Source: Methyloversatilis sp. RAC08
GTDB lineage: Bacteria > Pseudomonadota > Gammaproteobacteria > Burkholderiales > Rhodocyclaceae
Direction of reading: 5' to 3'
DNA length: 64,000 bases
Assembly (NCBI RefSeq): GCF_001713355.1
Contig: NZ_CP016448.1
Coordinates: 2,046,001 to 2,110,000 of the forward strand
Positions 1-64,000 of this stretch are shown one piece after another (positions within the stretch are counted from its first letter, which is position 1; each line of letters starts with the position of its first letter). The notes under the pieces are model-generated. The model did not search any database. It was not told the origin of the DNA and saw only the letters and a list, made by a program, of their open reading frames with translations. Made by a program: the position numbers and the translations under genes.

Positions 1-1
1 G

Positions 2-2323
2 CCGGTCTACATCCGCGACGTGGCCGAGGTCGCCTTCGGCCATGCGGTGCGCGTGGGTGCGCTGGTCAAGAACGGCACGACCGAGGCGGTCGGCGGCATC
101 GTCATGATGATGGCCGGCGGCAACGCCAAGGCCGTGGTGTCGGACATCAAGAAGAAGGTGGCCGAGATCAACGACAAGAACATGCTGCCCGGCGGTCTGA
201 AGATCGAGCCCTATTACGATCGATCCGAGCTGGTCGACGCCGCGCTCGCCACCGTCATCAAGGTGCTGATCGAAGGCGTCATCTTCGTCGTCATCGTGCT
301 CTACCTGTTCCTGGGCGACCTGCGGTCGTCGATCATCGTGATCGCCACCTTGGTGATCACGCCGCTGGTCACCTTCATCGTGATGAATCAGGTCGGGCTG
401 TCGGCCAACCTGATGTCGCTCGGGGGTCTCGCGATCGCGATCGGACTGATGGTGGATGGCTCGGTCGTGGTGGTCGAAAACGCCTTCGAGCGGCTCGGCC
501 ATGCCAAGGAAGAGGGCGAAAGCCGCATCCGCGTCATCCTGTCCGCGGTGATGGAGGTGGCCACACCGGTCATCTTCGGCATCGGCATCATCATTCTGGT
601 GTTCCTGCCGCTGATGACGCTGCAGGGCATGGAAGGCAAGATGTTCGCGCCACTCGCCTACACGATTGCCATCGCGCTGTTCGTGTCGCTGGTGCTGTCG
701 CTGACGCTGACGCCGGTGCTGTCGAGCTACCTGCTCAAGGGCGGTGCCGATCACGACACCTGGCTGATCAGGATGCTGAAGAAGCCCTACATCCCGATGC
801 TCACGTGGGCGGTGGCCAACAGCAGGAAGACGGTGTCGCTCGCGGTGCTGGCCTTCGTCGGCGCCATCGCGATGCTGCCCTTCCTCGGTACCGCCTTCAT
901 TCCGGAAATGAAGGAAGGATCGGTCGTGCCGGCGATGGACCGCGTGCCCAATATTTCGCTCGAAGAGTCGCTGAAGATGGAGCGCGAGGCGATGCGGCTG
1001 GTCATGGAAGTGCCGGGCGTGAAGTCGGCGGTGTCCGGCGTTGGTCGCGGCGAGTCGCCGGCCGACCCGCAGTCGCAGAACGAGTCGACGCCCATCGTGT
1101 CACTGAAGGCGCGCGACGAATGGCCGGACGGCTGGACGCAGGAAACCATCCAGGACGCGATGCGCGAAAAGCTGACTGCGCTGCCCGGCGTCAACATCAT
1201 CATGGCGCAGCCGATTTCCGACCGCGTCGATGAAATGGTGACCGGCGTGCGGGCCGACGTGGCGGTGAAGATTTTCGGTTACGACCTCGACACGCTGCGT
1301 GACAAGGGCGCCGAAATCGCGCGCGTGGCGCGCACCGTTCCGGGCGCGTCGGAAATCAAGATCGAGCGGGTGACCGGCCAGCAGTACCTCACGATCGAGA
1401 TCGACCGCCGCACGATCGCCCGCCATGGCCTCAATGTGGCGGACATCAACGACCTGATCGAAGCGGCCATCGGCGGTCGTCACGTGACCGACGTGTTCGA
1501 GGGCGAGCGGCGCTTTGCCGCAGTGGTGCGTCTGCCTGAGCGCTTCCGCGACAACATCGAAGCCATCAGCAACATGCTGATCACCACGCCTGACGGCGCC
1601 CAGCTGCCGCTGTCCAGCCTGGCGAGCATCGACGTGCGTGACGGCCCGGCGCAGATTTCGCGCGAAACCGGCAAGCGGCGCATCGTGATCGGCATCAATG
1701 TGGCCGATCGCGACCTCGGCGGTTTCGTGGCCGAGCTGCAACAGAAGGTCGGCGCCGAGGTCGAACTGCCCGAGGGTTACTACTTCGAGTGGGGAGGCCA
1801 GTTCCAGAACATGGAACGCGCGCTGGGTCACCTGTCGATCATCGTGCCGATCACCGTGGCAGCGATCTTCTTCCTGCTGTTCCTGCTGTTCGGGTCGGTC
1901 AGGTTCGCCACGCTGATCATCACGGTGCTGCCGTTCGCGTCGATCGGTGGCGTGATCGGGCTGTTCATCAGCGGCGAATACCTGTCGGTGCCCGCGTCGG
2001 TCGGCTTCATCGCGCTGTGGGGTATCGCGGTGCTCAATGGCGTGGTACTGGTGTCCTACATCCGCAACCTGCGCAACGAAGGCATGGAGTTGATGCAGGC
2101 GGTCGTGCATGGCGCAAAGATGCGCTTCCGGCCGGTGATGATGACCGCAACCGTGGCGATGCTGGGCCTGGTGCCCTTCCTGTTCGCTACCGGACCGGGT
2201 TCGGAAGTGCAGCGGCCGCTCGCCATCGTGGTGATCGGCGGTCTGATCACCTGCACGCTGCTGACCCTCGTCGTGGTGCCCGCCCTCTATACCTGGTTTG
2301 ACGACAAGCCCTACGAGGCTTGA
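2..2323 (+). CDS. Heavy-metal efflux RND transporter permease, CusA/CzcA type (5' end outside window)
   Basis: This is the inner-membrane proton-driven pump of a tripartite metal exporter of the HME-RND family. The frame is open from base 2, so the true start lies upstream and about 773 C-terminal residues of a roughly 1,040-residue protein are present. Visible features are clusters of hydrophobic helices, the charged TM4-type motif GLMVDGSVVVVENAFERL, the periplasmic porter segments in between, and a second helix block at the C-terminus. A PII-like gene follows after 16 bases, an arrangement known for this pump family. The metal cannot be read from the sequence; Cu/Ag- versus Co/Zn/Cd-type is undecided. 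Confidence 0.9.
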   Translation, partial: PVYIRDVAEVAFGHAVRVGALVKNGTTEAVGGIVMMMAGGNAKAVVSDIKKKVAEINDKNMLPGGLKIEPYYDRSELVDAALATVIKVLIEGVIFVVIVLYLFLGDLRSSIIVIATLVITPLVTFIVMNQVGLSANLMSLGGLAIAIGLMVDGSVVVVENAFERLGHAKEEGESRIRVILSAVMEVATPVIFGIGIIILVFLPLMTLQGMEGKMFAPLAYTIAIALFVSLVLSLTLTPVLSSYLLKGGADHDTWLIRMLKKPYIPMLTWAVANSRKTVSLAVLAFVGAIAMLPFLGTAFIPEMKEGSVVPAMDRVPNISLEESLKMEREAMRLVMEVPGVKSAVSGVGRGESPADPQSQNESTPIVSLKARDEWPDGWTQETIQDAMREKLTALPGVNIIMAQPISDRVDEMVTGVRADVAVKIFGYDLDTLRDKGAEIARVARTVPGASEIKIERVTGQQYLTIEIDRRTIARHGLNVADINDLIEAAIGGRHVTDVFEGERRFAAVVRLPERFRDNIEAISNMLITTPDGAQLPLSSLASIDVRDGPAQISRETGKRRIVIGINVADRDLGGFVAELQQKVGAEVELPEGYYFEWGGQFQNMERALGHLSIIVPITVAAIFFLLFLLFGSVRFATLIITVLPFASIGGVIGLFISGEYLSVPASVGFIALWGIAVLNGVVLVSYIRNLRNEGMELMQAVVHGAKMRFRPVMMTATVAMLGLVPFLFATGPGSEVQRPLAIVVIGGLITCTLLTLVVVPALYTWFDDKPYEA

Positions 2324-2339
2324 TTCAAGGAGCATTCAG

Positions 2340-2678
2340 ATGAAGGAAATCAGAGCTGTCATCCGCCCGAACAAGCTGGCCCGGCTTCGAACGGTGCTGC
2401 GCGAAATGCCCGGCTTCCAGGGCATGACGATCAGCAAGGTCGAAGGCTGTGGTTCGCCCAGCGACCACATTCCGCACAGCATCAAGGACGAACTGACCGA
2501 CTACTCGGCCAAGGTGCGCATCGAAATCATCGCGCAGGAAGAGCTGGTCGATGAAATCGTGCGCCGCATCGTCAGCGTCGCCTGCACCGGCCAGACCGGT
2601 GACGGGCTGGTTTGGGTGGTGTCGGTCGATCGCGCGGTGTTCATCAACAAGACGACGGTGGGCTCACCGCAAGGCTGA
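2340..2678 (+). CDS. PII-like protein of the RND-associated group (PII-NG type)
   Basis: A 112-residue GlnB-fold protein. The N-terminus MKEIRAVIRPNKLARLR and the C-terminal GDGLVWVVSVDRAVFI segment match the PII core, but the T-loop is short and lacks the uridylylated tyrosine context of GlnB/GlnK. An AAGGAG ribosome site at 2327-2332 fixes the ATG at 2340; longer in-frame starts run into the pump gene. PII proteins next to CusA/CzcA pumps form a described subgroup (PII-NG). The role is probably sensing or modulating the pump rather than nitrogen control, which is inference. Confidence 0.85.
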   Translation: MKEIRAVIRPNKLARLRTVLREMPGFQGMTISKVEGCGSPSDHIPHSIKDELTDYSAKVRIEIIAQEELVDEIVRRIVSVACTGQTGDGLVWVVSVDRAVFINKTTVGSPQG

Positions 2679-2894
2679 ATGAGAGCAGGCTTCCGTCGCG
2701 AAGAGCGGCCGGCGCGCGGCCGACCTCCCGACGGGTATGAATCACGGTCCGCACGGGTGCGGGAACGAAACGGAACGGAGCGCGCGACCCGCGTCCCTGA
2801 AGCAGCGGGATCCATCCACATCGAAAGTTCGCCGGCCTGTGCTGGACACCCGATACATGTCCGGTCCGGGCGGCTTGCGCGGGTAGCCTGATCC

Positions 2895-4223
2895 ATGGAC
2901 ATCGCACTTCTCTTCGCCCTGATCCTGTTGAACGGCGTTTTCGCCATGTCGGAAATCGCCATCGTCTCGTCGCGCAAGGCACGACTGATCGGCCTCGCCG
3001 ACGACGGCAACCGCGGCGCCCAGGCGGCAGTCCGCCTGCATGAAGATCCGTCGAATTTCTTTTCCACCATCCAGGTCGGCATCACCTCGATCGGCATTCT
3101 GAGCGGGGCCATGGGCGAAACGGCACTGGCCGATCCGCTGGCCGCGTGGCTGGCCGGCTTCCCGTTGATCGAGCCCTATGCGCGCACCATCGCGCTGTCC
3201 ATCGTCGTGGTCGGCATTACCTATTGTTCGGTGGTGGTCGGCGAACTGGTGCCCAAGCGGTTGGCGCTGCTTGCACCGGAAAGCATCGCCTCGCTCATCT
3301 CCCGGCCGATGGTGCTGCTGGCGCTGATCGCCCGACCGCTCGTGGTCGTGCTGTCGGTGTCGAGCAACACCCTCCTGCGCCTGGTCGGAGCGCGGCGCAC
3401 CGAAGAGCCGCCGATCACCGACGAGGAGATCAATGTACTGATGGGTCAGGGCGCCGAAGCCGGCGTGTTCCACCAGAGCGAGCAGCAGATCGTGTCCAAC
3501 GTGCTGCGGCTGGACGAGCAGCGCGTCGGCGCCATCATGACGCCGCGCAAGGACATTTTCGCGGTCGATCTCGATGACCCGGAAGAGGAGATTCGCGCGC
3601 GCATCGCCGACAGTCCTTACAGCCGTGTGCTGGTGTGCCGCGACGGCATCGAGCACGTGCTCGGCGTGCTGCAGACCGGCAGCCTGCTGAAGCGCTCGCT
3701 CGCCGGCATCACGATAGACCGCGCCAGCATCGAGGCCCTGCTGACGCCGCCGCTGTATGTGCCCGACACGGTCAGCACCGCGCAGTTGCTGGAAAACTTC
3801 CGCCGCACGCGCAAGCATCTTGCGCTGCTGGTCGACGAGTACGGCGACCTGCAGGGCCTGGTGACGGTGAATGACGTGCTGGCCGCCATCGTCGGCGATA
3901 TTTCGGTCGAGGACATCAACGAGGCGCAGGAAATCGTGCAGCGTGAAGACGGTTCGTGGCTGGTCGATGGCAGCACGTCGGTCAGCAAGCTCAAGTCGGT
4001 CGTCGGCCTGGAAGAGGAACTGCCGGGCGAGGAAAGCGGCGGCTTCCATACCGTGGGCGGTTTCGTGCTGCACGTGCTGGGCCGCATTCCCGTGCCGGCC
4101 GACTATTTCGAGATGCCGGGTCTGCGGATCGAGGTGATGGACATGGATCGAAACCGCATCGACAAGGTGCTGGTGCAGCAGATTCGTGCCGAACCGTCGG
4201 ACGCGCCGCCCGAGGCAGGCTAG
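2895..4223 (+). CDS. CNNM/HlyC-CorC family membrane protein (DUF21-CBS-CorC_HlyC)
   Basis: A 442-residue protein. An N-terminal DUF21/CNNM membrane domain (about residues 1-190) starts with a hydrophobic helix and the MSEIAIVSSRKARL motif. A CBS pair (about 210-330) includes the typical VDEYGDLQGLVTVNDVL stretch, and a CorC_HlyC transporter-associated domain (about 345-425) follows. The family is linked to magnesium/cobalt efflux or ion homeostasis and is often misnamed hemolysin. It stands alone after a 216-base gap, so it probably has its own promoter. The start is the ATG before MDIALLFALIL; no strong ribosome site is visible. Confidence 0.88.
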   Translation: MDIALLFALILLNGVFAMSEIAIVSSRKARLIGLADDGNRGAQAAVRLHEDPSNFFSTIQVGITSIGILSGAMGETALADPLAAWLAGFPLIEPYARTIALSIVVVGITYCSVVVGELVPKRLALLAPESIASLISRPMVLLALIARPLVVVLSVSSNTLLRLVGARRTEEPPITDEEINVLMGQGAEAGVFHQSEQQIVSNVLRLDEQRVGAIMTPRKDIFAVDLDDPEEEIRARIADSPYSRVLVCRDGIEHVLGVLQTGSLLKRSLAGITIDRASIEALLTPPLYVPDTVSTAQLLENFRRTRKHLALLVDEYGDLQGLVTVNDVLAAIVGDISVEDINEAQEIVQREDGSWLVDGSTSVSKLKSVVGLEEELPGEESGGFHTVGGFVLHVLGRIPVPADYFEMPGLRIEVMDMDRNRIDKVLVQQIRAEPSDAPPEAG

Positions 4224-4244
4224 AACGCCCGACTTGTCCGGCCG

Positions 4245-5249
4245 TCAGCGCACCGTGTAGTTGCGCGCCTCCAGACAGGCGGTCATCGCGCGCAGATAGG
4301 CGGCGCGCGCAGGGGCGGCGTCTTCGGGCGGCACGCCGCCGGACACCCGGGTCGGGTCGTAGCCGGTCTGGGACGACGCCCAGTCGTGGCATTCGAAGCG
4401 GTCGGTCGCCTGCTGTTCCGCACTCTGGCCAGCCGCCGGATAGACGAACAGCTCGTCCGATCCGGCAGGTTCGCTGTCGGCGTACTGGCCTTCCGGCGGC
4501 TCGACCACCACATAGCCATCGTCGCGCCGCGCGTAATACACGTCGTCGTAGCGGTAGTACGGGCGTCCGCCGTAGTCGATCACCGTGTAGCCCCAGGGCA
4601 GCACCGTGATGAAGGCGCCGATCGGCGGGCCGACCACCGAAAAATAGGCGCCGCTCGGCCGGTACCACGCGCCGCTCGAACGGTAGTACGGCCGGCCGTG
4701 GTAATGATGAACATGCACGTCGCGCGGCAAGCGCTGCACGACCGTGCCGCGCGACGGGCGGTAGGCGTGGTGGCCGTACCGGCCGCCCTGGTGCGAGGCC
4801 TGCGGCACCGGCCGCTCGATGCGGTTCTGGTAGGCAGCACGCGGTACCGCTTGATCGCCGCGCCGGTCGCCGCGCGGCCCGGCGTCGAAACGACGTTCGC
4901 CGCCTCGCCCGTCGCCGCGTGCATCGCTGCGCATGTCGCCGCGACCGGGATCGCGTCGTTCGGCACGCTCCGGGGTCCGTTCCTGGCTGCGCTGCGCGTT
5001 GCGTTGTCCATCGCGCTGACCTTCACGCGGTGCCCGGGCGCCGCGGTCTTCGCGCGGGCCCTGCCGCTCGCCGCGCGATTCCTGACCTTGCCGAGCGCCA
5101 CCGCGATCGCCGCGGTCGCCCCGGTCACCGCCACCGCGGCCCTCCTGCGAAAACGCGGCACTGCTGCCCAGCAGCAGCAGCGCAACGAGCGCCGCGCCGG
5201 TGCGGCGGATGCGGGTGTGTGGGCGCTGCCGAGTGTCAGCGGATTGCAT
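4245..5249 (-). CDS. Exported Arg/Gly/Asp-rich protein with DUF6515-like region
   Basis: A 334-residue predicted exported protein. The start at 5249 is chosen because GGAAGG lies nine to ten bases upstream; the ATG at 5279 has no ribosome site. A signal peptide (about residues 1-35, ending near AAFSQ) is followed by a low-complexity region of RGDRGD/REGQR repeats (about 36-140). Next is a Tyr/Gly/Pro-rich region with VVGPPIGAFITVLPWGYT and repeated YYR motifs, typical of DUF6515 proteins. The last about 75 residues (YPAAGQ, DRFECHDWA, ACLEARNY) are repeated in the neighbouring upstream gene. Function is unknown; an envelope or nucleic-acid-binding role would be guesswork. Confidence 0.7.
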   Translation of the reverse strand: MQSADTRQRPHTRIRRTGAALVALLLLGSSAAFSQEGRGGGDRGDRGDRGGARQGQESRGERQGPREDRGARAPREGQRDGQRNAQRSQERTPERAERRDPGRGDMRSDARGDGRGGERRFDAGPRGDRRGDQAVPRAAYQNRIERPVPQASHQGGRYGHHAYRPSRGTVVQRLPRDVHVHHYHGRPYYRSSGAWYRPSGAYFSVVGPPIGAFITVLPWGYTVIDYGGRPYYRYDDVYYARRDDGYVVVEPPEGQYADSEPAGSDELFVYPAAGQSAEQQATDRFECHDWASSQTGYDPTRVSGGVPPEDAAPARAAYLRAMTACLEARNYTVR

Positions 5250-5281
5250 GATGCGAAGTCCTTCCGATGAATGCGACATGA

Positions 5282-5866
5282 TCAGCGCACGGCGTAGCCG
5301 CGGCCTTCGAGACAGGCGACCAGCGCGCGCCGGTAGCGGTTCGCCTGTTCGCTGCCGGCGGCATCGCGCTGTGCGGCGCGCTGCGCGTAGGCGTCCTCGA
5401 CCCGGGCGGCACGCGCTTCGCGCGAGGCGTCTGACGCCGCACCGGCCGCGGCGCCGACCACGGCACCGATCGCCGCGCCCTGCCCCGTGTGGTACGGACT
5501 GCCGACCGCGGCGCCGATGACCGCACCGGTCACCGTGCCGGCCGCCAGCCCGTAGCCGGACGGCGGATCGGCTTCGACGCGCGGAACCGGTGTCGGCACG
5601 TTGCGGCTGGTCGCCGGATCGAAGCCCGATTCACCGACCGCCCAGGCGTTGCATTCGTAGCGGTCGCGCCGCTGCGTGGTGGCGTTCTGGCCGCGCGACG
5701 GATAGACCGACAGATCGGTCACCGCCTTCACCGGCGGTGGCCGCGGCGACCCGGTGTAGGGCGCCGGCCGGGGCGGCGAGGCGCACGCGGCGAGCAGGCC
5801 GGCGCACAGGGCAGCGGTCAGGCCGGATCGCCAGACGGGTTGAAGGCAACTGCGAGGGGAGGACAT
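5282..5866 (-). CDS. Glycine-zipper lipoprotein sharing a C-terminal motif with its neighbour
   Basis: A 194-residue predicted lipoprotein. The signal peptide ends in the lipobox LLAACAS. It then carries YPSRGQ and DRYECNAWAVGESGFDP, a glycine-zipper stretch with AAGTVTGAVIGAAVGSP repeats, a basic/Ala-rich linker and the ending ALVACLEGRGYAVR. The YPxxGQ, ECxxWA and ACLExRxYxVR elements are the same as in the downstream gene 32 bases away, so the pair is probably co-transcribed. An upstream in-frame start at 5941 exists, but the shorter form gives a normal lipoprotein signal. Glycine-zipper segments often associate with membranes; the role is unknown. Confidence 0.7.
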   Translation of the reverse strand: MSSPRSCLQPVWRSGLTAALCAGLLAACASPPRPAPYTGSPRPPPVKAVTDLSVYPSRGQNATTQRRDRYECNAWAVGESGFDPATSRNVPTPVPRVEADPPSGYGLAAGTVTGAVIGAAVGSPYHTGQGAAIGAVVGAAAGAASDASREARAARVEDAYAQRAAQRDAAGSEQANRYRRALVACLEGRGYAVR

Positions 5867-6018
5867 GGCGGACGCTGCCTGCGAAATGCGGTCACCGGAG
5901 CGGGACCGCGACGCATGCAGTGTTGCAGGCGGATGTAGCAAACTCTGTAATGGCTCGTATGCAGGTGTTACGGCGTTTCGCCGGTCCTCGCGCGGTCAGC
6001 TTGAGCGCAGCGCGAAAA

Positions 6019-7011
6019 TCAGCGCGTCAGCAGCAGTGCTTCCAGGCCGAGCTGGTCGCGCAGCGCGCGGGCGACGCCCTGCGCCGCGTCGCGGCTGGCG
6101 AAGGGGCCGGCGCGCACGCGGTGGCGGTCGCCGTCGCTCGTCACGCTGATCCGGTCGGCGAGCTCGCCCAGCGCTGCGGCGATCCGGCGCGACAGCGCCT
6201 GCGCGTTGTCGAGCGTGCTGAAGGCGCCCAGCTGCAGCCAGTGGCCGGCGGTCGAGGCGTCGTCTGCGCCATCGGCGGACAGCGCGGCGATCACGTCGTC
6301 GGCCGGCACTGCGGGCGCCGCAGGCCCCGGCGCCGGGCGCGCGATTTCCGGCTGCCCGGCGGCGCGCCGGGCCAGCAGGTCACCGGCGCTGCCCGGTGCG
6401 AACACCGCCTCGACCTCGACCTCGGCGCTGCCGTCATTCACATAGCCCAGCTTGGCGGCGGCGGTCCACGACAGGTCGATCACGCGGCCGGGCTTGAACG
6501 GGCCGCGGTCATTCACCCGCACCACGACCGAGCGGCCGCTGGCCAGATGGGTCACCCGCGCATAGCTCGGGATGGGCAGCGTGGCATGGGCGGCGGTCAT
6601 GCCGTACATGTCGTACGGCTCGCCGCTCGAGGTCTTCTGGCCATGGAATTTGCGGCCATACCAGCTGCCGCGCCCGCGCTGGCGGAACGGCCGGTGCTCG
6701 GTCAGCGGCACGAAATTCAGGCCGAGCGCGCTGTACGGCCGATTGGCGAAGCGGTGCAGCGGCTCGTCGCGCGGCACGGCATCGGGAATCGTGGCCAGGG
6801 TCTGCGCATCGGGCGCGCCGTCGCCCGGGCCGTCGTCGAGGTAGAAACCGCCCGGGCGCGGCTTGGCGGCAGGCACCGGGGAGGGCGCGGCGACCGGTGC
6901 AGGCGCCGGGCTGGCGGCAGGCGCCGCAGGTGGCTCGCTGACCGGCACGCCGGCGCAGCCGGCCAGCAGCGCACACAGCGCCACGGGCCACAGCGGGCGG
7001 GTGGCGCTCAT
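6019..7011 (-). CDS. rlpA: RlpA family septal-ring lipoprotein with SPOR domain
   Basis: A 330-residue outer-membrane lipoprotein (lipobox LLAGCAG, Cys19). After a Pro/Ala-rich linker comes the double-psi beta-barrel RlpA domain (about 108-195) with GSWYGRKFHGQKTSSGE and RVNDRGPF; the glycan-cleaving Asp/His region looks intact. A C-terminal SPOR domain (about 250-330, starting WLQLGAFST) would bind denuded septal peptidoglycan. It lies four bases after rodA as the last gene of the elongasome operon. In Pseudomonas the homologue is a lytic transglycosylase; that activity here is inferred from family. Confidence 0.92.
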   Translation of the reverse strand: MSATRPLWPVALCALLAGCAGVPVSEPPAAPAASPAPAPVAAPSPVPAAKPRPGGFYLDDGPGDGAPDAQTLATIPDAVPRDEPLHRFANRPYSALGLNFVPLTEHRPFRQRGRGSWYGRKFHGQKTSSGEPYDMYGMTAAHATLPIPSYARVTHLASGRSVVVRVNDRGPFKPGRVIDLSWTAAAKLGYVNDGSAEVEVEAVFAPGSAGDLLARRAAGQPEIARPAPGPAAPAVPADDVIAALSADGADDASTAGHWLQLGAFSTLDNAQALSRRIAAALGELADRISVTSDGDRHRVRAGPFASRDAAQGVARALRDQLGLEALLLTR

Positions 7012-7015
7012 CGGC

Positions 7016-8182
7016 TCAGCGGTCGCGCCGGCGGGACCGCCGGTGCGCCTCGATCGACATCAGCAGGCCCAGCCCGATGCACAGCGTGACCAGCGCGGTG
7101 CCGCCGTAGCTCACAAAGGGCAGCGGCACGCCGACCACCGGCAGCACGCCGGTCACCATACCCATGTTCACAAAGGCATAGGTGAAGCACGACAGTGAAA
7201 TCGCACCCGCCAGCAGGCGCGAAAACAGCAGCGGTGCGCTGGCCGCGATCATCAGGCCGCGACCGATCAGCAATATGTATATGCCGAGCAGCACGATGCA
7301 GCCGAGCAGACCGAACTCTTCGGCCATCACCGCGAAGATGAAGTCGGTGTGGCGCTCGGGCACGAATTCGAGGTGGGTCTGCGTGCCTTCCTTCCAGCCC
7401 TTGCCGAACACGCCGCCGGAGCCGATCGCGATGCTGGACTGGATGATGTGGAAACCGCTGCCGCGCGGGTCGGCGGTCGGGTCGAGCAGTGTGCACACGC
7501 GCTGGCGCTGATAGTCCTTGAAGCCCGGCCACTTGACGCCTTCGGCGCACAGCGCGTCGCCTTCGACCGCCACCGTGGTGACCGCCACCACGCCGATCAC
7601 CAGCACCGGAATGATGAGCTTCCACGACAGTCCGGCGAAGAAGATGACGAACACGCCGGCCGCCAGCACCAGGATGGCGGTGCCCAGATCCGGCTGATGG
7701 AAGATCAGGCCGACCGGAATGATCAGGATGACCAGCGCGACCAGGAAGTCGCGTACCCGCAACTGCGCCTCATGGCGGTGGAAATACCAGGCGAGCATCA
7801 GCGGCACCGAAATCTTCAGCATTTCCGATGGCTGGATGCGCGTGAAGCCGATGTCTAGCCAGCGCTGCGCGCCCTTCGAGGTTTCGCCGAACAGTTCGAC
7901 GCCGACCAGCAGCACGACACCCACCAGGTAGAAGGGCAGCGCCAGCTGCATCAGGCGCAGCGGCGGAATCTGCGCCACCAGCAGCATGACCGACAGACCG
8001 ACCGCAAGATTGACCAGGTGGGCGTCGAAACGGAATCCGAAATCGGCCGTGGCGCTCGCCATGACCAGGGTCGCCAGCGCCAGCAGCGTGCCCGCGATGA
8101 TCACCAGAGGCAGATCGAGCTTGCCCAGCACGCTGCTCAGCGTGCCGCGCAGCCACAGCCACCTATTCGCTGTCAGTTGCAT
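7016..8182 (-). CDS. rodA: SEDS peptidoglycan polymerase RodA
   Basis: A 388-residue multi-pass inner-membrane protein with the SEDS signature FVPERHTDFIFAVMAEEFG and the closing segment LPFVSYGGTALVTLCIGLGL. It polymerises lipid II in the rod complex together with the PBP2 encoded just upstream. The start at 8182 (MQLTANRWLW) overlaps the end of mrdA by 20 bases, which suggests translational coupling. A longer in-frame start at 8284 would add an Arg-rich non-membrane segment and is unlikely. The length fits the family. Confidence 0.95.
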   Translation of the reverse strand: MQLTANRWLWLRGTLSSVLGKLDLPLVIIAGTLLALATLVMASATADFGFRFDAHLVNLAVGLSVMLLVAQIPPLRLMQLALPFYLVGVVLLVGVELFGETSKGAQRWLDIGFTRIQPSEMLKISVPLMLAWYFHRHEAQLRVRDFLVALVILIIPVGLIFHQPDLGTAILVLAAGVFVIFFAGLSWKLIIPVLVIGVVAVTTVAVEGDALCAEGVKWPGFKDYQRQRVCTLLDPTADPRGSGFHIIQSSIAIGSGGVFGKGWKEGTQTHLEFVPERHTDFIFAVMAEEFGLLGCIVLLGIYILLIGRGLMIAASAPLLFSRLLAGAISLSCFTYAFVNMGMVTGVLPVVGVPLPFVSYGGTALVTLCIGLGLLMSIEAHRRSRRRDR

Positions 8183-10052
8183 CCGTGTCCTCGGGCGCCG
8201 GGCCGGCCGGCAGGTTGCCCAGCAGATAGTAATCAAACACCTGGCGCGCGATCGGCGCCGCCGATTGCGAACCGAAACCTGCATTTTCGACCAGCACGGC
8301 CAGCGCGATCTTCGGATCGTCGGCCGGTGCGTAGGCGATGAACAGTGCGTGGTCGCGCAGCTTTTCGGCCAGCTTGCTGGTTTTCAGGTCGCCACCGCGC
8401 AGCGAGAAGGCCTGCGCCGTGCCGGTCTTGCCGGCCGCGACGTAGGGCGCACCGGCAAAGGCGCGGCTACCCGTGCCGACGCGGTTCACGTCTTCCATGG
8501 CGCGCTTGATCACGTCGATGTCGGCCTGCCGGAGGTCGACCCGGCGCACCGGTTCCGGTTCGATCAGCTGGATGGCGCCGGTGCGCGAATTTTCGATCTG
8601 GCGCACCACATGCGGCCGGTACACGACCCCGTCGGCGGCCAGGATGGCGGTGGCGTGCGCCAGCTGGATCATCGTGTAGGCGTTGTAACCCTGGCCGATG
8701 CCGACCGAAATGGTTTCGCCGGCATACCACTTCTGCTGGTCGGGCCGCTTGAAGCGCTTCTTCTTCCACGCCTGCGACGGCAGCACGCCGGTCGATTCGC
8801 CGTCGATGTCGATGCCGGTGCGGCTGCCCAGCCCGAGCTGACCCATGAAGTTCGAAATGCCGTCGATGCCCCAGTCGGCCGCGAGCCGGTAGTAATAGGT
8901 GTTGCACGACACCACGATGGACTTGTGCATGTCGACCGAGCCGTGGCCGCCCACCTTGTCGTCGCGGAAGCGGTGACCTCCGAAGTCGAAGTGGCCCGGA
9001 TCGGCGATGGCGAATTGCGGCGTGCGCTTGCCGGCGGTCAGCGCGCCGAGCGCCATGAAGGGCTTGAAGGTGGACCCCGGCGGGTAGGCGGAATAGATGG
9101 CGCGGTTGAGCAGCGGGTGATCGGGTGAGTTGTTCAGCGCGTCCCAGCTGGTGGTGTCGATGCCATCGACGAACAGATTGGGGTCGAAGGTCGGCTTGCT
9201 GACCAGCGCCAGCACGCCGCCGGTCGACGGTTCTATCGCCACCAGCGCACCGCGTCGGTCGCCGAACGCGGTTTCGACGACGCGCTGCAGGCCGGCGTCC
9301 AGCGTCAGCCGCAGGTTGTTGCCCTGCTGCGGCGGCGTGCGCGACAGCACGCGCACCGCGCGGCCCGCTGCGGTCACTTCGACCTGTTCGACGCCGGTCA
9401 GTCCGTGCAGCTCGCGTTCGTAGTGCTGTTCCAGCCCGCTCTTGCCGATGTGGTCGGTGCCGCGGTAGTTCGCCGCGTCATCCGATTCCTGGATGCGCTC
9501 GGCGTCGCGCCGGTTGATGCGGCCCATGTAGCCGAGCACGTGCGACGCCAGTTCGGCGTTCGGGTACTGGCGGAACAGCCGGGCGCGCACCTCGACGCCC
9601 GGGAAGCGATAGCGCTGCGCAATGAAGCGCGCCACTTCCTGGTCGTTGAGCCGGGTCCGGATGGGCAGCGAATCGAAGTTGCGCGATTCATCCATCAGCT
9701 TGCGGAAGCGCTTGCGGTCACGCGCCTCGATATTGACGATGGCCGCCAGCTCGTCGATCGTGCGGTCGAGGTTGTCGACGCGCGAAGGCTGTATCTCAAG
9801 CGTATACGCCGAGTAATTGCGCGCCAGCACCTCGCCCTTGCGGTCGACGATGAGGCCGCGGTTCGGCGTCACCGGCAGCAGCGCGATGCGGTTGTCTTCG
9901 GCGCGCGTGCGGTAGTAGTCGTGCATGACCACCTGCAGCCACACGAAGCGCGCCAGCAGCAGCGAAAAGCACACCAGCACCAGCGCGCCGGCAAACAGCA
10001 CGCGGCGGCGAAAGCGGACCAGATTGATTTCGGGGCTGTGCAGATCGTTCAT
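8163..10052 (-). CDS. mrdA: Penicillin-binding protein 2 (transpeptidase of cell elongation)
   Basis: A 629-residue class B PBP. It has one N-terminal membrane anchor (about residues 17-41), a dimerisation domain, and a transpeptidase domain with SxxK at Ser327 (STFK), SxN at 382-384 (SCN) and KTGT at 541-544. It cross-links peptidoglycan glycan strands made by RodA. It sits 30 bases after mreD and overlaps rodA, the standard order. All catalytic motifs are intact. Confidence 0.97.
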   Translation of the reverse strand: MNDLHSPEINLVRFRRRVLFAGALVLVCFSLLLARFVWLQVVMHDYYRTRAEDNRIALLPVTPNRGLIVDRKGEVLARNYSAYTLEIQPSRVDNLDRTIDELAAIVNIEARDRKRFRKLMDESRNFDSLPIRTRLNDQEVARFIAQRYRFPGVEVRARLFRQYPNAELASHVLGYMGRINRRDAERIQESDDAANYRGTDHIGKSGLEQHYERELHGLTGVEQVEVTAAGRAVRVLSRTPPQQGNNLRLTLDAGLQRVVETAFGDRRGALVAIEPSTGGVLALVSKPTFDPNLFVDGIDTTSWDALNNSPDHPLLNRAIYSAYPPGSTFKPFMALGALTAGKRTPQFAIADPGHFDFGGHRFRDDKVGGHGSVDMHKSIVVSCNTYYYRLAADWGIDGISNFMGQLGLGSRTGIDIDGESTGVLPSQAWKKKRFKRPDQQKWYAGETISVGIGQGYNAYTMIQLAHATAILAADGVVYRPHVVRQIENSRTGAIQLIEPEPVRRVDLRQADIDVIKRAMEDVNRVGTGSRAFAGAPYVAAGKTGTAQAFSLRGGDLKTSKLAEKLRDHALFIAYAPADDPKIALAVLVENAGFGSQSAAPIARQVFDYYLLGNLPAGPAPEDTDATDSE

Positions 10053-10082
10053 TTAACGTGAGACAGCGGTTTCGCGGCGCGC

Positions 10083-10607
10083 TCAGATAGGACGGTTCTC
10101 ATCCTTGTCCTCCGGCCGGTACTGCGGCAGCAGCAGCACGAAGCTGATCGGATGCCACAGCAGCGTGGCGATGAGGCTGCCGGCAAAATAGCCCAGACCG
10201 GGAAATTCCGCGTCGGTCGACAGGCGCACGCACAGCATGACCAGCTGCGTGCCGACCAGCATGGGCAGCACGTGCAGCGACTGCTGCAGAGGGCCGAACC
10301 ACAGGATGCGGCGCGAAAACGTGCCGGCGGTGTAGGCGAGCAGCACATAGGCCAGCGCGTGCTGGCCCATCAGGCTGCCGTAGCCGATGTCCATCAGCAG
10401 GCCGAACACGAAAGCCGCGCCCATGCCGGCGCGCAGCGGCTCGCGCACGCACCAGAAGCACAGCACCAGCGCCACCCAGTCCGGCAGCATCGGCGTGCGG
10501 CCGAGCGGCATCAGGTTGAGCAGCAGCGCGAACACCAGTGACAGCCAGATGAACCAGGGCCTGACCGGGCGCAGGATGCGGCGCGAACTGAAGCTGGGCT
10601 GGTTCAT
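10083..10607 (-). CDS. mreD: Rod shape-determining protein MreD
   Basis: A 174-residue integral membrane protein with about five helices, including LPDWVALVLCFWCVREPLRAG and GSLMGQHALAYVLLAYTAGTF-type segments of the MreD family. The start at 10607 overlaps the mreC stop in an ATGA arrangement, so it is translationally coupled. It links MreC to MreB and PBP2 in the elongasome. Confidence 0.93.
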   Translation of the reverse strand: MNQPSFSSRRILRPVRPWFIWLSLVFALLLNLMPLGRTPMLPDWVALVLCFWCVREPLRAGMGAAFVFGLLMDIGYGSLMGQHALAYVLLAYTAGTFSRRILWFGPLQQSLHVLPMLVGTQLVMLCVRLSTDAEFPGLGYFAGSLIATLLWHPISFVLLLPQYRPEDKDENRPI

Positions 10608-11527
10608 GGCTTGACCGCCTTTTCCGTACGGTCGCTGCCGGCGGCCGCGGCCGTGGCATCGTTGCCGGTGGTCGGCAGCACCGGTTTGCCGGGCGTCATG
10701 ATGAGCACCGTGGAGTGCGATTCGACGCCGGCCAGCGGCACGCACAGGATGCGCACGAAGCCGCCCGAGCCGTCGCGGTCGACCGATTTGACGCGTGCCA
10801 CCGGCAGGCCGGGTGCGAACACGCCGTCCAGCCCCGAGGTGACGATGCGGTCGCCTTCGCGCAGGTCGACGTCGGTCGCGAGATAACGCAGCTCCAGCGT
10901 GCCGCTGCCGGCGCCGAACATCACCGCGCGCACGCCGGTGCGGGCGATCTGCACCGGCAGCGCTTGGTCCTTGTCGGAGATCAGCGTGACTTCGGCGTTC
11001 AGCGGATAGACCCGCGTGACCTGGCCGATCACGCCGATGTCGTCCACCACCGGGCTGCCCGGTTCGATGCCCTGGGTCAGGCCCTTGTCGACCACGACGC
11101 GGCGCGAGAACGGGTCGCGTACCGCGTAGATCACCTCGGCCACCTGCGCATTCACCTGCACCCGTTCGCGCATGTCGAGCAGCGCGCGCAGGCGGGTGTT
11201 TTCCAGATCGAGCTGTTCCTGGCGCAGCCGTATCGTGCCCAGCGCCACCTGTTCGCGGCGCAGGTCTTCGTTTTCGGCCTGCAGCCGGGCGAGGTCGGCG
11301 AAGTATTCACCGGCCGAGCGCACACCGGTCACCGGCATGCCGGCGGCGACTTGCAGCGGCGTGGTGACCACCGACAGGCCCTGACGCAGCAATTCGAGGT
11401 AGTTCAGGCGGTGATCGACGACGATCAGCGTGAGTGCGGCGCTCACCAGCACCACCAGGCGCACCAGCGGCGCCGGGCCGCGCCGGAAGAACGGGGGCGG
11501 GGAATGTCCGGCGACCGGAGAAGCCAT
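10604..11527 (-). CDS. mreC: Rod shape-determining protein MreC
   Basis: A 307-residue bitopic protein. One helix (about residues 22-40) is followed by a coiled coil (about 75-115, rich in LQAENEDLRRE) and the beta-barrel MreC core (about 125-275, including DPFSRRVVVDKG). It forms the periplasmic scaffold that activates PBP2/RodA. The C-terminal tail (about 280-307) is Ala/Thr-rich and variable in the family. It overlaps mreD by four bases and follows mreB after 107 bases. Confidence 0.95.
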   Translation of the reverse strand: MASPVAGHSPPPFFRRGPAPLVRLVVLVSAALTLIVVDHRLNYLELLRQGLSVVTTPLQVAAGMPVTGVRSAGEYFADLARLQAENEDLRREQVALGTIRLRQEQLDLENTRLRALLDMRERVQVNAQVAEVIYAVRDPFSRRVVVDKGLTQGIEPGSPVVDDIGVIGQVTRVYPLNAEVTLISDKDQALPVQIARTGVRAVMFGAGSGTLELRYLATDVDLREGDRIVTSGLDGVFAPGLPVARVKSVDRDGSGGFVRILCVPLAGVESHSTVLIMTPGKPVLPTTGNDATAAAAGSDRTEKAVKP

Positions 11528-11634
11528 GAATCAGGAAACCGAGGGGGTCGAAGCGTGCCCGCGACGCGGGCGGTGCCGGTCCCGCGGCACCGTCGAGGCG
11601 GCGGGCAGGGACCGGTGAGCCATCATGCGGCGTG

Positions 11635-12915
<1,281 letters not shown>

Positions 12916-13203
12916 ATGTCCCTGACCGACCAACAAGTCCGCCACATCGCGAAGCTGGCGCGCATCGAGCTCGCCGACGGCCAGCTCGAACGCACCCGCG
13001 ACGCACTCGGCTCCATGCTCGGCCTGATCGAGCAACTGCAGGCGATCGACACCACCGGCGTCGAGCCGATGGCGCACGCCACCGATCTCGTGCTGCGCCT
13101 GCGCGACGACGCCATCAGCGAAACCGACCACCGCAGCGCCTACCAGGCGGTCGCGCCGGCCGTCGAGAACGGCCTGTATCTGGTGCCGAGGGTGATTGAA
13201 TGA
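12916..13203 (+). CDS. gatC: Asp-tRNA(Asn)/Glu-tRNA(Gln) amidotransferase subunit C
   Basis: A 95-residue GatC starting [19 protein letters not shown], the conserved N-terminus, and ending [12 protein letters not shown]. It belts GatA to GatB in the transamidosome that converts misacylated Glu-tRNA(Gln) or Asp-tRNA(Asn). The stop overlaps the gatA start (ATGA at 13200). The upstream in-frame TTG at 12871 would add residues outside the family pattern. Confidence 0.96.
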
Positions 13204-14672
13204 GTGATCGAATGAGCGATCGAAAGATGGACACCGTCAAGCAGCTGTCTGCCCGGCTCGCGGCCGGCGACGTGTCGGCGGTCGAACTGGCGCAGGACTA
13301 TCTGGCGAAGATCCGCGCGGCCAACCCGGCGCTGAACGCCTTTGTCGAACTGAACGAGGCGCAGACGCTGAACGAGGCGCGTGCCGCCGACGCGCTGCGC
13401 GCTGCCGGCCAGGCCGGCCCGCTGACCGGCGTGCCGATCGCGCACAAGGACATTTTCTGCCAGACCGGCTGGCATGCCCGCTGCGGCTCGAAAATGCTGG
13501 AAAACTTCGCCGCGCCCTACGACGCCGGCCTGATCGAGCGCGCGCGCGCCGCCGGTCTGGTCACGCTGGGCCGCACCAATATGGACGAATTCGCGATGGG
13601 CTCGACCAACGAGTCCAGCCACTACGGCGTGGTGCACAACCCCTGGCAGCTCGACGCCGTGCCCGGCGGCTCGTCCGGCGGTTCGGCGGCGGCCGTTGCG
13701 GCGGGCATCGCACCGGCGGCCAGCGGCACCGACACCGGCGGTTCGATCCGCCAGCCGGCCGCGTTCTGCGGCATCACCGGCATCAAGCCGACCTACGGCA
13801 TCGTGTCGCGCTGGGGCATGATCGCCTACGCCTCCAGCCTGGACCAGGGCGGGCCGATGGCGCACACCGCGGAAGACTGCGCGCTGCTGCTCAATGTCTT
13901 CGCCGGCTTCGACACGCGCGACGCCACCAGCCTGGAACGCGCGCCGGAGGACTACACGCGCGCACTCGACGCCCCGCTGGCCGGCCTGCGCATCGGCGTA
14001 CCGAAGGAATTCTTCGGTGAAGGCATGTCGGACGACGTGCGTGCCGCGGTCGACGCCGCGCTGGCCACCTTCCGCACGCTGGGCGCCACCACGGTCGAGG
14101 TCAGCCTGCCGCGCTCCGGTTACGCCGTGCCGGCCTATTACGTGATCGCGCCGGCCGAAGCCAGTTCGAACCTGAACCGCTTCGACGGCGTGCGCTACGG
14201 CTATCGCGCGCCCGAGTACCGCGACCTGAACGACATGTACGCCAAGACGCGCGCCCAGGGTTTCGGCGAGGAAGTGAAGCGGCGCATATTGATCGGCACC
14301 TATGTGCTGTCGCACGGCTACTACGACGCCTACTACCTGCAGGCGCAGCGCGTGCGCCGGCTGATCGCCGATGACTATCAGGCCGCCTTCCGCGACTGCG
14401 ACCTCATCCTCGGCCCGACCACGCCGACCGTCGCCTACGGCATCGGCGACAAGGCGGACGACCCGCTGTCGATGTACCTCGGCGACATCTACACCACCTC
14501 GGTCAATCTGGCCGGCCTGCCCGGCATGAGCATTCCGTGCGGCTTCGGCGCCGGCGGCCTGCCGGTCGGTCTGCAGATCGTCGGCAACTATTTCGACGAG
14601 GCGCGCATGCTGGGTGCCGCACACCGCTTCCAGCAGGCGACCGACTGGCACCTGCGCACGCCACCCCGGTAA
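13200..14672 (+). CDS. gatA: Asp-tRNA(Asn)/Glu-tRNA(Gln) amidotransferase subunit A
   Basis: A 490-residue amidase-signature enzyme that hydrolyses glutamine and channels ammonia to GatB. The Ser-cisSer-Lys triad region is visible: AHKDIFC supplies the lysine, and [14 protein letters not shown] and [13 protein letters not shown] supply the serines. The N-terminus contains a short tandem repeat ([10 protein letters not shown]) with three possible ATGs at 13200, 13212 and 13227. The first overlaps the gatC stop and is taken as the start, but a later one is possible. Confidence 0.96.
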
Positions 14673-14678
14673 GCCGAC

Positions 14679-14999
14679 ATGAGCACGTCACAGCGTTACC
14701 GCTACAACAGCGAACAGCTCAAGCACATCCTGGATCAGGCGGGCATCTACATGTGCGCCTGCCCGGCCCAGGTCGCCACCCAGATGCTTGAACTGCGCAA
14801 GCTGCATCAGTACCAGCTGAACTGCATGGATGAAATGCCGCAGCTGGCCGAAACGCACCGGCGCATCGCCGACGCGGCCGAGCGCGCCCATGCGGTGCTC
14901 GAAGCCGCGCTCGACGACGTGCTGCGCATCGAAGGCTGGGACGAGCAGTCGCTCACCATGCCGGATGGCCTGCGTGCGCTGCGGGACAGTCTGCTGTGA
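14679..14999 (+). CDS. Conserved small protein of unknown function inside the gat operon
   Basis: A 106-residue, probably cytoplasmic, mainly helical protein. No family is recognised. It has two cysteines in YMCACPAQ and one in LNCMDEM, and an acidic, leucine-rich C-terminus (VLEAALDDVLRIEGW). It starts six bases after gatA, and its stop overlaps the next gene's GTG start, so it is part of the gat transcript. A link to tRNA amidation is only a guess from position. Confidence 0.65.
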   Translation: MSTSQRYRYNSEQLKHILDQAGIYMCACPAQVATQMLELRKLHQYQLNCMDEMPQLAETHRRIADAAERAHAVLEAALDDVLRIEGWDEQSLTMPDGLRALRDSLL

Positions 15000-15520
15000 G
15001 CCACCGGTGGCTGCGCGGACTGCCGCTCGCGGGGGCACTTACGGGGGCACTGATCGCCGGCTGCGCGCAGATCGCGCCGCAACCACCGACCGCGACGCGA
15101 CCGCAGCCGGCGCCGACGACCGCGCCGGAAGCCCGACGGCCGCCGCCGCCGATCAAGAGCACCAAGCCGCTGCCGATTCCGGAGCGGCCGCTGGCGGTGA
15201 AGACCGAATGCAGCTACCGCGACGACGTGGGCACCGAAGGCCGGCTGGTGCTCGACGTGCAGGCGTCGCGCGTGCAGCAATTCTGGTCGCAGGTCGACAT
15301 GGGCAGCAAGGGCCGCTGCAGTTTCGATCTGGCAAGCTTCAAGCAGACCACCTTCACGTCGTCACCGACGCTGGTCGCCGGCGCGTGCACGGTGCGCATG
15401 TGGGAACAGGGTGACCAGGTCACGGTGTCGTACCAGAACTGCGCCAGCCAGTGCACGCCCGGCGCGCATGAGTATCTGTGGCCCACCCTGGTGAGCCGCA
15501 AGACCGGCACCTGCCGGTAA
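14996..15520 (+). CDS. Predicted lipoprotein of unknown function inside the gat operon
   Basis: A 174-residue protein starting at a GTG that overlaps the preceding stop (GTGA). The signal peptide ends at the lipobox ALIAGCAQ and is followed by a Pro/Thr-rich linker (about 28-65). A compact Cys-rich domain (about 68-174) has cysteines in KTECSYRD, GRCSFDL, GACTVRM, NCASQC and TGTCR, suggesting disulfides in the periplasm. I do not recognise the family. It lies 33 bases before gatB in the same direction. Confidence 0.65.
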   Translation: MSHRWLRGLPLAGALTGALIAGCAQIAPQPPTATRPQPAPTTAPEARRPPPPIKSTKPLPIPERPLAVKTECSYRDDVGTEGRLVLDVQASRVQQFWSQVDMGSKGRCSFDLASFKQTTFTSSPTLVAGACTVRMWEQGDQVTVSYQNCASQCTPGAHEYLWPTLVSRKTGTCR

Positions 15521-15553
15521 CCGCAAGACGGAAAGACACGGAAAGAGAACGCG

Positions 15554-17011
15554 ATGAGCAGAGCCAACTGGGAAGTCGTGATCGGGCTGGAGACGCACAG
15601 CCAGCTCAACACGACCTCAAAAATCTTCTCCGGCAGCCCGACCGCGTTCGGCGCCGCGCCGAACGTGCAGGCCAGCGCAGTCGATCTGGCGCTGCCCGGC
15701 GTGCTGCCGGTGATGAACCGCGCCGCCGTCGAGCGCGCCATCCGCTTCGGCCTCGCAGTGGGCGGCGAGGTGGCGCAGCGCTCGGTGTTCGCACGCAAGA
15801 ACTACTTCTACCCCGACCTTCCGAAGGGCTACCAGATCAGCCAGTACGAACTGCCGGTGGTGCAGGGCGGGGCACTGACGATACGCGTCGGCGAAGGTGA
15901 CAAGGCCTACGAGAAGGTCGTGCGCCTGACCCGTGCGCACCTGGAAGAAGATGCCGGCAAAAGCCTGCACGAAGATTTCCACGGCATGTCGGGCATCGAC
16001 CTGAACCGCGCCGGCACGCCGCTGCTGGAAATCGTCAGCGAGCCGGACATGACGTCGAGCGCCGAAGCCGTCGCCTATGCGCGCGCGCTGCACGCGCTGG
16101 TGCGCTGGGTCGACATCTGCGACGGCAACATGCAGGAAGGCAGCTTCCGCTGCGACGCCAACGTGAGCGTGCGCCGCCCGGGCGAGCCGCTCGGCACGCG
16201 ACGCGAAATCAAGAACCTGAACAGCTTCCGCTTCATGCAGCAGGCGATCGACTTTGAAATCCAGTGGCAGATCGAACAGATCGAAGACGGCCACAAGATC
16301 CAGCAGGCGACCGTGCTGTTCGACCCGGACACCGGCGAAACCCGCGCCATGCGCAGCAAGGAAGACGCGCATGACTACCGCTACTTCCCCGACCCCGACC
16401 TGCCGCCGCTGTTCATCGCCGCCGACTGGATCGAACGCGTGCGCAGCGAGATGCCCGAATTGCCGGTCGCACTGTCGGCCCGGCTGCAGGCCGACTACGG
16501 CCTGTCGCCCTACGACGCCGCCGGCCTGACCGCCAGCCGCGAAATGTCGCAGTACTACCTCGACGCGCTGGCCGTCGTCGGCGCGGCGCAGGCCAAGCCT
16601 CTGGCAAACTGGGTCATGGGCGAACTGGCCGCGCGGCTCAACCGCGAAGAGCGCGACATCGCGCACAGCCCGGTCAGCCCGGCACAGCTCGCCGGCCTGG
16701 TCACGCGCATCGCCGACGGCACGATTTCGAACAATATCGGCAAGAAGGTGTTCGAAGCGCTGTGGAGCGGCGAAGCTCAGACGGCCGACGCCGTCATCGA
16801 AGCCCAGGGCCTGAAACAGGTCACCGATGTGTCGGCCATCGAACCCATCATCGACGAGGTGCTCGCCGCCAACCCGAAATCGGTCGAGGAATACCGCGCC
16901 GGCAAGGACAAGGCCTTCAACGCGCTGGTCGGCCAGGTCATGAAAGCCAGCAAAGGCAAGGCCAGCCCGGCGCAGGTGAATGAACTGCTGAAGAAGAAGC
17001 TCGCCGGCTGA
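15554..17011 (+). CDS. gatB: Asp-tRNA(Asn)/Glu-tRNA(Gln) amidotransferase subunit B
   Basis: A 485-residue GatB. The N-terminal kinase-like domain begins [15 protein letters not shown] and contains [14 protein letters not shown] and EEDAGKS. A helical linker and C-terminal YqeY-like tail domain end in [19 protein letters not shown]. It phosphorylates and amidates the misacylated aminoacyl end using ammonia from GatA. The full family length is present. Confidence 0.97.
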
Positions 17012-17125
17012 ACGCGCAGTACCGAAAGTACGGGCGCAGCGTCCCGAGCGGCTTTCGGAGGGGTACTTGTGAGAGCGTGACTGTGTTGGCAGCGGCCTAT
17101 AGGAGGGCCTTTAGGAGCGACGGCC

Positions 17126-17208
17126 TGTGGGAGCGGCGGCCTCGCCGCGATCTTCACTTTGATCAGCGACCATCGCGGCACTATCGCGGCGAGGCCGCCG
17201 CTCCCACA
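17126..17208. repeat. REP-like inverted repeat, copy A (after gatB)
   Basis: Perfect 26-base arms at 17126-17151 and 17183-17208 (TGTGGGAGCGGCGGCCTCGC and its continuation) are separated by 31 bases, so the transcript would form a strong hairpin. The same arms recur at 33930-34012, 36643-36726 and 43319-43401. This copy has a different loop from the other three. It lies in the 376-base gene-free stretch 17012-17387, where nothing else is evident. It may also act as a transcription barrier after gatB. Confidence 0.85.
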
Positions 17209-17387
17209 GAAGTTGCGCAGATCGCCGCCCCGCACGGCCAGCATCCGCAGTCACTGCTTCACCAAGTCCAGCCCCATGTAAACGGCCCGAACCTCACTTC
17301 GAAAACATACTGACAGCGCACATCGACACCGCACCCCGACAGCACCCCTGACTGCGCCCCGCCCTTCTCTACCGGATACCCCACACC

Positions 17388-17606
17388 ATGCGCGTCCTCT
17401 TCTTCTTCGCCGCCCTCGCCTTCGCCATCGTCGGCATGTCCGGCATCACGCTCAGCCTGGTCAATGTCATCGACGACAGTCACAACGGCGGCTGGCCGCT
17501 GTGGCAGTCCCTGCCGTTGGCCATACTCGGCGTGGCCGGTTTCCTGTTCTGTCTGGTGAAAGTGATCCGCGGCGTGCATGAAGAGGTGCCGCGCACGCCG
17601 GAGTGA
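17388..17606 (+). CDS. Small two-helix membrane protein
   Basis: A 72-residue protein with two hydrophobic helices (about residues 3-26 and 42-62) separated by a short loop, DDSHNGGWPLWQS, and a charged tail HEEVPRTPE. No family is recognised. It is isolated: the REP element lies upstream, and the integrase ends convergently 24 bases downstream. Confidence 0.55.
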   Translation: MRVLFFFAALAFAIVGMSGITLSLVNVIDDSHNGGWPLWQSLPLAILGVAGFLFCLVKVIRGVHEEVPRTPE

Positions 17607-17630
17607 TCGCCCGCCCGCCGCCTGCGCGCT

Positions 17631-18650
17631 TCAGGGCGACAGCCCCAGCGCAGGCAGCGCATCCATCGGGCTGCGCACCCCGCCGCCGCCCACCTTCAGC
17701 ACATGCGTATAGATCATCGTCGTCGCCACGTCGGCGTGGCCGAGTAGATCCTGCACCGTCCGGATGTCATAGCCTGACTGCAGCAGTGCAGTGGCGAACG
17801 AGTGGCGCAGCGTGTGCGGCGTCGCCAGCTTGGTCAGCCCTGCGCGAACCACGGCCCGCTTGAAGGCGCGCTGAAAAGTCTGGTCATACATATGGTGGCG
17901 GCGCACCACGCCGCTGCGCGGATCGACCGCATGCTCGACCTGCGGAAACACCCAGAACCAGGCCCAAGACGCGTCGGCGCGCGGATACTTGCGGGAGAGC
18001 GCATCGGGCATCTCGACCCCCGCGCGACCGCATCGACGGTCGTCGTCCCACAGCACCCGGGCCCGCGCCAGCTGCTCGCGCAGCGGAATGACCAGCACTT
18101 GCGGCAACATCAGGGCGCGGTCCTTGCGCCCCTTTCCCTCGCGCACGATGACGGTGCGCCGCTCGAAATCCAGATCCTTCACCCGCAGCCGCAGGCCCTC
18201 GGTCAGCCGCATGCCGGCGCCGTAAAGCAACTGCGCGAAAAGCCGGTGCTCGCCGTCCATCAAGGTGAACACGCGCTGCACCTCGTCCGGCGACAGCACC
18301 ACCGGCAGCCGGCGCGTCGCGCGCGGCCGACCGATGTCACTCATCCACGGCAGGTCAATGCCGAGCACCTGCCTGTACAGAAAGAGCAGCGCCGACAGCG
18401 CCTGCTTGTGCGTCGACACCGCTACGCTGCGCTCATTCGCCAGCCACGACAAAAAAGCCTCAATCTCGCCCCGCCCCATTTCAGCCGGATGGCGCAGCCG
18501 GTGAAACCGGATGAAAGCCTTCACCCAATGGACATAGGTCTGCTCAGTTCGTATGCTGTAATGCAGGTAACGAATCCGTTCGCGCAGCTGATCGAGCAGG
18601 CGAACCGATTTCAACGGCGGAAGCGGCGAAGTGAGGTTTTTCATCGGCAT
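17631..18650 (-). CDS. intI: Integron integrase (IntI-type tyrosine recombinase)
   Basis: A 339-residue site-specific recombinase. The catalytic residues are in place: Arg148 ([14 protein letters not shown]), His279-Arg282 (HTLRH), His305 (LLGHADV) and Tyr314 (YTHV). Between the first Arg and the HxxR box lies the extra segment typical of IntI (about 209-238, [19 protein letters not shown]), which separates it from XerC/D. It is read away from the plus-strand cassette array, the standard integron arrangement. A LexA-type box sits seven bases before the start, so SOS control is likely. An in-frame ATG two codons further in (18644) is an alternative start. Confidence 0.95.
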
Positions 18651-18656
18651 TTAATG

Positions 18657-18672
18657 CTGTATGTATATACAG
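18657..18672 (-). promoter_or_regulatory. LexA-type SOS box upstream of intI
   Basis: The 16 bases CTGTATGTATATACAG match CTGT-N8-ACAG exactly and sit seven bases upstream of the integrase start codon. LexA control of intI is established for many integrons. I infer that cassette recombination here is induced by DNA damage. Confidence 0.8.
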
Positions 18673-18717
18673 CATAGGTCGACAAGACTCAGGTGACAAG
18701 GCCGTTTCGGCCGAATC

Positions 18718-18786
18718 ACCTCACCCTTTTTATCCAGCAGCTTCCGGATTTAGAGCGCAAAACTGCGCCCGAAAACAAAGTTGTAC
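18718..18786 (+). other. Probable attI recombination site
   Basis: The stretch ending GAAAACAAAGTTGTAC (18771-18786) resembles the end of attI1 (AAAACAAAGTT), with GTT at 18780-18782 as the expected crossover point. It lies 130 bases upstream of intI, as expected. The last four bases (GTAC) depart from the GTTRRRY core, so the exact site needs testing. Confidence 0.45.
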
Positions 18787-19049
18787 ATCACCGGTACTGT
18801 CGTCGCAGGCAGCGGGTCAAGGTTGAAGCGAATCACGAGGTCAGCGAGTCGGCCGAGTCGCGGATCGAAGTGCATCCATCTGGCAGGCAGAACAGCGCCC
18901 CTTGTTGCGCCATGCCTTTGTGCTAGTGTTTCGAGGCATTAAGGGCGGAAGCCAGTAGCAAGGGCCGTGCTGCCGTTTAAGTTCAGTTCAAGGTCGAAAG
19001 GTAGCGGCTTCGCTATGCACAACGCGCGTTCGTTTCAGTTTCCGGCGAT
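18787..19049. other. First cassette body with no convincing gene
   Basis: Between the probable attI and the first attC-like site there are 263 bases with no ORF that I believe. A minus-strand 41-codon frame near 18760-18885 and a plus-strand frame from 18967 exist, but the latter mainly translates the attC. It could be a gene-less cassette, carry a promoter, or be a decayed cassette. Confidence 0.4.
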
Positions 19050-19145
19050 GTCCAACATCTCGGTCGAGAGGACCGCCCAAAGCTGCGCTTTGGGTACCCT
19101 GCGCGGCTGCGCCGCTCCGGCGGCCTCTCACCTACGGCGTTGGGC
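19050..19145 (+). repeat. attC site 1 (cassette recombination site)
   Basis: It begins with the inverse core GTCCAAC (19050-19056) and ends with GTTGGGC (19139-19145), matching RYYYAAC and GTTRRRY. The inner parts TCGAGAGGAC and GGCCTCTCA can pair. The length is 96 bases. It separates the gene-less first cassette from the first gene cassette. Confidence 0.6.
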
Positions 19146-19148
19146 TGC

Positions 19149-19454
19149 ATGAAATTCCTTCGCCATGCTTTGCGCCTGCTCTGGTGGCTGTCTGCAGTGT
19201 GCATACCGGTCGCGCAATTCCGGTTCTACGAAAGCTACCGCCGGGCAATCGCCTGCCCAGCGTCGGGCGACTGCTACACGCCTGGCTCAGAGCACTTGCT
19301 TGGCATGGAACTGCTGTTCTTCGGTTCGGCCGTCATCCTTTGGCCCTTGTGCGCTTGGTATTTGCTCGTTCGCCCATGGCTCACCTATCGCCATGCCGCC
19401 CAACCTTGCGCTCCAGCGGACCGCCTCCAGCGGACCGCCTCCGGCGGCCGCTGA
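19149..19454 (+). CDS. Cassette gene: small membrane protein
   Basis: A 101-residue protein starting four bases after the attC core, typical for cassette genes. Two hydrophobic segments (about residues 8-24 and 54-75) flank a loop with two cysteines (RAIACPASGDCYTPGSE). The last about 20 residues are encoded by the following attC, and the stop lies inside it. No family is recognised. Confidence 0.6.
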   Translation: MKFLRHALRLLWWLSAVCIPVAQFRFYESYRRAIACPASGDCYTPGSEHLLGMELLFFGSAVILWPLCAWYLLVRPWLTYRHAAQPCAPADRLQRTASGGR

Positions 19455-19469
19455 GCTAAGACGTTGAAC
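19398..19469 (+). repeat. attC site 2
   Basis: GCCCAAC (19398-19404) and GTTGAAC (19463-19469) are perfect inverse-core and core elements 72 bases apart. The arms CCAGCGGACCGC and GCGGCCGCTGAG can fold into the single-stranded hairpin that IntI recognises. This is the clearest attC in the array. Confidence 0.85.
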
Positions 19470-19510
19470 GTCATACTGAACCCCCGCAGCCCGCTCAAGG
19501 AAGTACTCTC

Positions 19511-19963
19511 ATGAAAACAGTGCAAGTGTTCCTCGCGGTGGCCTTTGCCACCCTCTGCTCACTCGCCAGCGCCGCCGACGGCCTGGTCGCAGTCAAGAGT
19601 CCGCACAGCGCGAAGGCCACCATGGACAAGCTCGAAGAGGTGGTCAAGCAAAACGGGCTGAGCGTATTCGCACGCATCGACCACGCGGCCGGTGCAGCCA
19701 AGCTCAACAAGTCATTGCGCGCCACCGAGGTACTCATTTTCGGCAATCCCCAAGGTGGCACGCCATTCATGGAGTGCGCCCAGTCGGTGGGCATCGATCT
19801 GCCACTCAAGGCCCTCGTCTGGGAAGATGCCTCTGCGCAAGTCTGGCTTGGCTACAACGATCCGGTCTACCTTGCACAGCGGCATGGTGTCGCGCAGTGC
19901 CCCGTCGTCGAGAACCTGCGCAAGGTGCTGAGCAGCCTCGCGGAGGCAACGGTCGCGCGCTGA
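19511..19963 (+). CDS. Cassette gene: exported DUF302 protein
   Basis: A 150-residue protein. The signal peptide MKTVQVFLAVAFATLCSLAS is followed by a DUF302 domain (about 27-145), marked by KATMDKLEEVVKQNGL, VFARIDHAAGA and VLIFGNPQGGTPFM. DUF302 proteins are small alpha/beta proteins of unknown function, often periplasmic. AAGGAAG lies about ten bases upstream of the ATG. It is the only gene of its cassette. Confidence 0.85.
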   Translation: MKTVQVFLAVAFATLCSLASAADGLVAVKSPHSAKATMDKLEEVVKQNGLSVFARIDHAAGAAKLNKSLRATEVLIFGNPQGGTPFMECAQSVGIDLPLKALVWEDASAQVWLGYNDPVYLAQRHGVAQCPVVENLRKVLSSLAEATVAR

Positions 19964-19971
19964 GCGGTGAC

Positions 19972-20082
19972 GCCCGACCATGTCGTCGAGCGGCCCCGCA
20001 ACGACATGCCACGCTTGGCCCTCATGTCAATCCGGGCCAAGCGCGTCACGCCGCTGCGGTCCGCGCATGTCAAACGTTGAAC
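19972..20082 (+). repeat. attC site 3 (long, 111 bases)
   Basis: It ends in AAACGTTGAAC with core GTTGAAC at 20076-20082 and begins with GCCCGAC (19972-19978), one base off the RYYYAAC pattern. GTCGAGCGGCC and GCGGTCCGCGC can pair, and an inner hairpin GCTTGGCCC/GGGCCAAGC extends the stem. The length is within the known attC range. Confidence 0.65.
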
Positions 20083-20143
20083 GTCAGCGAAGCACGCCTT
20101 CCACTTGGCTTGACGCACCCATTTAATATAGCCACATTAAAAG

Positions 20144-20248
20144 ATGCGAATCGAGTTCGATCCAAACAAGGACGCGGACAATCCGTTGAAGATCAGTCTT
20201 CGCCGTGCCAATCGTCGAGAGGTGAAGCACCATGTCGAAAGCCGCTAA
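20144..20248 (+). pseudogene. Internally deleted brnT toxin remnant (34 codons)
   Basis: This reading frame joins the normal BrnT start (MRIEFDPNKDADN) directly to a BrnT-like end (ISLRRANRREVKHHVE); the central part of the RNase fold is missing. BrnT is normally about 90 residues, so the toxin should be inactive. It overlaps the start of brnA by 17 bases, preserving the native operon architecture. An AT-rich promoter-like stretch (TTGACG at 20110, TTTAATATAG after it) precedes it. The frame is still open, so a short peptide may be made. Confidence 0.7.
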
Positions 20249-20537
20249 GCATCCTGCCGTTGTCATCCCTACGATCGAGGAAGACAAGGCACTTACCGCT
20301 GCCGCCAGGAGCGGTTCCGATGCTCAGCTACCGACGCCGAAGCACCTGAAGCCCATGGTTCCCATGCCTGCCTTACACGGGCGGCCGAAGTCGGAAAACA
20401 GGAAGTTGCTCTTGTCCGTGAGGTGCAGCCCGGAGGTGGTGGCGTACTTCAATTCTGCGGGCGAGGGGTGGCAGTCGCGAATGGACGGTGTGCTTCGCCA
20501 CTATGTGGAAAGTCATTCGCGGTCGTCGGGAGAATGA
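20232..20537 (+). CDS. brnA: Cassette gene: BrnA family antitoxin
   Basis: A 101-residue ribbon-helix-helix antitoxin. The C-terminal part, with GRPKSENRKLLLSV and GEGWQSRMDGVLRHYVESH, is the BrnA signature; the N-terminus is the disordered toxin-binding region. BrnA normally neutralises the RNase toxin BrnT and represses the operon. Here BrnT is internally deleted, so BrnA may persist as an orphan antitoxin or repressor. Its stop precedes the attC by one base. Confidence 0.85.
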   Translation: MSKAAKHPAVVIPTIEEDKALTAAARSGSDAQLPTPKHLKPMVPMPALHGRPKSENRKLLLSVRCSPEVVAYFNSAGEGWQSRMDGVLRHYVESHSRSSGE

Positions 20538-20538
20538 A

Positions 20539-20596
20539 GCCCAACCCGTCATTCCATCGGACTGACTTCGGCGGCCGCTGAATTCAAACGTTGGAT
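20539..20596 (+). repeat. attC site 4
   Basis: GCCCAAC (20539-20545) and GTTGGAT (20590-20596) are 58 bases apart, with pairing arms CATCGGACTG and CGGCCGCTGAATTC. This is a short, well-formed attC following brnA. Confidence 0.8.
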
Positions 20597-20611
20597 GTTT
20601 TCGGAGATACG

Positions 20612-21133
20612 GTGCGAATTCGAGAAGCACACGCATCAGATGCACAAGGGATCAGAAGTGTTCATCTCGCCGCGTTCGGAGATGAAGGCCCTGCGGTCGC
20701 CGATTTGGCTTTGGCGCTGAGCGCCGATGAATCTGCCAAGCCCATTCTCGTGCTTTTGGCCGAGTCGGAGAAGGGCGTAGTTGGAAGCATAATCTTCAGC
20801 TCGGTACACATACCGGGCTCGGCGTCTGGGCCTTCGTACATACTCGCGCCGTTAGCGGTAGCGCCCGAGATGCAACGCATGGGTGTCGGAAGGCAGCTTG
20901 TCGAGTCAGGCCTGACGATACTTCGGGCGCGTGGCGCGGAGCTGGTCTTCGTTCTGGGCGACCCCCGCTATTACGCTAGGTTCGGATTCAGCACGGGGCA
21001 TAAGGTGAGCGCACCCTATGATCTTCCCTATCCAGAGGCTTGGATGTGCCTGTCCTTGGGTAAGGTTGTTCCACAGGAGGTTAAGGGTCAACTGGCTTGT
21101 GCCGAGTCGCTCAACCGGCCAGAGCACTGGTGA
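20612..21133 (+). CDS. Cassette gene: GNAT family N-acetyltransferase
   Basis: A 173-residue YhbS-like acetyltransferase. The start VRIREAHASDAQGIRSVHL leads to a GNAT fold with the acetyl-CoA loop PEMQRMGVGRQLVESGL (the Q/RxxGxG/A motif) and GAELVFVLGDPRYYARFGF near the C-terminus. The GTG at 20612 is preferred because GGAG lies about six bases upstream; a TTG at 20591 is in the attC core. The acetyl acceptor is unknown. GNAT enzymes are common integron cargo. Confidence 0.85.
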   Translation: MRIREAHASDAQGIRSVHLAAFGDEGPAVADLALALSADESAKPILVLLAESEKGVVGSIIFSSVHIPGSASGPSYILAPLAVAPEMQRMGVGRQLVESGLTILRARGAELVFVLGDPRYYARFGFSTGHKVSAPYDLPYPEAWMCLSLGKVVPQEVKGQLACAESLNRPEHW

Positions 21134-21140
21134 AGAGAAT

Positions 21141-21204
21141 ATCTGACACTAAGCTGCAGGCGCGACGGCCGTGACGGGCCGCTGCCTGAGTTCAAACGTT
21201 GAGG
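21141..21204 (+). repeat. attC site 5 (degenerate core)
   Basis: ATCTGAC (21141-21147) and AAACGTTGAGG (core at 21198-21204) are 64 bases apart. GCAGGCG and CGCTGCCTGAG can pair. Both core elements deviate at one position from consensus, so recombination activity may be reduced. Confidence 0.55.
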
Positions 21205-21276
21205 TTGTAGACAAACCCCCTTCATCGTCCGCTTACATGCCTTGGGTATGACGGGTCATCGCCACGGGGCCCCGCG

Positions 21277-21351
21277 ATGCCGCGTTTCAAGATGCCCGAC
21301 TGCAGCCTGAAGCTCATCCCGGTCGATTTCGCGCAGCGGATGCTGACTGGG
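21277..21351 (+). mobile_element. N-terminal fragment of an IS1182-like transposase
   Basis: An ATG at 21277 opens a frame whose first about 25 residues (MPRFKMPDCSLKLIPVDFAQ and the next five) look like the start of IS1182-family (DUF772-type) transposases. The similarity stops abruptly at the junction with an IS3 fragment of opposite orientation. No terminal repeats were found. It is non-functional. Confidence 0.5.
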
Positions 21352-21352
21352 G

Positions 21353-21430
21353 CACCTCCACCACTGGCGCCGTGTCGGCTTCGCGAAGGATCTTGACCAT
21401 CTGCTCTTCCGAAAAACGACTCTTTCGCAT
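21353..21430 (-). mobile_element. N-terminal fragment of an IS3-family OrfA
   Basis: Read from an ATG at 21430 on the minus strand, the first 26 residues (MRKSRFSEEQMVKILREADT, then APVVEV) are the start of the helix-turn-helix protein OrfA of IS3 elements. The match ends where the IS1182-like fragment begins on the other strand, so two transposase starts face each other with almost no gap. The rest of both elements is missing. Confidence 0.7.
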
Positions 21431-21497
21431 GACTTCCTCACTGCTGTCGGACGCGATCCTCTCAAGTTTCAATCGGTACGAAAAGTCAGGAGCAGTC

Positions 21498-22076
21498 ATG
21501 AAACGACGCAATGCTTCTCCGTCCCAGTTAAGCATTGTGGTGGGCATCGCCGCTCTTGTGGCACCCGCACTGCACTCGATCACGGACGCACTGGAGTGGT
21601 ACTACGGCGGATTCTCAGCAGGCCAACTCTGGCTCAACTACGTCGCCTTCCTCCCAATGCCCTGGCTGCTTCTCGGGCTGTACGTCGTATGCGAACCAAG
21701 ACCGAACGTGCTGGGGCTTATCGGTGCGCTTCTGTATGGGGTGGCCTTCACATACTTTGCTCATACAACTCTGTACGCAATCGCCGAGCACGTTCCTACA
21801 TATGAAGCTCTATGGACCCGGTTGGGCAACCTCTATACGGTTCACGGGGCATTCATGGTGCTCGGAGGCCTCATGTTTGCGTGGTCTGCACTGCGCGCGG
21901 GTTGGCTGCCCAAGTGGCCACTCCTGCTTTTCGCATCCGGCTTGGCACTGAATCTGCTTCTAGCTCTCATCCCCGCGCCCGACATCCTTCAAACTATCGG
22001 CAGTGCAGCTCGAAATCTTGGGCTCGCAGCAATGGGCTATGCAATCCTGTTCAATCGGCGGCAAGCAGCGGCCTGA
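21498..22076 (+). CDS. Cassette gene: six-helix membrane protein of unknown function
   Basis: A 192-residue integral membrane protein with about six helices (SIVVGIAALVAPALHSI at the start, WPLLLFASGLALNLLLAL near the end) and a conserved-looking loop DALEWYYGGFSAGQLW. AGGAG at 21488-21492 supports the ATG at 21498; the frame continues upstream into the IS fragment but without reason. No family is recognised. The stop overlaps the following attC. Confidence 0.65.
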   Translation: MKRRNASPSQLSIVVGIAALVAPALHSITDALEWYYGGFSAGQLWLNYVAFLPMPWLLLGLYVVCEPRPNVLGLIGALLYGVAFTYFAHTTLYAIAEHVPTYEALWTRLGNLYTVHGAFMVLGGLMFAWSALRAGWLPKWPLLLFASGLALNLLLALIPAPDILQTIGSAARNLGLAAMGYAILFNRRQAAA

Positions 22077-22142
22077 CCCTTCGATCCAGAAGACGTCATT
22101 CGGCAAGCCGGGCGCCGCCACCTCTTTTCTCAAACGTTGGGC
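22071..22142 (+). repeat. attC site 6
   Basis: GCCTGAC (22071-22077) and AAACGTTGGGC (core 22136-22142) are 72 bases apart. The stop codon of the preceding gene lies in the first element. The inner arms are poorly matched compared with attC sites 2 and 4. Confidence 0.55.
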
Positions 22143-22147
22143 CTTTC

Positions 22148-22579
22148 ATGCCTAAGCGCGCATTTTTTCTGCTGCTACTGCTGAACAGTGCATGTAGCTC
22201 GACGCATGACTTGAAGCGAGACGGTCCGAATTACATCGGCGGTGGCGGATTCATTGACGACGAGATGGCGCCGGGGGTCTACCGCATCAAGGGCTTCAGC
22301 AACCTATCGCTCTTCGCCACCCCGGACTCCGCCGCAGAAACATTCCGCTATCGAGCGGAGCAGTTGTGTCCTGCCGGATACAACGAAGTACGGAGTTCTT
22401 TGAATGCGTACCGCTCATCGAATGGCGGCGTAACGATAGTCCCCAACCCCAAGATTCCGGTCCCCGTCGAATTGCCGCCTCACGTCATAACTTCCAAGGT
22501 CGGTTTCGTTCGCTGCAATGACAGCCCTGTGTCCCTCCACGAAGCTCAAATGCTTGTTGCGGCCGATGACGATCCATGA
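22148..22579 (+). CDS. Cassette gene: predicted lipoprotein
   Basis: A 143-residue protein starting five bases after the attC core. A short signal peptide (MPKRAFFLLLLLNSAC) has a weak lipobox at Cys16. The mature part contains FIDDEMAPGVYRIKGFSN and RAEQLCPAGYNEV, a pattern seen in small uncharacterised CC0125/CC1285-like lipoproteins. I call the family only tentatively. The attC that should follow is decayed. Confidence 0.6.
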   Translation: MPKRAFFLLLLLNSACSSTHDLKRDGPNYIGGGGFIDDEMAPGVYRIKGFSNLSLFATPDSAAETFRYRAEQLCPAGYNEVRSSLNAYRSSNGGVTIVPNPKIPVPVELPPHVITSKVGFVRCNDSPVSLHEAQMLVAADDDP

Positions 22580-22593
22580 CGGAATTGCCGGAG

Positions 22594-22650
22594 GCCGAAC
22601 CCATCATTCCAGCGGCCTGCGCGAAAGGCCGCGCGTCCGCTGAATCGAGA
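22594..22650 (+). repeat. Decayed attC-like sequence (3' core lost)
   Basis: GCCGAAC (22594-22600) followed by CCATCATTCCAGCGGCC and later CGTCCGCTGAAT closely follows attC site 4, but the expected AAACGTTRRRY end is replaced by CGAGAAGAGC. It probably marks a dead recombination site at the distal end of the array. Confidence 0.5.
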
Positions 22651-22661
22651 AGAGCATCGTC

Positions 22662-23097
22662 ATGAACCGTCCACTCGTCCAGTATGCGAGCCTGAATGCG
22701 CGGCAGAAGAAGTCGTACAACTTCCAGAAGGTGTCCGGAGTTCTGGCTGATTACGGATTCACAACGATTCGGCTGTCGGATGACTGGCAGGGCGCAGATT
22801 TCATTGCACAGCACATCGATGGTCAGCAGTTCGTGAAGGCCCAGCTCAAAGGCCGATGCACACTGGCAAAGAAGTACATGGGCAAGGACCTGTACATCGT
22901 GCTTTCACGAAGACAGCGCTTGGTATCTGGTTCCACATGACGAGCTGTTGGCGTGGGCGCAGCAGAACATGAACATCACAAACACCGAGTCCTGGAATAC
23001 CGCCGGCCTGTACTCGCTTCCTGGCTTGTCGGCAGCATTGAGACGCCGCCTTGAGCCCTGTCGGCTCGGTGGCGACGAACCCGGGCGCCAGGCGTAG
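22662..23097 (+). pseudogene. Frameshifted unknown gene, PD-(D/E)XK-like pattern
   Basis: The first frame (22662-22940) gives LNARQKKSYNFQKVSGVLAD and DDWQGADFIAQH, then FVKAQLKGR, and loses sense after DLYIVL. Dropping one base at about 22902 continues it as FHEDSAWYLVPHDELLAWAQ and on to a stop at 23095-23097, giving about 145 residues. The order GAD...QLK resembles the PD-(D/E)XK nuclease core. Either this is a real single-base insertion or a sequencing error. No ribosome site is clear. Confidence 0.6.
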
Positions 23098-23100
23098 CCG

Positions 23101-23511
23101 ATGCACGAGCCGCTGCCCTACCGACTGCTCGCGGATGCGGTCCTGCTGCTGCATTTCGGCGTGGTGGTGTTTGTCGTCGCCGGGCTCGCTGCGATCGTCG
23201 CAGGGAATCTGCGAGGATGGCGCTGGGTGAACGCGCTGTGGTTTCGTGTCGCTCATCTGGGTGCCATCGGCGTCGTCGTTGTTCAGTCAATGCTGGGCAG
23301 GCTGTGCCCGCTGACGGTGCTGGAATCATGGCTGCGCGAACAAGCCGGCGGTGCGGCCTACAGCCGAAGCTTCATTGAACACTGGGTGCAGCGCGTTCTT
23401 TTCTACGAGGCGCCGTTCTGGGTGTTCACGGTGGCGTACTCGGTCTTCGGCCTGCTCGTCCTTGCGACGTGGTGGCGTTTTCCGCCGCGCAGACGATCAC
23501 CTCATGGCTGA
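23101..23511 (+). CDS. DUF2784 membrane protein
   Basis: A 136-residue protein with about four helices. Family landmarks are LLADAVLLLHFGVVVFVV, the WRWVNALWFRVAHL stretch and CPLTVLESWLR, followed by SFIEHWVQRVLFYE. DUF2784 proteins are small inner-membrane proteins of unknown function. It starts three bases after the end of the frameshifted gene. Confidence 0.88.
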   Translation: MHEPLPYRLLADAVLLLHFGVVVFVVAGLAAIVAGNLRGWRWVNALWFRVAHLGAIGVVVVQSMLGRLCPLTVLESWLREQAGGAAYSRSFIEHWVQRVLFYEAPFWVFTVAYSVFGLLVLATWWRFPPRRRSPHG

Positions 23512-23818
23512 GCGGGCAGCGCCTGATGATGCTTGCGCGCGTGTCGTGATGCAGGCCGTACTCATGACCGGACAAATCCGCACGATGTCTAAGAGCAGCA
23601 GCAAGATGATCTCCAGAGCGCGTGAGTCCGGCTCTTCCCGGACATACGTCCGGATCTGCTCGGGAGTTGGCGGCGGCTTGCTGTTTCTGGCGCTCAGGCG
23701 AACGCCCGAGTGACAATAAGAAGCGGTGATCAGAGGGGTGCGACGCGCGTCGTGAAGACATCGAACGGAACGGCCGGCGGTGGAGCGCTTGTCCGCCGCC
23801 GAACGGGAGAGCCCACAC
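23512..23818. other. Stretch without a confident gene
   Basis: These 307 bases contain no plus-strand gene I can support. A minus-strand frame (about 23750 down to 23500) reads RNSKPPPTPEQIRTYVREEP and then DSRALEIILLLLLDIVR, which looks protein-like but lacks a good start and ribosome site. It could be a gene remnant. Confidence 0.35.
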
Positions 23819-24148
23819 ATGATTCTTGAAATCGCACCGCTGCACATCAAGGCCGGGCAGGAGGACGCGTTCGAGGCGGCGTTCCGGCACGCGCAGCGCA
23901 TCATTTCGTCGATGCCGGGCTATGTGTCGCACGACTTGCAGCGTTGCATCGAGCGGCCCGGCGAGTACATGCTGCTCGTCGTGTGGCAAACGCTGGAAGA
24001 TCACGAAGTGGGCTTCCGGCAGTCTGCCGAGTACCAGGAATGGAAGGCGCTGCTGCACCACTTCTACGAGCCGTTTCCCGTGGTGTCGCACTATCAGGCG
24101 GTGCGAGGCGCGTCGTCGGCGGATACGTCCATCATGGGGCGGGCCTGA
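23819..24148 (+). CDS. Antibiotic biosynthesis monooxygenase (ABM) fold protein
   Basis: A 109-residue ferredoxin-like (dimeric alpha-beta barrel) protein: MILEIAPLHIKAGQEDAFEA, then SMPGYVSHDLQRC, then a WQTLEDHEVGFRQS segment typical of ABM domains. These proteins include small monooxygenases and heme-degrading enzymes; the substrate is unknown. GGGAG at about 23805 supports the ATG. VOC and flavin-reductase genes follow in the same direction. Confidence 0.85.
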   Translation: MILEIAPLHIKAGQEDAFEAAFRHAQRIISSMPGYVSHDLQRCIERPGEYMLLVVWQTLEDHEVGFRQSAEYQEWKALLHHFYEPFPVVSHYQAVRGASSADTSIMGRA

Positions 24149-24190
24149 CAACCGCCCTTCATGTCACACGCCCGGGCTCAGGAGAGGATC

Positions 24191-24550
24191 ATGCCGGCAC
24201 ACGAAAAGATCAACTACGTCGAGTACCCTGCGCGTGATGTGGGTGCGACCAAGCGCTTCTTTCAGGACGCATTCGGGTGGGTGTTCGAGGACTACGGCGC
24301 CGACTATGCGGCGTTCTCCGGCCAGGGCCTCGACGGGGGCTTCTTCAGGTCCGATCTGGTGGCAGATACCCGTCAGGGGAGTGCGCTCATCGTCTTCTAC
24401 AGCGCGGACCTCGAGCGTACGCTCGCCAAGGTGGTCGCTGCGGGCGGCAAGGTCGTGCGTCCGGTGTTCGCGTTTCCGGGTGGTCGCAGGTTCCACTTCA
24501 CCGAGCCCAGCGGCAACGAGTTTGCGGTCTGGTCGGAGGCTGCGGCATGA
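24191..24550 (+). CDS. VOC family (glyoxalase-like) protein
   Basis: A 119-residue single-module vicinal-oxygen-chelate protein: INYVEYPARDVGATKRFFQD at the start and FHFTEPSGNEFAVWSE at the end, with a conserved His/Glu pattern for metal. AGGAGAGG just upstream fixes the ATG at 24191. The substrate is unknown; related proteins act as dioxygenase-like or binding proteins. Confidence 0.87.
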   Translation: MPAHEKINYVEYPARDVGATKRFFQDAFGWVFEDYGADYAAFSGQGLDGGFFRSDLVADTRQGSALIVFYSADLERTLAKVVAAGGKVVRPVFAFPGGRRFHFTEPSGNEFAVWSEAAA

Positions 24551-24590
24551 CGGGTGTCCGCAGGCGACCACCACGCCACCTGAGCCGCCA

Positions 24591-25121
24591 ATGAAGAAGC
24601 GCTTCCCTCTGTCCAAGGTCTACAGCCTGCTCGAACCCGGGCCGCTGCTGCTGCTGACCACCGCCCACCGCAACGCCAGCGACGTCATGCCGATGACCTG
24701 GTACTCCCTGCTGGCGTTCGAGCCGCCGCAGGTGGCCTGCGTGGTCAGTGCCGGCAATCATTCGCAGGCGCTGCTTCGGGCGTCGAAAGCGTGCGTGCTG
24801 AACATTCCGACGGTAGAACTGGCGAAGCAGGTCGTCGGGTGCGGCAACTGCAGCGGCGCCGAAGTCGACAAGTTCGCGAAGTTCGCGCTGTCGTGCAGTG
24901 CCGCGGAACAGGTGGCTGCGCCCTTGCTCGATGACTGTTTCGCAAGCCTGGAGTGCCGGGTCGTCGACACAGGTCTGCGGCGGTATGAACAGTTCGTGCT
25001 CGAAGTCGTGGCGGCCTGGGTTGACCCGAAGGTCAAGGACCCGCGCACGCTGCATCACCGCGGTTACGGCAAGTTCATGGTCGCCGGCGAAAGCATCAAG
25101 CTGCGCTCCAGGATGCGGTGA
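24591..25121 (+). CDS. Flavin reductase family protein (FMN-binding split barrel)
   Basis: A 176-residue protein. MKKRFPLSKVYSLLEPGPLL leads to the FMN-binding region with MPMTWYSLLAFEPPQVACVV and the SAGNHSQALLRAS segment, then CVLNIPTVELAKQVVGCG, typical of the flavin reductase/DIM6 family. It is read 40 bases after the VOC gene. It could supply reduced flavin to a monooxygenase or bind FMN for another role. Confidence 0.88.
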   Translation: MKKRFPLSKVYSLLEPGPLLLLTTAHRNASDVMPMTWYSLLAFEPPQVACVVSAGNHSQALLRASKACVLNIPTVELAKQVVGCGNCSGAEVDKFAKFALSCSAAEQVAAPLLDDCFASLECRVVDTGLRRYEQFVLEVVAAWVDPKVKDPRTLHHRGYGKFMVAGESIKLRSRMR

Positions 25122-25224
25122 GCACGTCAGTCCGGCCGCTCGCACGCGTCGCGCCGCCTTTCCTTGTTCCGCATTTCCAAGGCAGTATGAACATTCCCCA
25201 GACAGCGCAACCCAGGAGGTCACA

Positions 25225-25524
25225 ATGTCGAGCGTCGGTTATCACGAACCTGTTGAAGAGCTTTCGGACGAAGTGCGCGACATGCATCGCGCGATCGTGT
25301 CGTTGATGGAAGAGCTCGAAGCCGTGGATTGGTACAACCAGCGGGCATCCGCCTGCAAGGACCCGGTGCTGAAGAAGATTCTTGAACACAACCGCGACGA
25401 GGAAAAGGAACACGCCGCGATGGTGCTCGAGTGGATCCGTCGCAAGGACGAGCGCTTCTCGCACGAACTGAAGGACTACCTGTTCACCGACAAGAGCCTC
25501 ACCACCGACGCGCACGGTCATTGA
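25225..25524 (+). CDS. Encapsulated-ferritin-type (EncFtn) iron oxidase, without encapsulin gene
   Basis: A 99-residue two-helix protein. The core VSLMEELEAVDWYNQR and EHNRDEEKEHAAMVLEWIRR matches EncFtn, which forms a ring and oxidises Fe(II) inside encapsulin shells. By alignment with Rhodospirillum rubrum EncFtn the ferroxidase residues are Glu30, Glu60 and His63, with Trp36. A strong AGGAGGT at 25214-25220 precedes the ATG. The C-terminus ends TTDAHGH shortly after the domain, without an evident cargo peptide, and the next gene is not encapsulin. Confidence 0.88.
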   Translation: MSSVGYHEPVEELSDEVRDMHRAIVSLMEELEAVDWYNQRASACKDPVLKKILEHNRDEEKEHAAMVLEWIRRKDERFSHELKDYLFTDKSLTTDAHGH

Positions 25525-25560
25525 GTTGAAGGCTTCGGCACCGAACCTCGGCACGCATCC

Positions 25561-26142
25561 ATGGCATGCAGGATCCGACATGTCCGAGCGCTGTCGGCGC
25601 CACTCTGCGCGGTGCTGCTGGCCGGGTGCGCCAGCACAGTCGTATCCCTGACACCGTCACCGCAGGCGCCGGTTTGCGAGCGATCGGCGACGGCGCTCGT
25701 GCTGTGGGCGCCCGAATGGCGACCGGAGCAGAAAGACGTCGCCCAGCGGGAAGCCGCCGCTGCAAAGGGCCTGCAGGATTTCTTCGGCAGCTCCGGCTGC
25801 TTCGCACAGGCAGCGTTGCGGCGCATGCAAAGTCTCGGCGCGACGGCCGTGTCCGCGCAGCGTGCCGCGGAAGCCGGGCGCTTCGACCGGGTTGTCGTCA
25901 TCGCGGTGCGTGAGCTCGGCCCGGTGGTCAAGCTGCTGTCGTCCGCTGCTCTGGTCGAAGGCGGCACAGAGGTGCAGCTGCACGTCAGCATCTTGTCGGT
26001 GCCGGGCGGCGCGCCACCTCGCGCATTCACGGTTCACTGGCGAAACGGCGGCCCGGGCGTACTCAGGGGTGTTGCAAGCCTGCCTGCCGACATGCAGGCC
26101 GCACTGGTCGCCGCGTTGCAGCCGGGCGAGGCTGTGCGGTGA
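25561..26142 (+). CDS. Predicted lipoprotein of unknown function
   Basis: A 193-residue protein with a signal peptide ending in the lipobox VLLAGCAS. The mature domain has VLWAPEWRPEQKDVAQREAA, a predicted helix and alternating strands (VVVIAVRELGPVVKLLSS, VQLHVSILSVPGG). I do not recognise the family. It is monocistronic as far as can be seen. Confidence 0.6.
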   Translation: MACRIRHVRALSAPLCAVLLAGCASTVVSLTPSPQAPVCERSATALVLWAPEWRPEQKDVAQREAAAAKGLQDFFGSSGCFAQAALRRMQSLGATAVSAQRAAEAGRFDRVVVIAVRELGPVVKLLSSAALVEGGTEVQLHVSILSVPGGAPPRAFTVHWRNGGPGVLRGVASLPADMQAALVAALQPGEAVR

Positions 26143-26288
26143 CGCGCGGCGGCGGCGGAACGGAAGAGGGCCGGAACCCTTCGCAAAATTGAGAGGCCGC
26201 CCATGCGAAGCCGCTTTTGACAGGGGTCAACCTGGCCGTACCCGATCGGGCTTAGCTTGAACAGGTGTTCAAACCTGAGGCTACCTTG

Positions 26289-26708
26289 ATGAAAATCCTT
26301 GCAAGACTGTTCCTGCTCATCGCGCTGGCACTGGGCGCCATCGCACCACCGGCCATCGCGGGCGACACCGACCCGCTCTTCATCAATCTCACGACAGATG
26401 ATCAGCACCGCGCGAACATGGGCATTTCGTTCGGCAAGAACCAGCTCGAGCGCGGCCATCCGCTGACCATCTTCCTGAACGACAAGGGGGTACTGATCGG
26501 CGCGAAGGCGAACGCAGCGAAGTATGCCGACCACCAGAAGACCCTGACCGATCTGATCGCCCGGGGCGCAAGCGTGCTGATCTGCCCGATGTGCATGAAG
26601 CACTACGGTGTCACGGAGGGCGATCTGGTGCCCGGGGTCAGGGTCGGAAATCCGGACCTGACCGGCGCCGCCCTGTTCAGGGACAACACGAAGACGCTGA
26701 CCTGGTAG
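26289..26708 (+). CDS. Exported DsrE/DsrF-like protein
   Basis: A 139-residue protein with a signal peptide (about 1-25, ending PPAIAGD) and a DsrE-like domain: LFINLTTDDQHRANMGISFG, FLNDKGVLIGAK, then the cysteine motif ICPMCMKHYGV. DsrE-type proteins act in sulfur relay or bind small redox groups; an exported form with CPMC may have a periplasmic thiol role. The ATG at 26289 follows a weak ribosome site. Confidence 0.8.
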   Translation: MKILARLFLLIALALGAIAPPAIAGDTDPLFINLTTDDQHRANMGISFGKNQLERGHPLTIFLNDKGVLIGAKANAAKYADHQKTLTDLIARGASVLICPMCMKHYGVTEGDLVPGVRVGNPDLTGAALFRDNTKTLTW

Positions 26709-26915
26709 CGGAAACCGGTTTGTCTTTCCGGATAAGCGCTGCATGGACCTTGTCGCAGCGCTGCCGCCCCGGATACCGAAGCGCTTGACGATCACCGTCC
26801 GCATCGGCTCCGGGCGGGCGTCATGCGGTACATTCCAGTAGCCGGCTCCCGACCACCTGCCGGCTTTTCCGGCTGCACGGTCGCCGGGCGGCGCGATCCG
26901 CCGCGTGCTGCATTC

Positions 26916-27395
26916 ATGAACCCGGTACTTTGCATGAACGACGTCGACTGGACTTCGCCACGTTGTGGCAGGGTGGCCTACACGTACGCGCAGTTCGCGG
27001 CGGCCAAGTCATGGTTCTTCGCGAGGTGGTCGGACTGGGCGTCGGATCGCGGGCTCGTTGCGCCGCCGGACCTGTCCGGCTCCTGCAAGTACGCCTCGCT
27101 GTACATGCAGTCGATCTTCGGTGGCGCGATCCGCGGCCACTTCGAACACCAGTACAACTTCATCGACGGGCGGCTGGTCGATCTGAGCCATGACGCGCTG
27201 GATGTCGGCCGCATGCATCACCCCTATCTGCACGAGCCGGACTACTTCAGTGTTCCGGAGCTCCAGGCGGCGCTGGTCAGCTGTCAGCCGCGGGCTGAAC
27301 GCTGGGCACATGAATTCATCGAACACAGCGAGGCCGCGCTGGCCGATGAGCGGGCAATCCGGGACGCAGGCGCGCTTCGCCCGACGGGCCCCTGA
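26916..27395 (+). CDS. Unknown protein, papain/transglutaminase-like residue pattern
   Basis: A protein of about 159 residues. The conserved-looking core begins at MNDVDWTSPRCGRVAYTYAQ (an ATG at 26934 is also possible, and the frame is open from 26823). GSCKYASLYMQSIFGG, GHFEHQYN and GRLVDLSHD give a Cys...His...Asp order as in transglutaminase or NlpC-like enzymes; this is an inference from spacing only. No ribosome site decides the start. Confidence 0.5.
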   Translation: MNPVLCMNDVDWTSPRCGRVAYTYAQFAAAKSWFFARWSDWASDRGLVAPPDLSGSCKYASLYMQSIFGGAIRGHFEHQYNFIDGRLVDLSHDALDVGRMHHPYLHEPDYFSVPELQAALVSCQPRAERWAHEFIEHSEAALADERAIRDAGALRPTGP

Positions 27396-27510
27396 CGTCA
27401 AGCCACGGCGTCCCGTATCATGCGCGGCCGATGGCGCCGCTCGCCCGGTGCCGATCCATGAATGCGGGACGCGCGAGCGATAATCGGGCGTTCAAGAACG
27501 GGAGTGGTCG

Positions 27511-27837
27511 ATGAGCTACAGTTACCCAGCCGAAAAGTTTTCCTCCGCGCTTCAGGCACTGATGGTGCCGCATCCGGACGGTGAGCACGAAGCACTGGGG
27601 CGTGCCTTCCTCGAATGCCGGCTCGGCCTGCACCGGATGAACCGCGCCAAGCTGCCGGATGACATCCGCACCGGCATCCACCAGCTCGAGTGCTTCATGG
27701 ATACCACCGGTTTCGTCGATGCCGACGGCGAAGGCGCTTGGGTGCACATGCTGAAAAGCCGCAGCGCGGACGACCGGGCCGAAGTGCAACGACTCATCGA
27801 CATGCTCGCGCAGTGGTTCGCCAGCCAGGAGCCCTGA
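27511..27837 (+). CDS. Conserved small protein of unknown function
   Basis: A 108-residue soluble, helical, acidic protein (EALGRAFLECRLGLHRMN, LPDDIRTGIHQLECFMDTTG). GGGAG ten bases upstream supports the ATG. No family is recognised. It precedes two small membrane-protein genes in the same direction. Confidence 0.6.
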   Translation: MSYSYPAEKFSSALQALMVPHPDGEHEALGRAFLECRLGLHRMNRAKLPDDIRTGIHQLECFMDTTGFVDADGEGAWVHMLKSRSADDRAEVQRLIDMLAQWFASQEP

Positions 27838-27877
27838 CCATGCGGGGGTCGGCCTCCATCCGCCGTCTCGGCTAGCC

Positions 27878-28138
27878 ATGACGGACCCGAAGCAGGCGCG
27901 GCCGACGCGACTTTTCTCGCGCGGGGTCGTGCTCGCGCTGGCCGCGTCCGCGCTGTTCTTCCGGGTCTGGTACGCGCGCTATCTCGATGTCGACTTCAAC
28001 GATCTGGGCCGCCATTACGACGCAGAGGCGCAGGTCGTCACGACGGATTCGGCTTTTGTATGGGGCCTGCCCGCCGTCGGATGCCTGCTGGTCGCACTCA
28101 TGCTGATCGGCCACCGGCTTTGGCGTCGGCGCGGCTGA
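27878..28138 (+). CDS. Small two-helix membrane protein
   Basis: An 86-residue protein with helices at about 14-32 and 63-80 and a DFNDLGRHYDAEAQVVTTDS loop between them that would face the periplasm. It lies ten bases before a second membrane-protein gene, so the two are probably co-expressed. Function is unknown. Confidence 0.6.
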   Translation: MTDPKQARPTRLFSRGVVLALAASALFFRVWYARYLDVDFNDLGRHYDAEAQVVTTDSAFVWGLPAVGCLLVALMLIGHRLWRRRG

Positions 28139-28147
28139 TGCATCGCG

Positions 28148-28783
28148 ATGTTCCAGATCCAGACGCGCGGTGACCTGATCTACTACCTGGTGCTGTGCAC
28201 GCTGGTCACGGCCATGGGGGTGCTGTTTCTGGTATTCCCGCCGGTACCGCTGCCGGCGGATCCGGCGGCCTACGAACAACGCGCCGGTGCGCTGGAGGCG
28301 GTCACCCAGCGGCATGCCGGCCACAAGAGCGCGTGGGTCCGGTTCCGCATCGCGAATGATCCGACGATCTACGAAAGCCGCGCGCCCCGCATCCTTGAAA
28401 GCGCGCTGACATGGGTCGAGCGGCAGACTGCCGTGTCGTTCTTCGTGCCGCGCATGCCTGCGGGATCAGACAGCCGGGACGATCCGCAGACGGTCTACGG
28501 ACTGCTCGCCGGAGGCGTGCAGACGCGTACGCTGGAGGCCGATATCGCCTTCGTGAATGCCGGCGCGACGCGCTGGGGCGCCGGGCTCGCACTGGGCATC
28601 GGCGTCTGTGGTTATCTGGCCGCGTTCTTCGCCTGGCGACGGATGCGCCTGCAGGACGAGGCGATGCAATCGCTCGGACAGGCGCCACGTGCGCGCCGCG
28701 CGCGGGCGAAGCCACGCGCCCCAGCGCGGCGCAGGCGCGCCAGGCTTGCTGCCAGTCGCCGTGACGGCGACCATGCGGGCTGA
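28148..28783 (+). CDS. Two-helix membrane protein with basic tail
   Basis: A 211-residue protein. One helix lies near the N-terminus (LIYYLVLCTLVTAMGVLFLV), followed by an about 105-residue soluble loop and a second helix (about 138-160). A very basic Arg/Ala-rich C-terminal tail (RARRARAKPRAPARRRRA) probably sits in the cytoplasm. No family is recognised. Confidence 0.6.
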   Translation: MFQIQTRGDLIYYLVLCTLVTAMGVLFLVFPPVPLPADPAAYEQRAGALEAVTQRHAGHKSAWVRFRIANDPTIYESRAPRILESALTWVERQTAVSFFVPRMPAGSDSRDDPQTVYGLLAGGVQTRTLEADIAFVNAGATRWGAGLALGIGVCGYLAAFFAWRRMRLQDEAMQSLGQAPRARRARAKPRAPARRRRARLAASRRDGDHAG

Positions 28784-28806
28784 CATCCGCAACGGCAGGA
28801 CATCCC

Positions 28807-29244
28807 ATGAAGCGACCCACCCTGAAGACGCGGCTGACCGGTGCCGCGCTGATCGTGTTCGGTGCCGGCACCACGCTGGTCGCGCAGGCGCTGACCGAGG
28901 CGTTGAACCCTACGCAGAACGACTCACCGCAGCGCGTCGAACATCGGCGGACCGACCTGAGCGGCGCGCCCGGCATGGAAGTGATTGCTTCGACGGCCGA
29001 ATACCGGCCGGGCGATCGCATCGATCTGCATCTGCACCACGGCGTCGAGGCGGTCTACGTGGTGCAGGGGGCGACCGTACAGGCACCCGGCAAGCCGGCG
29101 ATGACGCTGCAGACCGGTGCGGCGGCGATGAATCTGCGCGAGGTGAAGCATGCCGGCTTCACCGTGGTCGGCGACGTGTCGCTCAAGCTGTTCACGGTGC
29201 ATGTCGTCGACAAGGGTCGGCCCTTGTACGACTACGCGCATTGA
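28807..29244 (+). CDS. Exported cupin-domain protein
   Basis: A 145-residue protein with a signal peptide or anchor (about 9-30). The cupin barrel has PGDRIDLHLHHGVEAVYVVQ, which supplies the usual metal-binding histidines and a Glu-like position, and ends VSLKLFTVHVVDKGRPL. Cupins in the periplasm vary in role; the substrate is unknown. GGCAGGA lies six bases upstream of the ATG. A hairpin terminator shared with the convergent carbonic anhydrase gene follows. Confidence 0.8.
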   Translation: MKRPTLKTRLTGAALIVFGAGTTLVAQALTEALNPTQNDSPQRVEHRRTDLSGAPGMEVIASTAEYRPGDRIDLHLHHGVEAVYVVQGATVQAPGKPAMTLQTGAAAMNLREVKHAGFTVVGDVSLKLFTVHVVDKGRPLYDYAH

Positions 29245-29271
29245 ACCGGTTGCAGGCGGGCTGAAAGGAAA

Positions 29272-29295
29272 ACGGCCGGGCAGTTGCCCGGCCGT
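29272..29295 (-). terminator. Hairpin terminator between convergent genes
   Basis: ACGGCCGGGCA and TGCCCGGCCGT form a perfect 11-base stem with a two-base loop. On the minus strand it is followed by TTTCCTTTC, so it suits termination of the carbonic anhydrase gene; it may also stop the cupin transcript. Confidence 0.65.
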
Positions 29296-29305
29296 ATGCG
29301 TGCAA

Positions 29306-30025
29306 TCAGGAGAAGAACTCGACCCGACCGTCATCGAGGTTGTAGCGACCTGCGACCACCTTCACTTTGCCGCTCTTCACCAGCTCGGCAATGATCGGGC
29401 TTTCGGTTGCGATCTTGTGCGCGGTGCGCACTGCGCTTTCGTGGATCGCGTTGTCGACGAAATCACCCGGCTTGCCGGCGACTGCCTCGGCGGCCGGCAC
29501 GATGGCTTGCACCATCGGACCGATCGAAGCGGGGAACTTCGTTTGCTTCTCGACCACTTCGCAGGCGGCCACGACGGCGCCGCAGCGCTGATGGCCGAGC
29601 ACGACGATCAGTGGCACGCCAAGCACGCCGGAGCCGTACTCGATGGTGCCCATGGTCGCGGTGTCGGCCATGTTGCCGGCGTTGCGCGCCACGAACAGTT
29701 CGCCGACGCCGACGCCGCCGAACAGCAGTTCGGGCGGCACGCGGCTGTCGGCGCACGACACGATGGTGGCCCATGGTGCCTGGCCCTTGGCGACCTGGGA
29801 ACGCTGGGTTTTCAGTTCAGCGGCACACACCTGCGGTTCGTCTAGATACTTCTGGTTGCCGGCCTTGAGCTTGGCCAGGGCTTCGTCAGCCGTCAGCGAC
29901 GTGGTCGGACCGGACGCGGCGAATGCCTGCGGTACCGACAACCCGATGCCGGCCGCCATGCCGGCGGCTGCGAACTTCAAAAACCCGCGCCTGGCTCCAT
30001 TCTTCTCATCACATACCTTGCACAT
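29306..30025 (-). CDS. Beta-class carbonic anhydrase with Tat signal
   Basis: A 239-residue enzyme that interconverts CO2 and bicarbonate. A twin-arginine signal (ARRGFLKFAAAG, Arg12-Arg13) indicates folded export. The zinc site is complete: Cys91, Asp93 and Arg95 in SCADSR, and His145 and Cys148 in GHQRCG. AGGAG lies eight bases upstream of the ATG. The upstream region is unusually AT-rich and should contain the promoter. Confidence 0.92.
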   Translation of the reverse strand: MCKVCDEKNGARRGFLKFAAAGMAAGIGLSVPQAFAASGPTTSLTADEALAKLKAGNQKYLDEPQVCAAELKTQRSQVAKGQAPWATIVSCADSRVPPELLFGGVGVGELFVARNAGNMADTATMGTIEYGSGVLGVPLIVVLGHQRCGAVVAACEVVEKQTKFPASIGPMVQAIVPAAEAVAGKPGDFVDNAIHESAVRTAHKIATESPIIAELVKSGKVKVVAGRYNLDDGRVEFFS

Positions 30026-30435
30026 TTATAGTCTCCTGTAGTTTTTTGGCCCCGTGTGCGGCGCCATGTGGACAGCGCCAGCCAGCAAAATTTTAATATA
30101 AGAAGAACTGATGCTTAAATAAGAACTATTTATGAAAACCGAAATGGTGCTTACTGCACTACTGATGTGCGCGGCAATGAATTGACGCATGGGGTCCGTT
30201 CGATCTTGCGGGCTTGGCAAACCAGCGAGGCAGCACGAGAATGCCCGGCCAGCGTGCGCACCGGCACGCAGGCAACTCCGCGCGCGTGCCGGTGTCTGCA
30301 TCCGCGCAGAGGGTTTTCGCGTAGTCAGGCGGTGGGGTACGGTGGGGTTCTGCAGGCGCCCACGCTGAAGATTGCCAATCGTTCGTGCCGGAACCACCCG
30401 GTCGGGCGCACAAGACATGTTCCGGAGGAAGTGCC
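30026..30435. other. Divergent gene-free region with AT-rich patch
   Basis: These 410 bases separate the carbonic anhydrase gene from the next exported-protein gene. The patch 30087-30145 (AAAATTTTAATATAAG and TTAAATAAG) is far more AT-rich than its surroundings and probably holds promoter elements. A 17-codon frame at 30132-30185 starts like a signal peptide but stops at once; I do not call it a gene. Confidence 0.45.
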
Positions 30436-30879
30436 GTGCTGCAAAAATCCGCTGTGTTGAAGAAATCGCTGTTCGCGCTGATGACCGCATGGGCGCTTGC
30501 AGCACAGCCCGTCGCCGCACAGGGCGCGCCCAAGCTGGACGACGAGGCCCTGTCGGCGAGGCTCATCGGTACCTGGATCAATCCGCCGGACAGTCCCGAC
30601 TACGAGAACTTCGCCAGCAGCGAAACCTACAACGCCGACGGGAGCTATGAGTACCGGGAGTACGACGACAACGAGTGCCGCATCGTGTCGGCCTTGCTGA
30701 AGTCGCGCTGGCACGTGTGGAACGGCGTCATCATCACCGAGTACGACGGCGGCAAGGCGCTCAGCGACCAGGTCGTGTCGATGGAGGCAGAGCGAATGGT
30801 GCTGCGTTCGGTCGATGACGGGGTGACCGCCTATCGCAACCGTTCGACGCGCTGCGCGCCGACCACTGCAAAGAAGTGA
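30436..30879 (+). CDS. Exported lipocalin-like small protein
   Basis: A 147-residue protein starting at GTG, with GGAGG at 30424-30428. The signal peptide ends near PVAAQGAP. The mature part, with LIGTWINPPDSPDYENFASS, YNADGSYEYREYDD and SRWHVWNGVIITEYDGG, looks like a small calycin/lipocalin-type barrel. Function is unknown. It ends 15 bases from the convergent GntR gene. Confidence 0.65.
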   Translation: MLQKSAVLKKSLFALMTAWALAAQPVAAQGAPKLDDEALSARLIGTWINPPDSPDYENFASSETYNADGSYEYREYDDNECRIVSALLKSRWHVWNGVIITEYDGGKALSDQVVSMEAERMVLRSVDDGVTAYRNRSTRCAPTTAKK

Positions 30880-30894
30880 GCGGGCGCTGAAGGC

Positions 30895-31560
30895 TCAGCC
30901 GCCGAGTGCCCGGCGGCTGCTTTCGATGTGCAGCTGCATGGTCGCGCGCGCCGCTTCGGCATCGTGCGCGCGCAGTGCGGCCATCAGCATGCGGTGCTCT
31001 TCGAGCGAGGCCACCAGACGGCCTTCGAGATAGAGCGAGTCGTGGCGCTGCAGCTTCAGCACGGCACGCAGCTCGTCGATCATCTGCGCCATGCGCCGGT
31101 TGCCGGCGATGTGGTGGATCAGCAGGTGAAAACGCTGGTTGGCGTCGAAGAAGCGGTCGATGTCGCGCGCCGCGGCACTGTCTTCCAGCGCCTGATGCAG
31201 CGTGGCCAGCTCCGCGAGGTCGGCATCCGACGCCCGGCGGGCCGCGCCGGCGGCACATTCGCCTTCCAGCAGCGCCATGATCGGATAGATTTCCTCCAGA
31301 TCACCGCCGCTGATCTGCGCGACATAGCAGCCGCGGCGTGGCTTGAGCACCACCATCCCCTCGGTCGCCAGCACTTTCAGCGCCTCGCGCAGCGGCGTGC
31401 GTGAAATGCCGTACTGCGTCGCCAGTGCCTGCTCGTCTATCCATTCGCCAGGCGCCATGGCATGACTCTGGATCAGGCGACGCAGGCGGTCGGCCACTTC
31501 TATATAGAGGGCGCGCGGGGCGATGCTGTCGGCGCTGCGGTTCAGGGTTTCGCTGTTCAT
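30895..31560 (-). CDS. GntR family (FCD domain) transcriptional regulator
   Basis: A 221-residue regulator. The N-terminal winged helix-turn-helix (about 15-80) has the EQALATQYGISRTPLREALK recognition region; the C-terminal FCD ligand domain (about 90-215) has histidines in FHLLIHHIAGN and EEHRMLMAAL that would bind a metal/ligand. It is divergent from the mutase operon 149 bases away, so it probably regulates propionyl-CoA catabolism; the ligand is unknown. The start at 31560 (MNSETLN) is preferred to the longer frame at 31599. Confidence 0.88.
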   Translation of the reverse strand: MNSETLNRSADSIAPRALYIEVADRLRRLIQSHAMAPGEWIDEQALATQYGISRTPLREALKVLATEGMVVLKPRRGCYVAQISGGDLEEIYPIMALLEGECAAGAARRASDADLAELATLHQALEDSAAARDIDRFFDANQRFHLLIHHIAGNRRMAQMIDELRAVLKLQRHDSLYLEGRLVASLEEHRMLMAALRAHDAEAARATMQLHIESSRRALGG

Positions 31561-31610
31561 GGCCGGGCTGTCGTGGCTGCAGTTAACGCACTGCAGCACT
31601 TACTTGCATT

Positions 31611-31620
31611 CATAATTATG
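31611..31620. promoter_or_regulatory. Possible operator palindrome between gntR and the mutase gene
   Basis: CATAATTATG is a perfect 10-base palindrome in an AT-rich patch of the divergent region (31605-31635). It is the best-looking candidate for the GntR binding site or an overlapping promoter. The family's usual TNGT-N3-ACNA form is not evident. Confidence 0.35.
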
Positions 31621-31709
31621 GATAAAGTATTCTCCGCCTTGCGCGTGACTGTCAAGCCGGATCCGGCTTGCCCCGTGCGCGCCTCTCCGAAATACCGAAG
31701 GAATCCAGC

Positions 31710-33863
<2,154 letters not shown>

Positions 33864-33929
33864 TGGATCGGCCTGTGGCAGCGGCTGTTGGAGCGGCGGC
33901 CTTTGGGATCGGCTGTGGGAGCATCGGCC

Positions 33930-34012
33930 TGTGGGAGCGGCGGCCTCGCCGCGATCGTGCCGTGACCATCGTTGTGCGGAGTGCGTATCGCGGCGAGGCC
34001 GCCGCTCCCACA
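33930..34012. repeat. REP-like inverted repeat, copy B (mutase-meaB gap)
   Basis: Arms at 33930-33955 and 33987-34012 are identical to copy A; the loop GACCATCGTTGTGCGGAGTG is shared with copies C and D. Degenerate half-arms (CTGTGGCAGCGGCTGTTGG and others) occupy 33873-33929, suggesting repeated insertions or decay. It lies inside a metabolic operon and runs directly into a hexanucleotide tract. Confidence 0.85.
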
Positions 34013-34073
34013 GCCACAGCCACAGCCACAGCCACAGCCACAGCCACAGCCACAGCCACAGCCACAGCCACAG
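34008..34073. repeat. Hexanucleotide tandem repeat, 11 x CCACAG
   Basis: Eleven perfect CCACAG units begin inside the right arm of the REP copy and end 33 bases before the meaB start. Six-base units keep the reading frame. In the frame of meaB they would encode repeated Gln-Pro, but the frame has no plausible start upstream. Copy number is likely to vary between strains. Confidence 0.95.
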
Positions 34074-34106
34074 CCAGGCGCGCGCAGCCATGATGATGGT
34101 CGCTCC

Positions 34107-35081
34107 ATGACCCCGCCCACCGACGCGTCCCTGATCGATGGCGTGCGTGCCGGCAATCGCCGGGCGCTGGCCAAGACCATCACTTTGATCGAATCGACGC
34201 GCGAGGACCATCAGCAGCGCGCCGGCGAAGTGCTGCGCGCACTGCTGCCGCATACCGGGCAGTCCATCCGCGTCGGCATTTCGGGGGTGCCGGGCGTCGG
34301 CAAGTCGACCTTCATCGAAGCCCTCGGTCTGGCGCTGATCGGCAAGGGCCACAAGGTCGCGGTGCTGGCGATCGATCCGTCGTCGTCGCTGACCGGCGGT
34401 TCCATCCTCGGCGACAAGACGCGCATGGAACATCTGTCGCTGCGCAGCGAAGCCTATATCCGCCCGTCGCCGTCATCCGGCAGCCTGGGCGGGGTGGCCG
34501 CGCGCACGCGCGAGGCGATGCTGGTGTGCGAGGCGGCCGGCTTCGACATCGTCATCGTGGAAACGGTGGGCGTCGGCCAGTCGGAAACCGCGGTCGCCGG
34601 CATGACCGACGTGTTCGTGCTGCTGCAGCTGCCGAATGCCGGAGACGATCTGCAGGCGATCAAGAAGGGCATCGTCGAACTGGCGGACATCGTCGTCTAC
34701 AACAAGTGCGACATCGACGAAACCGCGGCCGAACGCGCCATGCAGCAGATGCGCGGCGCGCTGCACCTGTTGCGTGCGGCATCAGCGGGCTGGACGGTGC
34801 CGGTGCTGAAGGTGTCGGCGCTGCAGCATGCCGGGCTGGAGGCCTTCTGGGCCGACATCCTGCGCTATCGCGACACCATGCAGGCCAGCGGCGCGTGGAC
34901 GGCCCGGCGCAGCCGGCAGGCGCTGGACTGGATGTGGACCCTGGTCGATCAGGGTCTGCGCAGCCGTTTCGAACACCACGCGGCGGTACGCGCCGCGTTG
35001 CCGGACATCCGCGCCGCAGTGGCGGCGGGTACCCTGCCTGCATCGGCGGCTGCACTGCGCCTGCTGCAGGCCATGGACTGA
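34107..35081 (+). CDS. meaB: Methylmalonyl-CoA mutase-associated GTPase MeaB
   Basis: A 324-residue G3E GTPase that protects and loads cobalamin on the mutase. The P-loop is GVPGVGKS (60-67), followed by [17 protein letters not shown] (switch), the ETVGVGQSE Mg-binding region and the YNKCDIDE (NKxD) base-recognition motif. The family's C-terminal dimerisation arm is present. The frame is open far upstream through the CCACAG tract, but [10 protein letters not shown] fits the family start. Its ribosome site is weak. Confidence 0.95.
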
Positions 35082-35100
35082 TTTCAGGGAGAGAACGACG

Positions 35101-36633
<1,533 letters not shown>

Positions 36634-36642
36634 TCGACGCCC

Positions 36643-36726
36643 TGTGGGAGCGGCGGCCCCGCCGCGATCAGTACCGCGACGATCGTTGTGCAGAGTGCGT
36701 ATCGCGGCGAGGCCGCCGCTCCCACA
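36643..36726. repeat. REP-like inverted repeat, copy C (pccB-pccA gap)
   Basis: Arms at 36643-36668 and 36701-36726; the left arm has one mismatch (GGCCCCGCC instead of GGCCTCGCC). The loop resembles copies B and D. Situated ten bases after the pccB stop, it could stabilise the upstream mRNA or lower expression of pccA. Confidence 0.85.
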
Positions 36727-36802
36727 GGGCCGCGCCCCGGGACGCCACGCCGGACTCCCCGTTGCCCGACTTTGTGCCGACTTCCATTTGTGGAGCACTG
36801 AT

Positions 36803-36928
36803 ATGTTCAACAAGATCCTGATCGCAAACTGCGGCGACGCGATGCGCGGCCGCGCAGCGATCCTTTCCACCCGTGTCATGCGCGCAGCGCATGAGCGCGA
36901 TCTCGCCGCGGAGACAAGCCGTGTTTAA
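36803..36928 (+). other. 41-codon ORF that duplicates the start of pccA
   Basis: The frame starts ATG at 36803 and begins MFNKILIANCGD, almost identical to the pccA start (FKKILIANRGE). About 37 bases (36803-36839) match 36921-36957 with few differences. After that it diverges and ends at 36926-36928, overlapping the pccA start codon. It may be a relic of a tandem duplication or a coupled leader peptide. Confidence 0.6.
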
Positions 36929-38912
36929 GAAGATACTGATCGCAAACCGCGGCGAGATCGCATGCCGCGTCATCCGCACCGCGCGCCGCATGGGCATCGC
37001 CACGGTGGCGGTGTATTCCGAAGCCGACCGCAGCGCGCTGCATGTCGAGCTGGCCGACGAAGCCGTGTGCATCGGCCCGGCGGCGGCGCGCGAGTCCTAT
37101 CTGGTGATCGACAAGATCATCGCCGCCTGCAAGGCGACCGGCGCCCAGGCGGTGCATCCGGGCTATGGCTTCCTGTCGGAGAACGAAGCCTTCTGTGCCG
37201 CGCTGGAACGCGAAGGCATCGTGTTCATCGGGCCGAAGGCGCACGCCATCGGCGCCATGGGCGACAAGATCGCGTCGAAGAAGCTGGCAAAGGAAGCCGG
37301 CGTGACGACGATTCCGGGCTGGAACGATCCGATCGAGAGCCCGGAGCGTGCGGTCGAGATCGCGCGCGGCATCGGCTATCCGGTCATGATCAAGGCCAGT
37401 GCGGGCGGTGGCGGCAAGGGTTTGCGCGTGGCGTTCAACGATGCCGAGGCGCATGAAGGTTTCGCCTCCTGCGTCAATGAGGCGAAGAACGCCTTCAACG
37501 ACGATCGAGTGTTCATCGAGAAATTCGTCGAGGAGCCGCGTCACATCGAAATCCAGGTGCTGGGCGACAGTCACGGCAATGTGGTGTATCTGAACGAGCG
37601 CGAGTGCTCGATCCAGCGGCGGCACCAGAAGGTGATCGAAGAGGCGCCGTCGCCCTTCATCGATCCGGACACCCGGCGCGCGATGGGCGAACAGGCGGTG
37701 CGGCTGGCCAAGGCGGTGCAGTATGAATCGGCCGGCACGGTCGAATTCGTCGTCGGGCGCGACAAGTCCTTCTACTTTCTCGAAATGAACACCCGGCTGC
37801 AGGTCGAGCATCCGGTGACCGAACTGATCACCGGGCTGGATCTGGTCGAACAGATGATCCGCGTCGCGGCCGGCGAAAAGCTCGCCTTCACGCAGGCCGA
37901 CGTGAAGCTCGAAGGCTGGGCGATGGAAGCGCGCATCTGCGCCGAAGATCCGGCGCGCGGCTTCCTGCCGTCGGTCGGCCGGCTGATCCGCTACCGCCCG
38001 CCGATCGCCAGCGACCGCGTGCGCGTCGACACCGGCGTGTTCGAAGGCGGCGAAGTGTCCATGCATTACGACTCGATGATCGCCAAGCAGATCTGCTACG
38101 GCGCCACCCGCGCCGAGGCGATCGCGCAGCTGCGCGATGCGCTCGACGCCTTCTGCATCCGCGGCCCGAACCACAACATCGCCTTCGTGTCGGCGGTGCT
38201 CGGGCATCCGCGCTTCGCCTCCGGCAACTTCACGACCGCCTTCATCGCCGAAGAGTATCCGCAGGGGTACGACCCGACGACCGCGGCCTATGAGGACGAA
38301 GCGCTGCTGGTGGCCGTGGCGGCCACGGTGCACCAGCGCTACATCGAGCGCGCCTCGCGCATCGTCGGTCAGCTGCCGGGACACGAGTTCCGTATCAGCC
38401 CCGATGCTGTCGTGCGCCTGCGCGATGTCGAGCACCGGGTGCACATCGAGAACGACGGCGACCACCACGCGGTGCTGATCGACGGCGTGCGCCATCGCAT
38501 GGTGAGCGACTGGCGCGTGTCCGACCCGGTGTATCGCGGCGAGATCGACGGCCGCCCGTTCACGCTGCAGGTCGAACGCATCGGCCTGCGCTACCGGCTG
38601 CAGCACCGCGGTGCGCGTGTCGATGCCGAGGTGATGAGCCCGCGCGCGGCCGAGCTGCTCAAGCGCATGCCGGTCAAGTCGGCCCCCGACCTGTCGCGCT
38701 TCCTGCTGTCGCCGATGCCGGGCCTGCTGCGCGAAGTCGCGGTGAAGCCTGGCCAGGCAGTGAAGGCCGGTGAGCGGCTGGCGGTGATCGAGGCGATGAA
38801 GATGGAAAACATCCTGCGCGCCGAGCGCGACGGCGTGATCGGCAAGGTGTCGGCACAGCAGGGCGAAAGCCTGGCTGTGGACCAGATCATTCTGGAATTC
38901 GCCGCCGGCTGA
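36921..38912 (+). CDS. pccA: Propionyl-CoA carboxylase alpha subunit (biotin carboxylase plus biotin carrier)
   Basis: A 663-residue protein. The biotin carboxylase domain (about 1-450) has the glycine-rich ATP loop KASAGGGGKGLRVAF and the carboxylation region MNTRLQVEHPVTE; a linker (about 480-590) follows. The C-terminal biotinyl domain has Lys627 in EAMKMEN. The GTG at 36921 with GGAG seven bases upstream is the start; the frame extends further up but without a ribosome site. It completes the propionyl-CoA carboxylase with the beta subunit upstream. Confidence 0.95.
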   Translation: MFKKILIANRGEIACRVIRTARRMGIATVAVYSEADRSALHVELADEAVCIGPAAARESYLVIDKIIAACKATGAQAVHPGYGFLSENEAFCAALEREGIVFIGPKAHAIGAMGDKIASKKLAKEAGVTTIPGWNDPIESPERAVEIARGIGYPVMIKASAGGGGKGLRVAFNDAEAHEGFASCVNEAKNAFNDDRVFIEKFVEEPRHIEIQVLGDSHGNVVYLNERECSIQRRHQKVIEEAPSPFIDPDTRRAMGEQAVRLAKAVQYESAGTVEFVVGRDKSFYFLEMNTRLQVEHPVTELITGLDLVEQMIRVAAGEKLAFTQADVKLEGWAMEARICAEDPARGFLPSVGRLIRYRPPIASDRVRVDTGVFEGGEVSMHYDSMIAKQICYGATRAEAIAQLRDALDAFCIRGPNHNIAFVSAVLGHPRFASGNFTTAFIAEEYPQGYDPTTAAYEDEALLVAVAATVHQRYIERASRIVGQLPGHEFRISPDAVVRLRDVEHRVHIENDGDHHAVLIDGVRHRMVSDWRVSDPVYRGEIDGRPFTLQVERIGLRYRLQHRGARVDAEVMSPRAAELLKRMPVKSAPDLSRFLLSPMPGLLREVAVKPGQAVKAGERLAVIEAMKMENILRAERDGVIGKVSAQQGESLAVDQIILEFAAG

Positions 38913-38945
38913 GCCATGGCTGCGGCAGCGCCGCAGCCATGGCTC
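38911..38945 (+). terminator. Hairpin directly after pccA (possible terminator)
   Basis: A perfect 16-base stem (GAGCCATGGCTGCGGC and its complement) with a three-base loop begins in the pccA stop codon. No T-run follows, so it may be a Rho-aided terminator or an mRNA-end stabiliser. Confidence 0.5.
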
Positions 38946-39092
38946 AAGTCCGCCGCTCCGGGTGTCGTTAAGCTTTGCTGTTTTCCACTTCTGGCGTATC
39001 GACACCTCCGGACCCATGAACATCCGACAATTCAGCCCCGCCCTGCCGCAGGTGGCAACTGACCGTTCGCGCTGCGGCGGGGCGTGCTGACC

Positions 39093-39476
39093 ATGCGCGC
39101 CCGGATCATGCTGGTGGAAGACCAGCCCGAGATTCGCCAGTTGATACGCATGACCCTCGAGTTCGGTGACTTCGAACTGGCCGAGGCGCCGGATGCCGAT
39201 GCCGGCTGGACGCTGATGCAGCAACGTCCGCCCGACCTGATCCTGCTCGACGTGATGATGCCGGGCTCGATGGACGGTCTCGAGTTGTGCCGCCGACTGC
39301 GTCAGCACGCGGCGCTGCAGGCGATTCCGGTCATCCTGCTGACCGCACGCAGCCAGCAGCGCGACATCGAGATCGGCTTCGAAGCCGGTGCCAACGCCTA
39401 TCTGACCAAGCCCTTCAGTCCGATGGAACTGCTGGACCGCATCGCCGGACTTCTGAATCCGCCTGAACCGGGATGA
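39093..39476 (+). CDS. Single-domain response regulator
   Basis: A 127-residue CheY-like receiver. The acidic pocket is at Glu9/Asp10 (LVEDQPE), the phospho-acceptor is Asp53 (ILLDVMMPG), Thr84 lies in ILLTAR and Lys106 in LTKPFSP. It has no output domain. The stop overlaps the start of the histidine kinase gene (ATGA), so the two form a coupled two-component pair. The start at 39093 is chosen over GTG 39084. Confidence 0.92.
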   Translation: MRARIMLVEDQPEIRQLIRMTLEFGDFELAEAPDADAGWTLMQQRPPDLILLDVMMPGSMDGLELCRRLRQHAALQAIPVILLTARSQQRDIEIGFEAGANAYLTKPFSPMELLDRIAGLLNPPEPG

Positions 39477-42364
39477 ACCTGCGCGACCGGGTGTGGGCCG
39501 AGCGGTCCGGTGCATCCGACGCCGCCGCGCCGTCCTTCGTGCGCGCGTTGCGCGATCCGTCCGCGCTCGCCTGGCCGGCGCTGGCACTGGGCATGCTGGT
39601 CACGCTGGTGATCACCTTTCTGCTGTGGGACAGGCTGGCCCAGGCCACGGCGCAGCGCTTCGACAGCGAGGTCGAAAAGGTCGTCGTTCAGATCAGCCGC
39701 CGCATGGAGGCGCATGAAAACATCCTGCGCGCCGCAGCCGGCCTGATGCAGGCCAGCGATGAGGTGACGCGTGCCGACTGGTACAGCTATGTGAACGAAC
39801 TGGGGCTGGAGCGCAACTTTCCGGGCGTGCTCGGGGTGGGCCTGTCGCTGCGCATTCCGGCGGCACAGCTCGCCGCGCATGAAGAGACTATCCGGCTCAA
39901 TGACATGCCGACCTATGCGGTCTGGCCGAAGCACGTGCGCGACGAATACCACAGCATCGTGTTTCTCGAACCGCTGAACGAACGCAACTTCAGGGCCATC
40001 GGCTACGACATGTATTCCGAACCGGTGCGGGCCGCAGCGATGCGGCGCGCGCGCGACACCGGCAATGTGGCGCTGTCCGGGCGGGTGACGCTGGTGCAGG
40101 AAGGCAAGGGACCGGTGCAGCCGGGCTTCCTGCTGTACTACCCGCTGTACGTGCGCAACGAGCCGGCCGACACGCCGGACGAACGCGGCCGCGCACTGCT
40201 TGGCTACACCTACAGCCCGTTCCGTGCGCACGATCTGTTCGGCGACATCCTGCTTGGCTTCGCCGACAAGGTGGTCGTGACGATCCATGACGGTCGTGGC
40301 GTATCGCCCGCCACGCTGCTGTACAGCAATGCGGACCGCAAGCCGGTGTCGTCGCTCGAAGCGGTGCGCGAGATCGAGCTGGCGGGGCATGCATGGACGG
40401 TGCGCCTGAGCGCGCCGGCCGCCTTCAGCGCCGACCACCTCGTGCTCTGGCTGGTGCCGCTGATGGGTGCCGGCCTGAGCGCGCTGCTGTTTTACCTGCT
40501 GCGCGTTCTGGCGGCGACCGCGCGTGCCAATCGCAGCGCGCACGCGATGACGCAGGCGCTGACCATCAGCGAATCGCGTCTGGTCACGGTGCTCGAGACC
40601 GCGGCCGACGGCATCGTCACCACCGACGAGTCCGGCATGGTGCTGACCGTCAATCGTTCCGCCGCCGAAATGTTCGAGATCGGCATTGATGCAGCGGTCG
40701 GCCTGCCGCTGTCACGCCTGCTGCCGATGTTCGATGCCGCATGGTTTGCCGGCCAGGCGGAAATGCATCCGATCGGGCCGCGCTGGCGCTTCCGGCAGGA
40801 TGTGCAGGGCGTGCGGCGATCGCGTCGTTTTCCGGTCACCGTGTCAGCCAGCCGTTTCAACCTGCACGGGCGACCGGTGTATTCGCTGCTGATGCGCGAC
40901 ATCACGGAACAGGTGGAGGCGCAGACGCGCATGCGTCTGCATGACCGCGCGCTCGAATCGTCGAGCGAGGCGGTGATCATCCGCGACGTTCAGCGCGGCG
41001 GCTATCCGGTGGTGTATGTGAATGCGGCATTCGAACGGCTGACCGGCCGTGCGGCCGATGAAGTGATTGGCCGCACCTTCACGCTGGCGTCGGGAGAGCA
41101 GAATCCGGAACACGTGCTGGATGAAATGCGCTGGGCGATCGCACACCAGAAGCCCTACAGCACCACGCTCGACGTGAGGCGTGCAGATGGCCGGTCGATC
41201 TGGGTGGCGCTGTCGTCGTCTCCGGTGCGCGACAACGAAGGCCGGGTGACGCATTACGTCGACGTGTTCGGCGACGTGACCGAGCGCATCGAGTTCGAAC
41301 GCAAGCTGATCCGCCGCACGAATCGGCTGCACACCGTGTTCTCGCTGTCGCCGGACGGCTTCGTCACCTTCGACGAGGGCGGCACGCTGACCAATGTGAA
41401 TCCGGCGTTCCTGCGCATCACCGAACTGACGCAGAGCGAACTGGTCGGCCTCAGCGCCGCCGCGTTTGACGGCCTTATCGCCCGGCTTGCCGACCCGGAT
41501 AAGCCGTGGCCGGGACTGGAGCTCGATCATTCGACCGCCGAACCGCAGCGCCTGTGGCTCAGGCTGCCCGAGCCGCGGGTGCTCGAACGCAGTGCGCGCG
41601 TGGCGCCGGAGGGTCGCTCGGAGACGGTGCTGTACTTCCGCGACATCACGCAGCAGTTCGAGGTCGATCGCATGAAGAGCGAGTTCCTCAGTACCGCGGC
41701 GCACGAACTGCGCACGCCGCTGGCGTCGATCCTCGGCTTTGCCGAACTGCTGATCAACCGCGAGTACGACGAGCCGGCGCGCCGGCGCATGCACACCATC
41801 ATTCATCGCCAGTCGCGCGTGCTGGTCAATCTGATCAACGATCTGCTCGACCTGGCGCGCATCGAAGCCCGGACCGGGCAGGATTTCCGGTTCGAAGACC
41901 TGTCGGCGAAGGGCATCATCAGCGCCACGCTGGAAACGCTGACCATGCCGGACGACAGCCATACCGTGCGGCTCGACATGCCGCCGGCGGTGCCGCGCAT
42001 AAGGGTCGATCACGCGAAGATGGTGCGTGCGCTCGGCAACGTGATCACCAACGCCTTCAAATATTCGCCGGGTGGCGGCGAGGTGGTGGTGACCGTATGC
42101 GAAGCCCTCCGCCATTCGCGGCTGATGGCCGGCATGCGCGTGATCGACCACGGCATCGGCATGACGCCGGAACAGCTTGCGCGCATTTTCGAGCGCTTCT
42201 ACCGCGCCGACCCGTCGGGCAATATTCCGGGCACCGGTCTGGGCATGTCGCTGGTGAGGGAAATCATGGACCTGCATGGCGGCGAGATCGAAATCGACAG
42301 CGCGCCGGGCGTCGGTACGACGGTGACACTGTGGCTGCCGGTGATGGACACGGCGACCACCTGA
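39473..42364 (+). CDS. CHASE-PAS sensor histidine kinase
   Basis: A 963-residue membrane kinase. TM1 (about 34-54) is followed by a periplasmic CHASE domain (about 80-290, ending before VTIHDGRG), TM2 (about 322-345) and three PAS modules (about 365-735, including VYSLLMRDITEQVEAQ). HisKA has the phospho-acceptor His744 in AAHELRTPLASI, and a HATPase follows with NVITNAFKYSP, GIGMTPEQLARIFERFYR and GTGLGMS. CHASE domains sense small extracellular ligands; the ligand here is unknown. It is coupled to the receiver gene upstream. Confidence 0.93.
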   Translation: MNLRDRVWAERSGASDAAAPSFVRALRDPSALAWPALALGMLVTLVITFLLWDRLAQATAQRFDSEVEKVVVQISRRMEAHENILRAAAGLMQASDEVTRADWYSYVNELGLERNFPGVLGVGLSLRIPAAQLAAHEETIRLNDMPTYAVWPKHVRDEYHSIVFLEPLNERNFRAIGYDMYSEPVRAAAMRRARDTGNVALSGRVTLVQEGKGPVQPGFLLYYPLYVRNEPADTPDERGRALLGYTYSPFRAHDLFGDILLGFADKVVVTIHDGRGVSPATLLYSNADRKPVSSLEAVREIELAGHAWTVRLSAPAAFSADHLVLWLVPLMGAGLSALLFYLLRVLAATARANRSAHAMTQALTISESRLVTVLETAADGIVTTDESGMVLTVNRSAAEMFEIGIDAAVGLPLSRLLPMFDAAWFAGQAEMHPIGPRWRFRQDVQGVRRSRRFPVTVSASRFNLHGRPVYSLLMRDITEQVEAQTRMRLHDRALESSSEAVIIRDVQRGGYPVVYVNAAFERLTGRAADEVIGRTFTLASGEQNPEHVLDEMRWAIAHQKPYSTTLDVRRADGRSIWVALSSSPVRDNEGRVTHYVDVFGDVTERIEFERKLIRRTNRLHTVFSLSPDGFVTFDEGGTLTNVNPAFLRITELTQSELVGLSAAAFDGLIARLADPDKPWPGLELDHSTAEPQRLWLRLPEPRVLERSARVAPEGRSETVLYFRDITQQFEVDRMKSEFLSTAAHELRTPLASILGFAELLINREYDEPARRRMHTIIHRQSRVLVNLINDLLDLARIEARTGQDFRFEDLSAKGIISATLETLTMPDDSHTVRLDMPPAVPRIRVDHAKMVRALGNVITNAFKYSPGGGEVVVTVCEALRHSRLMAGMRVIDHGIGMTPEQLARIFERFYRADPSGNIPGTGLGMSLVREIMDLHGGEIEIDSAPGVGTTVTLWLPVMDTATT

Positions 42365-42408
42365 TCGCCGAAGTTCTGCCATGATCCGCGCATTCACCGG
42401 AGATCGAC

Positions 42409-43290
42409 ATGCGACTGGGCGACGGGCGGGAAAGCGACAATATCGAGGACCGCCGGGGCGCGCGCGGCGGCGGCATGATGGGCGGCGGCGGCCGCAAGAT
42501 CGGCGTCGGCACCATCGTGCTGGCACTGGTGGCGATGTATTTCGGCGTCGATCCGTCGGTGGTGCTCAATATGGGCGCCGGCCTGCCGCAGACTTCGCAG
42601 CAGGCGCCGGTGGCGCCCGGCGTTCAGTCCACCGGTCGGGCCGAGGATGATGCACTGGCGCGCTTTACGGCACAGGTGCTGGCGGACACCGAAGACACGT
42701 GGAACGCACTGTTCCGCGCCGGCGGCAAGCAGTACCGTGAGCCGAAACTGGTACTCTACACCGGTGGCACGCAGACTGCCTGCGGCACCGGGCAGGCGGC
42801 GATGGGGCCGTTCTACTGCCCGGGCGACGAGCGCGTCTACCTTGACCTCGACTTCTACCGCGACCTGCAGGCGCGCTTCGCCGCGCCGGGCGATTTCGCG
42901 CAAGCCTACGTCATCGCGCACGAGATCGGGCATCACGTGCAGCATCAGCTGGGCATCGCGGAGAAGGTGCAGGCTTCGAAGCAGCGTGTCAGCGAGCGCG
43001 AAGCCAATCAATTGCAGGTACGCATGGAGCTGCAGGCCGACTGTTTCGCCGGCATCTGGGCGCATCACGCCAATCGCTCGCGCGGCATTCTCGAACAGGG
43101 TGACGTCGAAGAGGCGCTGCGCGCCGCGTCCGCCATCGGCGACGACACGCTGCAGAAGCAGGCGCAGGGCTATGTGGTGCCGGAAAGCTTCACCCACGGC
43201 AGCGCCGAGCAGCGCATGCGCTGGTTCAAGCGCGGCCTGGACAGCGGCGAAATGAAGGCCTGCGACAGCTTCGGCGCGCGGACGCTCTAG
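42409..43290 (+). CDS. ypfJ: YpfJ-type neutral zinc metallopeptidase
   Basis: A 293-residue membrane-anchored protein. The Gly/Arg-rich N-terminus (MRLGDGRESDNIEDRRG) leads to one helix (about 32-52) and a peptidase domain with the zinc motif HEIGHH (171-176), a downstream MELQADCFAGIWAHH that supplies the third ligand region, and CPGDERVYLDLDFY. The family (KPN_02809/YpfJ) is poorly characterised. It ends just before REP copy D. Confidence 0.92.
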   Translation: MRLGDGRESDNIEDRRGARGGGMMGGGGRKIGVGTIVLALVAMYFGVDPSVVLNMGAGLPQTSQQAPVAPGVQSTGRAEDDALARFTAQVLADTEDTWNALFRAGGKQYREPKLVLYTGGTQTACGTGQAAMGPFYCPGDERVYLDLDFYRDLQARFAAPGDFAQAYVIAHEIGHHVQHQLGIAEKVQASKQRVSEREANQLQVRMELQADCFAGIWAHHANRSRGILEQGDVEEALRAASAIGDDTLQKQAQGYVVPESFTHGSAEQRMRWFKRGLDSGEMKACDSFGARTL

Positions 43291-43302
43291 CTGAGCAGCC
43301 CG

Positions 43303-43491
43303 TGTGGGAGCGGCGGCCTGTGGGAGCGGCGGCCTCGCCGCGATCGTGCCGCGACCGTCGTTGTGCGGAGTGCGTATCGCGGCGAGGCCGCCGCTCCCAC
43401 AGGGCCGGTGCCAATCGCTGCGAGGGCGGAGCGGGGGATTCGGCGAGCACTGCTCGCCGCCGGCAGGGCCGGCAGTGGATCGCCGCTCCCA
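43303..43491. repeat. REP-like inverted repeat, copy D, with half-elements
   Basis: The full unit is 43319-43401 (arms 43319-43344 and 43376-43401, the same loop as copies B and C). A left half-arm lies directly before it (43303-43318) and a right half-arm at about 43471-43491, with a separate CCGGCAGGGCCGG hairpin between. It fills the gap between two convergent genes. Confidence 0.85.
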
Positions 43492-43518
43492 CAGGGAACC
43501 GTCCCCACTGCCATGGCT

Positions 43519-44529
43519 TCAGCCGATGCTGACGACGACCTTGCCGACATGGGCCTGGCTCTGCTGGTGTGCCAGCGCCGCGCGTGCCTCGGCGAAGCCG
43601 AACACGCGATCGATCACCGGGCGGATCTTGTGCAGCGAAATCACCCGGTTCATCGATTCGAACATTTCGCGCGAGCCGACGAACACGCCGCGCACCGTCG
43701 AGGTGGTGAACAGCAGCGGCAGCGGATTGATCTCGCCGCCGGTCAGCACGCCGATCAGGTGCGCCTGACCGTTCTGGCCGAGCGAAGCGATCGAGCGCTG
43801 CAGCGTGCCCGGGCCGCCGACTTCGACCACGTGGTCGACGCCCACGCCACCGGTGGCGTTGCGCACTTCCTGATCCCAGTCCGGATGGCTGCGGTAGTTG
43901 ATCAGCGTGGTCGCACCGAGCGCCTTTGCCTTTTCCAGCTTGGCGTCACTCGACGACGTGGCGATCACCTCGGCGCCCGCCGCCTTCGCCAGCTGCAGTG
44001 CGAACATCGACACGCCGCCGGTGCCCAGCACCAGCACGCGATCACCGGCGCGCAGCGGGGCCGGCCCTTCGAACAGGGCGTTCCACGCGGTCAGCGCGGC
44101 GCATGGCAGCGTCGCAGCTTCCTCGAAGCTCAGGTGGGCCGGCTTGGCCACCAGCGAATCCTGCGGGAACAGGCGGTACTCGGTCAGCACGCCAGGCGCG
44201 GTGCCGCCCAGGGTCTTGCCGAAGTACGCCGGCTGCAGCCGGCCGGCTATCCAGGTTTCGAAGAAGGTGCCGATCACGTGGTCGCCGGCGGCAAAGCGGT
44301 CAACGCCGGCGCCGGTCTCGACCACCTCGCCTGCGCCGTCGGACAGCGGCACCAGATCCTTGGAGTCGACGCCGGGATACAGACCCTGCAGGATGAACAG
44401 ATCGCGATAGTTGAGTGACGCTGCGCGCATCTTCACCAGCACCTGACCGGGACCGGGGCGCGGTACAGCCGCGTCGATCATCGTCAGGCTGTCGGCATTG
44501 CACTGCTCAAGATAGGCTTGGTAACGCAT
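43519..44529 (-). CDS. Zinc-type alcohol dehydrogenase / quinone oxidoreductase family protein
   Basis: A 336-residue medium-chain dehydrogenase/reductase. The GroES-like N-terminus has RAASLNYRDLFILQGLYPG. The Rossmann fold has VLVLGTGGVSMFALQLAKAAG (short form TGGVSM) and TTLINYRSHPDW. The catalytic zinc cysteine of true alcohol dehydrogenases is replaced by the NYRD motif, so a quinone-oxidoreductase-like role is likely. GGAGG upstream supports the start at 44529; longer frames are not supported. Confidence 0.88.
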   Translation of the reverse strand: MRYQAYLEQCNADSLTMIDAAVPRPGPGQVLVKMRAASLNYRDLFILQGLYPGVDSKDLVPLSDGAGEVVETGAGVDRFAAGDHVIGTFFETWIAGRLQPAYFGKTLGGTAPGVLTEYRLFPQDSLVAKPAHLSFEEAATLPCAALTAWNALFEGPAPLRAGDRVLVLGTGGVSMFALQLAKAAGAEVIATSSSDAKLEKAKALGATTLINYRSHPDWDQEVRNATGGVGVDHVVEVGGPGTLQRSIASLGQNGQAHLIGVLTGGEINPLPLLFTTSTVRGVFVGSREMFESMNRVISLHKIRPVIDRVFGFAEARAALAHQQSQAHVGKVVVSIG

Positions 44530-44673
44530 TCGTGTGAACCTCCGTTTGATATTGTCGTGGGCGCAGGGCTCGGACTGCCTCGCGATGTTGCCATGCCCGG
44601 GTGCGGTCAGGTGTCTCGCATGCGGCTGCCTATATAGACTGACAGCCTTGCCGTTTTGCCTTCCGAACGTGAC

Positions 44674-45867
44674 ATGCCGAAATTTCCGTCCTGCCCGCGC
44701 CACCTGCTGCCGGCCCTGCTGTTGTTCTGCGTGCACGCTGCACGCGCCCTCGGCCCGGGCGAACTGGCGGTCATCGTCAATGTGTCCGATCCGGCGAGCG
44801 TCGAAGCCGCCGCCTACTATCGTCAGCAGCGCGACATCCCGGTCGCCAACGTCATCGAGGTGAGCTTTCCGCACGAGCGCGGCGCGTTGTCGCGCGAAGA
44901 ATTCGAGCGTGTCCATGCCGAAGTCGGCGCGAAGCTGGCGCCCGGCATCAAGGCCTTCGCGCTGGCCTGGACGCGCCCGTGGCGCGCCGGCTGCATGAGC
45001 ATCACCTCCGCCTTCGCATTCGGCTACGACGAAAGCTTCTGTTCATCGACCTGCGGCCCGACGCGGCCGAGCGGCTATTTCAACAACGGCCGCAACGCGC
45101 CCGACAACGCCGCCATGCCCCGGCCCGCCATGCTTCTGGCGGGCGAATCGGTCGACCAGGTGAAGCGCCTGATCGACCGCGGCGTGGCGGCCGACTACAG
45201 CTATCCGAAAGGTACGGTGTATCTGGTGCGCACCGAAGATACGGCGCGCAATGTTCGCTCCTTGCTGTTCGACGAAACGATGGCCCAGCTGCGTGGCCTG
45301 CAGTTCGCCAGCCCTAGGGCGGCCGAAGCGTTCGGCCAGCAGGACGTGATCGGCTATTTCACCGGCGCGGTGCGCGTGCCGGCACTGCCGACGCTGGGCT
45401 TTCTGCCGGGGGCACCGGCCGACCACCTGACGTCGGTCGGCGGCACGCTGCTCGACAACACCGCGCAGATGAGTGCACTCGAATGGCTGACGGCGGGCGC
45501 CACCGGCAGCTATGGCACCGTGATCGAGCCGTGCAATCACCTGCAGAAGTTTCCCCATCCGGGCATCCTGATGAGCATGTACGCGGAGGGCGACACGCTG
45601 ATCGAGGCCTACTGGAAGAGCGTCGCCTGGCCGGGCGAGGGTGTGTTCATCGGCGAGCCGCTGGCGCGCCCTTTCGGCACCCGCACCGTGCGGGACGAGG
45701 CTGGCTGGTGGGTGGAGTCGCATTCGGCGACCGGCCGGCGCGCGGCGATCGAAGTGGCGCCGAGCGTGGTCGGGCGCTACCGCACGGTGGGTTTCGTAAC
45801 CTTGCCTGCCGGTTACGCGCGGCAGAAGCTTCCGGTGCTGTCGGCCGGTGCGGTCAGGGTCAGATGA
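44674..45867 (+). CDS. TIGR03790 family exported protein
   Basis: A 397-residue protein with a signal peptide (ending near ARALGPGE). The mature part, with NVSDPASVEAAAYYRQQRDI and then NVIEVSFPH, matches the TIGR03790 family. The C-terminal region has VGGTLLDNTAQMSALEWL and GATGSYGTVIEPCNHLQKFP. The family is of unknown function; several have caspase-like folds by prediction. Its 3' end overlaps the convergent waaA end by eight bases. Confidence 0.85.
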   Translation: MPKFPSCPRHLLPALLLFCVHAARALGPGELAVIVNVSDPASVEAAAYYRQQRDIPVANVIEVSFPHERGALSREEFERVHAEVGAKLAPGIKAFALAWTRPWRAGCMSITSAFAFGYDESFCSSTCGPTRPSGYFNNGRNAPDNAAMPRPAMLLAGESVDQVKRLIDRGVAADYSYPKGTVYLVRTEDTARNVRSLLFDETMAQLRGLQFASPRAAEAFGQQDVIGYFTGAVRVPALPTLGFLPGAPADHLTSVGGTLLDNTAQMSALEWLTAGATGSYGTVIEPCNHLQKFPHPGILMSMYAEGDTLIEAYWKSVAWPGEGVFIGEPLARPFGTRTVRDEAGWWVESHSATGRRAAIEVAPSVVGRYRTVGFVTLPAGYARQKLPVLSAGAVRVR

Positions 45868-47161
45868 TCGGAGCGCATGGCGGGTGATCACTGTCGGCCA
45901 ACCGGTCGAGCCGGGGTTGCAGCAGTGGTCGGATCAGGGTCATGCAGCTTTCGGTTGCGCCACGATGCGAGGCCGCAAAGGCGCGACCTGCGTCGGACAT
46001 GGCTTTCAGCGATGCCGGGTCGGCGAGCAGCCGGCAGGCCGTCGCCGCCATCTCGTCGGCATCGGCTGCGCGCAGCGCGGCGCCGGCAGCCAGCGCGTCT
46101 TCGGTGGCCTGGGCGAAATTGAACGTGTGCGGGCCGATGACTACCGGACAACCTGCCGCGCAGGCCTCGATCAGGTTCTGACCGCCCAGCGGCAACCAGC
46201 TGCCGCCGATGACCGCCAGATCCGCGAGTGCATACCAGGCGAACATTTCTCCCATCGAATCGCCGAGCCACACCCGGTCGCTGGCGCCCGGCAGCGTGCC
46301 GGTACTGCGCCTTGCCAGCGTCAGGCGGTGACCGGCCACCAGGCGCGCAACCTCGTCGAAACGCTGCGGGTGCCGCGGCACCAGCGCGATCAGCACGTCA
46401 TCGGGCAGGCTGGCGTGGAGCGCGGGCAGCAGCATCGCCTCTTCACCCTCCCGTGTGCTGGCCAGCAATGCGACGCGGCGTCTGCCCAGCGCCGCGCGCC
46501 AGCGCTCGCCGAGGGCGAGTTGATCCGGCGGTGGCGACAGGTCGAACTTGAGGTTGCCGGCGACGGTGACGTTCCGCGCGCCCAGGGTGCGCAGTCGCCC
46601 GGCGTCGGCATCCGTCTGGGCTGCGATGCCGGACAGGTCTTGCAGCATCGCGCCTGCCAGCGAAGGCAGGCGTGCATAGCGGCGTGCCGAGCGTTCGGAC
46701 AGGCGGGCATTCACCAGCACCACCGGCACACCGGCGCGACGGCACTCGGCGATCAGGTTGGGCCACAGCTCCGTTTCCATCAGGATGCCGATGGCCGGGC
46801 GCCAGACGCGCAGGAAGGCGCGCTGCGACCACGGCAGGTCCCAGGGCAACCAGGCCAGCGTCACGGCGTCGCCGTAGAGCGACTGCGCGGTTGCCCGACC
46901 GGTCGCCGTGGTCTGGGTCAGCAAAATGCGGGCGTGCGGCCAGCGGGCGCGCAGGGCTTCGATCAGCGTTTGCGCGGCGCGGGTTTCGCCGACCGACACG
47001 GCATGCAGCCAGATGGTGGGCCGCAGGCTGACTGCACGAAAGAATCCCAGCCGTTGCAGGACATTCCCGGCATACCCCGCTTCGCTGCGCGAGCGCCAGA
47101 ACAGTCGCAGCAGAGCCAGTGGCACCGCCAGGATCCAGAGGGTTGAATAAAGCAAGCGCAT
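45860..47161 (-). CDS. waaA: 3-deoxy-D-manno-octulosonic acid transferase (KDO transferase)
   Basis: A 433-residue glycosyltransferase (GT30) that adds KDO to lipid A. It has an N-terminal anchor (MRLLYSTLWILAVPLALLRL), then RPTIWLHAVSVGETRAAQTL with the base Glu, METELWPNLIAEC, GNLKFDL and the donor site region GGSWLPLGGQNLIEACAAG. The start at 47161 fits the family; the frame is open to 47410, but that part is not family-like. Confidence 0.95.
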   Translation of the reverse strand: MRLLYSTLWILAVPLALLRLFWRSRSEAGYAGNVLQRLGFFRAVSLRPTIWLHAVSVGETRAAQTLIEALRARWPHARILLTQTTATGRATAQSLYGDAVTLAWLPWDLPWSQRAFLRVWRPAIGILMETELWPNLIAECRRAGVPVVLVNARLSERSARRYARLPSLAGAMLQDLSGIAAQTDADAGRLRTLGARNVTVAGNLKFDLSPPPDQLALGERWRAALGRRRVALLASTREGEEAMLLPALHASLPDDVLIALVPRHPQRFDEVARLVAGHRLTLARRSTGTLPGASDRVWLGDSMGEMFAWYALADLAVIGGSWLPLGGQNLIEACAAGCPVVIGPHTFNFAQATEDALAAGAALRAADADEMAATACRLLADPASLKAMSDAGRAFAASHRGATESCMTLIRPLLQPRLDRLADSDHPPCAPII

Positions 47162-47559
47162 GCGTGGGTCGGTCGCAGTTCGGGGAAGCAAGGCGCCATG
47201 ATGTCCGGGGGCTCCGAATCGTACAGCGATGCAGCGACCTGACAAGGCCGTCATGCGGCAGCGGCGTCTGTCCGTTCCCTCGGCCGTGGTGTCTGGCCAC
47301 CTTCGGCCGCCCGATCCTCTGAAGCCGCCTCGGCGGCCCTGGCTGCTCCGCTTCAGGCCGCGGCGCGTTGGGTTTGTCGCCAGCCTGCTAAGATTCGCAC
47401 GTGCTCGCACAGTGTTCCTGCGGGCTCGTCCGTGCCTTGGTCCAGAAGCTGCACCGCGGGCCGGACAGCCCGCCCCGTCATAGGCTGGGTTCGCCTTGCC
47501 GCTCGCGTACGCAGCGGTTTCCGCTTCTTCAGACCTTACTAATTGATGGTTCTTTTTCG
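47162..47559. other. Divergent region between waaA and the glycan locus
   Basis: These 398 bases should hold the promoters of waaA (minus) and of the long plus-strand glycan locus. I find no JUMPstart-like element, no RNA gene and no ORF I believe. A weak TTGGGT-15-TAAGAT pair lies at about 47368-47394. Confidence 0.4.
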
Positions 47560-49098
47560 ATGAAGGGCAACGCGCCCGTCTCCGCCGGCACGAGTGGTCG
47601 CGGCGATGCGATGCTGCGCAGTACGCTGGTCATAGCCGGCCTCGTCCTGCTCGGCCGGGTGACGGGATTCGGCCGGGAGTGGTTGATTGCACTGCGCGCC
47701 GGCGCAACGGATACCACCGACGTAGCGATCGTCCTCCTGACATTTCCCGATCTGATGGTCAACCTGCTGCTCAGCGGCGGACTCGCAGCTGCACTGGTTC
47801 CGGCCTTCAAGCGACTTGAGCGCGGAGCCGACACGGCGTTGTTCCTGCAGGCATCCCGACTTGTCGGCGGGCTGTTCCTGCTGCTTGCCCTGGCGCTGTT
47901 CGCACTCGCTCCGCAGATGCTCGGCGTTCTCGCCCCGGGTTTGCCTGCCCGGACGCTCGCGCCTCACGGCGACGCTTTCCGACTCATGACCGTGGCGCTG
48001 CCTCTGGCCGCGCTGTCGGGTGTCGTGGTGGCGCTGTTGAATGCGAACGGGCGCTTCGCAATCGGTGCCGCGGGAACCTTGGTGTTCAATCTTGCAGTCA
48101 TCTGCTGCCTGCTGATTGCGGACGCTGACGATACCGTGCTGGCCATCGCCGTTGGTGTCACAGGGGGGTGTCTGCTGCGACTGCTGATGCAGGCATCCGA
48201 GCTCAGGCACGACTGGATCGCGCCGGCCGGGCGCAGGCACCTCATCGACCGCGCGCTGATCAGGCATTTTCTGGGCAGTTTCAGCTTCATCACCATTCTG
48301 GTGGCGCTGCCCCCGCTGGCCCGCGCCATCTCGTCACTCGAGGAGGCGGGCGCGCTTTCCCTGTTCAACTACGCCTACAAGCTGGTCGAGTTGCCCATGG
48401 GGGTGGTGATCGGTTCGATCAGTACGGTGCTGCTGCCGCGGCTTGCTGCTGACGTCGCCCACGGTACGCGTGACCTCGTGCAGGCAAATCTGGCGATCGG
48501 CATGCGTGCAGTGATCTGCATTTCAATCGGCATCGCGATTCCCGCGGCGATCTTTTCGGACACGCTCGTGCAGCTTGCCTTTTTCAAGGCATCGTTCGAG
48601 CCCGGGCAGGTCGAAGCCTTGTCGGTGCTCGCGGCGATCGGGTTTGTTTCGCTGCCTTTTCAGGGCCTGCTGACCATCTATGGTTCGGCGTTCGCGGCCA
48701 GCGGCCACACTCGCCCGCTCGTCGCGACGGCGGCCATCATGCTCGTCGCCGTCGCCGCCACAGCCCCGATTGCCCGCAGCCTGCTGGGGCTACCCGGGGT
48801 GATGGCCGCGTATGCCGGCGTCTATGCGCTGGGTGCCGTCCTGTTGTCGTGGCAGGCGGGCCGGCGATTCGGTCCGGGTACCGTCTCGCTCGCCTTCAGG
48901 GATGCGCCAAAGGCACTTTTACTGCCCGCGTTGATTGCCGCGGGTATCGCACTTCTTGGCGACCACGGCAGCGATGGTCTGGTTGCCCGCGCTGCCTGGG
49001 CCGGTGCGTCCTTCGCGGCATTTCTGGCCAGCGTCCTGCTCCTCGATGGCAGACTGCGTGCATCGCTTGCAAGGCCCCCGAAAGAGAGTGCCTCATGA
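47560..49098 (+). CDS. MurJ/MviN-family lipid-linked oligosaccharide flippase
   Basis: A 512-residue protein with about 14 helices. The N-terminal LVIAGLVLLGRVTGFGREWL and the segment LLTFPDLMVNLLLSGGLAAA match MviN/MurJ family flippases. It could be MurJ itself (lipid II) or a dedicated flippase of the glycan made by this locus; genomic position favours the latter. The start is uncertain: no ribosome site lies before the ATG at 47560. The stop overlaps the next gene. Confidence 0.85.
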   Translation: MKGNAPVSAGTSGRGDAMLRSTLVIAGLVLLGRVTGFGREWLIALRAGATDTTDVAIVLLTFPDLMVNLLLSGGLAAALVPAFKRLERGADTALFLQASRLVGGLFLLLALALFALAPQMLGVLAPGLPARTLAPHGDAFRLMTVALPLAALSGVVVALLNANGRFAIGAAGTLVFNLAVICCLLIADADDTVLAIAVGVTGGCLLRLLMQASELRHDWIAPAGRRHLIDRALIRHFLGSFSFITILVALPPLARAISSLEEAGALSLFNYAYKLVELPMGVVIGSISTVLLPRLAADVAHGTRDLVQANLAIGMRAVICISIGIAIPAAIFSDTLVQLAFFKASFEPGQVEALSVLAAIGFVSLPFQGLLTIYGSAFAASGHTRPLVATAAIMLVAVAATAPIARSLLGLPGVMAAYAGVYALGAVLLSWQAGRRFGPGTVSLAFRDAPKALLLPALIAAGIALLGDHGSDGLVARAAWAGASFAAFLASVLLLDGRLRASLARPPKESAS

Positions 49099-49907
49099 TG
49101 AAACTGATGATGATCGTCAATCGGCCCGACATTGCACGGTTCGTTGCGCAATGTGGTGTCGACCGCATTTTTGTGGATCTGGAGTACCTGGGCAAGCAGG
49201 AGCGTCAGGGGCATCTGGATACCTGGTTGTCGCGCCATGTGCCGGCGGATATAAGCCGGGTAAGGGATGCGATCGGCGACACCACGCTGCTGGTGCGGCT
49301 CAATCCCTGGCATGCGGGTTCGAGCGAGGAGATCGAGGATGCGATTGCCCGCGGGGCAGACATCCTGATGCTGCCCATGTTTCATCAGGTGACCGAGGTC
49401 GAGGCTTTCTGTGCCGTGGTCGGCGGTCGCCTGCCTGTCATCCCGCTGGTGGAGACAGCCGCGGCGCTCGACGCATTGCCCGAGGTCGCACGCGTGCCCG
49501 GTGTTGCGGAAGTCTTCATCGGGCTGAACGACCTGCATCTTTCGCTGGGGCTGAAATTCATGTTCGAACCGCTGGCTGACGGGCTGCTCGATCGCGCGGC
49601 CGCACAGCTGCGCCCGCTCGGTGTTCCGTTCGGATTCGGTGGGCTGGCGCGCGTCGGTGAAGGGCTGCTGCCCGCTGAGCGCATCATCGGGGAACACGTC
49701 CGCCTGGGTTCCAGCGCCGCCATCCTGTCGCGCACCTTTCACCGACAGGCGGCGGATGTGCAGGCGATGCAGTCCGAGATGGACTTTCCGGGGGAGCTTG
49801 CGCGCCTGCGCGCGGCATTCGACGAATACAGCAAGGCGGACGAAGCCACCCTCGCGGCGAATCATGCGGAAGTCGTCCGCATCGTGCGCGAAATTGCAGG
49901 CAGATAG
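49095..49907 (+). CDS. HpcH/HpaI aldolase-like protein
   Basis: A 270-residue TIM barrel of the HpcH/HpaI (citrate lyase beta-like) family: FVAQCGVDRIFVDLEYLGK, the metal-site Glu region IPLVETAAALDALPEVA, and EVFIGLNDLHLSLGLKFMFE. These enzymes join or cleave pyruvate-type carbon units; in glycan loci they may act on a sugar precursor. The start ATGATG at 49095 overlaps the flippase stop (ATGA), so it is coupled. Confidence 0.85.
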   Translation: MMKLMMIVNRPDIARFVAQCGVDRIFVDLEYLGKQERQGHLDTWLSRHVPADISRVRDAIGDTTLLVRLNPWHAGSSEEIEDAIARGADILMLPMFHQVTEVEAFCAVVGGRLPVIPLVETAAALDALPEVARVPGVAEVFIGLNDLHLSLGLKFMFEPLADGLLDRAAAQLRPLGVPFGFGGLARVGEGLLPAERIIGEHVRLGSSAAILSRTFHRQAADVQAMQSEMDFPGELARLRAAFDEYSKADEATLAANHAEVVRIVREIAGR

Positions 49908-49967
49908 ACTTCACTGACGGGGCCTCGCGCGTGCCGGCAGGCCCTCAGCCCCCTACGGAGCAGATCG

Positions 49968-51821
49968 ATGTGCGGAATTTTCGGCTATTACGACCGGCAA
50001 CACGTCCGGATGGACGATGCAAGACTGCAGGCCATGGGGCGCCTGCTTCGTCACCGTGGGCCTGACGACACCGGCGTCCGCGAGACGGATGGCGTCGCCA
50101 TCGGCAACCGCCGCCTGTCCATCATCGATATCGCGGGAGGCCACCAGCCTTTCGTCTCGGACGACGGAACGATTGCCATCGTCCAGAACGGTGAAATATT
50201 CAACCATGTAGAGCTGGCGGCGGAGCTGTCCGGCACGCCGTTCGAATGCCGGACCCATTCCGACACCGAAGTGCTGCTGCGCCTCTACGAGCGTGACGGC
50301 ATCGATTTCCTGCACCGGCTCAACGGCATGTTTGCCATTGCGATTCACGATGCGCGAATCGATACGCTGTTCCTGGTGCGCGACCGCATAGGCGTGAAGC
50401 CGCTCTATATCCACGACGACGGCACCCGGCTGTGCTTCGCGTCGGAGATCAAGTCACTGCTGAGCGCCGGCGTGCCCCGGAAGATGGACCCGGTCGCACT
50501 GCACCACTACCTCACGTTCAACTACGTCCCGCCACCGCATACGCTTTTCGAAGGCATTCGCCACCTGATGCCCGGACATCTGGCACGCATCGACCGCAAG
50601 GGCTGCACCGAATCGCGCTGGTGGTCACTGGCCGACCAGGAGGCCGAAACGCGTACGGAAGGTGACTGGATCAGTGCCTTCAATGAAACGCTGGACGACG
50701 CCGTGCGGCTCCGTCTGCGTTCGGATGTGCCATTCGGCGCCTTCCTTTCCGGTGGGGTGGATTCAAGCACCGTGGTGGGCATGATGAGCCGCCACATGAC
50801 CGAGCCCGTCAATACGTATGCCATCGGATTTCACGAGGAGCGATTCGACGAAAGTCCGTATGCAGCCCGGGCGGCCGAACTGTTCGGTACCCGGCACACG
50901 CTGCAGAAGGTGGATGCAGACATGCTTGATCTCTGGCCACTCGCCGTCTGGCACTGCGATCAGCCGCACGGCGATGTGTCTTTCCTGCCGACGTACCGGG
51001 TCGCCCAGCTTGCCGCACGCGAAGTGAAGGTGGTGCTGACCGGCGACGGCGGCGACGAACTTTTCGCCGGCTACGACAAGCACCGCAATTTCTTCTCCCG
51101 CCCGGCGGCCGCTGAGGCGTCCGATGCCGAGTTCCGGCGGGCCTATCACGCCAATCTCAGTCTGTTCGACGAAGCCGCAAAGCGCACGCTCTACACGGCA
51201 ACGCTGTCCAGGCAGATCAGTGACATCGATTCCCGCAGCGTCACCGGTCCGCTGTTCGACGAAGCGCGGCACATGGACCGCATCAACCAGGCGCTGTACA
51301 TCGACATGCAGCTGCTGCTGTCCGGCAACAATCTGGTCAAGCCGGACCGGATGGGCATGGCGGTATCGCTCGAGGCGCGTACGCCCTTTCTCGACTACCG
51401 GATGATGGAACTCGCCTTCCGCATGCCGGGCTCGCTCAAACTGAAGGACGGCGAGACGAAGTACCTCTACAAGAAGGCCGTGAGCCCGCTGATCGGCCAT
51501 GATCTGGCCTATCGCCGGAAGCAGATGTTCACCGTGCCGGTCGGCGAGTGGTTCCGCGACAGCCTGTCAGGCTTTGTCGAAGAGGTTCTGCTCGGCGAAC
51601 GGACCATCGGGCGGGGATTGTTCGATCCGATGCGGGTGCGGACATTGATCGACGAGCACCGCAGCGGCAAGACCGACCGGACGCGCGAACTGCGCGCGCT
51701 GATCGCCGTCGAGCTGTGGGCGCGGACATTCATCGATCCGACCGACTTCGTCGATGTGGCCGACCCCGACTTCCAGTCGCTCGGTCTCGATCTTCGAGCC
51801 GCACCCGTTGCCCGTCCCTGA
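49968..51821 (+). CDS. asnB: Asparagine synthase (glutamine-hydrolysing)
   Basis: A 617-residue enzyme with nucleophile Cys2 (MCGIFGYYD), a GATase domain (1-200, GVKPLYIHDDG) and a synthetase domain with ATP pyrophosphatase loop SGGVDSS (261-267) and LTGDGGDELFAGY. Glycan-locus homologues often amidate uronic acids instead of aspartate; that specificity cannot be read here. It lies between an aldolase and the initiating sugar transferase. Confidence 0.92.
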   Translation: MCGIFGYYDRQHVRMDDARLQAMGRLLRHRGPDDTGVRETDGVAIGNRRLSIIDIAGGHQPFVSDDGTIAIVQNGEIFNHVELAAELSGTPFECRTHSDTEVLLRLYERDGIDFLHRLNGMFAIAIHDARIDTLFLVRDRIGVKPLYIHDDGTRLCFASEIKSLLSAGVPRKMDPVALHHYLTFNYVPPPHTLFEGIRHLMPGHLARIDRKGCTESRWWSLADQEAETRTEGDWISAFNETLDDAVRLRLRSDVPFGAFLSGGVDSSTVVGMMSRHMTEPVNTYAIGFHEERFDESPYAARAAELFGTRHTLQKVDADMLDLWPLAVWHCDQPHGDVSFLPTYRVAQLAAREVKVVLTGDGGDELFAGYDKHRNFFSRPAAAEASDAEFRRAYHANLSLFDEAAKRTLYTATLSRQISDIDSRSVTGPLFDEARHMDRINQALYIDMQLLLSGNNLVKPDRMGMAVSLEARTPFLDYRMMELAFRMPGSLKLKDGETKYLYKKAVSPLIGHDLAYRRKQMFTVPVGEWFRDSLSGFVEEVLLGERTIGRGLFDPMRVRTLIDEHRSGKTDRTRELRALIAVELWARTFIDPTDFVDVADPDFQSLGLDLRAAPVARP

Positions 51822-51842
51822 ACGGACCCTGTACATCAACAC

Positions 51843-52397
51843 ATGAAACGTCTGACAGACATCGTTTTCGCGCTGCTCCTGCTGGCGCTGATCTGGCCAC
51901 TGCTGCTCGTGATTGCGCTGATCGTGCGTACCGATTCGCCCGGCCCCTTTGTCTACAGGCAAATCAGGGTCGGGCTTCACGGACGCTCGTTCGGGATGTT
52001 CAAATTCCGCAGCATGGTGGTCAACGCCGACCGGATCGGTGGCTATCAGACACATCAGGGCGATCCGCGCATCACGCGCTCGGGCAGATGGCTGCGGAAG
52101 ACCAGCCTGGACGAGTTGCCGCAGTTGTTCAACGTACTGCTCGGCGACATGAGTTTCGTCGGGCCTCGCCCCGACGTACCTGCGCAGCGAGAGCTGTATT
52201 CGGAACAGGACTGGGCATTGCGCACCTCGGTGCGTCCCGGCATCACCGGGCTGGCCCAGGCAACGCTGCGGTCCGAAGCCAGAGCCGCGCAGCGGCTCGC
52301 GCTTGACCTCGAATATGTACGCCGGCAATCGCTCTGGCTCGATCTGAAGATACTGGTGATGACCGTGCGCCAGGTGCTTGGCAAAGGCAGCTACTGA
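51843..52397 (+). CDS. Initiating sugar transferase (PglC/WcaJ core type)
   Basis: A 184-residue bacterial sugar transferase that moves a sugar phosphate to undecaprenyl phosphate at the inner membrane. A single re-entrant helix (MKRLTDIVFALLLLALIWPL) precedes the catalytic core: GPFVYRQIRVGLHGRSFGMF, FKFRSM, KTSLDELPQL and FVGPRP. It is the short monotopic form. It probably starts synthesis of the glycan encoded around it. Confidence 0.93.
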   Translation: MKRLTDIVFALLLLALIWPLLLVIALIVRTDSPGPFVYRQIRVGLHGRSFGMFKFRSMVVNADRIGGYQTHQGDPRITRSGRWLRKTSLDELPQLFNVLLGDMSFVGPRPDVPAQRELYSEQDWALRTSVRPGITGLAQATLRSEARAAQRLALDLEYVRRQSLWLDLKILVMTVRQVLGKGSY

Positions 52398-52452
52398 TGG
52401 GTGCTCGACGGTCCCGCCGTACGCGGATGTCGCCCTGGCGGAGTGATGCACC

Positions 52453-53624
52453 GTGAACATCGTCGCGACGCCGCGGATGCACGCATTCGATCTGCTGCGA
52501 GGCTGCTGTGCCATCGCAGTCGCGTGCTACCACCTGCTCAACTGGCAACACGTGGTGACCCTGGACGCGATCGGTCTGTATGCGGTCTATGTGTTCTTCG
52601 TGCTGTCCGGCGCGAGCATCACGCTGGCCTACGCGGACAAACTGCGCACGCTGGCGGACTTCCGCTCCTTCATGGCAATTCGCTATCTGCGGCTGGCGCC
52701 GCTTTACATGGCGGTGCTGGCGCTGGCGATGGCGTATCGGGTCGTGGCCCGGGACAACGACGCGCTGCTGCACAAGGCGATGCAATTGCTGCCGAACATC
52801 ACGATGCTGTTCGGAATCGGCAATCCCGGGGCGTCATCCCTGGTCATTGGTGGCTGGTCGCTCGGCATCGAATTTCTTTTCTATCTGCTGTTTCCGGCGT
52901 TCCTCGTCTGTGCATCGCTGGCCCGCGGCAAACCCTGGCTTGCTGCAGCGATGCTCGCGCTGACGCTGTTGATCCAGCAGGGATTCGTCGACAGCGTGCT
53001 TCAGTCCGGGATGGTCCGGTTCAGCGATCAGGTTTTCGCCTATACCCAGTTCGCCGCATTCATCGCCTACTTTTCCGGTGGTTGCGCCATCGGAATGGTG
53101 CTGCGTTCGGCGCCCGGGCGTCGCTGGAGTGCGTGGGCATGGATACCTGCCATCGCGTTGCTGGTCCTGCTCTTTGCCGATCACACGAGCCCGCAGGCAA
53201 GCATGCTGACCGGTCTGGAGGGGGGGGCCGTGCCGTGCTGACAGTACTTGTGGTCCTTGCGTGGAGCCGGCTACCGGTAGGCGGTATCATGCGGAAGTTT
53301 TCGGGCAGCCTGGGCGATGCCAGCTACGGAATCTATCTTCTGCACCCGGTCCTCTTTCACGGTTTCGCCGCACTCGGTGGAAGCGGCGGTTTCCTTCCGG
53401 CGTTCTCCCCGGGCGCGAACGCAGCAGTGCTCTGCGTGATGATTGTGGTGTGTTCGTTCGCGCTGTCGATCGCCTTTCATCGTCTTGTCGAAACGCGCGT
53501 GCTGCGCTGGGGCAAGGAGCGATTCGTCTTCGACCATGCAGCGCGCGATCACACCGGCGTGCCGGGCGCGGCAACCGGACGCACACCGGAATTCAAGACG
53601 GATCGACAAGAAAGAACCCCATGA
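52453..53624 (+). pseudogene. Acyltransferase 3 family gene interrupted at a G8 tract
   Basis: The first frame (52453-53241, GTG start) encodes an acyltransferase_3 membrane protein: FDLLRGCCAIAVACYHLLNW with the catalytic His region, VFFVLSGASITLAY, and GGWSLGIEFLFYLLFPAFL. It ends in sense at a run of eight Gs (53220-53227) and stops soon after. The last helices continue in the next frame (SYGIYLLHPVLFHGFAALGG) to 53624, where the stop overlaps the next start (ATGA). One more or two fewer Gs restores about 390 residues. Confidence 0.8.
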
Positions 53625-54355
53625 GAGTCATCGCAAAACTTGACGTCAAACCGCCTTACGTCGTGAAGCCGGTTCATTTCGAGGGCCTGCGCAAGATTGG
53701 CGCGCCGGCGGAACTTGCGCGGCAGTATTACGAGCAGGGTGCAGACGAAATATTCTATGTCGATATCGTCGCTTCGCTGTACCGCCGGGAAGTTCTGTTC
53801 GATGAAATCCGCAGAGCCTCGGCCGATATCTTCGTACCGTTTGCCGTCGGAGGAGGGATACGTTCTCTGGACGATATCTCGCGCATGTTCCACAGCGGCG
53901 CCGACAAGGTCACCCTGAATACCCACGCCGTCCAGCAGGAGCCCGATCTGATCGACCGTGCGGCGCGAACATTCGGTTCGCAGGCGATCGTCATCAATGT
54001 CGAGGCAAAGCGCTGGGATGGCTGGTGGGAGTGCTACACCGATTGCGGCCGCGAGCGCAGCGGCAAGGACGTGCTGGCATGGGTGCGCGAGGCGGAACAG
54101 CGCGGAGCAGGCGAGATTCTGGTGCAATCGGTCGACTGTGACGGCCGTCGCGCCGGCTTCGACATCGAACTGATTTCGCAGGTCAAGAACAGTGTTTCGG
54201 TACCGGTCGTGGCGGCCAGCGGCGCCGGAAGCCTGGCGGACATCGTTGCCATGGCGCGCAAGGCTCGCCCGGATGCCGTTGCAGTGGCGAGCGTGCTTCA
54301 CTATGGTCTGTGCAGCATCCAGGACATCAAGAACGCACTGAAAGACGGGGAGTAA
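53621..54355 (+). CDS. hisF: HisF-like cyclase subunit of glycan amidotransferase system
   Basis: A 244-residue TIM barrel. IAKLDVKPPYVVKPVHFEGL carries the HisF-type Asp8 region and VQSVDCDGRRAGFD the second catalytic Asp. It differs from histidine-pathway HisF and sits with HisH- and WbpG-like genes, as in O-antigen loci where the three make acetamidino sugars: HisH releases ammonia, HisF channels it and WbpG uses it. The start overlaps the acyltransferase stop. Confidence 0.85.
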   Translation: MRVIAKLDVKPPYVVKPVHFEGLRKIGAPAELARQYYEQGADEIFYVDIVASLYRREVLFDEIRRASADIFVPFAVGGGIRSLDDISRMFHSGADKVTLNTHAVQQEPDLIDRAARTFGSQAIVINVEAKRWDGWWECYTDCGRERSGKDVLAWVREAEQRGAGEILVQSVDCDGRRAGFDIELISQVKNSVSVPVVAASGAGSLADIVAMARKARPDAVAVASVLHYGLCSIQDIKNALKDGE

Positions 54356-54362
54356 AGGTCAC

Positions 54363-54968
54363 ATGTCCAGAACGATCGGTGTCGTGGATTACGGCTCGAC
54401 GGGAAACATCGAGAGCATCCGCAAGGCGCTCGTTGCGGCGGGCGCACAGGTCAGGATCATCGACGACGCGCGCAACCTTTCAGGTGCAGACAAGCTCGTG
54501 CTGCCGGGCGTCGGCAGCTTTGCGGAGGCCATGCGGCAGGTTCGCGAGCGCGGCATGTTCGATCCGCTGATCAGTGCGGCGGCATCGACACCGATACTGG
54601 GTATCTGCCTCGGCATGCAGATGCTGGCCAGAGTCGGCTACGAGTTCGGCGAAACGTCCGGTTTCGGCCTGATAGACGGGGAAGTGAGGCCGGTGGTCTG
54701 CAAGGCGGCCATCCCGCATATCGGATTCAAGCAGATCCGGAAGATCGGCGATTCACCGCTTTTTCACGGCCTGGCCAGCGACGCCGAGTTTTATTTCATG
54801 CACTCGTACGAGTTCGTGAATTACACCGATGTGGCAGGCCTGACCACCCACGGCGAGCACCAGTTCGTTTCTGCCGTTGCGAAAAGCCATTTGTTCGGCG
54901 TTCAATTTCATCCCGAAAAAAGCCGGGACGCCGGTATTCGACTGCTGAAGAACTTCGTTGAGCTCTGA
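54363..54968 (+). CDS. hisH: HisH-like glutamine amidotransferase
   Basis: A 201-residue class I glutaminase. Nucleophile Cys82 lies in GICLGMQ, and the His183/Glu185 pair in QFHPEKS completes the triad. IGVVDYGSTGNIESIRKALV at the start is the usual HisH N-terminus. It feeds ammonia to the HisF-like partner seven bases upstream and probably to the WbpG-like enzyme downstream. Confidence 0.88.
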   Translation: MSRTIGVVDYGSTGNIESIRKALVAAGAQVRIIDDARNLSGADKLVLPGVGSFAEAMRQVRERGMFDPLISAAASTPILGICLGMQMLARVGYEFGETSGFGLIDGEVRPVVCKAAIPHIGFKQIRKIGDSPLFHGLASDAEFYFMHSYEFVNYTDVAGLTTHGEHQFVSAVAKSHLFGVQFHPEKSRDAGIRLLKNFVEL

Positions 54969-54975
54969 AAAGATC

Positions 54976-56190
54976 ATGACTGCCACACAGGGAAAGTACG
55001 GACTTCCTCTCGAAGTGAAGTTCTGCCGGAAATGCACGATGAGCAATCAGCGTCCGGCATCGACGGTCGAGTTCAGGAACGTCAGGGGACAACTGAAGCA
55101 GTCGCTTGTTTTCGACGAGCATGGCGTATGCGACGCCTGCAATTTCGCCGAACTCAAGAAACAGATCGACTGGACGGCGCGCGAACAGCAGCTGGTGGAA
55201 CTGTGCAACCGCTTCCGCCGCAGTGATGGCCGCTACGACGTCGTTGTCCCGGGCAGTGGCGGCAAGGATAGTGTCATGGCTGCTCACGTGCTCAAGTACA
55301 AGTACGGCATGAACCCCATCCTCGTGACCTGGCCCCCTGCCATCTACACCGGCATCGGACAGCTCAATTTCAACAAGTGGCTCGACATCGGGTTCGCCAA
55401 TTACACCTATCACCAGAATCGCAAGGTGCACCGGATTCTCACGCAACAGGCTTTTCTCAACCTGTGTCATCCGTTCCAGCCCTTCATTCTCGGGCAGAAG
55501 AATCTGGCGCCCAAGATGTCGGCGCTGCTCGACATTCCACTGGTCATCTTCGGCGAGAACGAGGCGGAGTACGGAAATCCTATCGTCGACAACGAAAAGC
55601 CGACGCGCGATCCGAAGTATTACAGCGCCGAGGGCCGGCTGGATGATCTGTACCTCGGTGGCGTGAGTGCGCGCGAGTTGATGGATCGGTACCAGTTCAC
55701 CAAAGCCGATCTCGAAGCCTATCTCCCGGTCGATCCGAACCGTCTTCTCGAAACCGGCACGGAAGTCCATTACCTGGGTTTCTACCTGCGCTGGCACCCG
55801 CAGGAAACGTATTACTTCGCCGTCGAGCATTCCGGCTTCGTGCCGAACGTCCATCGGACCGAAGGCAGCTACAGCAAGTACAGCTCGCTGGACGATGAAA
55901 TCGACTGGCTCCATTACTACACCGCTCACGTCAAGTTCGGCATCGGCCGTGCGACATACGATTCAGCGCAGGAAATCCGCAACGGCGACATCACGCGCGA
56001 CGAGGGCATTGCCCTGATCAAGCGCTACGACGGTGAATATCCCCATCAGTACCTAGCCGACTGCCTCGAGTACATGGACATCACCGCCGATCAGTTTCAT
56101 GCGGTGATCGAGGACGCTCGCACGCCGCACCTGTGGGTGAAGGACGGCGAACAATGGCGCCTGCGCCAGCCGATCTGGGAAAAAGGGTGA
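54976..56190 (+). CDS. N-acetyl sugar amidotransferase (WbpG/PseA type)
   Basis: A 404-residue enzyme of the TIGR03573 family that converts an N-acetyl group to acetamidino on a sugar. An N-terminal zinc ribbon (Cys17, Cys20, Cys52 and Cys55) is followed by the PP-loop SGGKDS (94-99). IFGENEAEYGNP and EIDWLHYYTAHVKFGIGRAT lie further on. It follows the HisF/HisH genes, the known partners. The ATG at 54976 is chosen over TTG 54958. Confidence 0.9.
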   Translation: MTATQGKYGLPLEVKFCRKCTMSNQRPASTVEFRNVRGQLKQSLVFDEHGVCDACNFAELKKQIDWTAREQQLVELCNRFRRSDGRYDVVVPGSGGKDSVMAAHVLKYKYGMNPILVTWPPAIYTGIGQLNFNKWLDIGFANYTYHQNRKVHRILTQQAFLNLCHPFQPFILGQKNLAPKMSALLDIPLVIFGENEAEYGNPIVDNEKPTRDPKYYSAEGRLDDLYLGGVSARELMDRYQFTKADLEAYLPVDPNRLLETGTEVHYLGFYLRWHPQETYYFAVEHSGFVPNVHRTEGSYSKYSSLDDEIDWLHYYTAHVKFGIGRATYDSAQEIRNGDITRDEGIALIKRYDGEYPHQYLADCLEYMDITADQFHAVIEDARTPHLWVKDGEQWRLRQPIWEKG

Positions 56191-56250
56191 TCGGCGGTTC
56201 GGCGGGCAAGCACGAGCTTCCCAGCAATTCACAATACATGGACACGCACG

Positions 56251-57033
56251 ATGGTCACCGATGATCCGCGCAAGAGCTACTGGAACGAGGCGTACTACAA
56301 GTACTGGAAGTCCCGTGTTGACGAAGCCGGCGTCGGCAGCAGTCAGGTCATCAAGGGGGATGCCAATACCGAGGACGACGACGTCTATCGGGCGTTGTTC
56401 TCGACCTATGGATTCAATCGCGGGCGTGTGCTTGAGGTCGGCTGCGCGTGGGGCCGCATGTTTCCGTTGTATCTGGCACACGGCCTGACACTCAGTGCCG
56501 TCGACATTTCGGCAGCGATGGTCGGGGCTGCCAGGGAGCGGTGGGCGGGACATCCCGATATCGAGAGCATTCAGGAGTCCCCTGCCGAAAGCCTGCCTTT
56601 CGAGGACGGTAGCTTCGACAATCTGGCCTGCATCGCGACCTTCGATGCCACTTTCCAGGATCAGGCCTTGCGCGAATTCCTGCGCGTGACCAAGGCCGGT
56701 GCGCGCCTGTTCTTCACCGGCAAGCATGACCTGTATCACAGCGATGATCAGGCTGCGCTCGACGCGGAGATCGGTGCGCGGCGCAAGCAGCACCCGAATT
56801 TCTTCACGGATACGCACCGCATGGTCGAACTGCTGCAGGCGCAGGGGCACAAGGTGGATGCCTTGCTGTGCTTTCCGCGCCGCGGTGACTTCGCCAAGGC
56901 GGCTTACGTGACGCCGCCTCCGGATCATTTCTACGAGTACATGATCGTCCTCACGCGGGGGCCGGTGGTGGGCGACTTTCCGCCGTTTGCCAGCGAACAT
57001 TCGAAAACCTTCCTCGCAGGTGAGCACGCATGA
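56251..57033 (+). CDS. Class I SAM-dependent methyltransferase
   Basis: A 260-residue methyltransferase: motif I VLEVGCAWGRMFPLYLA (about 57-73), then SAVDISAAMVGAARERW, and FEDGSFDNLACIATFD as the later motif. No membrane segment is evident. It probably methylates a nucleotide or lipid-linked sugar in this locus. The stop overlaps the sulfotransferase start (ATGA). Confidence 0.85.
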   Translation: MVTDDPRKSYWNEAYYKYWKSRVDEAGVGSSQVIKGDANTEDDDVYRALFSTYGFNRGRVLEVGCAWGRMFPLYLAHGLTLSAVDISAAMVGAARERWAGHPDIESIQESPAESLPFEDGSFDNLACIATFDATFQDQALREFLRVTKAGARLFFTGKHDLYHSDDQAALDAEIGARRKQHPNFFTDTHRMVELLQAQGHKVDALLCFPRRGDFAKAAYVTPPPDHFYEYMIVLTRGPVVGDFPPFASEHSKTFLAGEHA

Positions 57034-58070
57034 TGAGCGGTGCGATCGACGCCGGCACGGTGGATGACACTGAACCCATCATGATTTCGGGCGTGTACCG
57101 TTCCGGGACCACCTTCCTCACCGCCATGCTCGGTGCGCATCCGGAGATCCGGGCGTCCTCGTCGACAGTCAAGTTCCTTCGCTTCTGCCTGAACCGATAT
57201 GGCGACATGGCCATTCGGGAAAACCGTTCGGCATTGATCGCCGACACGCATGCTCGCATTCGCAAGCGCTGGGAGCTGTCCCTCGATGAACAAGGCATCC
57301 TGCGTCAGGCTGACCTTTCGGCGTCGCCGAGCTATGCGCTGATGTACGACCTCATCATGCAGGACATGCTCGGCCAGGGAGCGGGGACGCGCGTTCGATG
57401 GGCCGAAAAACTGGCGGCGCAGTGGGAAGACATCCCGATCTTTCTGCAGATGTTCCCGCGCGGCAAGGCCATTCACATCTTCCGCGATCCGCGCGATGTC
57501 GCGGTGTCCTACAAGTTGATGACCTTCGAGCAGGGCAATACCTTTCTCGACGCTGCATTCAACTTCCGAGGCTCGGCGGAGTGCCTGGAGCAACTGACAC
57601 GACAGTTTCCGGACCGCGTTCTGGCTATCCGCGCCGAAGACATCGCGCAGGCGCCCGAGCACCACGCGCGTCTGATGTGCGAGTTTCTCGACCTGACGTA
57701 TTCGCCCTCGATGATCGATGCCGGCAAGCTGCAGGCCGATGGCGAGGACTGGGCGTCGAACACGTCGTTCGGCACCACCTACAAGACTTTGCCGGATGCG
57801 CGCCCACGCTGGCCCGAACACCTGAGCCGGGCGGAAACCATTTTCATCGAACTCGTCTCGCAGCCCCATTTTTCCCGTCTCGGCTACCAGACTTCAGGCT
57901 TCATCCCGGACAAGGCGGAATGGGACCGGATGTTCGATTTCGTCAGCGAGCCTTTTCTGGACGAACGGTTCCGCACCTGGCTGACCACAGGACGAGGCTC
58001 GCAGGGTTATCGTACGGATCCCTACGAATACGAGATGCGTCTTGTTTTCCCGGAACGCTTCGCCGGATGA
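57030..58070 (+). CDS. Sulfotransferase family protein
   Basis: A 346-residue PAPS-dependent sulfotransferase. The 5'-phosphosulfate loop is YRSGTTF (23-29), and the 3'-phosphate motif IFRDPRDVAVSY has Arg152 and Ser160. It would add sulfate to the glycan. The start is coupled to the methyltransferase stop; a second ATG is one codon later. A PAPS supply gene is not in the window. Confidence 0.88.
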   Translation: MMSGAIDAGTVDDTEPIMISGVYRSGTTFLTAMLGAHPEIRASSSTVKFLRFCLNRYGDMAIRENRSALIADTHARIRKRWELSLDEQGILRQADLSASPSYALMYDLIMQDMLGQGAGTRVRWAEKLAAQWEDIPIFLQMFPRGKAIHIFRDPRDVAVSYKLMTFEQGNTFLDAAFNFRGSAECLEQLTRQFPDRVLAIRAEDIAQAPEHHARLMCEFLDLTYSPSMIDAGKLQADGEDWASNTSFGTTYKTLPDARPRWPEHLSRAETIFIELVSQPHFSRLGYQTSGFIPDKAEWDRMFDFVSEPFLDERFRTWLTTGRGSQGYRTDPYEYEMRLVFPERFAG

Positions 58071-58089
58071 ACCGAAGAAGGGGAGCGCG

Positions 58090-59442
58090 ATGACCGGCAC
58101 AGTACATATCGTCCACGCGATCGACACCGAAGGGCCGCTTTACGAGTCGCTGGAAGCCAAGTTCGAGCGGCTCGACGACCTCTTCGGCGTCGTGGGCATC
58201 GAACCTACGCCCGGCAATCTGCGCAGACTGCAGGAGGGCGAGATCGATCTCGGCGATCGCACCGACGCAGTGCGCGACATGCTTCGCAGCCACCGTGCCA
58301 ACACGCTGGGTACCTGGACGGAAATCGACCAGATGCTGGAAGTTGCCTGTTCGCGCGAGTTCCGCCATCGATATCCGGACAGTCAGGGGCGCGGTTGGGC
58401 CTACACGTGGTTCTGCATGGATCACGTCGGCTATCTCGAGAATCCGCGCAAACGCGACATCGGCCACCACAACGTGCACGATCACTACGCCGCACTCGTG
58501 AAAAGGCAGGCTTGGGCGCGTGATTCGGTCGAGTTCCATTTCCATCCCATGTCGACCTATCGCGATGCTCACCGCTGCGCGACGCACTACCTGCGTACCG
58601 AAGATCTTTACCAGATTCTGTGTCGCCGCATCATCGACCGCGGCTTTTTCCCGTCGTCCTACCGAGCGGGTTTTCAGGCGGAACGGCCCGACAGCCACTG
58701 GTTCCTGGAACAGTTCATCCCGTATGACATTTCCAACATGGCGACGGCGGATACCTCCGACATCGACGCTTCGATCGATTTCAGGAATGGACGCTCCGGC
58801 AACTGGCGCAAGGCACCGCATGACTGGACGGTCTATCACCCCGACCACGACGACTATCAGGTGCCGGGGCGCTGTCGCCGACTGATCGGACGCGCACTGA
58901 ACCTCAACAGCCGGATCGCACGGATGACGCAGGAAGAAATGGATCAGGGATTTGCGCGCGCGCGCAACGGCGAAGACGTGCTCATCGGACTATGCAGCCA
59001 CGACTGGCGTGATCTCGTGCCTGAGGTGGAAAACGCCTTCCGCTTTCTGGAAGCAGCGAAATCGAGGTATCCGGAGGTTCCCTTCCTGTACAGCAGCTGT
59101 CGCGATGCATTTCGCGCGCAACTGCCGCCGGATCGGGCCGCTGAAGCGCCGCTGGCCATGTCGCTTCGCTTCCAGCCGGAGCAACCCGGCCGCGATGTGC
59201 CATACATCGAAGTCCGAACGGAACAGGGTACGGTCTTCGGCCCTCAGCCCTTTCTTGCGATCAAGACCCGGTCACGCCGGTACATCCACGACAATTTCGA
59301 CTTCGACGTGTCCGGCCGTGTCTGGTTCTACGCATTTCACGGTGACACGCTGCCGTGGTCCGACGTCGATACGATCAGTGTCGCAGCCAACGACATGATG
59401 GGTAATACGGTCGTACTGCGTTACGAGAACGAGGATCGCTGA
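58090..59442 (+). CDS. NodB-like unknown protein, paralogue 1
   Basis: A 450-residue soluble protein starting MTGTVHIVHAIDTEGPLYES. Landmarks are GRGWAYTWFCMDHVGYLENP, FHFHPMSTYRD, RPDSHWFLEQFIPYD and YHPDHDDYQVPGRCRRLIGR. The early Asp (DTEGP) and the HFHP histidines recall polysaccharide-deacetylase (NodB) metal ligands, but I do not recognise a named family. The C-terminal 100 residues look like a beta domain. A collinear paralogue lies at 63124. GGGAGCG upstream supports the start. Confidence 0.7.
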   Translation: MTGTVHIVHAIDTEGPLYESLEAKFERLDDLFGVVGIEPTPGNLRRLQEGEIDLGDRTDAVRDMLRSHRANTLGTWTEIDQMLEVACSREFRHRYPDSQGRGWAYTWFCMDHVGYLENPRKRDIGHHNVHDHYAALVKRQAWARDSVEFHFHPMSTYRDAHRCATHYLRTEDLYQILCRRIIDRGFFPSSYRAGFQAERPDSHWFLEQFIPYDISNMATADTSDIDASIDFRNGRSGNWRKAPHDWTVYHPDHDDYQVPGRCRRLIGRALNLNSRIARMTQEEMDQGFARARNGEDVLIGLCSHDWRDLVPEVENAFRFLEAAKSRYPEVPFLYSSCRDAFRAQLPPDRAAEAPLAMSLRFQPEQPGRDVPYIEVRTEQGTVFGPQPFLAIKTRSRRYIHDNFDFDVSGRVWFYAFHGDTLPWSDVDTISVAANDMMGNTVVLRYENEDR

Positions 59443-59445
59443 CCC

Positions 59446-60666
59446 GTGCGGCGGCACCCGCTCAAGGTACTGATCGCCTGCTACGGCGGAGGGCACGTAC
59501 AGAGCTTGCTGCCCGTGGTACGCCAACTGTCGGGCCAACCGGATGTTTCCGTCACGGTGATCGGCTTCACCACTGCGCTGGCAACATTCCGGAACGCCGG
59601 TATCCAGGCGGCCGGTTACAGTTCGCTGCTCGATGCCGACGACGCGGCATGGCTGTCCCTGGCGCAGACCTGTATTGAAAGACCGCTCCATCCCGAGGTG
59701 TCGGAGCAGGAGTCGGTTGCCTACTACGCACTCGGACTGCGCGATCTGCACATCGACCATGGAGCGGACAAGGCGCGCGAAATCTTTGCCCGCGACGGCC
59801 GCAAGGCCTTCATGCCGGTGCATGCAATGCGCCGCCACCTTCGGCGGTCGACGCCCGATCTGGTGGTTGCCACCACAAGTCCGCGTTCAGAACTGGCGCT
59901 GCTGCGTGCGGCCCGGCTCGAAGGCATTGAATCGCTGGCCGTGTCCGACCTGTTTCTTCAGCATGAGTCTTCCTACATCTGTGCGCCGGGCTATGCGAAC
60001 CACCTGACGGTCATGGCTGCGGCAGTGGGTGACGACATGGCGCGCAGGGGTTTTCCGGCTGAACACATTCATGTCACCGGCAGCCCTGCGTTCGACAGCC
60101 TCTTCGACGGCTCGCATGCAGGGGCGGCCGCCGCGCTGCGCCGACGGCTGGACATGGACGATCAGCAGAAGCTGCTGTTGTGGGCGTGTCCGTCCGCACC
60201 CGTGTCGCTGATCGGAAAGCCGTTCATCGAAACGGCGTCGATGATCGCCTTCCTCGAGGCGTATTGCGAAACGTGGCCGGATACCCGGTATCTGATCCGC
60301 CAGCATCCCAGCAAACCGGTGGTGGCGCCGGAAACCCCGCTTCGACGCGGTTCGGTCTGCCCACCCGGCATCACGATCGAGACCTGCCTGCATGCGTGCG
60401 ATCAGGTCATTCTCGAAACGTCCACGGTAGGGCTACAGGCCGCGCTGCTAGGCAAGCCTGTCGTCACCGTCGGCGCCGGGGACTATCCGCCTTACGCCGC
60501 TTATGGACTGGCTGTCGATGTCCCGGTTCTTGCCGAAGCGGGATCTGCGCTGCGCCGGATGACCTCGCCTGATCTCGTTCGGCTTGCCTACCCGCTGCAG
60601 GAGCGCGCGACCGACCGCGTATGCCGTCTGGTGTGCGAACTCGGTGGTGTGGACGGTGTGAATTGA
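59446..60666 (+). CDS. GT-B-like glycosyl- or glycerophosphotransferase, paralogue 1
   Basis: A 406-residue protein with a two-domain GT-B pattern: LIACYGGGHVQSLLPVVRQL with the glycine-rich start, PDLVVATTSPRSELALLRAA, IHVTGSPAFDSLFDG and ILETSTVGLQAALLGKPVVT. It resembles CDP-glycerol transferases and UDP-sugar epimerase-like enzymes; the substrate is unknown. GTG start, four bases after the NodB-like gene. A paralogue lies at 61878. Confidence 0.72.
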   Translation: MRRHPLKVLIACYGGGHVQSLLPVVRQLSGQPDVSVTVIGFTTALATFRNAGIQAAGYSSLLDADDAAWLSLAQTCIERPLHPEVSEQESVAYYALGLRDLHIDHGADKAREIFARDGRKAFMPVHAMRRHLRRSTPDLVVATTSPRSELALLRAARLEGIESLAVSDLFLQHESSYICAPGYANHLTVMAAAVGDDMARRGFPAEHIHVTGSPAFDSLFDGSHAGAAAALRRRLDMDDQQKLLLWACPSAPVSLIGKPFIETASMIAFLEAYCETWPDTRYLIRQHPSKPVVAPETPLRRGSVCPPGITIETCLHACDQVILETSTVGLQAALLGKPVVTVGAGDYPPYAAYGLAVDVPVLAEAGSALRRMTSPDLVRLAYPLQERATDRVCRLVCELGGVDGVN

Positions 60667-60685
60667 CCTCGCGGGGACACGGATC

Positions 60686-61840
60686 ATGACCCCGGCCCAG
60701 GCTTCGCTGCTCGACAGCCTGCGCGCTGCTGCCGCGCAGATCGTGCTGATCGGGCACATATATTCCATCGTGCTGCGGCCTGAGCGCACGCTGGGCATCG
60801 GTGACCTCGGCGTCGTCGTTTTCTTCGTGCTGTCCGGTTTTCTGATCGGCTATACGACCTTGAACAGGTGCAGCCGCGACGACTACGGTCTCCGGCGCTA
60901 TCTGGTTGATCGTTTCTGCAGGATTTTCGTGCCCTACCTGCCGGCGCTCGTTCTGATCCTGCTCATCGACAGTGCGGTGTTCGCGTGGACCGACACCCGC
61001 ACTTACATCGAGCATTACACGTTCAAGGATTTTGCCGCGTCCCTGCTGATGTTGCAGCAACACCCGGCCGGCTTGTTTCTCGACGAGATTCTCGGAGCAT
61101 CGAGCCTCAAGCTATCGACCTTCTCGAGCGCCCGGCCGCTATGGACGGTAGCCGTCGAGTGGTGGCTCTACGTCAGCTTCGGCCTGCTCGTTTTCCGCGC
61201 CAGGCAGATCGTTTCATCACGCCGCTGGCAACTGCTTTTCATCGCATTCTCGAGTGTGCCCCTGTTCAATGCCATCGCCGGTTCCGGCGCCGGACTGAGC
61301 CTGGTCTGGTTCGCCATGTGCGGACTGGCATGGGTATACTGGAAGGCGCAGAAGAGGATCGACATCCGTATTGCCGACATCATGAACGGCACCGGACCCG
61401 CCCGCGGGCTCTTTCGTGCCGCGCCATTCCTGCTGCTGCTGTTGATCGCTGCTCGCCTGCTGTGGACCGGTCTTCTGGAAACTCGAGAGCCCTTCGAGCG
61501 CTTGCTTTTCTACGACTTCAATCTGTACGGACTGATCATGGCGCTGTGCGTCGTGCTGTTCCTTTTGAAGGGCACAAGGATGCATGGCGAGCGCAATCGC
61601 ACCGCTCGTTTCATAGCCGATTACTCTTATTCGCTGTACCTGATTCATTACAGCGTGATTTTCATGCTTCACGCCTTTGGCCTGAAATCCGGCAGCGACG
61701 TGCTGGATCTATTCATCTATCTCGTTGCCTGCAATGCTGCTGCGATCGTATTCTGGTACGTTTTCGAACGGAACTACCGCAGATTCGGCGAACGTCTTTT
61801 CGGGCGTCACGGGGCAGCACCGGCGCGGGGCATGCCATGA
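60686..61840 (+). CDS. Acyltransferase 3 family membrane protein
   Basis: A 384-residue, about ten-helix O-acyltransferase. LLDSLRAAAAQIVLIGHIYS carries the catalytic His, followed by VVVFFVLSGFLIGYTTL, WTVAVEWWLYVSFGLLVF and YSYSLYLIHYSVIFMLHAFG. It probably acetylates the glycan. Unlike the earlier acyltransferase gene it is intact. It sits between the two GT-B-like paralogues. Confidence 0.9.
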   Translation: MTPAQASLLDSLRAAAAQIVLIGHIYSIVLRPERTLGIGDLGVVVFFVLSGFLIGYTTLNRCSRDDYGLRRYLVDRFCRIFVPYLPALVLILLIDSAVFAWTDTRTYIEHYTFKDFAASLLMLQQHPAGLFLDEILGASSLKLSTFSSARPLWTVAVEWWLYVSFGLLVFRARQIVSSRRWQLLFIAFSSVPLFNAIAGSGAGLSLVWFAMCGLAWVYWKAQKRIDIRIADIMNGTGPARGLFRAAPFLLLLLIAARLLWTGLLETREPFERLLFYDFNLYGLIMALCVVLFLLKGTRMHGERNRTARFIADYSYSLYLIHYSVIFMLHAFGLKSGSDVLDLFIYLVACNAAAIVFWYVFERNYRRFGERLFGRHGAAPARGMP

Positions 61841-61877
61841 TGAGCACATGTATGCACGCGTCTGAGGGGCATGGAGA

Positions 61878-63134
61878 ATGAGAGTGTTTCTGACCTGTTA
61901 CGGGGGCGCTCATGTGTCGGCAATCATCCCGTTGTATCAGGCTCTGGTGAGGCGCGGGCACACCTGCGACCTCCTGGCACTCACGACCGCGGCGGAAACG
62001 GCGCGGCGCTGCAATCTGCCCTTCTATCGCCCGATCGACTTCGTCGACATCGCCGACGCAGACATTCTCGAATGGGGAGAGCGCCTGGCCCAACGCCACC
62101 ATACCGAAGGCAAAGGGCTTTCCCGCGATGAGTCGATTGCCTATCTGGGCGTGTCGTTCTGCGACCTTGCCGCGGATATCGGCGAGGCGGAGGCCTGGCG
62201 ACGCTACGAGAAATCGGGTCTGAATGCTTTCGCACCCGTTCGTTTCATGCGCAGGGTCATTGCGCAGTTCGAACCTGACGTCGTTGTCGCGACCACATCG
62301 CCACGCATGGAAAAGGCGGCCTTGCGCGCAGCCTTTCAACTCGATGTACCCAGCCTGTGCATGGTCGAGTTGTTCGGACTGCTCGAGGAACCATGGCTCA
62401 GTCGGCCCGACAACGGTCATGTGCTGGCCGTGTCTCGTGAAGACGTCCGGAGGCGCCTTGTGGCCGCCGGTCGCCAGGCCTGCGATATTCACCTTACAGG
62501 CAGTCCGATGTTCGATCAGCTGGCCGATCCGGATCTGCCCGCTGCGGGTCGCAGATGGCGCCATGAACACGGGGTTGCGGACAGTGAAAAACTCGTCTTC
62601 TGGGCTGAACAGCCGGAACCCGGTGATCCGGAACTCCCGCGCAGGGTACGCCTGCATCTGGCGGATCTGTGCCGCCGCAAGGGGTGGCGACTCGTCGTAC
62701 GCCTGCATCCCAGCAGTACCGATCATCGTGCAGAGAAGATACCTTCGGACTGCCTGCAGAGTCACGCGCATGAGCCGCTTTCACATGTCATGCATGCCTG
62801 CGATGCGGGCGTCACGCTGACATCTACGGTCGGGTGGGAGCTTCTTCTCTGCAACAAGCCGTTACTCGTCATCCGCATATCCGAGTTCAGCAATGCCGTA
62901 ACCTACGGCAGCGATGATGGAGCCCTCGTCGTTGACACGCTTGAACAGGCTGCCGGCGGTTTGTCCGATCTGTTGCACGACACCACCGAATCAGCACGGC
63001 TGCAGCAGTTCAGGTCACGGCTGCCCAGCCCCGGCGGCGCGTCGCACCGGATCTGCGACCTGATTGAAAAGACCGTTTTCGCGCGCAACTACAGTCTCGA
63101 AGACATGAGGCGCGCCCGCACACATGCAAACTGA
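61878..63134 (+). CDS. GT-B-like glycosyl- or glycerophosphotransferase, paralogue 2
   Basis: A 418-residue paralogue of the gene at 59446 with matching landmarks: RVFLTCYGGAHVSAIIPLYQ, PDVVVATTSPRMEKAALRAA, DIHLTGSPMFDQLAD and LTSTVGWELLLCNKPLLVIR. The insert between the domains differs, so the two probably act on different substrates. Its stop overlaps the next gene's start region by 11 bases. Confidence 0.72.
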   Translation: MRVFLTCYGGAHVSAIIPLYQALVRRGHTCDLLALTTAAETARRCNLPFYRPIDFVDIADADILEWGERLAQRHHTEGKGLSRDESIAYLGVSFCDLAADIGEAEAWRRYEKSGLNAFAPVRFMRRVIAQFEPDVVVATTSPRMEKAALRAAFQLDVPSLCMVELFGLLEEPWLSRPDNGHVLAVSREDVRRRLVAAGRQACDIHLTGSPMFDQLADPDLPAAGRRWRHEHGVADSEKLVFWAEQPEPGDPELPRRVRLHLADLCRRKGWRLVVRLHPSSTDHRAEKIPSDCLQSHAHEPLSHVMHACDAGVTLTSTVGWELLLCNKPLLVIRISEFSNAVTYGSDDGALVVDTLEQAAGGLSDLLHDTTESARLQQFRSRLPSPGGASHRICDLIEKTVFARNYSLEDMRRARTHAN

Positions 63135-64000
63135 TCAATTGAACACACCGATCCTGCACGTCGTTCACTGCATCGACACGGAAGGACCTCTTGATGAAGA
63201 CATCGATGCGACCTTCAAACGCATCGAGGGCCTTTTCGGCGTCCGCTTGCCCGTTTCTGCCGAGACGCTGACTGCGCTGCAGCGCCGGGATATCCCCCTC
63301 GATGGTCTGGAACATGAAATTGCTGCGGTAATCACCCCCAACCTGTTGTCCTACAATCGCAACTGGGCCGACATACGCAGCATGCTGGACGAGGCGCTCA
63401 GTCCGCAGTTCAGGCGCGAAATGACGGACGACACCGGGCGCGGCTGGGTCTACAGCTGGCATTGCCTCGATCACCTGGGTTACACGGCGAATCCCCGCCG
63501 GAAGGATCTTGGCTACGGGAAGGTGTTTCACTTTTACCGCAGCGTGCTGGCGGAAACAGGAAGTCGCGACGACGAAGTAAACTGGCACTTCCATCCGCTG
63601 TCGCTGACCCGGGAGCCGCTCGCTGCCGCGACATCCTATTCGAACAGCATGGACATCCTGCTGTCGGTGCTGGCACGGCGCATCATCGAGGACGGTTGGT
63701 TTCCGACCACCAACCGCCCGGGCTTTCACTCCGAAAGGCCTGATTCGCACGCCTTTCTCGAACAGTGGATACCGTTCGACTACGCCAATCAGTCCTGCGT
63801 GCTGTCGGAGAGCGAACAGAAGGACACGCATCTGGGGCGCTTCGGCGACTGGCGGCGCGCACCCCTCGACTGGATCGGCTATCACCCGCACCACGACGAC
63901 TACCAGGTGCCTGGCCAGTGTCGCCGTTGGATCTTCCGCTGTCTGAACGTGGGCACCCGTCTGCGGCAACTGACCGAAGCCGACGTGCATGATGCGTTCC
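63124..64000 (+). CDS. NodB-like unknown protein, paralogue 2 (3' end outside window)
   Basis: 292 codons are visible. It is collinear with the gene at 58090: HVVHCIDTEGPLDEDIDATF, GRGWVYSWHCLDHLGY, NWHFHPLS, RPDSHAFLEQWIPFDYANQS and YHPHHDDYQVPGQCRRWIF. The putative ligand positions (DTEGP and HFHP) are conserved, so a shared activity is likely. It is probably coupled to the preceding GT-B-like gene by an 11-base overlap. Confidence 0.72.
   Translation, partial: MQTDQLNTPILHVVHCIDTEGPLDEDIDATFKRIEGLFGVRLPVSAETLTALQRRDIPLDGLEHEIAAVITPNLLSYNRNWADIRSMLDEALSPQFRREMTDDTGRGWVYSWHCLDHLGYTANPRRKDLGYGKVFHFYRSVLAETGSRDDEVNWHFHPLSLTREPLAAATSYSNSMDILLSVLARRIIEDGWFPTTNRPGFHSERPDSHAFLEQWIPFDYANQSCVLSESEQKDTHLGRFGDWRRAPLDWIGYHPHHDDYQVPGQCRRWIFRCLNVGTRLRQLTEADVHDAF

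Follow-up and report, generated by a model that had tools for sequence, protein, structure and literature searches.

Two protein families, herein NodB-like and GT-B-like (GT), are good candidates for attaching or trimming nonulosonic acids (NulO; sialic or legionaminic type), since their relatives usually lie beside genes for sialic-acid-like sugars. In Methyloversatilis sp. RAC08 they form a five-gene module at the end of the window, by which we mean the whole 64,000-nucleotide stretch analysed (contig NZ_CP016448.1, positions 2,046,001 to 2,110,000). The module sits midway in a Wzx/Wzy-type surface-polysaccharide cluster of some 30 kb, which is predicted to produce a NulO, probably of the legionaminic type, and to modify it. 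From the demonstrated cluster content, family relationships, predicted folds and genomic linkage to NeuB we infer, tentatively and with somewhat less than even confidence, that GT 1 and GT 2 transfer CMP-NulO and that their NodB-like partners de-N-acylate the same residue.

A Paired Module in a Nonulosonic Acid Cluster

The module consists of the following genes, in this order:

58090..59442, plus strand: NodB-like protein 1; barrel-like N-terminal domain and C-terminal β-sandwich (alignment and model)
59446..60666, plus strand: GT-B-like protein 1, candidate CMP-NulO transferase; Pfam Capsule_synth 22.4 bits (cut-off 20), with RxHP, ST and TxSPRxE
60686..61840, plus strand: acyltransferase-3, OafA-type; Pfam Acyl_transf_3 1.4e-24
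61878..63134, plus strand: GT-B-like protein 2, candidate CMP-NulO transferase; AlphaFold2 model and Foldseek
63124..64482, plus strand: NodB-like protein 2; the window holds 63124..64000, the remainder being read from the genome beyond it

These coordinates confirm the gene order, common strand and tight packing given in a preliminary description of the DNA: the successive gaps are 3, 19 and 37 bases, and GT 2 overlaps NodB-like 2 by 11 bases. The two NodB-like proteins are about 40% identical (39-41% across comparisons), far beyond chance (E 2e-103 with NodB-like 1 as query), and GT 1 and GT 2 share 30% identity. The landmarks originally listed as shared are present in both paralogous pairs, except that HHDDYQVPG of NodB-like 2 reads DHDDYQVPG in NodB-like 1. 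The symmetry of the module is real here, but among the loci examined the mirror order about the acyltransferase occurs in four Methyloversatilis genomes only. Tracing the sequence past position 64000, as had been proposed, completes NodB-like 2 and leads into NulO genes, but reveals no further NodB-like copies; these two are the only ones in the genome at E ≤ 0.001.

Upstream, the cluster comprises:

47401..49098, plus strand: MurJ/Wzx-type flippase; Pfam MurJ 9.8e-43
49968..51821, plus strand: asparagine-synthase-type amidotransferase (AsnB); Pfam Asn_synthase 5.4e-96
51843..52397, plus strand: initiating sugar-phosphate transferase (PglC/WcaJ type); Pfam Bac_transf 3.2e-67
53621..54355, plus strand: HisF-like partner of the sugar amidotransferase; Pfam His_biosynth 3.9e-58
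54363..54968, plus strand: HisH-like glutaminase partner; Pfam GATase 1.1e-19
54958..56190, plus strand: N-acetyl sugar amidotransferase (WbuX type); NCBIfam TIGR03573 1.1e-95, above cut-off
56251..57033, plus strand: methyltransferase 1; Pfam Methyltransf_11 3.2e-15
57030..58070, plus strand: sulfotransferase; Pfam Sulfotransfer_3 1.8e-25

In two other loci (L016 and L033) a methyltransferase gene likewise adjoins the NodB-like gene, and a sulfotransferase gene is close by. The NulO genes lie 5-10 kb past NodB-like 2 and encode a cytidylyltransferase (Pfam CTP_transf_3 1.4e-17, above the Pfam cut-off; best NCBIfam model PseF, below cut-off), NeuB (Pfam NeuB 7.2e-91; TIGR03569), NeuC (Pfam Epimerase_2 1.4e-77; TIGR03568), NeuD (TIGR03570) and a DegT/LegC-like aminotransferase (351.9 bits, below the NCBIfam cut-off of 420). 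The three TIGR matches are above their curated cut-offs, and the NCBIfam models that NeuB and NeuC pass are named for neuraminate; a WbpM-like frame was named by eye. The NeuB-family gene is the only one in the genome and lies 7.3 kb from NodB-like 2. Between the flippase and the aminotransferase, Pfam and NCBIfam scans recognise GT 1, GT 2 and the initiating enzyme as the only sugar transferases. With NeuB, a cytidylyltransferase, NeuC and NeuD together, this is a NulO biosynthesis cluster, a known kind of surface-glycan system, so the term "undescribed glycan system" was too wide; the glycan context was invisible from the window because the marker genes lie just outside it.

Distribution, Pairing and Linkage to NeuB

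Scanning with two short peptide patterns found the NodB-like family in 24 genomes from many phyla; this was a single scan whose recall is not established, many of the loci are metagenome bins, and three (L012, L013 and L015) were taken as the same genomes as the relatives G003, G006 and G010. A GT partner is present in 13 of the 24, with two of each in five, and 11 carry a NodB-like gene without a GT of this family. Conversely, 3 of the 398 genomes in the phylum sample have a GT without a NodB-like gene, the sole NodB-like genome in that sample being the RAC08 genome itself (at most four first-look candidates per genome were scored for either family, and at most six for NeuB). The pairing that had been proposed thus recurs, but as a frequent rather than obligate partnership. 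Of 20 GT rows one was dropped because it overlaps a NeuC frame (G465, E 1.9e-7), and two (G455 and G468 C294) have an in-frame stop within the matched stretch.

The NodB and GT distance matrices agree (Mantel test, 16 NodB-GT pairs, leaving out the near copies L012 and L015, NodB genes without a GT, and the G471 GT without a NodB). This is co-inheritance, and genes moving together would give the same result; the NodB and GT trees disagree on the position of one pair, L033b. The genomes of L024 and L034 have no GT match at E 1e-6. Their NodB-adjoining proteins were considered as divergent GT partners and rejected: the two are unrelated to each other, and hhalign shows no relationship between that of L024 and the GT family.

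In 21 of the 24 NodB-like genomes, a NeuB gene is found on the contig of the NodB-like gene at a distance of at most 13.2 kb. Counted by gene, 24 of 29 NodB-like genes are on one contig with NeuB and within 13.3 kb of it, whereas in those 24 genomes this holds for 8 of 57 matches to the initiating-transferase family PF02397 (Fisher p 5e-10; among these control rows are a few fragments and one that scores under the curated cut-off). The 13.3 kb threshold was chosen after the NodB distances had been seen, and the control was counted at that same distance; at 10 kb, 19 of 29 NodB-like genes remain near NeuB. By the same count, 15 of 19 GT genes are linked to NeuB. In the phylum sample, three genomes carry a GT and lack a NodB-like match (in one of them the GT match is distant), and all three have NeuB no more than 10 kb away. 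A NeuB-family gene is present in 152 of the 398 sampled genomes.

The NodB-Like Family

The model of NodB-like 1 has an N-terminal barrel-like domain (about residues 1-345), in which strands alternate with helices. D12, E14, H150, H152, R192, H304 and D305 are invariant in all 26 aligned members; D12, H150/H152, R192 and H304 lie in or at strand ends, and a low-confidence loop follows H152. These residues are candidates for a CE4-type catalytic acid/base and metal triad, although their spacing departs from that of classic CE4 enzymes. Eight strands precede the β-sandwich, or seven if residues 265-271 are read as an insert, and a (β/α)7 barrel would be the reading that discounts one strand. The β-sandwich carries an almost invariant block, FGPQP[FW]LA (FGPQPFLA in NodB-like 1), which is not known from CE4 enzymes. 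Classic CE4 enzymes have DD and HxxxH motifs; the conserved residues of the NodB-like family, which run D, HxH, R, H, follow the order of the CE4 motifs.

Sequence comparisons gave no convincing Pfam or NCBIfam match. CE4 models are absent from the 12 Pfam families matched by any of the 26 members at E 10, and in hhalign comparisons 8 XrtA-type and 11 classic CE4 proteins scored no better with the family than 12 control families did. Of the library families only one is matched repeatedly, by 5 of the 26 members (lowest E 0.0028); it comes from phages and has no known function. Against the PDB, nothing was found at E 0.001 or better; the top match is the polysaccharide deacetylase 3s6o (E 2.6e-3, probability 0.98, low TM scores of 0.33/0.45). 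The label "NodB-like" is therefore an interpretation without Pfam or NCBIfam support: the predicted fold and motif order suggest NodB kinship, as the preliminary description proposed, but profile tests failed to confirm it. For that reason we dropped assignment as plain CE4 enzymes and retain the kinship as predicted topology.

Descent of the NodB-like gene from a phage or plasmid was also rejected: phage and plasmid records contain no match to it, and of the 33 places in viral contigs that fit the patterns, none codes for a related protein. A viral structure library gave no match at E ≤ 0.001. An N-acyltransferase-type gene (PF02522) adjoins the NodB-like gene in L014 and is one gene off in L023.

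The GT-B-Like Family

The GT family too is unnamed in Pfam and NCBIfam, and the earlier remark that neither family could be named holds; the one cut-off that GT 1 exceeds is that of the broad Capsule_synth family (PF05159), to which Kdo transferases belong. The AlphaFold2 model of GT 2 (pLDDT 91.3) has the GT-B/UDP-GlcNAc 2-epimerase fold by Foldseek (best E 4e-13), with 351 PDB matches at E ≤ 0.001 headed by UDP-GlcNAc 2-epimerases and GT-B transferases; the two predicted Rossmann-type domains place the family in the GT-B superfamily. RxHP and ST are invariant in all 14 aligned proteins, and the family thus has the HP motif of bacterial GT-B sialyltransferases (GT38, GT52 and GT80). The columns of this alignment that are invariant, or almost so, include no D/E-D/E-G motif; only some rows retain a DGA block in the C-terminal half, and TxSPRxE is the family's own conserved block. 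Comparison with the cluster's own NeuC gave an hhalign probability of 97. The Asp of the GDR block, which has a catalytic role in NeuC/WecB epimerases, aligns with S141 of the GT, and this Ser is invariant (14 of 14). In sialyltransferases an HP motif takes part in CMP-Neu5Ac binding (PMC2169525).

Proposed Mechanism and Alternative Readings

In the proposed scheme, a CMP-activated NulO would be made by the WbpM-like, LegC-like, NeuD, NeuC, NeuB and NeuA-like proteins, while a PglC-type enzyme would begin the repeat on a lipid carrier. GT 1 and GT 2, as cytosolic GT-B enzymes, would extend the lipid-linked repeat by one NulO residue apiece, and the cytosolic NodB-like partner of each would strip an N-acyl group from that residue, leaving an amine. 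The free amine could then pass to decorating enzymes (the amidotransferase with HisH/HisF, methyltransferases, acyltransferases and the sulfotransferase) before the finished repeat is flipped and polymerised. Methyloversatilis has one NeuB for two GT-NodB pairs, and the second GT could therefore use another donor.

The failed CE4 profiles, weak fold scores, ambiguous strand count, HxH spacing and the 11 genomes lacking a GT count against this scheme. In a rival reading, which we think somewhat unlikely, the NodB-like proteins are not deacylases: the barrel would perform another NulO reaction (for example epimerisation, a role accessory to the transferase, or hydrolysis of a residue that is misplaced or was activated in error) and the β-sandwich would hold the acceptor. 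The failed profiles, the weak fold scores and strand count, the phage family as only repeated match, the FGPQP[FW]LA block and D-x-E and H-x-H in place of DD and HxxxH would fit such a role; the D, HxH, R, H order at strand ends fits NodB, and the best PDB match is a deacetylase.

For the GTs, transfer of CMP-NulO has against it the missing D/E-D/E-G motif and the case of SpsB of Bacillus subtilis, which has HP and DEG motifs, is encoded beside Leg genes and was dispensable for Leg transfer (PMC7439481). HP motifs alone are, on that account, no marker of the B. subtilis Leg transferase, and the GTs might be ordinary NDP-sugar GT-B transferases for other sugars, with an unrecognised cluster protein adding NulO. 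Distant kinship to UDP-GlcNAc 2-epimerases, which bind UDP-sugars, and two GTs for one NeuB point the same way. We nevertheless judge this unlikely, since no further sugar transferase besides the initiator is recognised in the cluster, GT genes are linked to NeuB in the three genomes without a NodB-like match, RxHP and ST are invariant, and GT 1 scores with the Kdo-transferase-containing Capsule_synth family. That the GTs are instead NeuC/WecB-type epimerases or hydrolases is improbable: the profile matches to NeuC and to solved 2-epimerases speak for it, but the GDR-block Asp is lost, on which ground we rejected it; in addition, NeuC is already in the cluster, and the initiator would be left as its lone recognised transferase.

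Significance and Relation to Known Systems

According to a 2020 study (PMC7439481), no bacterial enzyme had been reported to transfer legionaminic acid to cell surfaces; the study named two TagB-domain Tannerella proteins as plausible candidates. In later work a putative legionaminyl transferase for flagellin, Maf4, is named (PMC9298399). A GT family that tracks NeuB across phyla, and that supplies all the sugar transferases recognised in its cluster apart from the initiator, makes this question directly testable. The dedicated deacylase-like partner, for which there is no family model, could account for the variety of N-acyl groups on NulO sugars, and the NodB-like family would give annotation pipelines a new marker of NulO clusters. 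If the scheme is true, de-N-acylation would be a step in bacterial sialic-acid-like glycans across many phyla. That two new families meet on one residue, GT-B legionaminic-type transferases and cytosolic NulO-specific N-deacylases giving free-amine or re-acylated NulO, we regard as doubtful at present.

Compared with CE4/NodB polysaccharide deacetylases (PF01522), the NodB-like family has the same order of acidic, His, Arg and His blocks and a barrel-like model, but differs in lacking detectable sequence kinship, in HxH rather than HxxxH, in its extra C-terminal β-sandwich, and in having no evident signal peptide. GT38, GT52, GT80 and Capsule_synth share the GT-B fold and HP motif with the GT family, and GT 1 exceeds the cut-off of the last, whereas the GT family lacks the D/E-D/E-G motif, has TxSPRxE as a conserved block of its own, and has UDP-GlcNAc 2-epimerases as its profile-nearest relatives. 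With NeuC/WecB it has fold and distant sequence kinship in common; it differs by Ser for the GDR-block Asp and by RxHP. At the level of the cluster, the Campylobacter jejuni Ptm/Leg pathway and the Legionella pneumophila serogroup 1 O-antigen locus are alike in having NeuB/NeuC/NeuA-type, sugar amidotransferase and methyltransferase genes. In the former, ptmH N-methylates CMP-Leg5Am7Ac, and a word search for "deacetylase" and "glycosyltransferase" in the paper that says so finds neither (PMC3766260). The Methyloversatilis cluster is set apart from both by its sulfotransferase and its two GT/NodB pairs.

The Module Lies in a Nonulosonic Acid Cluster

A single 3.94-Mb contig contains the window at positions 2,046,001 through 2,110,000; the closest relatives found are Methyloversatilis bins (97% identity). 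Gene coordinates confirm the order and plus-strand orientation given in the preliminary description: NodB-like 1 (NodB1), GT-B-like 1 (GT1), acyltransferase, GT-B-like 2 (GT2), and NodB-like 2 (NodB2). The first four genes are spaced by 3, 19, and 37 bases, with an 11-base overlap before NodB2, which, read from the genome, ends past the window at 64,482 (window numbering). NodB1 and NodB2 share ∼40% identity, and GT1 and GT2 share 30%.

Beyond the module lie, in order, genes for a Wzy_C-domain protein, methyltransferase 2, a protein that matches neither Pfam nor NCBIfam, a cytidylyltransferase, a Gfo/Idh oxidoreductase, a short-chain dehydrogenase, the nonulosonic acid (NulO) synthesis proteins NeuB, NeuC, and NeuD, a CBS-domain plus DegT (LegC-like) aminotransferase, and a WbpM-like frame. 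Upstream are a MurJ-type flippase, an HpcH/HpaI-type gene, an AsnB-type amidotransferase, an initiating sugar-phosphate transferase (initiator), a short acyltransferase, HisF, HisH, an N-acetyl sugar amidotransferase, a methyltransferase, and a sulfotransferase. The cluster is therefore of the Wzx/Wzy type, for a polysaccharide with a modified NulO, probably of the legionaminic type. Scores for NeuB, NeuC, and NeuD exceed the cut-offs of their NCBIfam models; neither the cytidylyltransferase nor the LegC-like protein reaches that of its own best NCBIfam model. From flippase to aminotransferase, family scans recognize only the initiator, GT1, and GT2 as sugar transferases. Further features are as follows:

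Window 44656-45867: TIGR03790 family protein
Window 45848-47146: 432-residue frame without a family match, after the TIGR03790 protein
Window 57030-58070: the sulfotransferase, inside the NulO cluster
Beyond the window, after the LegC-like aminotransferase: the WbpM-like frame, named by eye

The HpcH/HpaI aldolase-type gene (window 48849-49907) lies between the flippase and AsnB, and the start listed for it falls within the flippase frame. The first acyltransferase-3 gene (window 52453-53241) encodes 262 residues, compared with frames of ∼380 to 390 in the related loci L013 and L015; a frameshift or a sequencing error may have disrupted it, and a second frame seems to hold more of the gene. 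Sulfated and sialylated glycoconjugates are reported together in granular sludges (PMC10483923).

NodB-Like Genes Are Accessory and Linked to NeuB

NodB1 has a single, chance-level Pfam match (E = 0.013, below cut-off), and even at E = 10, Pfam offers no convincing match for any of the 26 NodB-like family members. Searches of NCBIfam at E up to 1 returned nothing for NodB1 or for the 292 in-window residues of NodB2; five of the 26 members match a PHROG of unknown function (best E = 0.0028). The family is an accessory trait, since it is present in 4 of the 13 Methyloversatilis genomes (two copies each), in none of 48 other relatives, and in 1 of 398 phylum-sample genomes, our own strain. Scanning the genome collection by sequence pattern yielded 24 loci, assigned by their titles to Alpha-, Beta-, and Gammaproteobacteria, Nitrospinaceae, Actinomycetes, Thermoleophilia, Deinococcales, Planctomycetaceae, Cyanobacteria, and others; a second search of the same 24 genomes gave 29 copies, with two in five genomes.

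All 24 genomes carry a NeuB-family gene. In 21 it shares a contig with the NodB-like gene, 0.2 to 13.2 kb away; in the others (G464, G467, and G469) separate contigs carry the two genes, and in two of these three the cluster order around NeuB is as expected (fetched stretches L119 and L120). Counted by copy, NeuB is no more than 13.3 kb away for 24 of the 29 NodB-like genes (no more than 10 kb for 19); for initiating-transferase matches from these 24 genomes, the 13.3-kb count is 8 of 57 (Fisher P = 5e-10). Three loci (L017, L018, and L035) have the NodB-like gene immediately 3′ of NeuB. The actinobacterial NulO cluster L017 also encodes a DUF4910/DUF2172 protein (L017:12851-14173) two genes past the NodB-like gene.

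A 362-residue protein encoded beyond the window (L004:5067-6152; window numbering 68066-69154 plus stop) appears propeller-like by eye and matches no Pfam or NCBIfam family at the thresholds applied. Of the 24 loci, 14 have a homolog close to the NodB-like gene, and one further genome has one on another contig (L120), making this a third unnamed family of NulO clusters with a NodB-like gene.

Predicted Fold of the NodB-Like Proteins

In the NodB-like model (pLDDT 86.8), strands and helices alternate, strand 1 is followed by a long helical insertion, and the C-terminal part forms a β-sandwich. Eight strands precede the sandwich, giving a (β/α)7 barrel only if residues 265 through 271 are an insert. 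Residues D12/E14, H150/H152, R192, and H304/D305, invariant in all 26 proteins, are placed by the model within strands or at strand ends, in the order of the motifs of the CE4 (NodB/polysaccharide deacetylase) family; the loop after H152 (154 through 169) has low model confidence. A polysaccharide deacetylase ranks first among the PDB matches (E = 2.6e-3), and none reaches E = 0.001; most lower-ranked matches are immunoglobulin-like proteins, which we take as matches to the predicted β-sandwich. In profile comparisons, 19 CE4 proteins from the genus and related genomes matched the family no better than 12 control families did. Because of these weak PDB matches and profile scores, we keep the preliminary description's name NodB-like for predicted topology and conserved-residue order, not as a statement of CE4 membership. 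No signal peptide was apparent by inspection at the protein starts, from which we infer that the proteins act in the cytosol.

The GT Family and Its Pairing with NodB-Like Proteins

The GT2 model has a GT-B fold (pLDDT 91.3), with UDP-GlcNAc 2-epimerases and GT-B transferases as its nearest solved structures. The family gives a clear profile match to NeuC of its own cluster; in place of the Asp in NeuC's GDR block the family has an invariant Ser, and RxHP and ST motifs are invariant (14 of 14 proteins). GT1 scores above and GT2 below the Capsule_synth cut-off. GT genes occur in 13 of the 24 genomes with a NodB-like gene and in 4 of 398 phylum-sample genomes, our own included. The other three, one of which (G109) has a distant, partial GT match, show no NodB-like match, including in the fetched 19 kb around GT. 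As all three have NeuB within 10 kb on the same contig (background rate of NeuB-family genes, 152 of 398 phylum-sample genomes), GT follows NulO synthesis independently of the NodB-like gene.

Five of the 13 genomes with both families (G451, G452, G454, G468, and G472) have two genes of each; three of the five belong to Methyloversatilis and are treated as a single event. In G471, two GTs occur with a single NodB-like gene, and the main locus has the only NodB-like match in that genome; the second GT gene (L117:13352-14545) is 9 kb from another NeuB gene. NodB and GT distance matrices agree for 16 pairs (r = 0.86) and also when restricted to the NodB2 side with its 11 pairs (r = 0.85), with 0 of 9,999 permutations as high in either case. 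The NodB1-GT1 side (Methyloversatilis copy 1, L016, L033a, and the second locus of the L029 genome) is separable from the NodB2-GT2 side, with one discordant GT (L033b), and methyltransferase 1 and the sulfotransferase accompany the NodB1 side in Methyloversatilis, L016, and L033. The agreeing matrices and two sides are compatible with the earlier proposal of two parallel GT-NodB steps, but joint transfer of neighboring genes would give the same agreement.

Proposed Mechanism and Comparison with Known Systems

Our analysis shows cluster content, linkage, pairing, and predicted folds, and we infer a scheme in which CMP-NulO would be the donor for GT1 and GT2, the NodB-like partner would remove an N-acyl group, and the freed amine could be used by the amidotransferase, methyltransferases, or acyltransferases. 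Genes of the PF02522 type (aminoglycoside 3-N-acetyltransferase fold) adjoin the NodB-like gene (L014:11371-12168) or lie one gene away (L023:12088-13047); they are compatible with de-acylation followed by re-acylation and perhaps encode sugar N-acyltransferases rather than resistance proteins. Genes annotated as deacetylases are reported from Aeromonas pseudaminic acid islands in an excerpt of PMC7874193.

The HP motif is conserved in GT38, GT52, and GT80 sialyltransferases and takes part in CMP-Neu5Ac binding, according to a section of PMC2169525. Unlike in those enzymes, the second motif, D/E-D/E-G, is not conserved in the GT family. Bacillus subtilis SpsB has both motifs and adjoins Leg genes, yet part of the account in PMC7439481 describes it as dispensable for Leg transfer, which calls for caution in reading the HP motif as the sign of a NulO transferase. 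Among the open-licence literature matches listed, none describes the NodB-like or GT family. The preliminary description had proposed an undescribed glycan system; the two protein families are indeed unnamed in Pfam and NCBIfam, but the system itself is of a known kind, that of NulO surface glycans.
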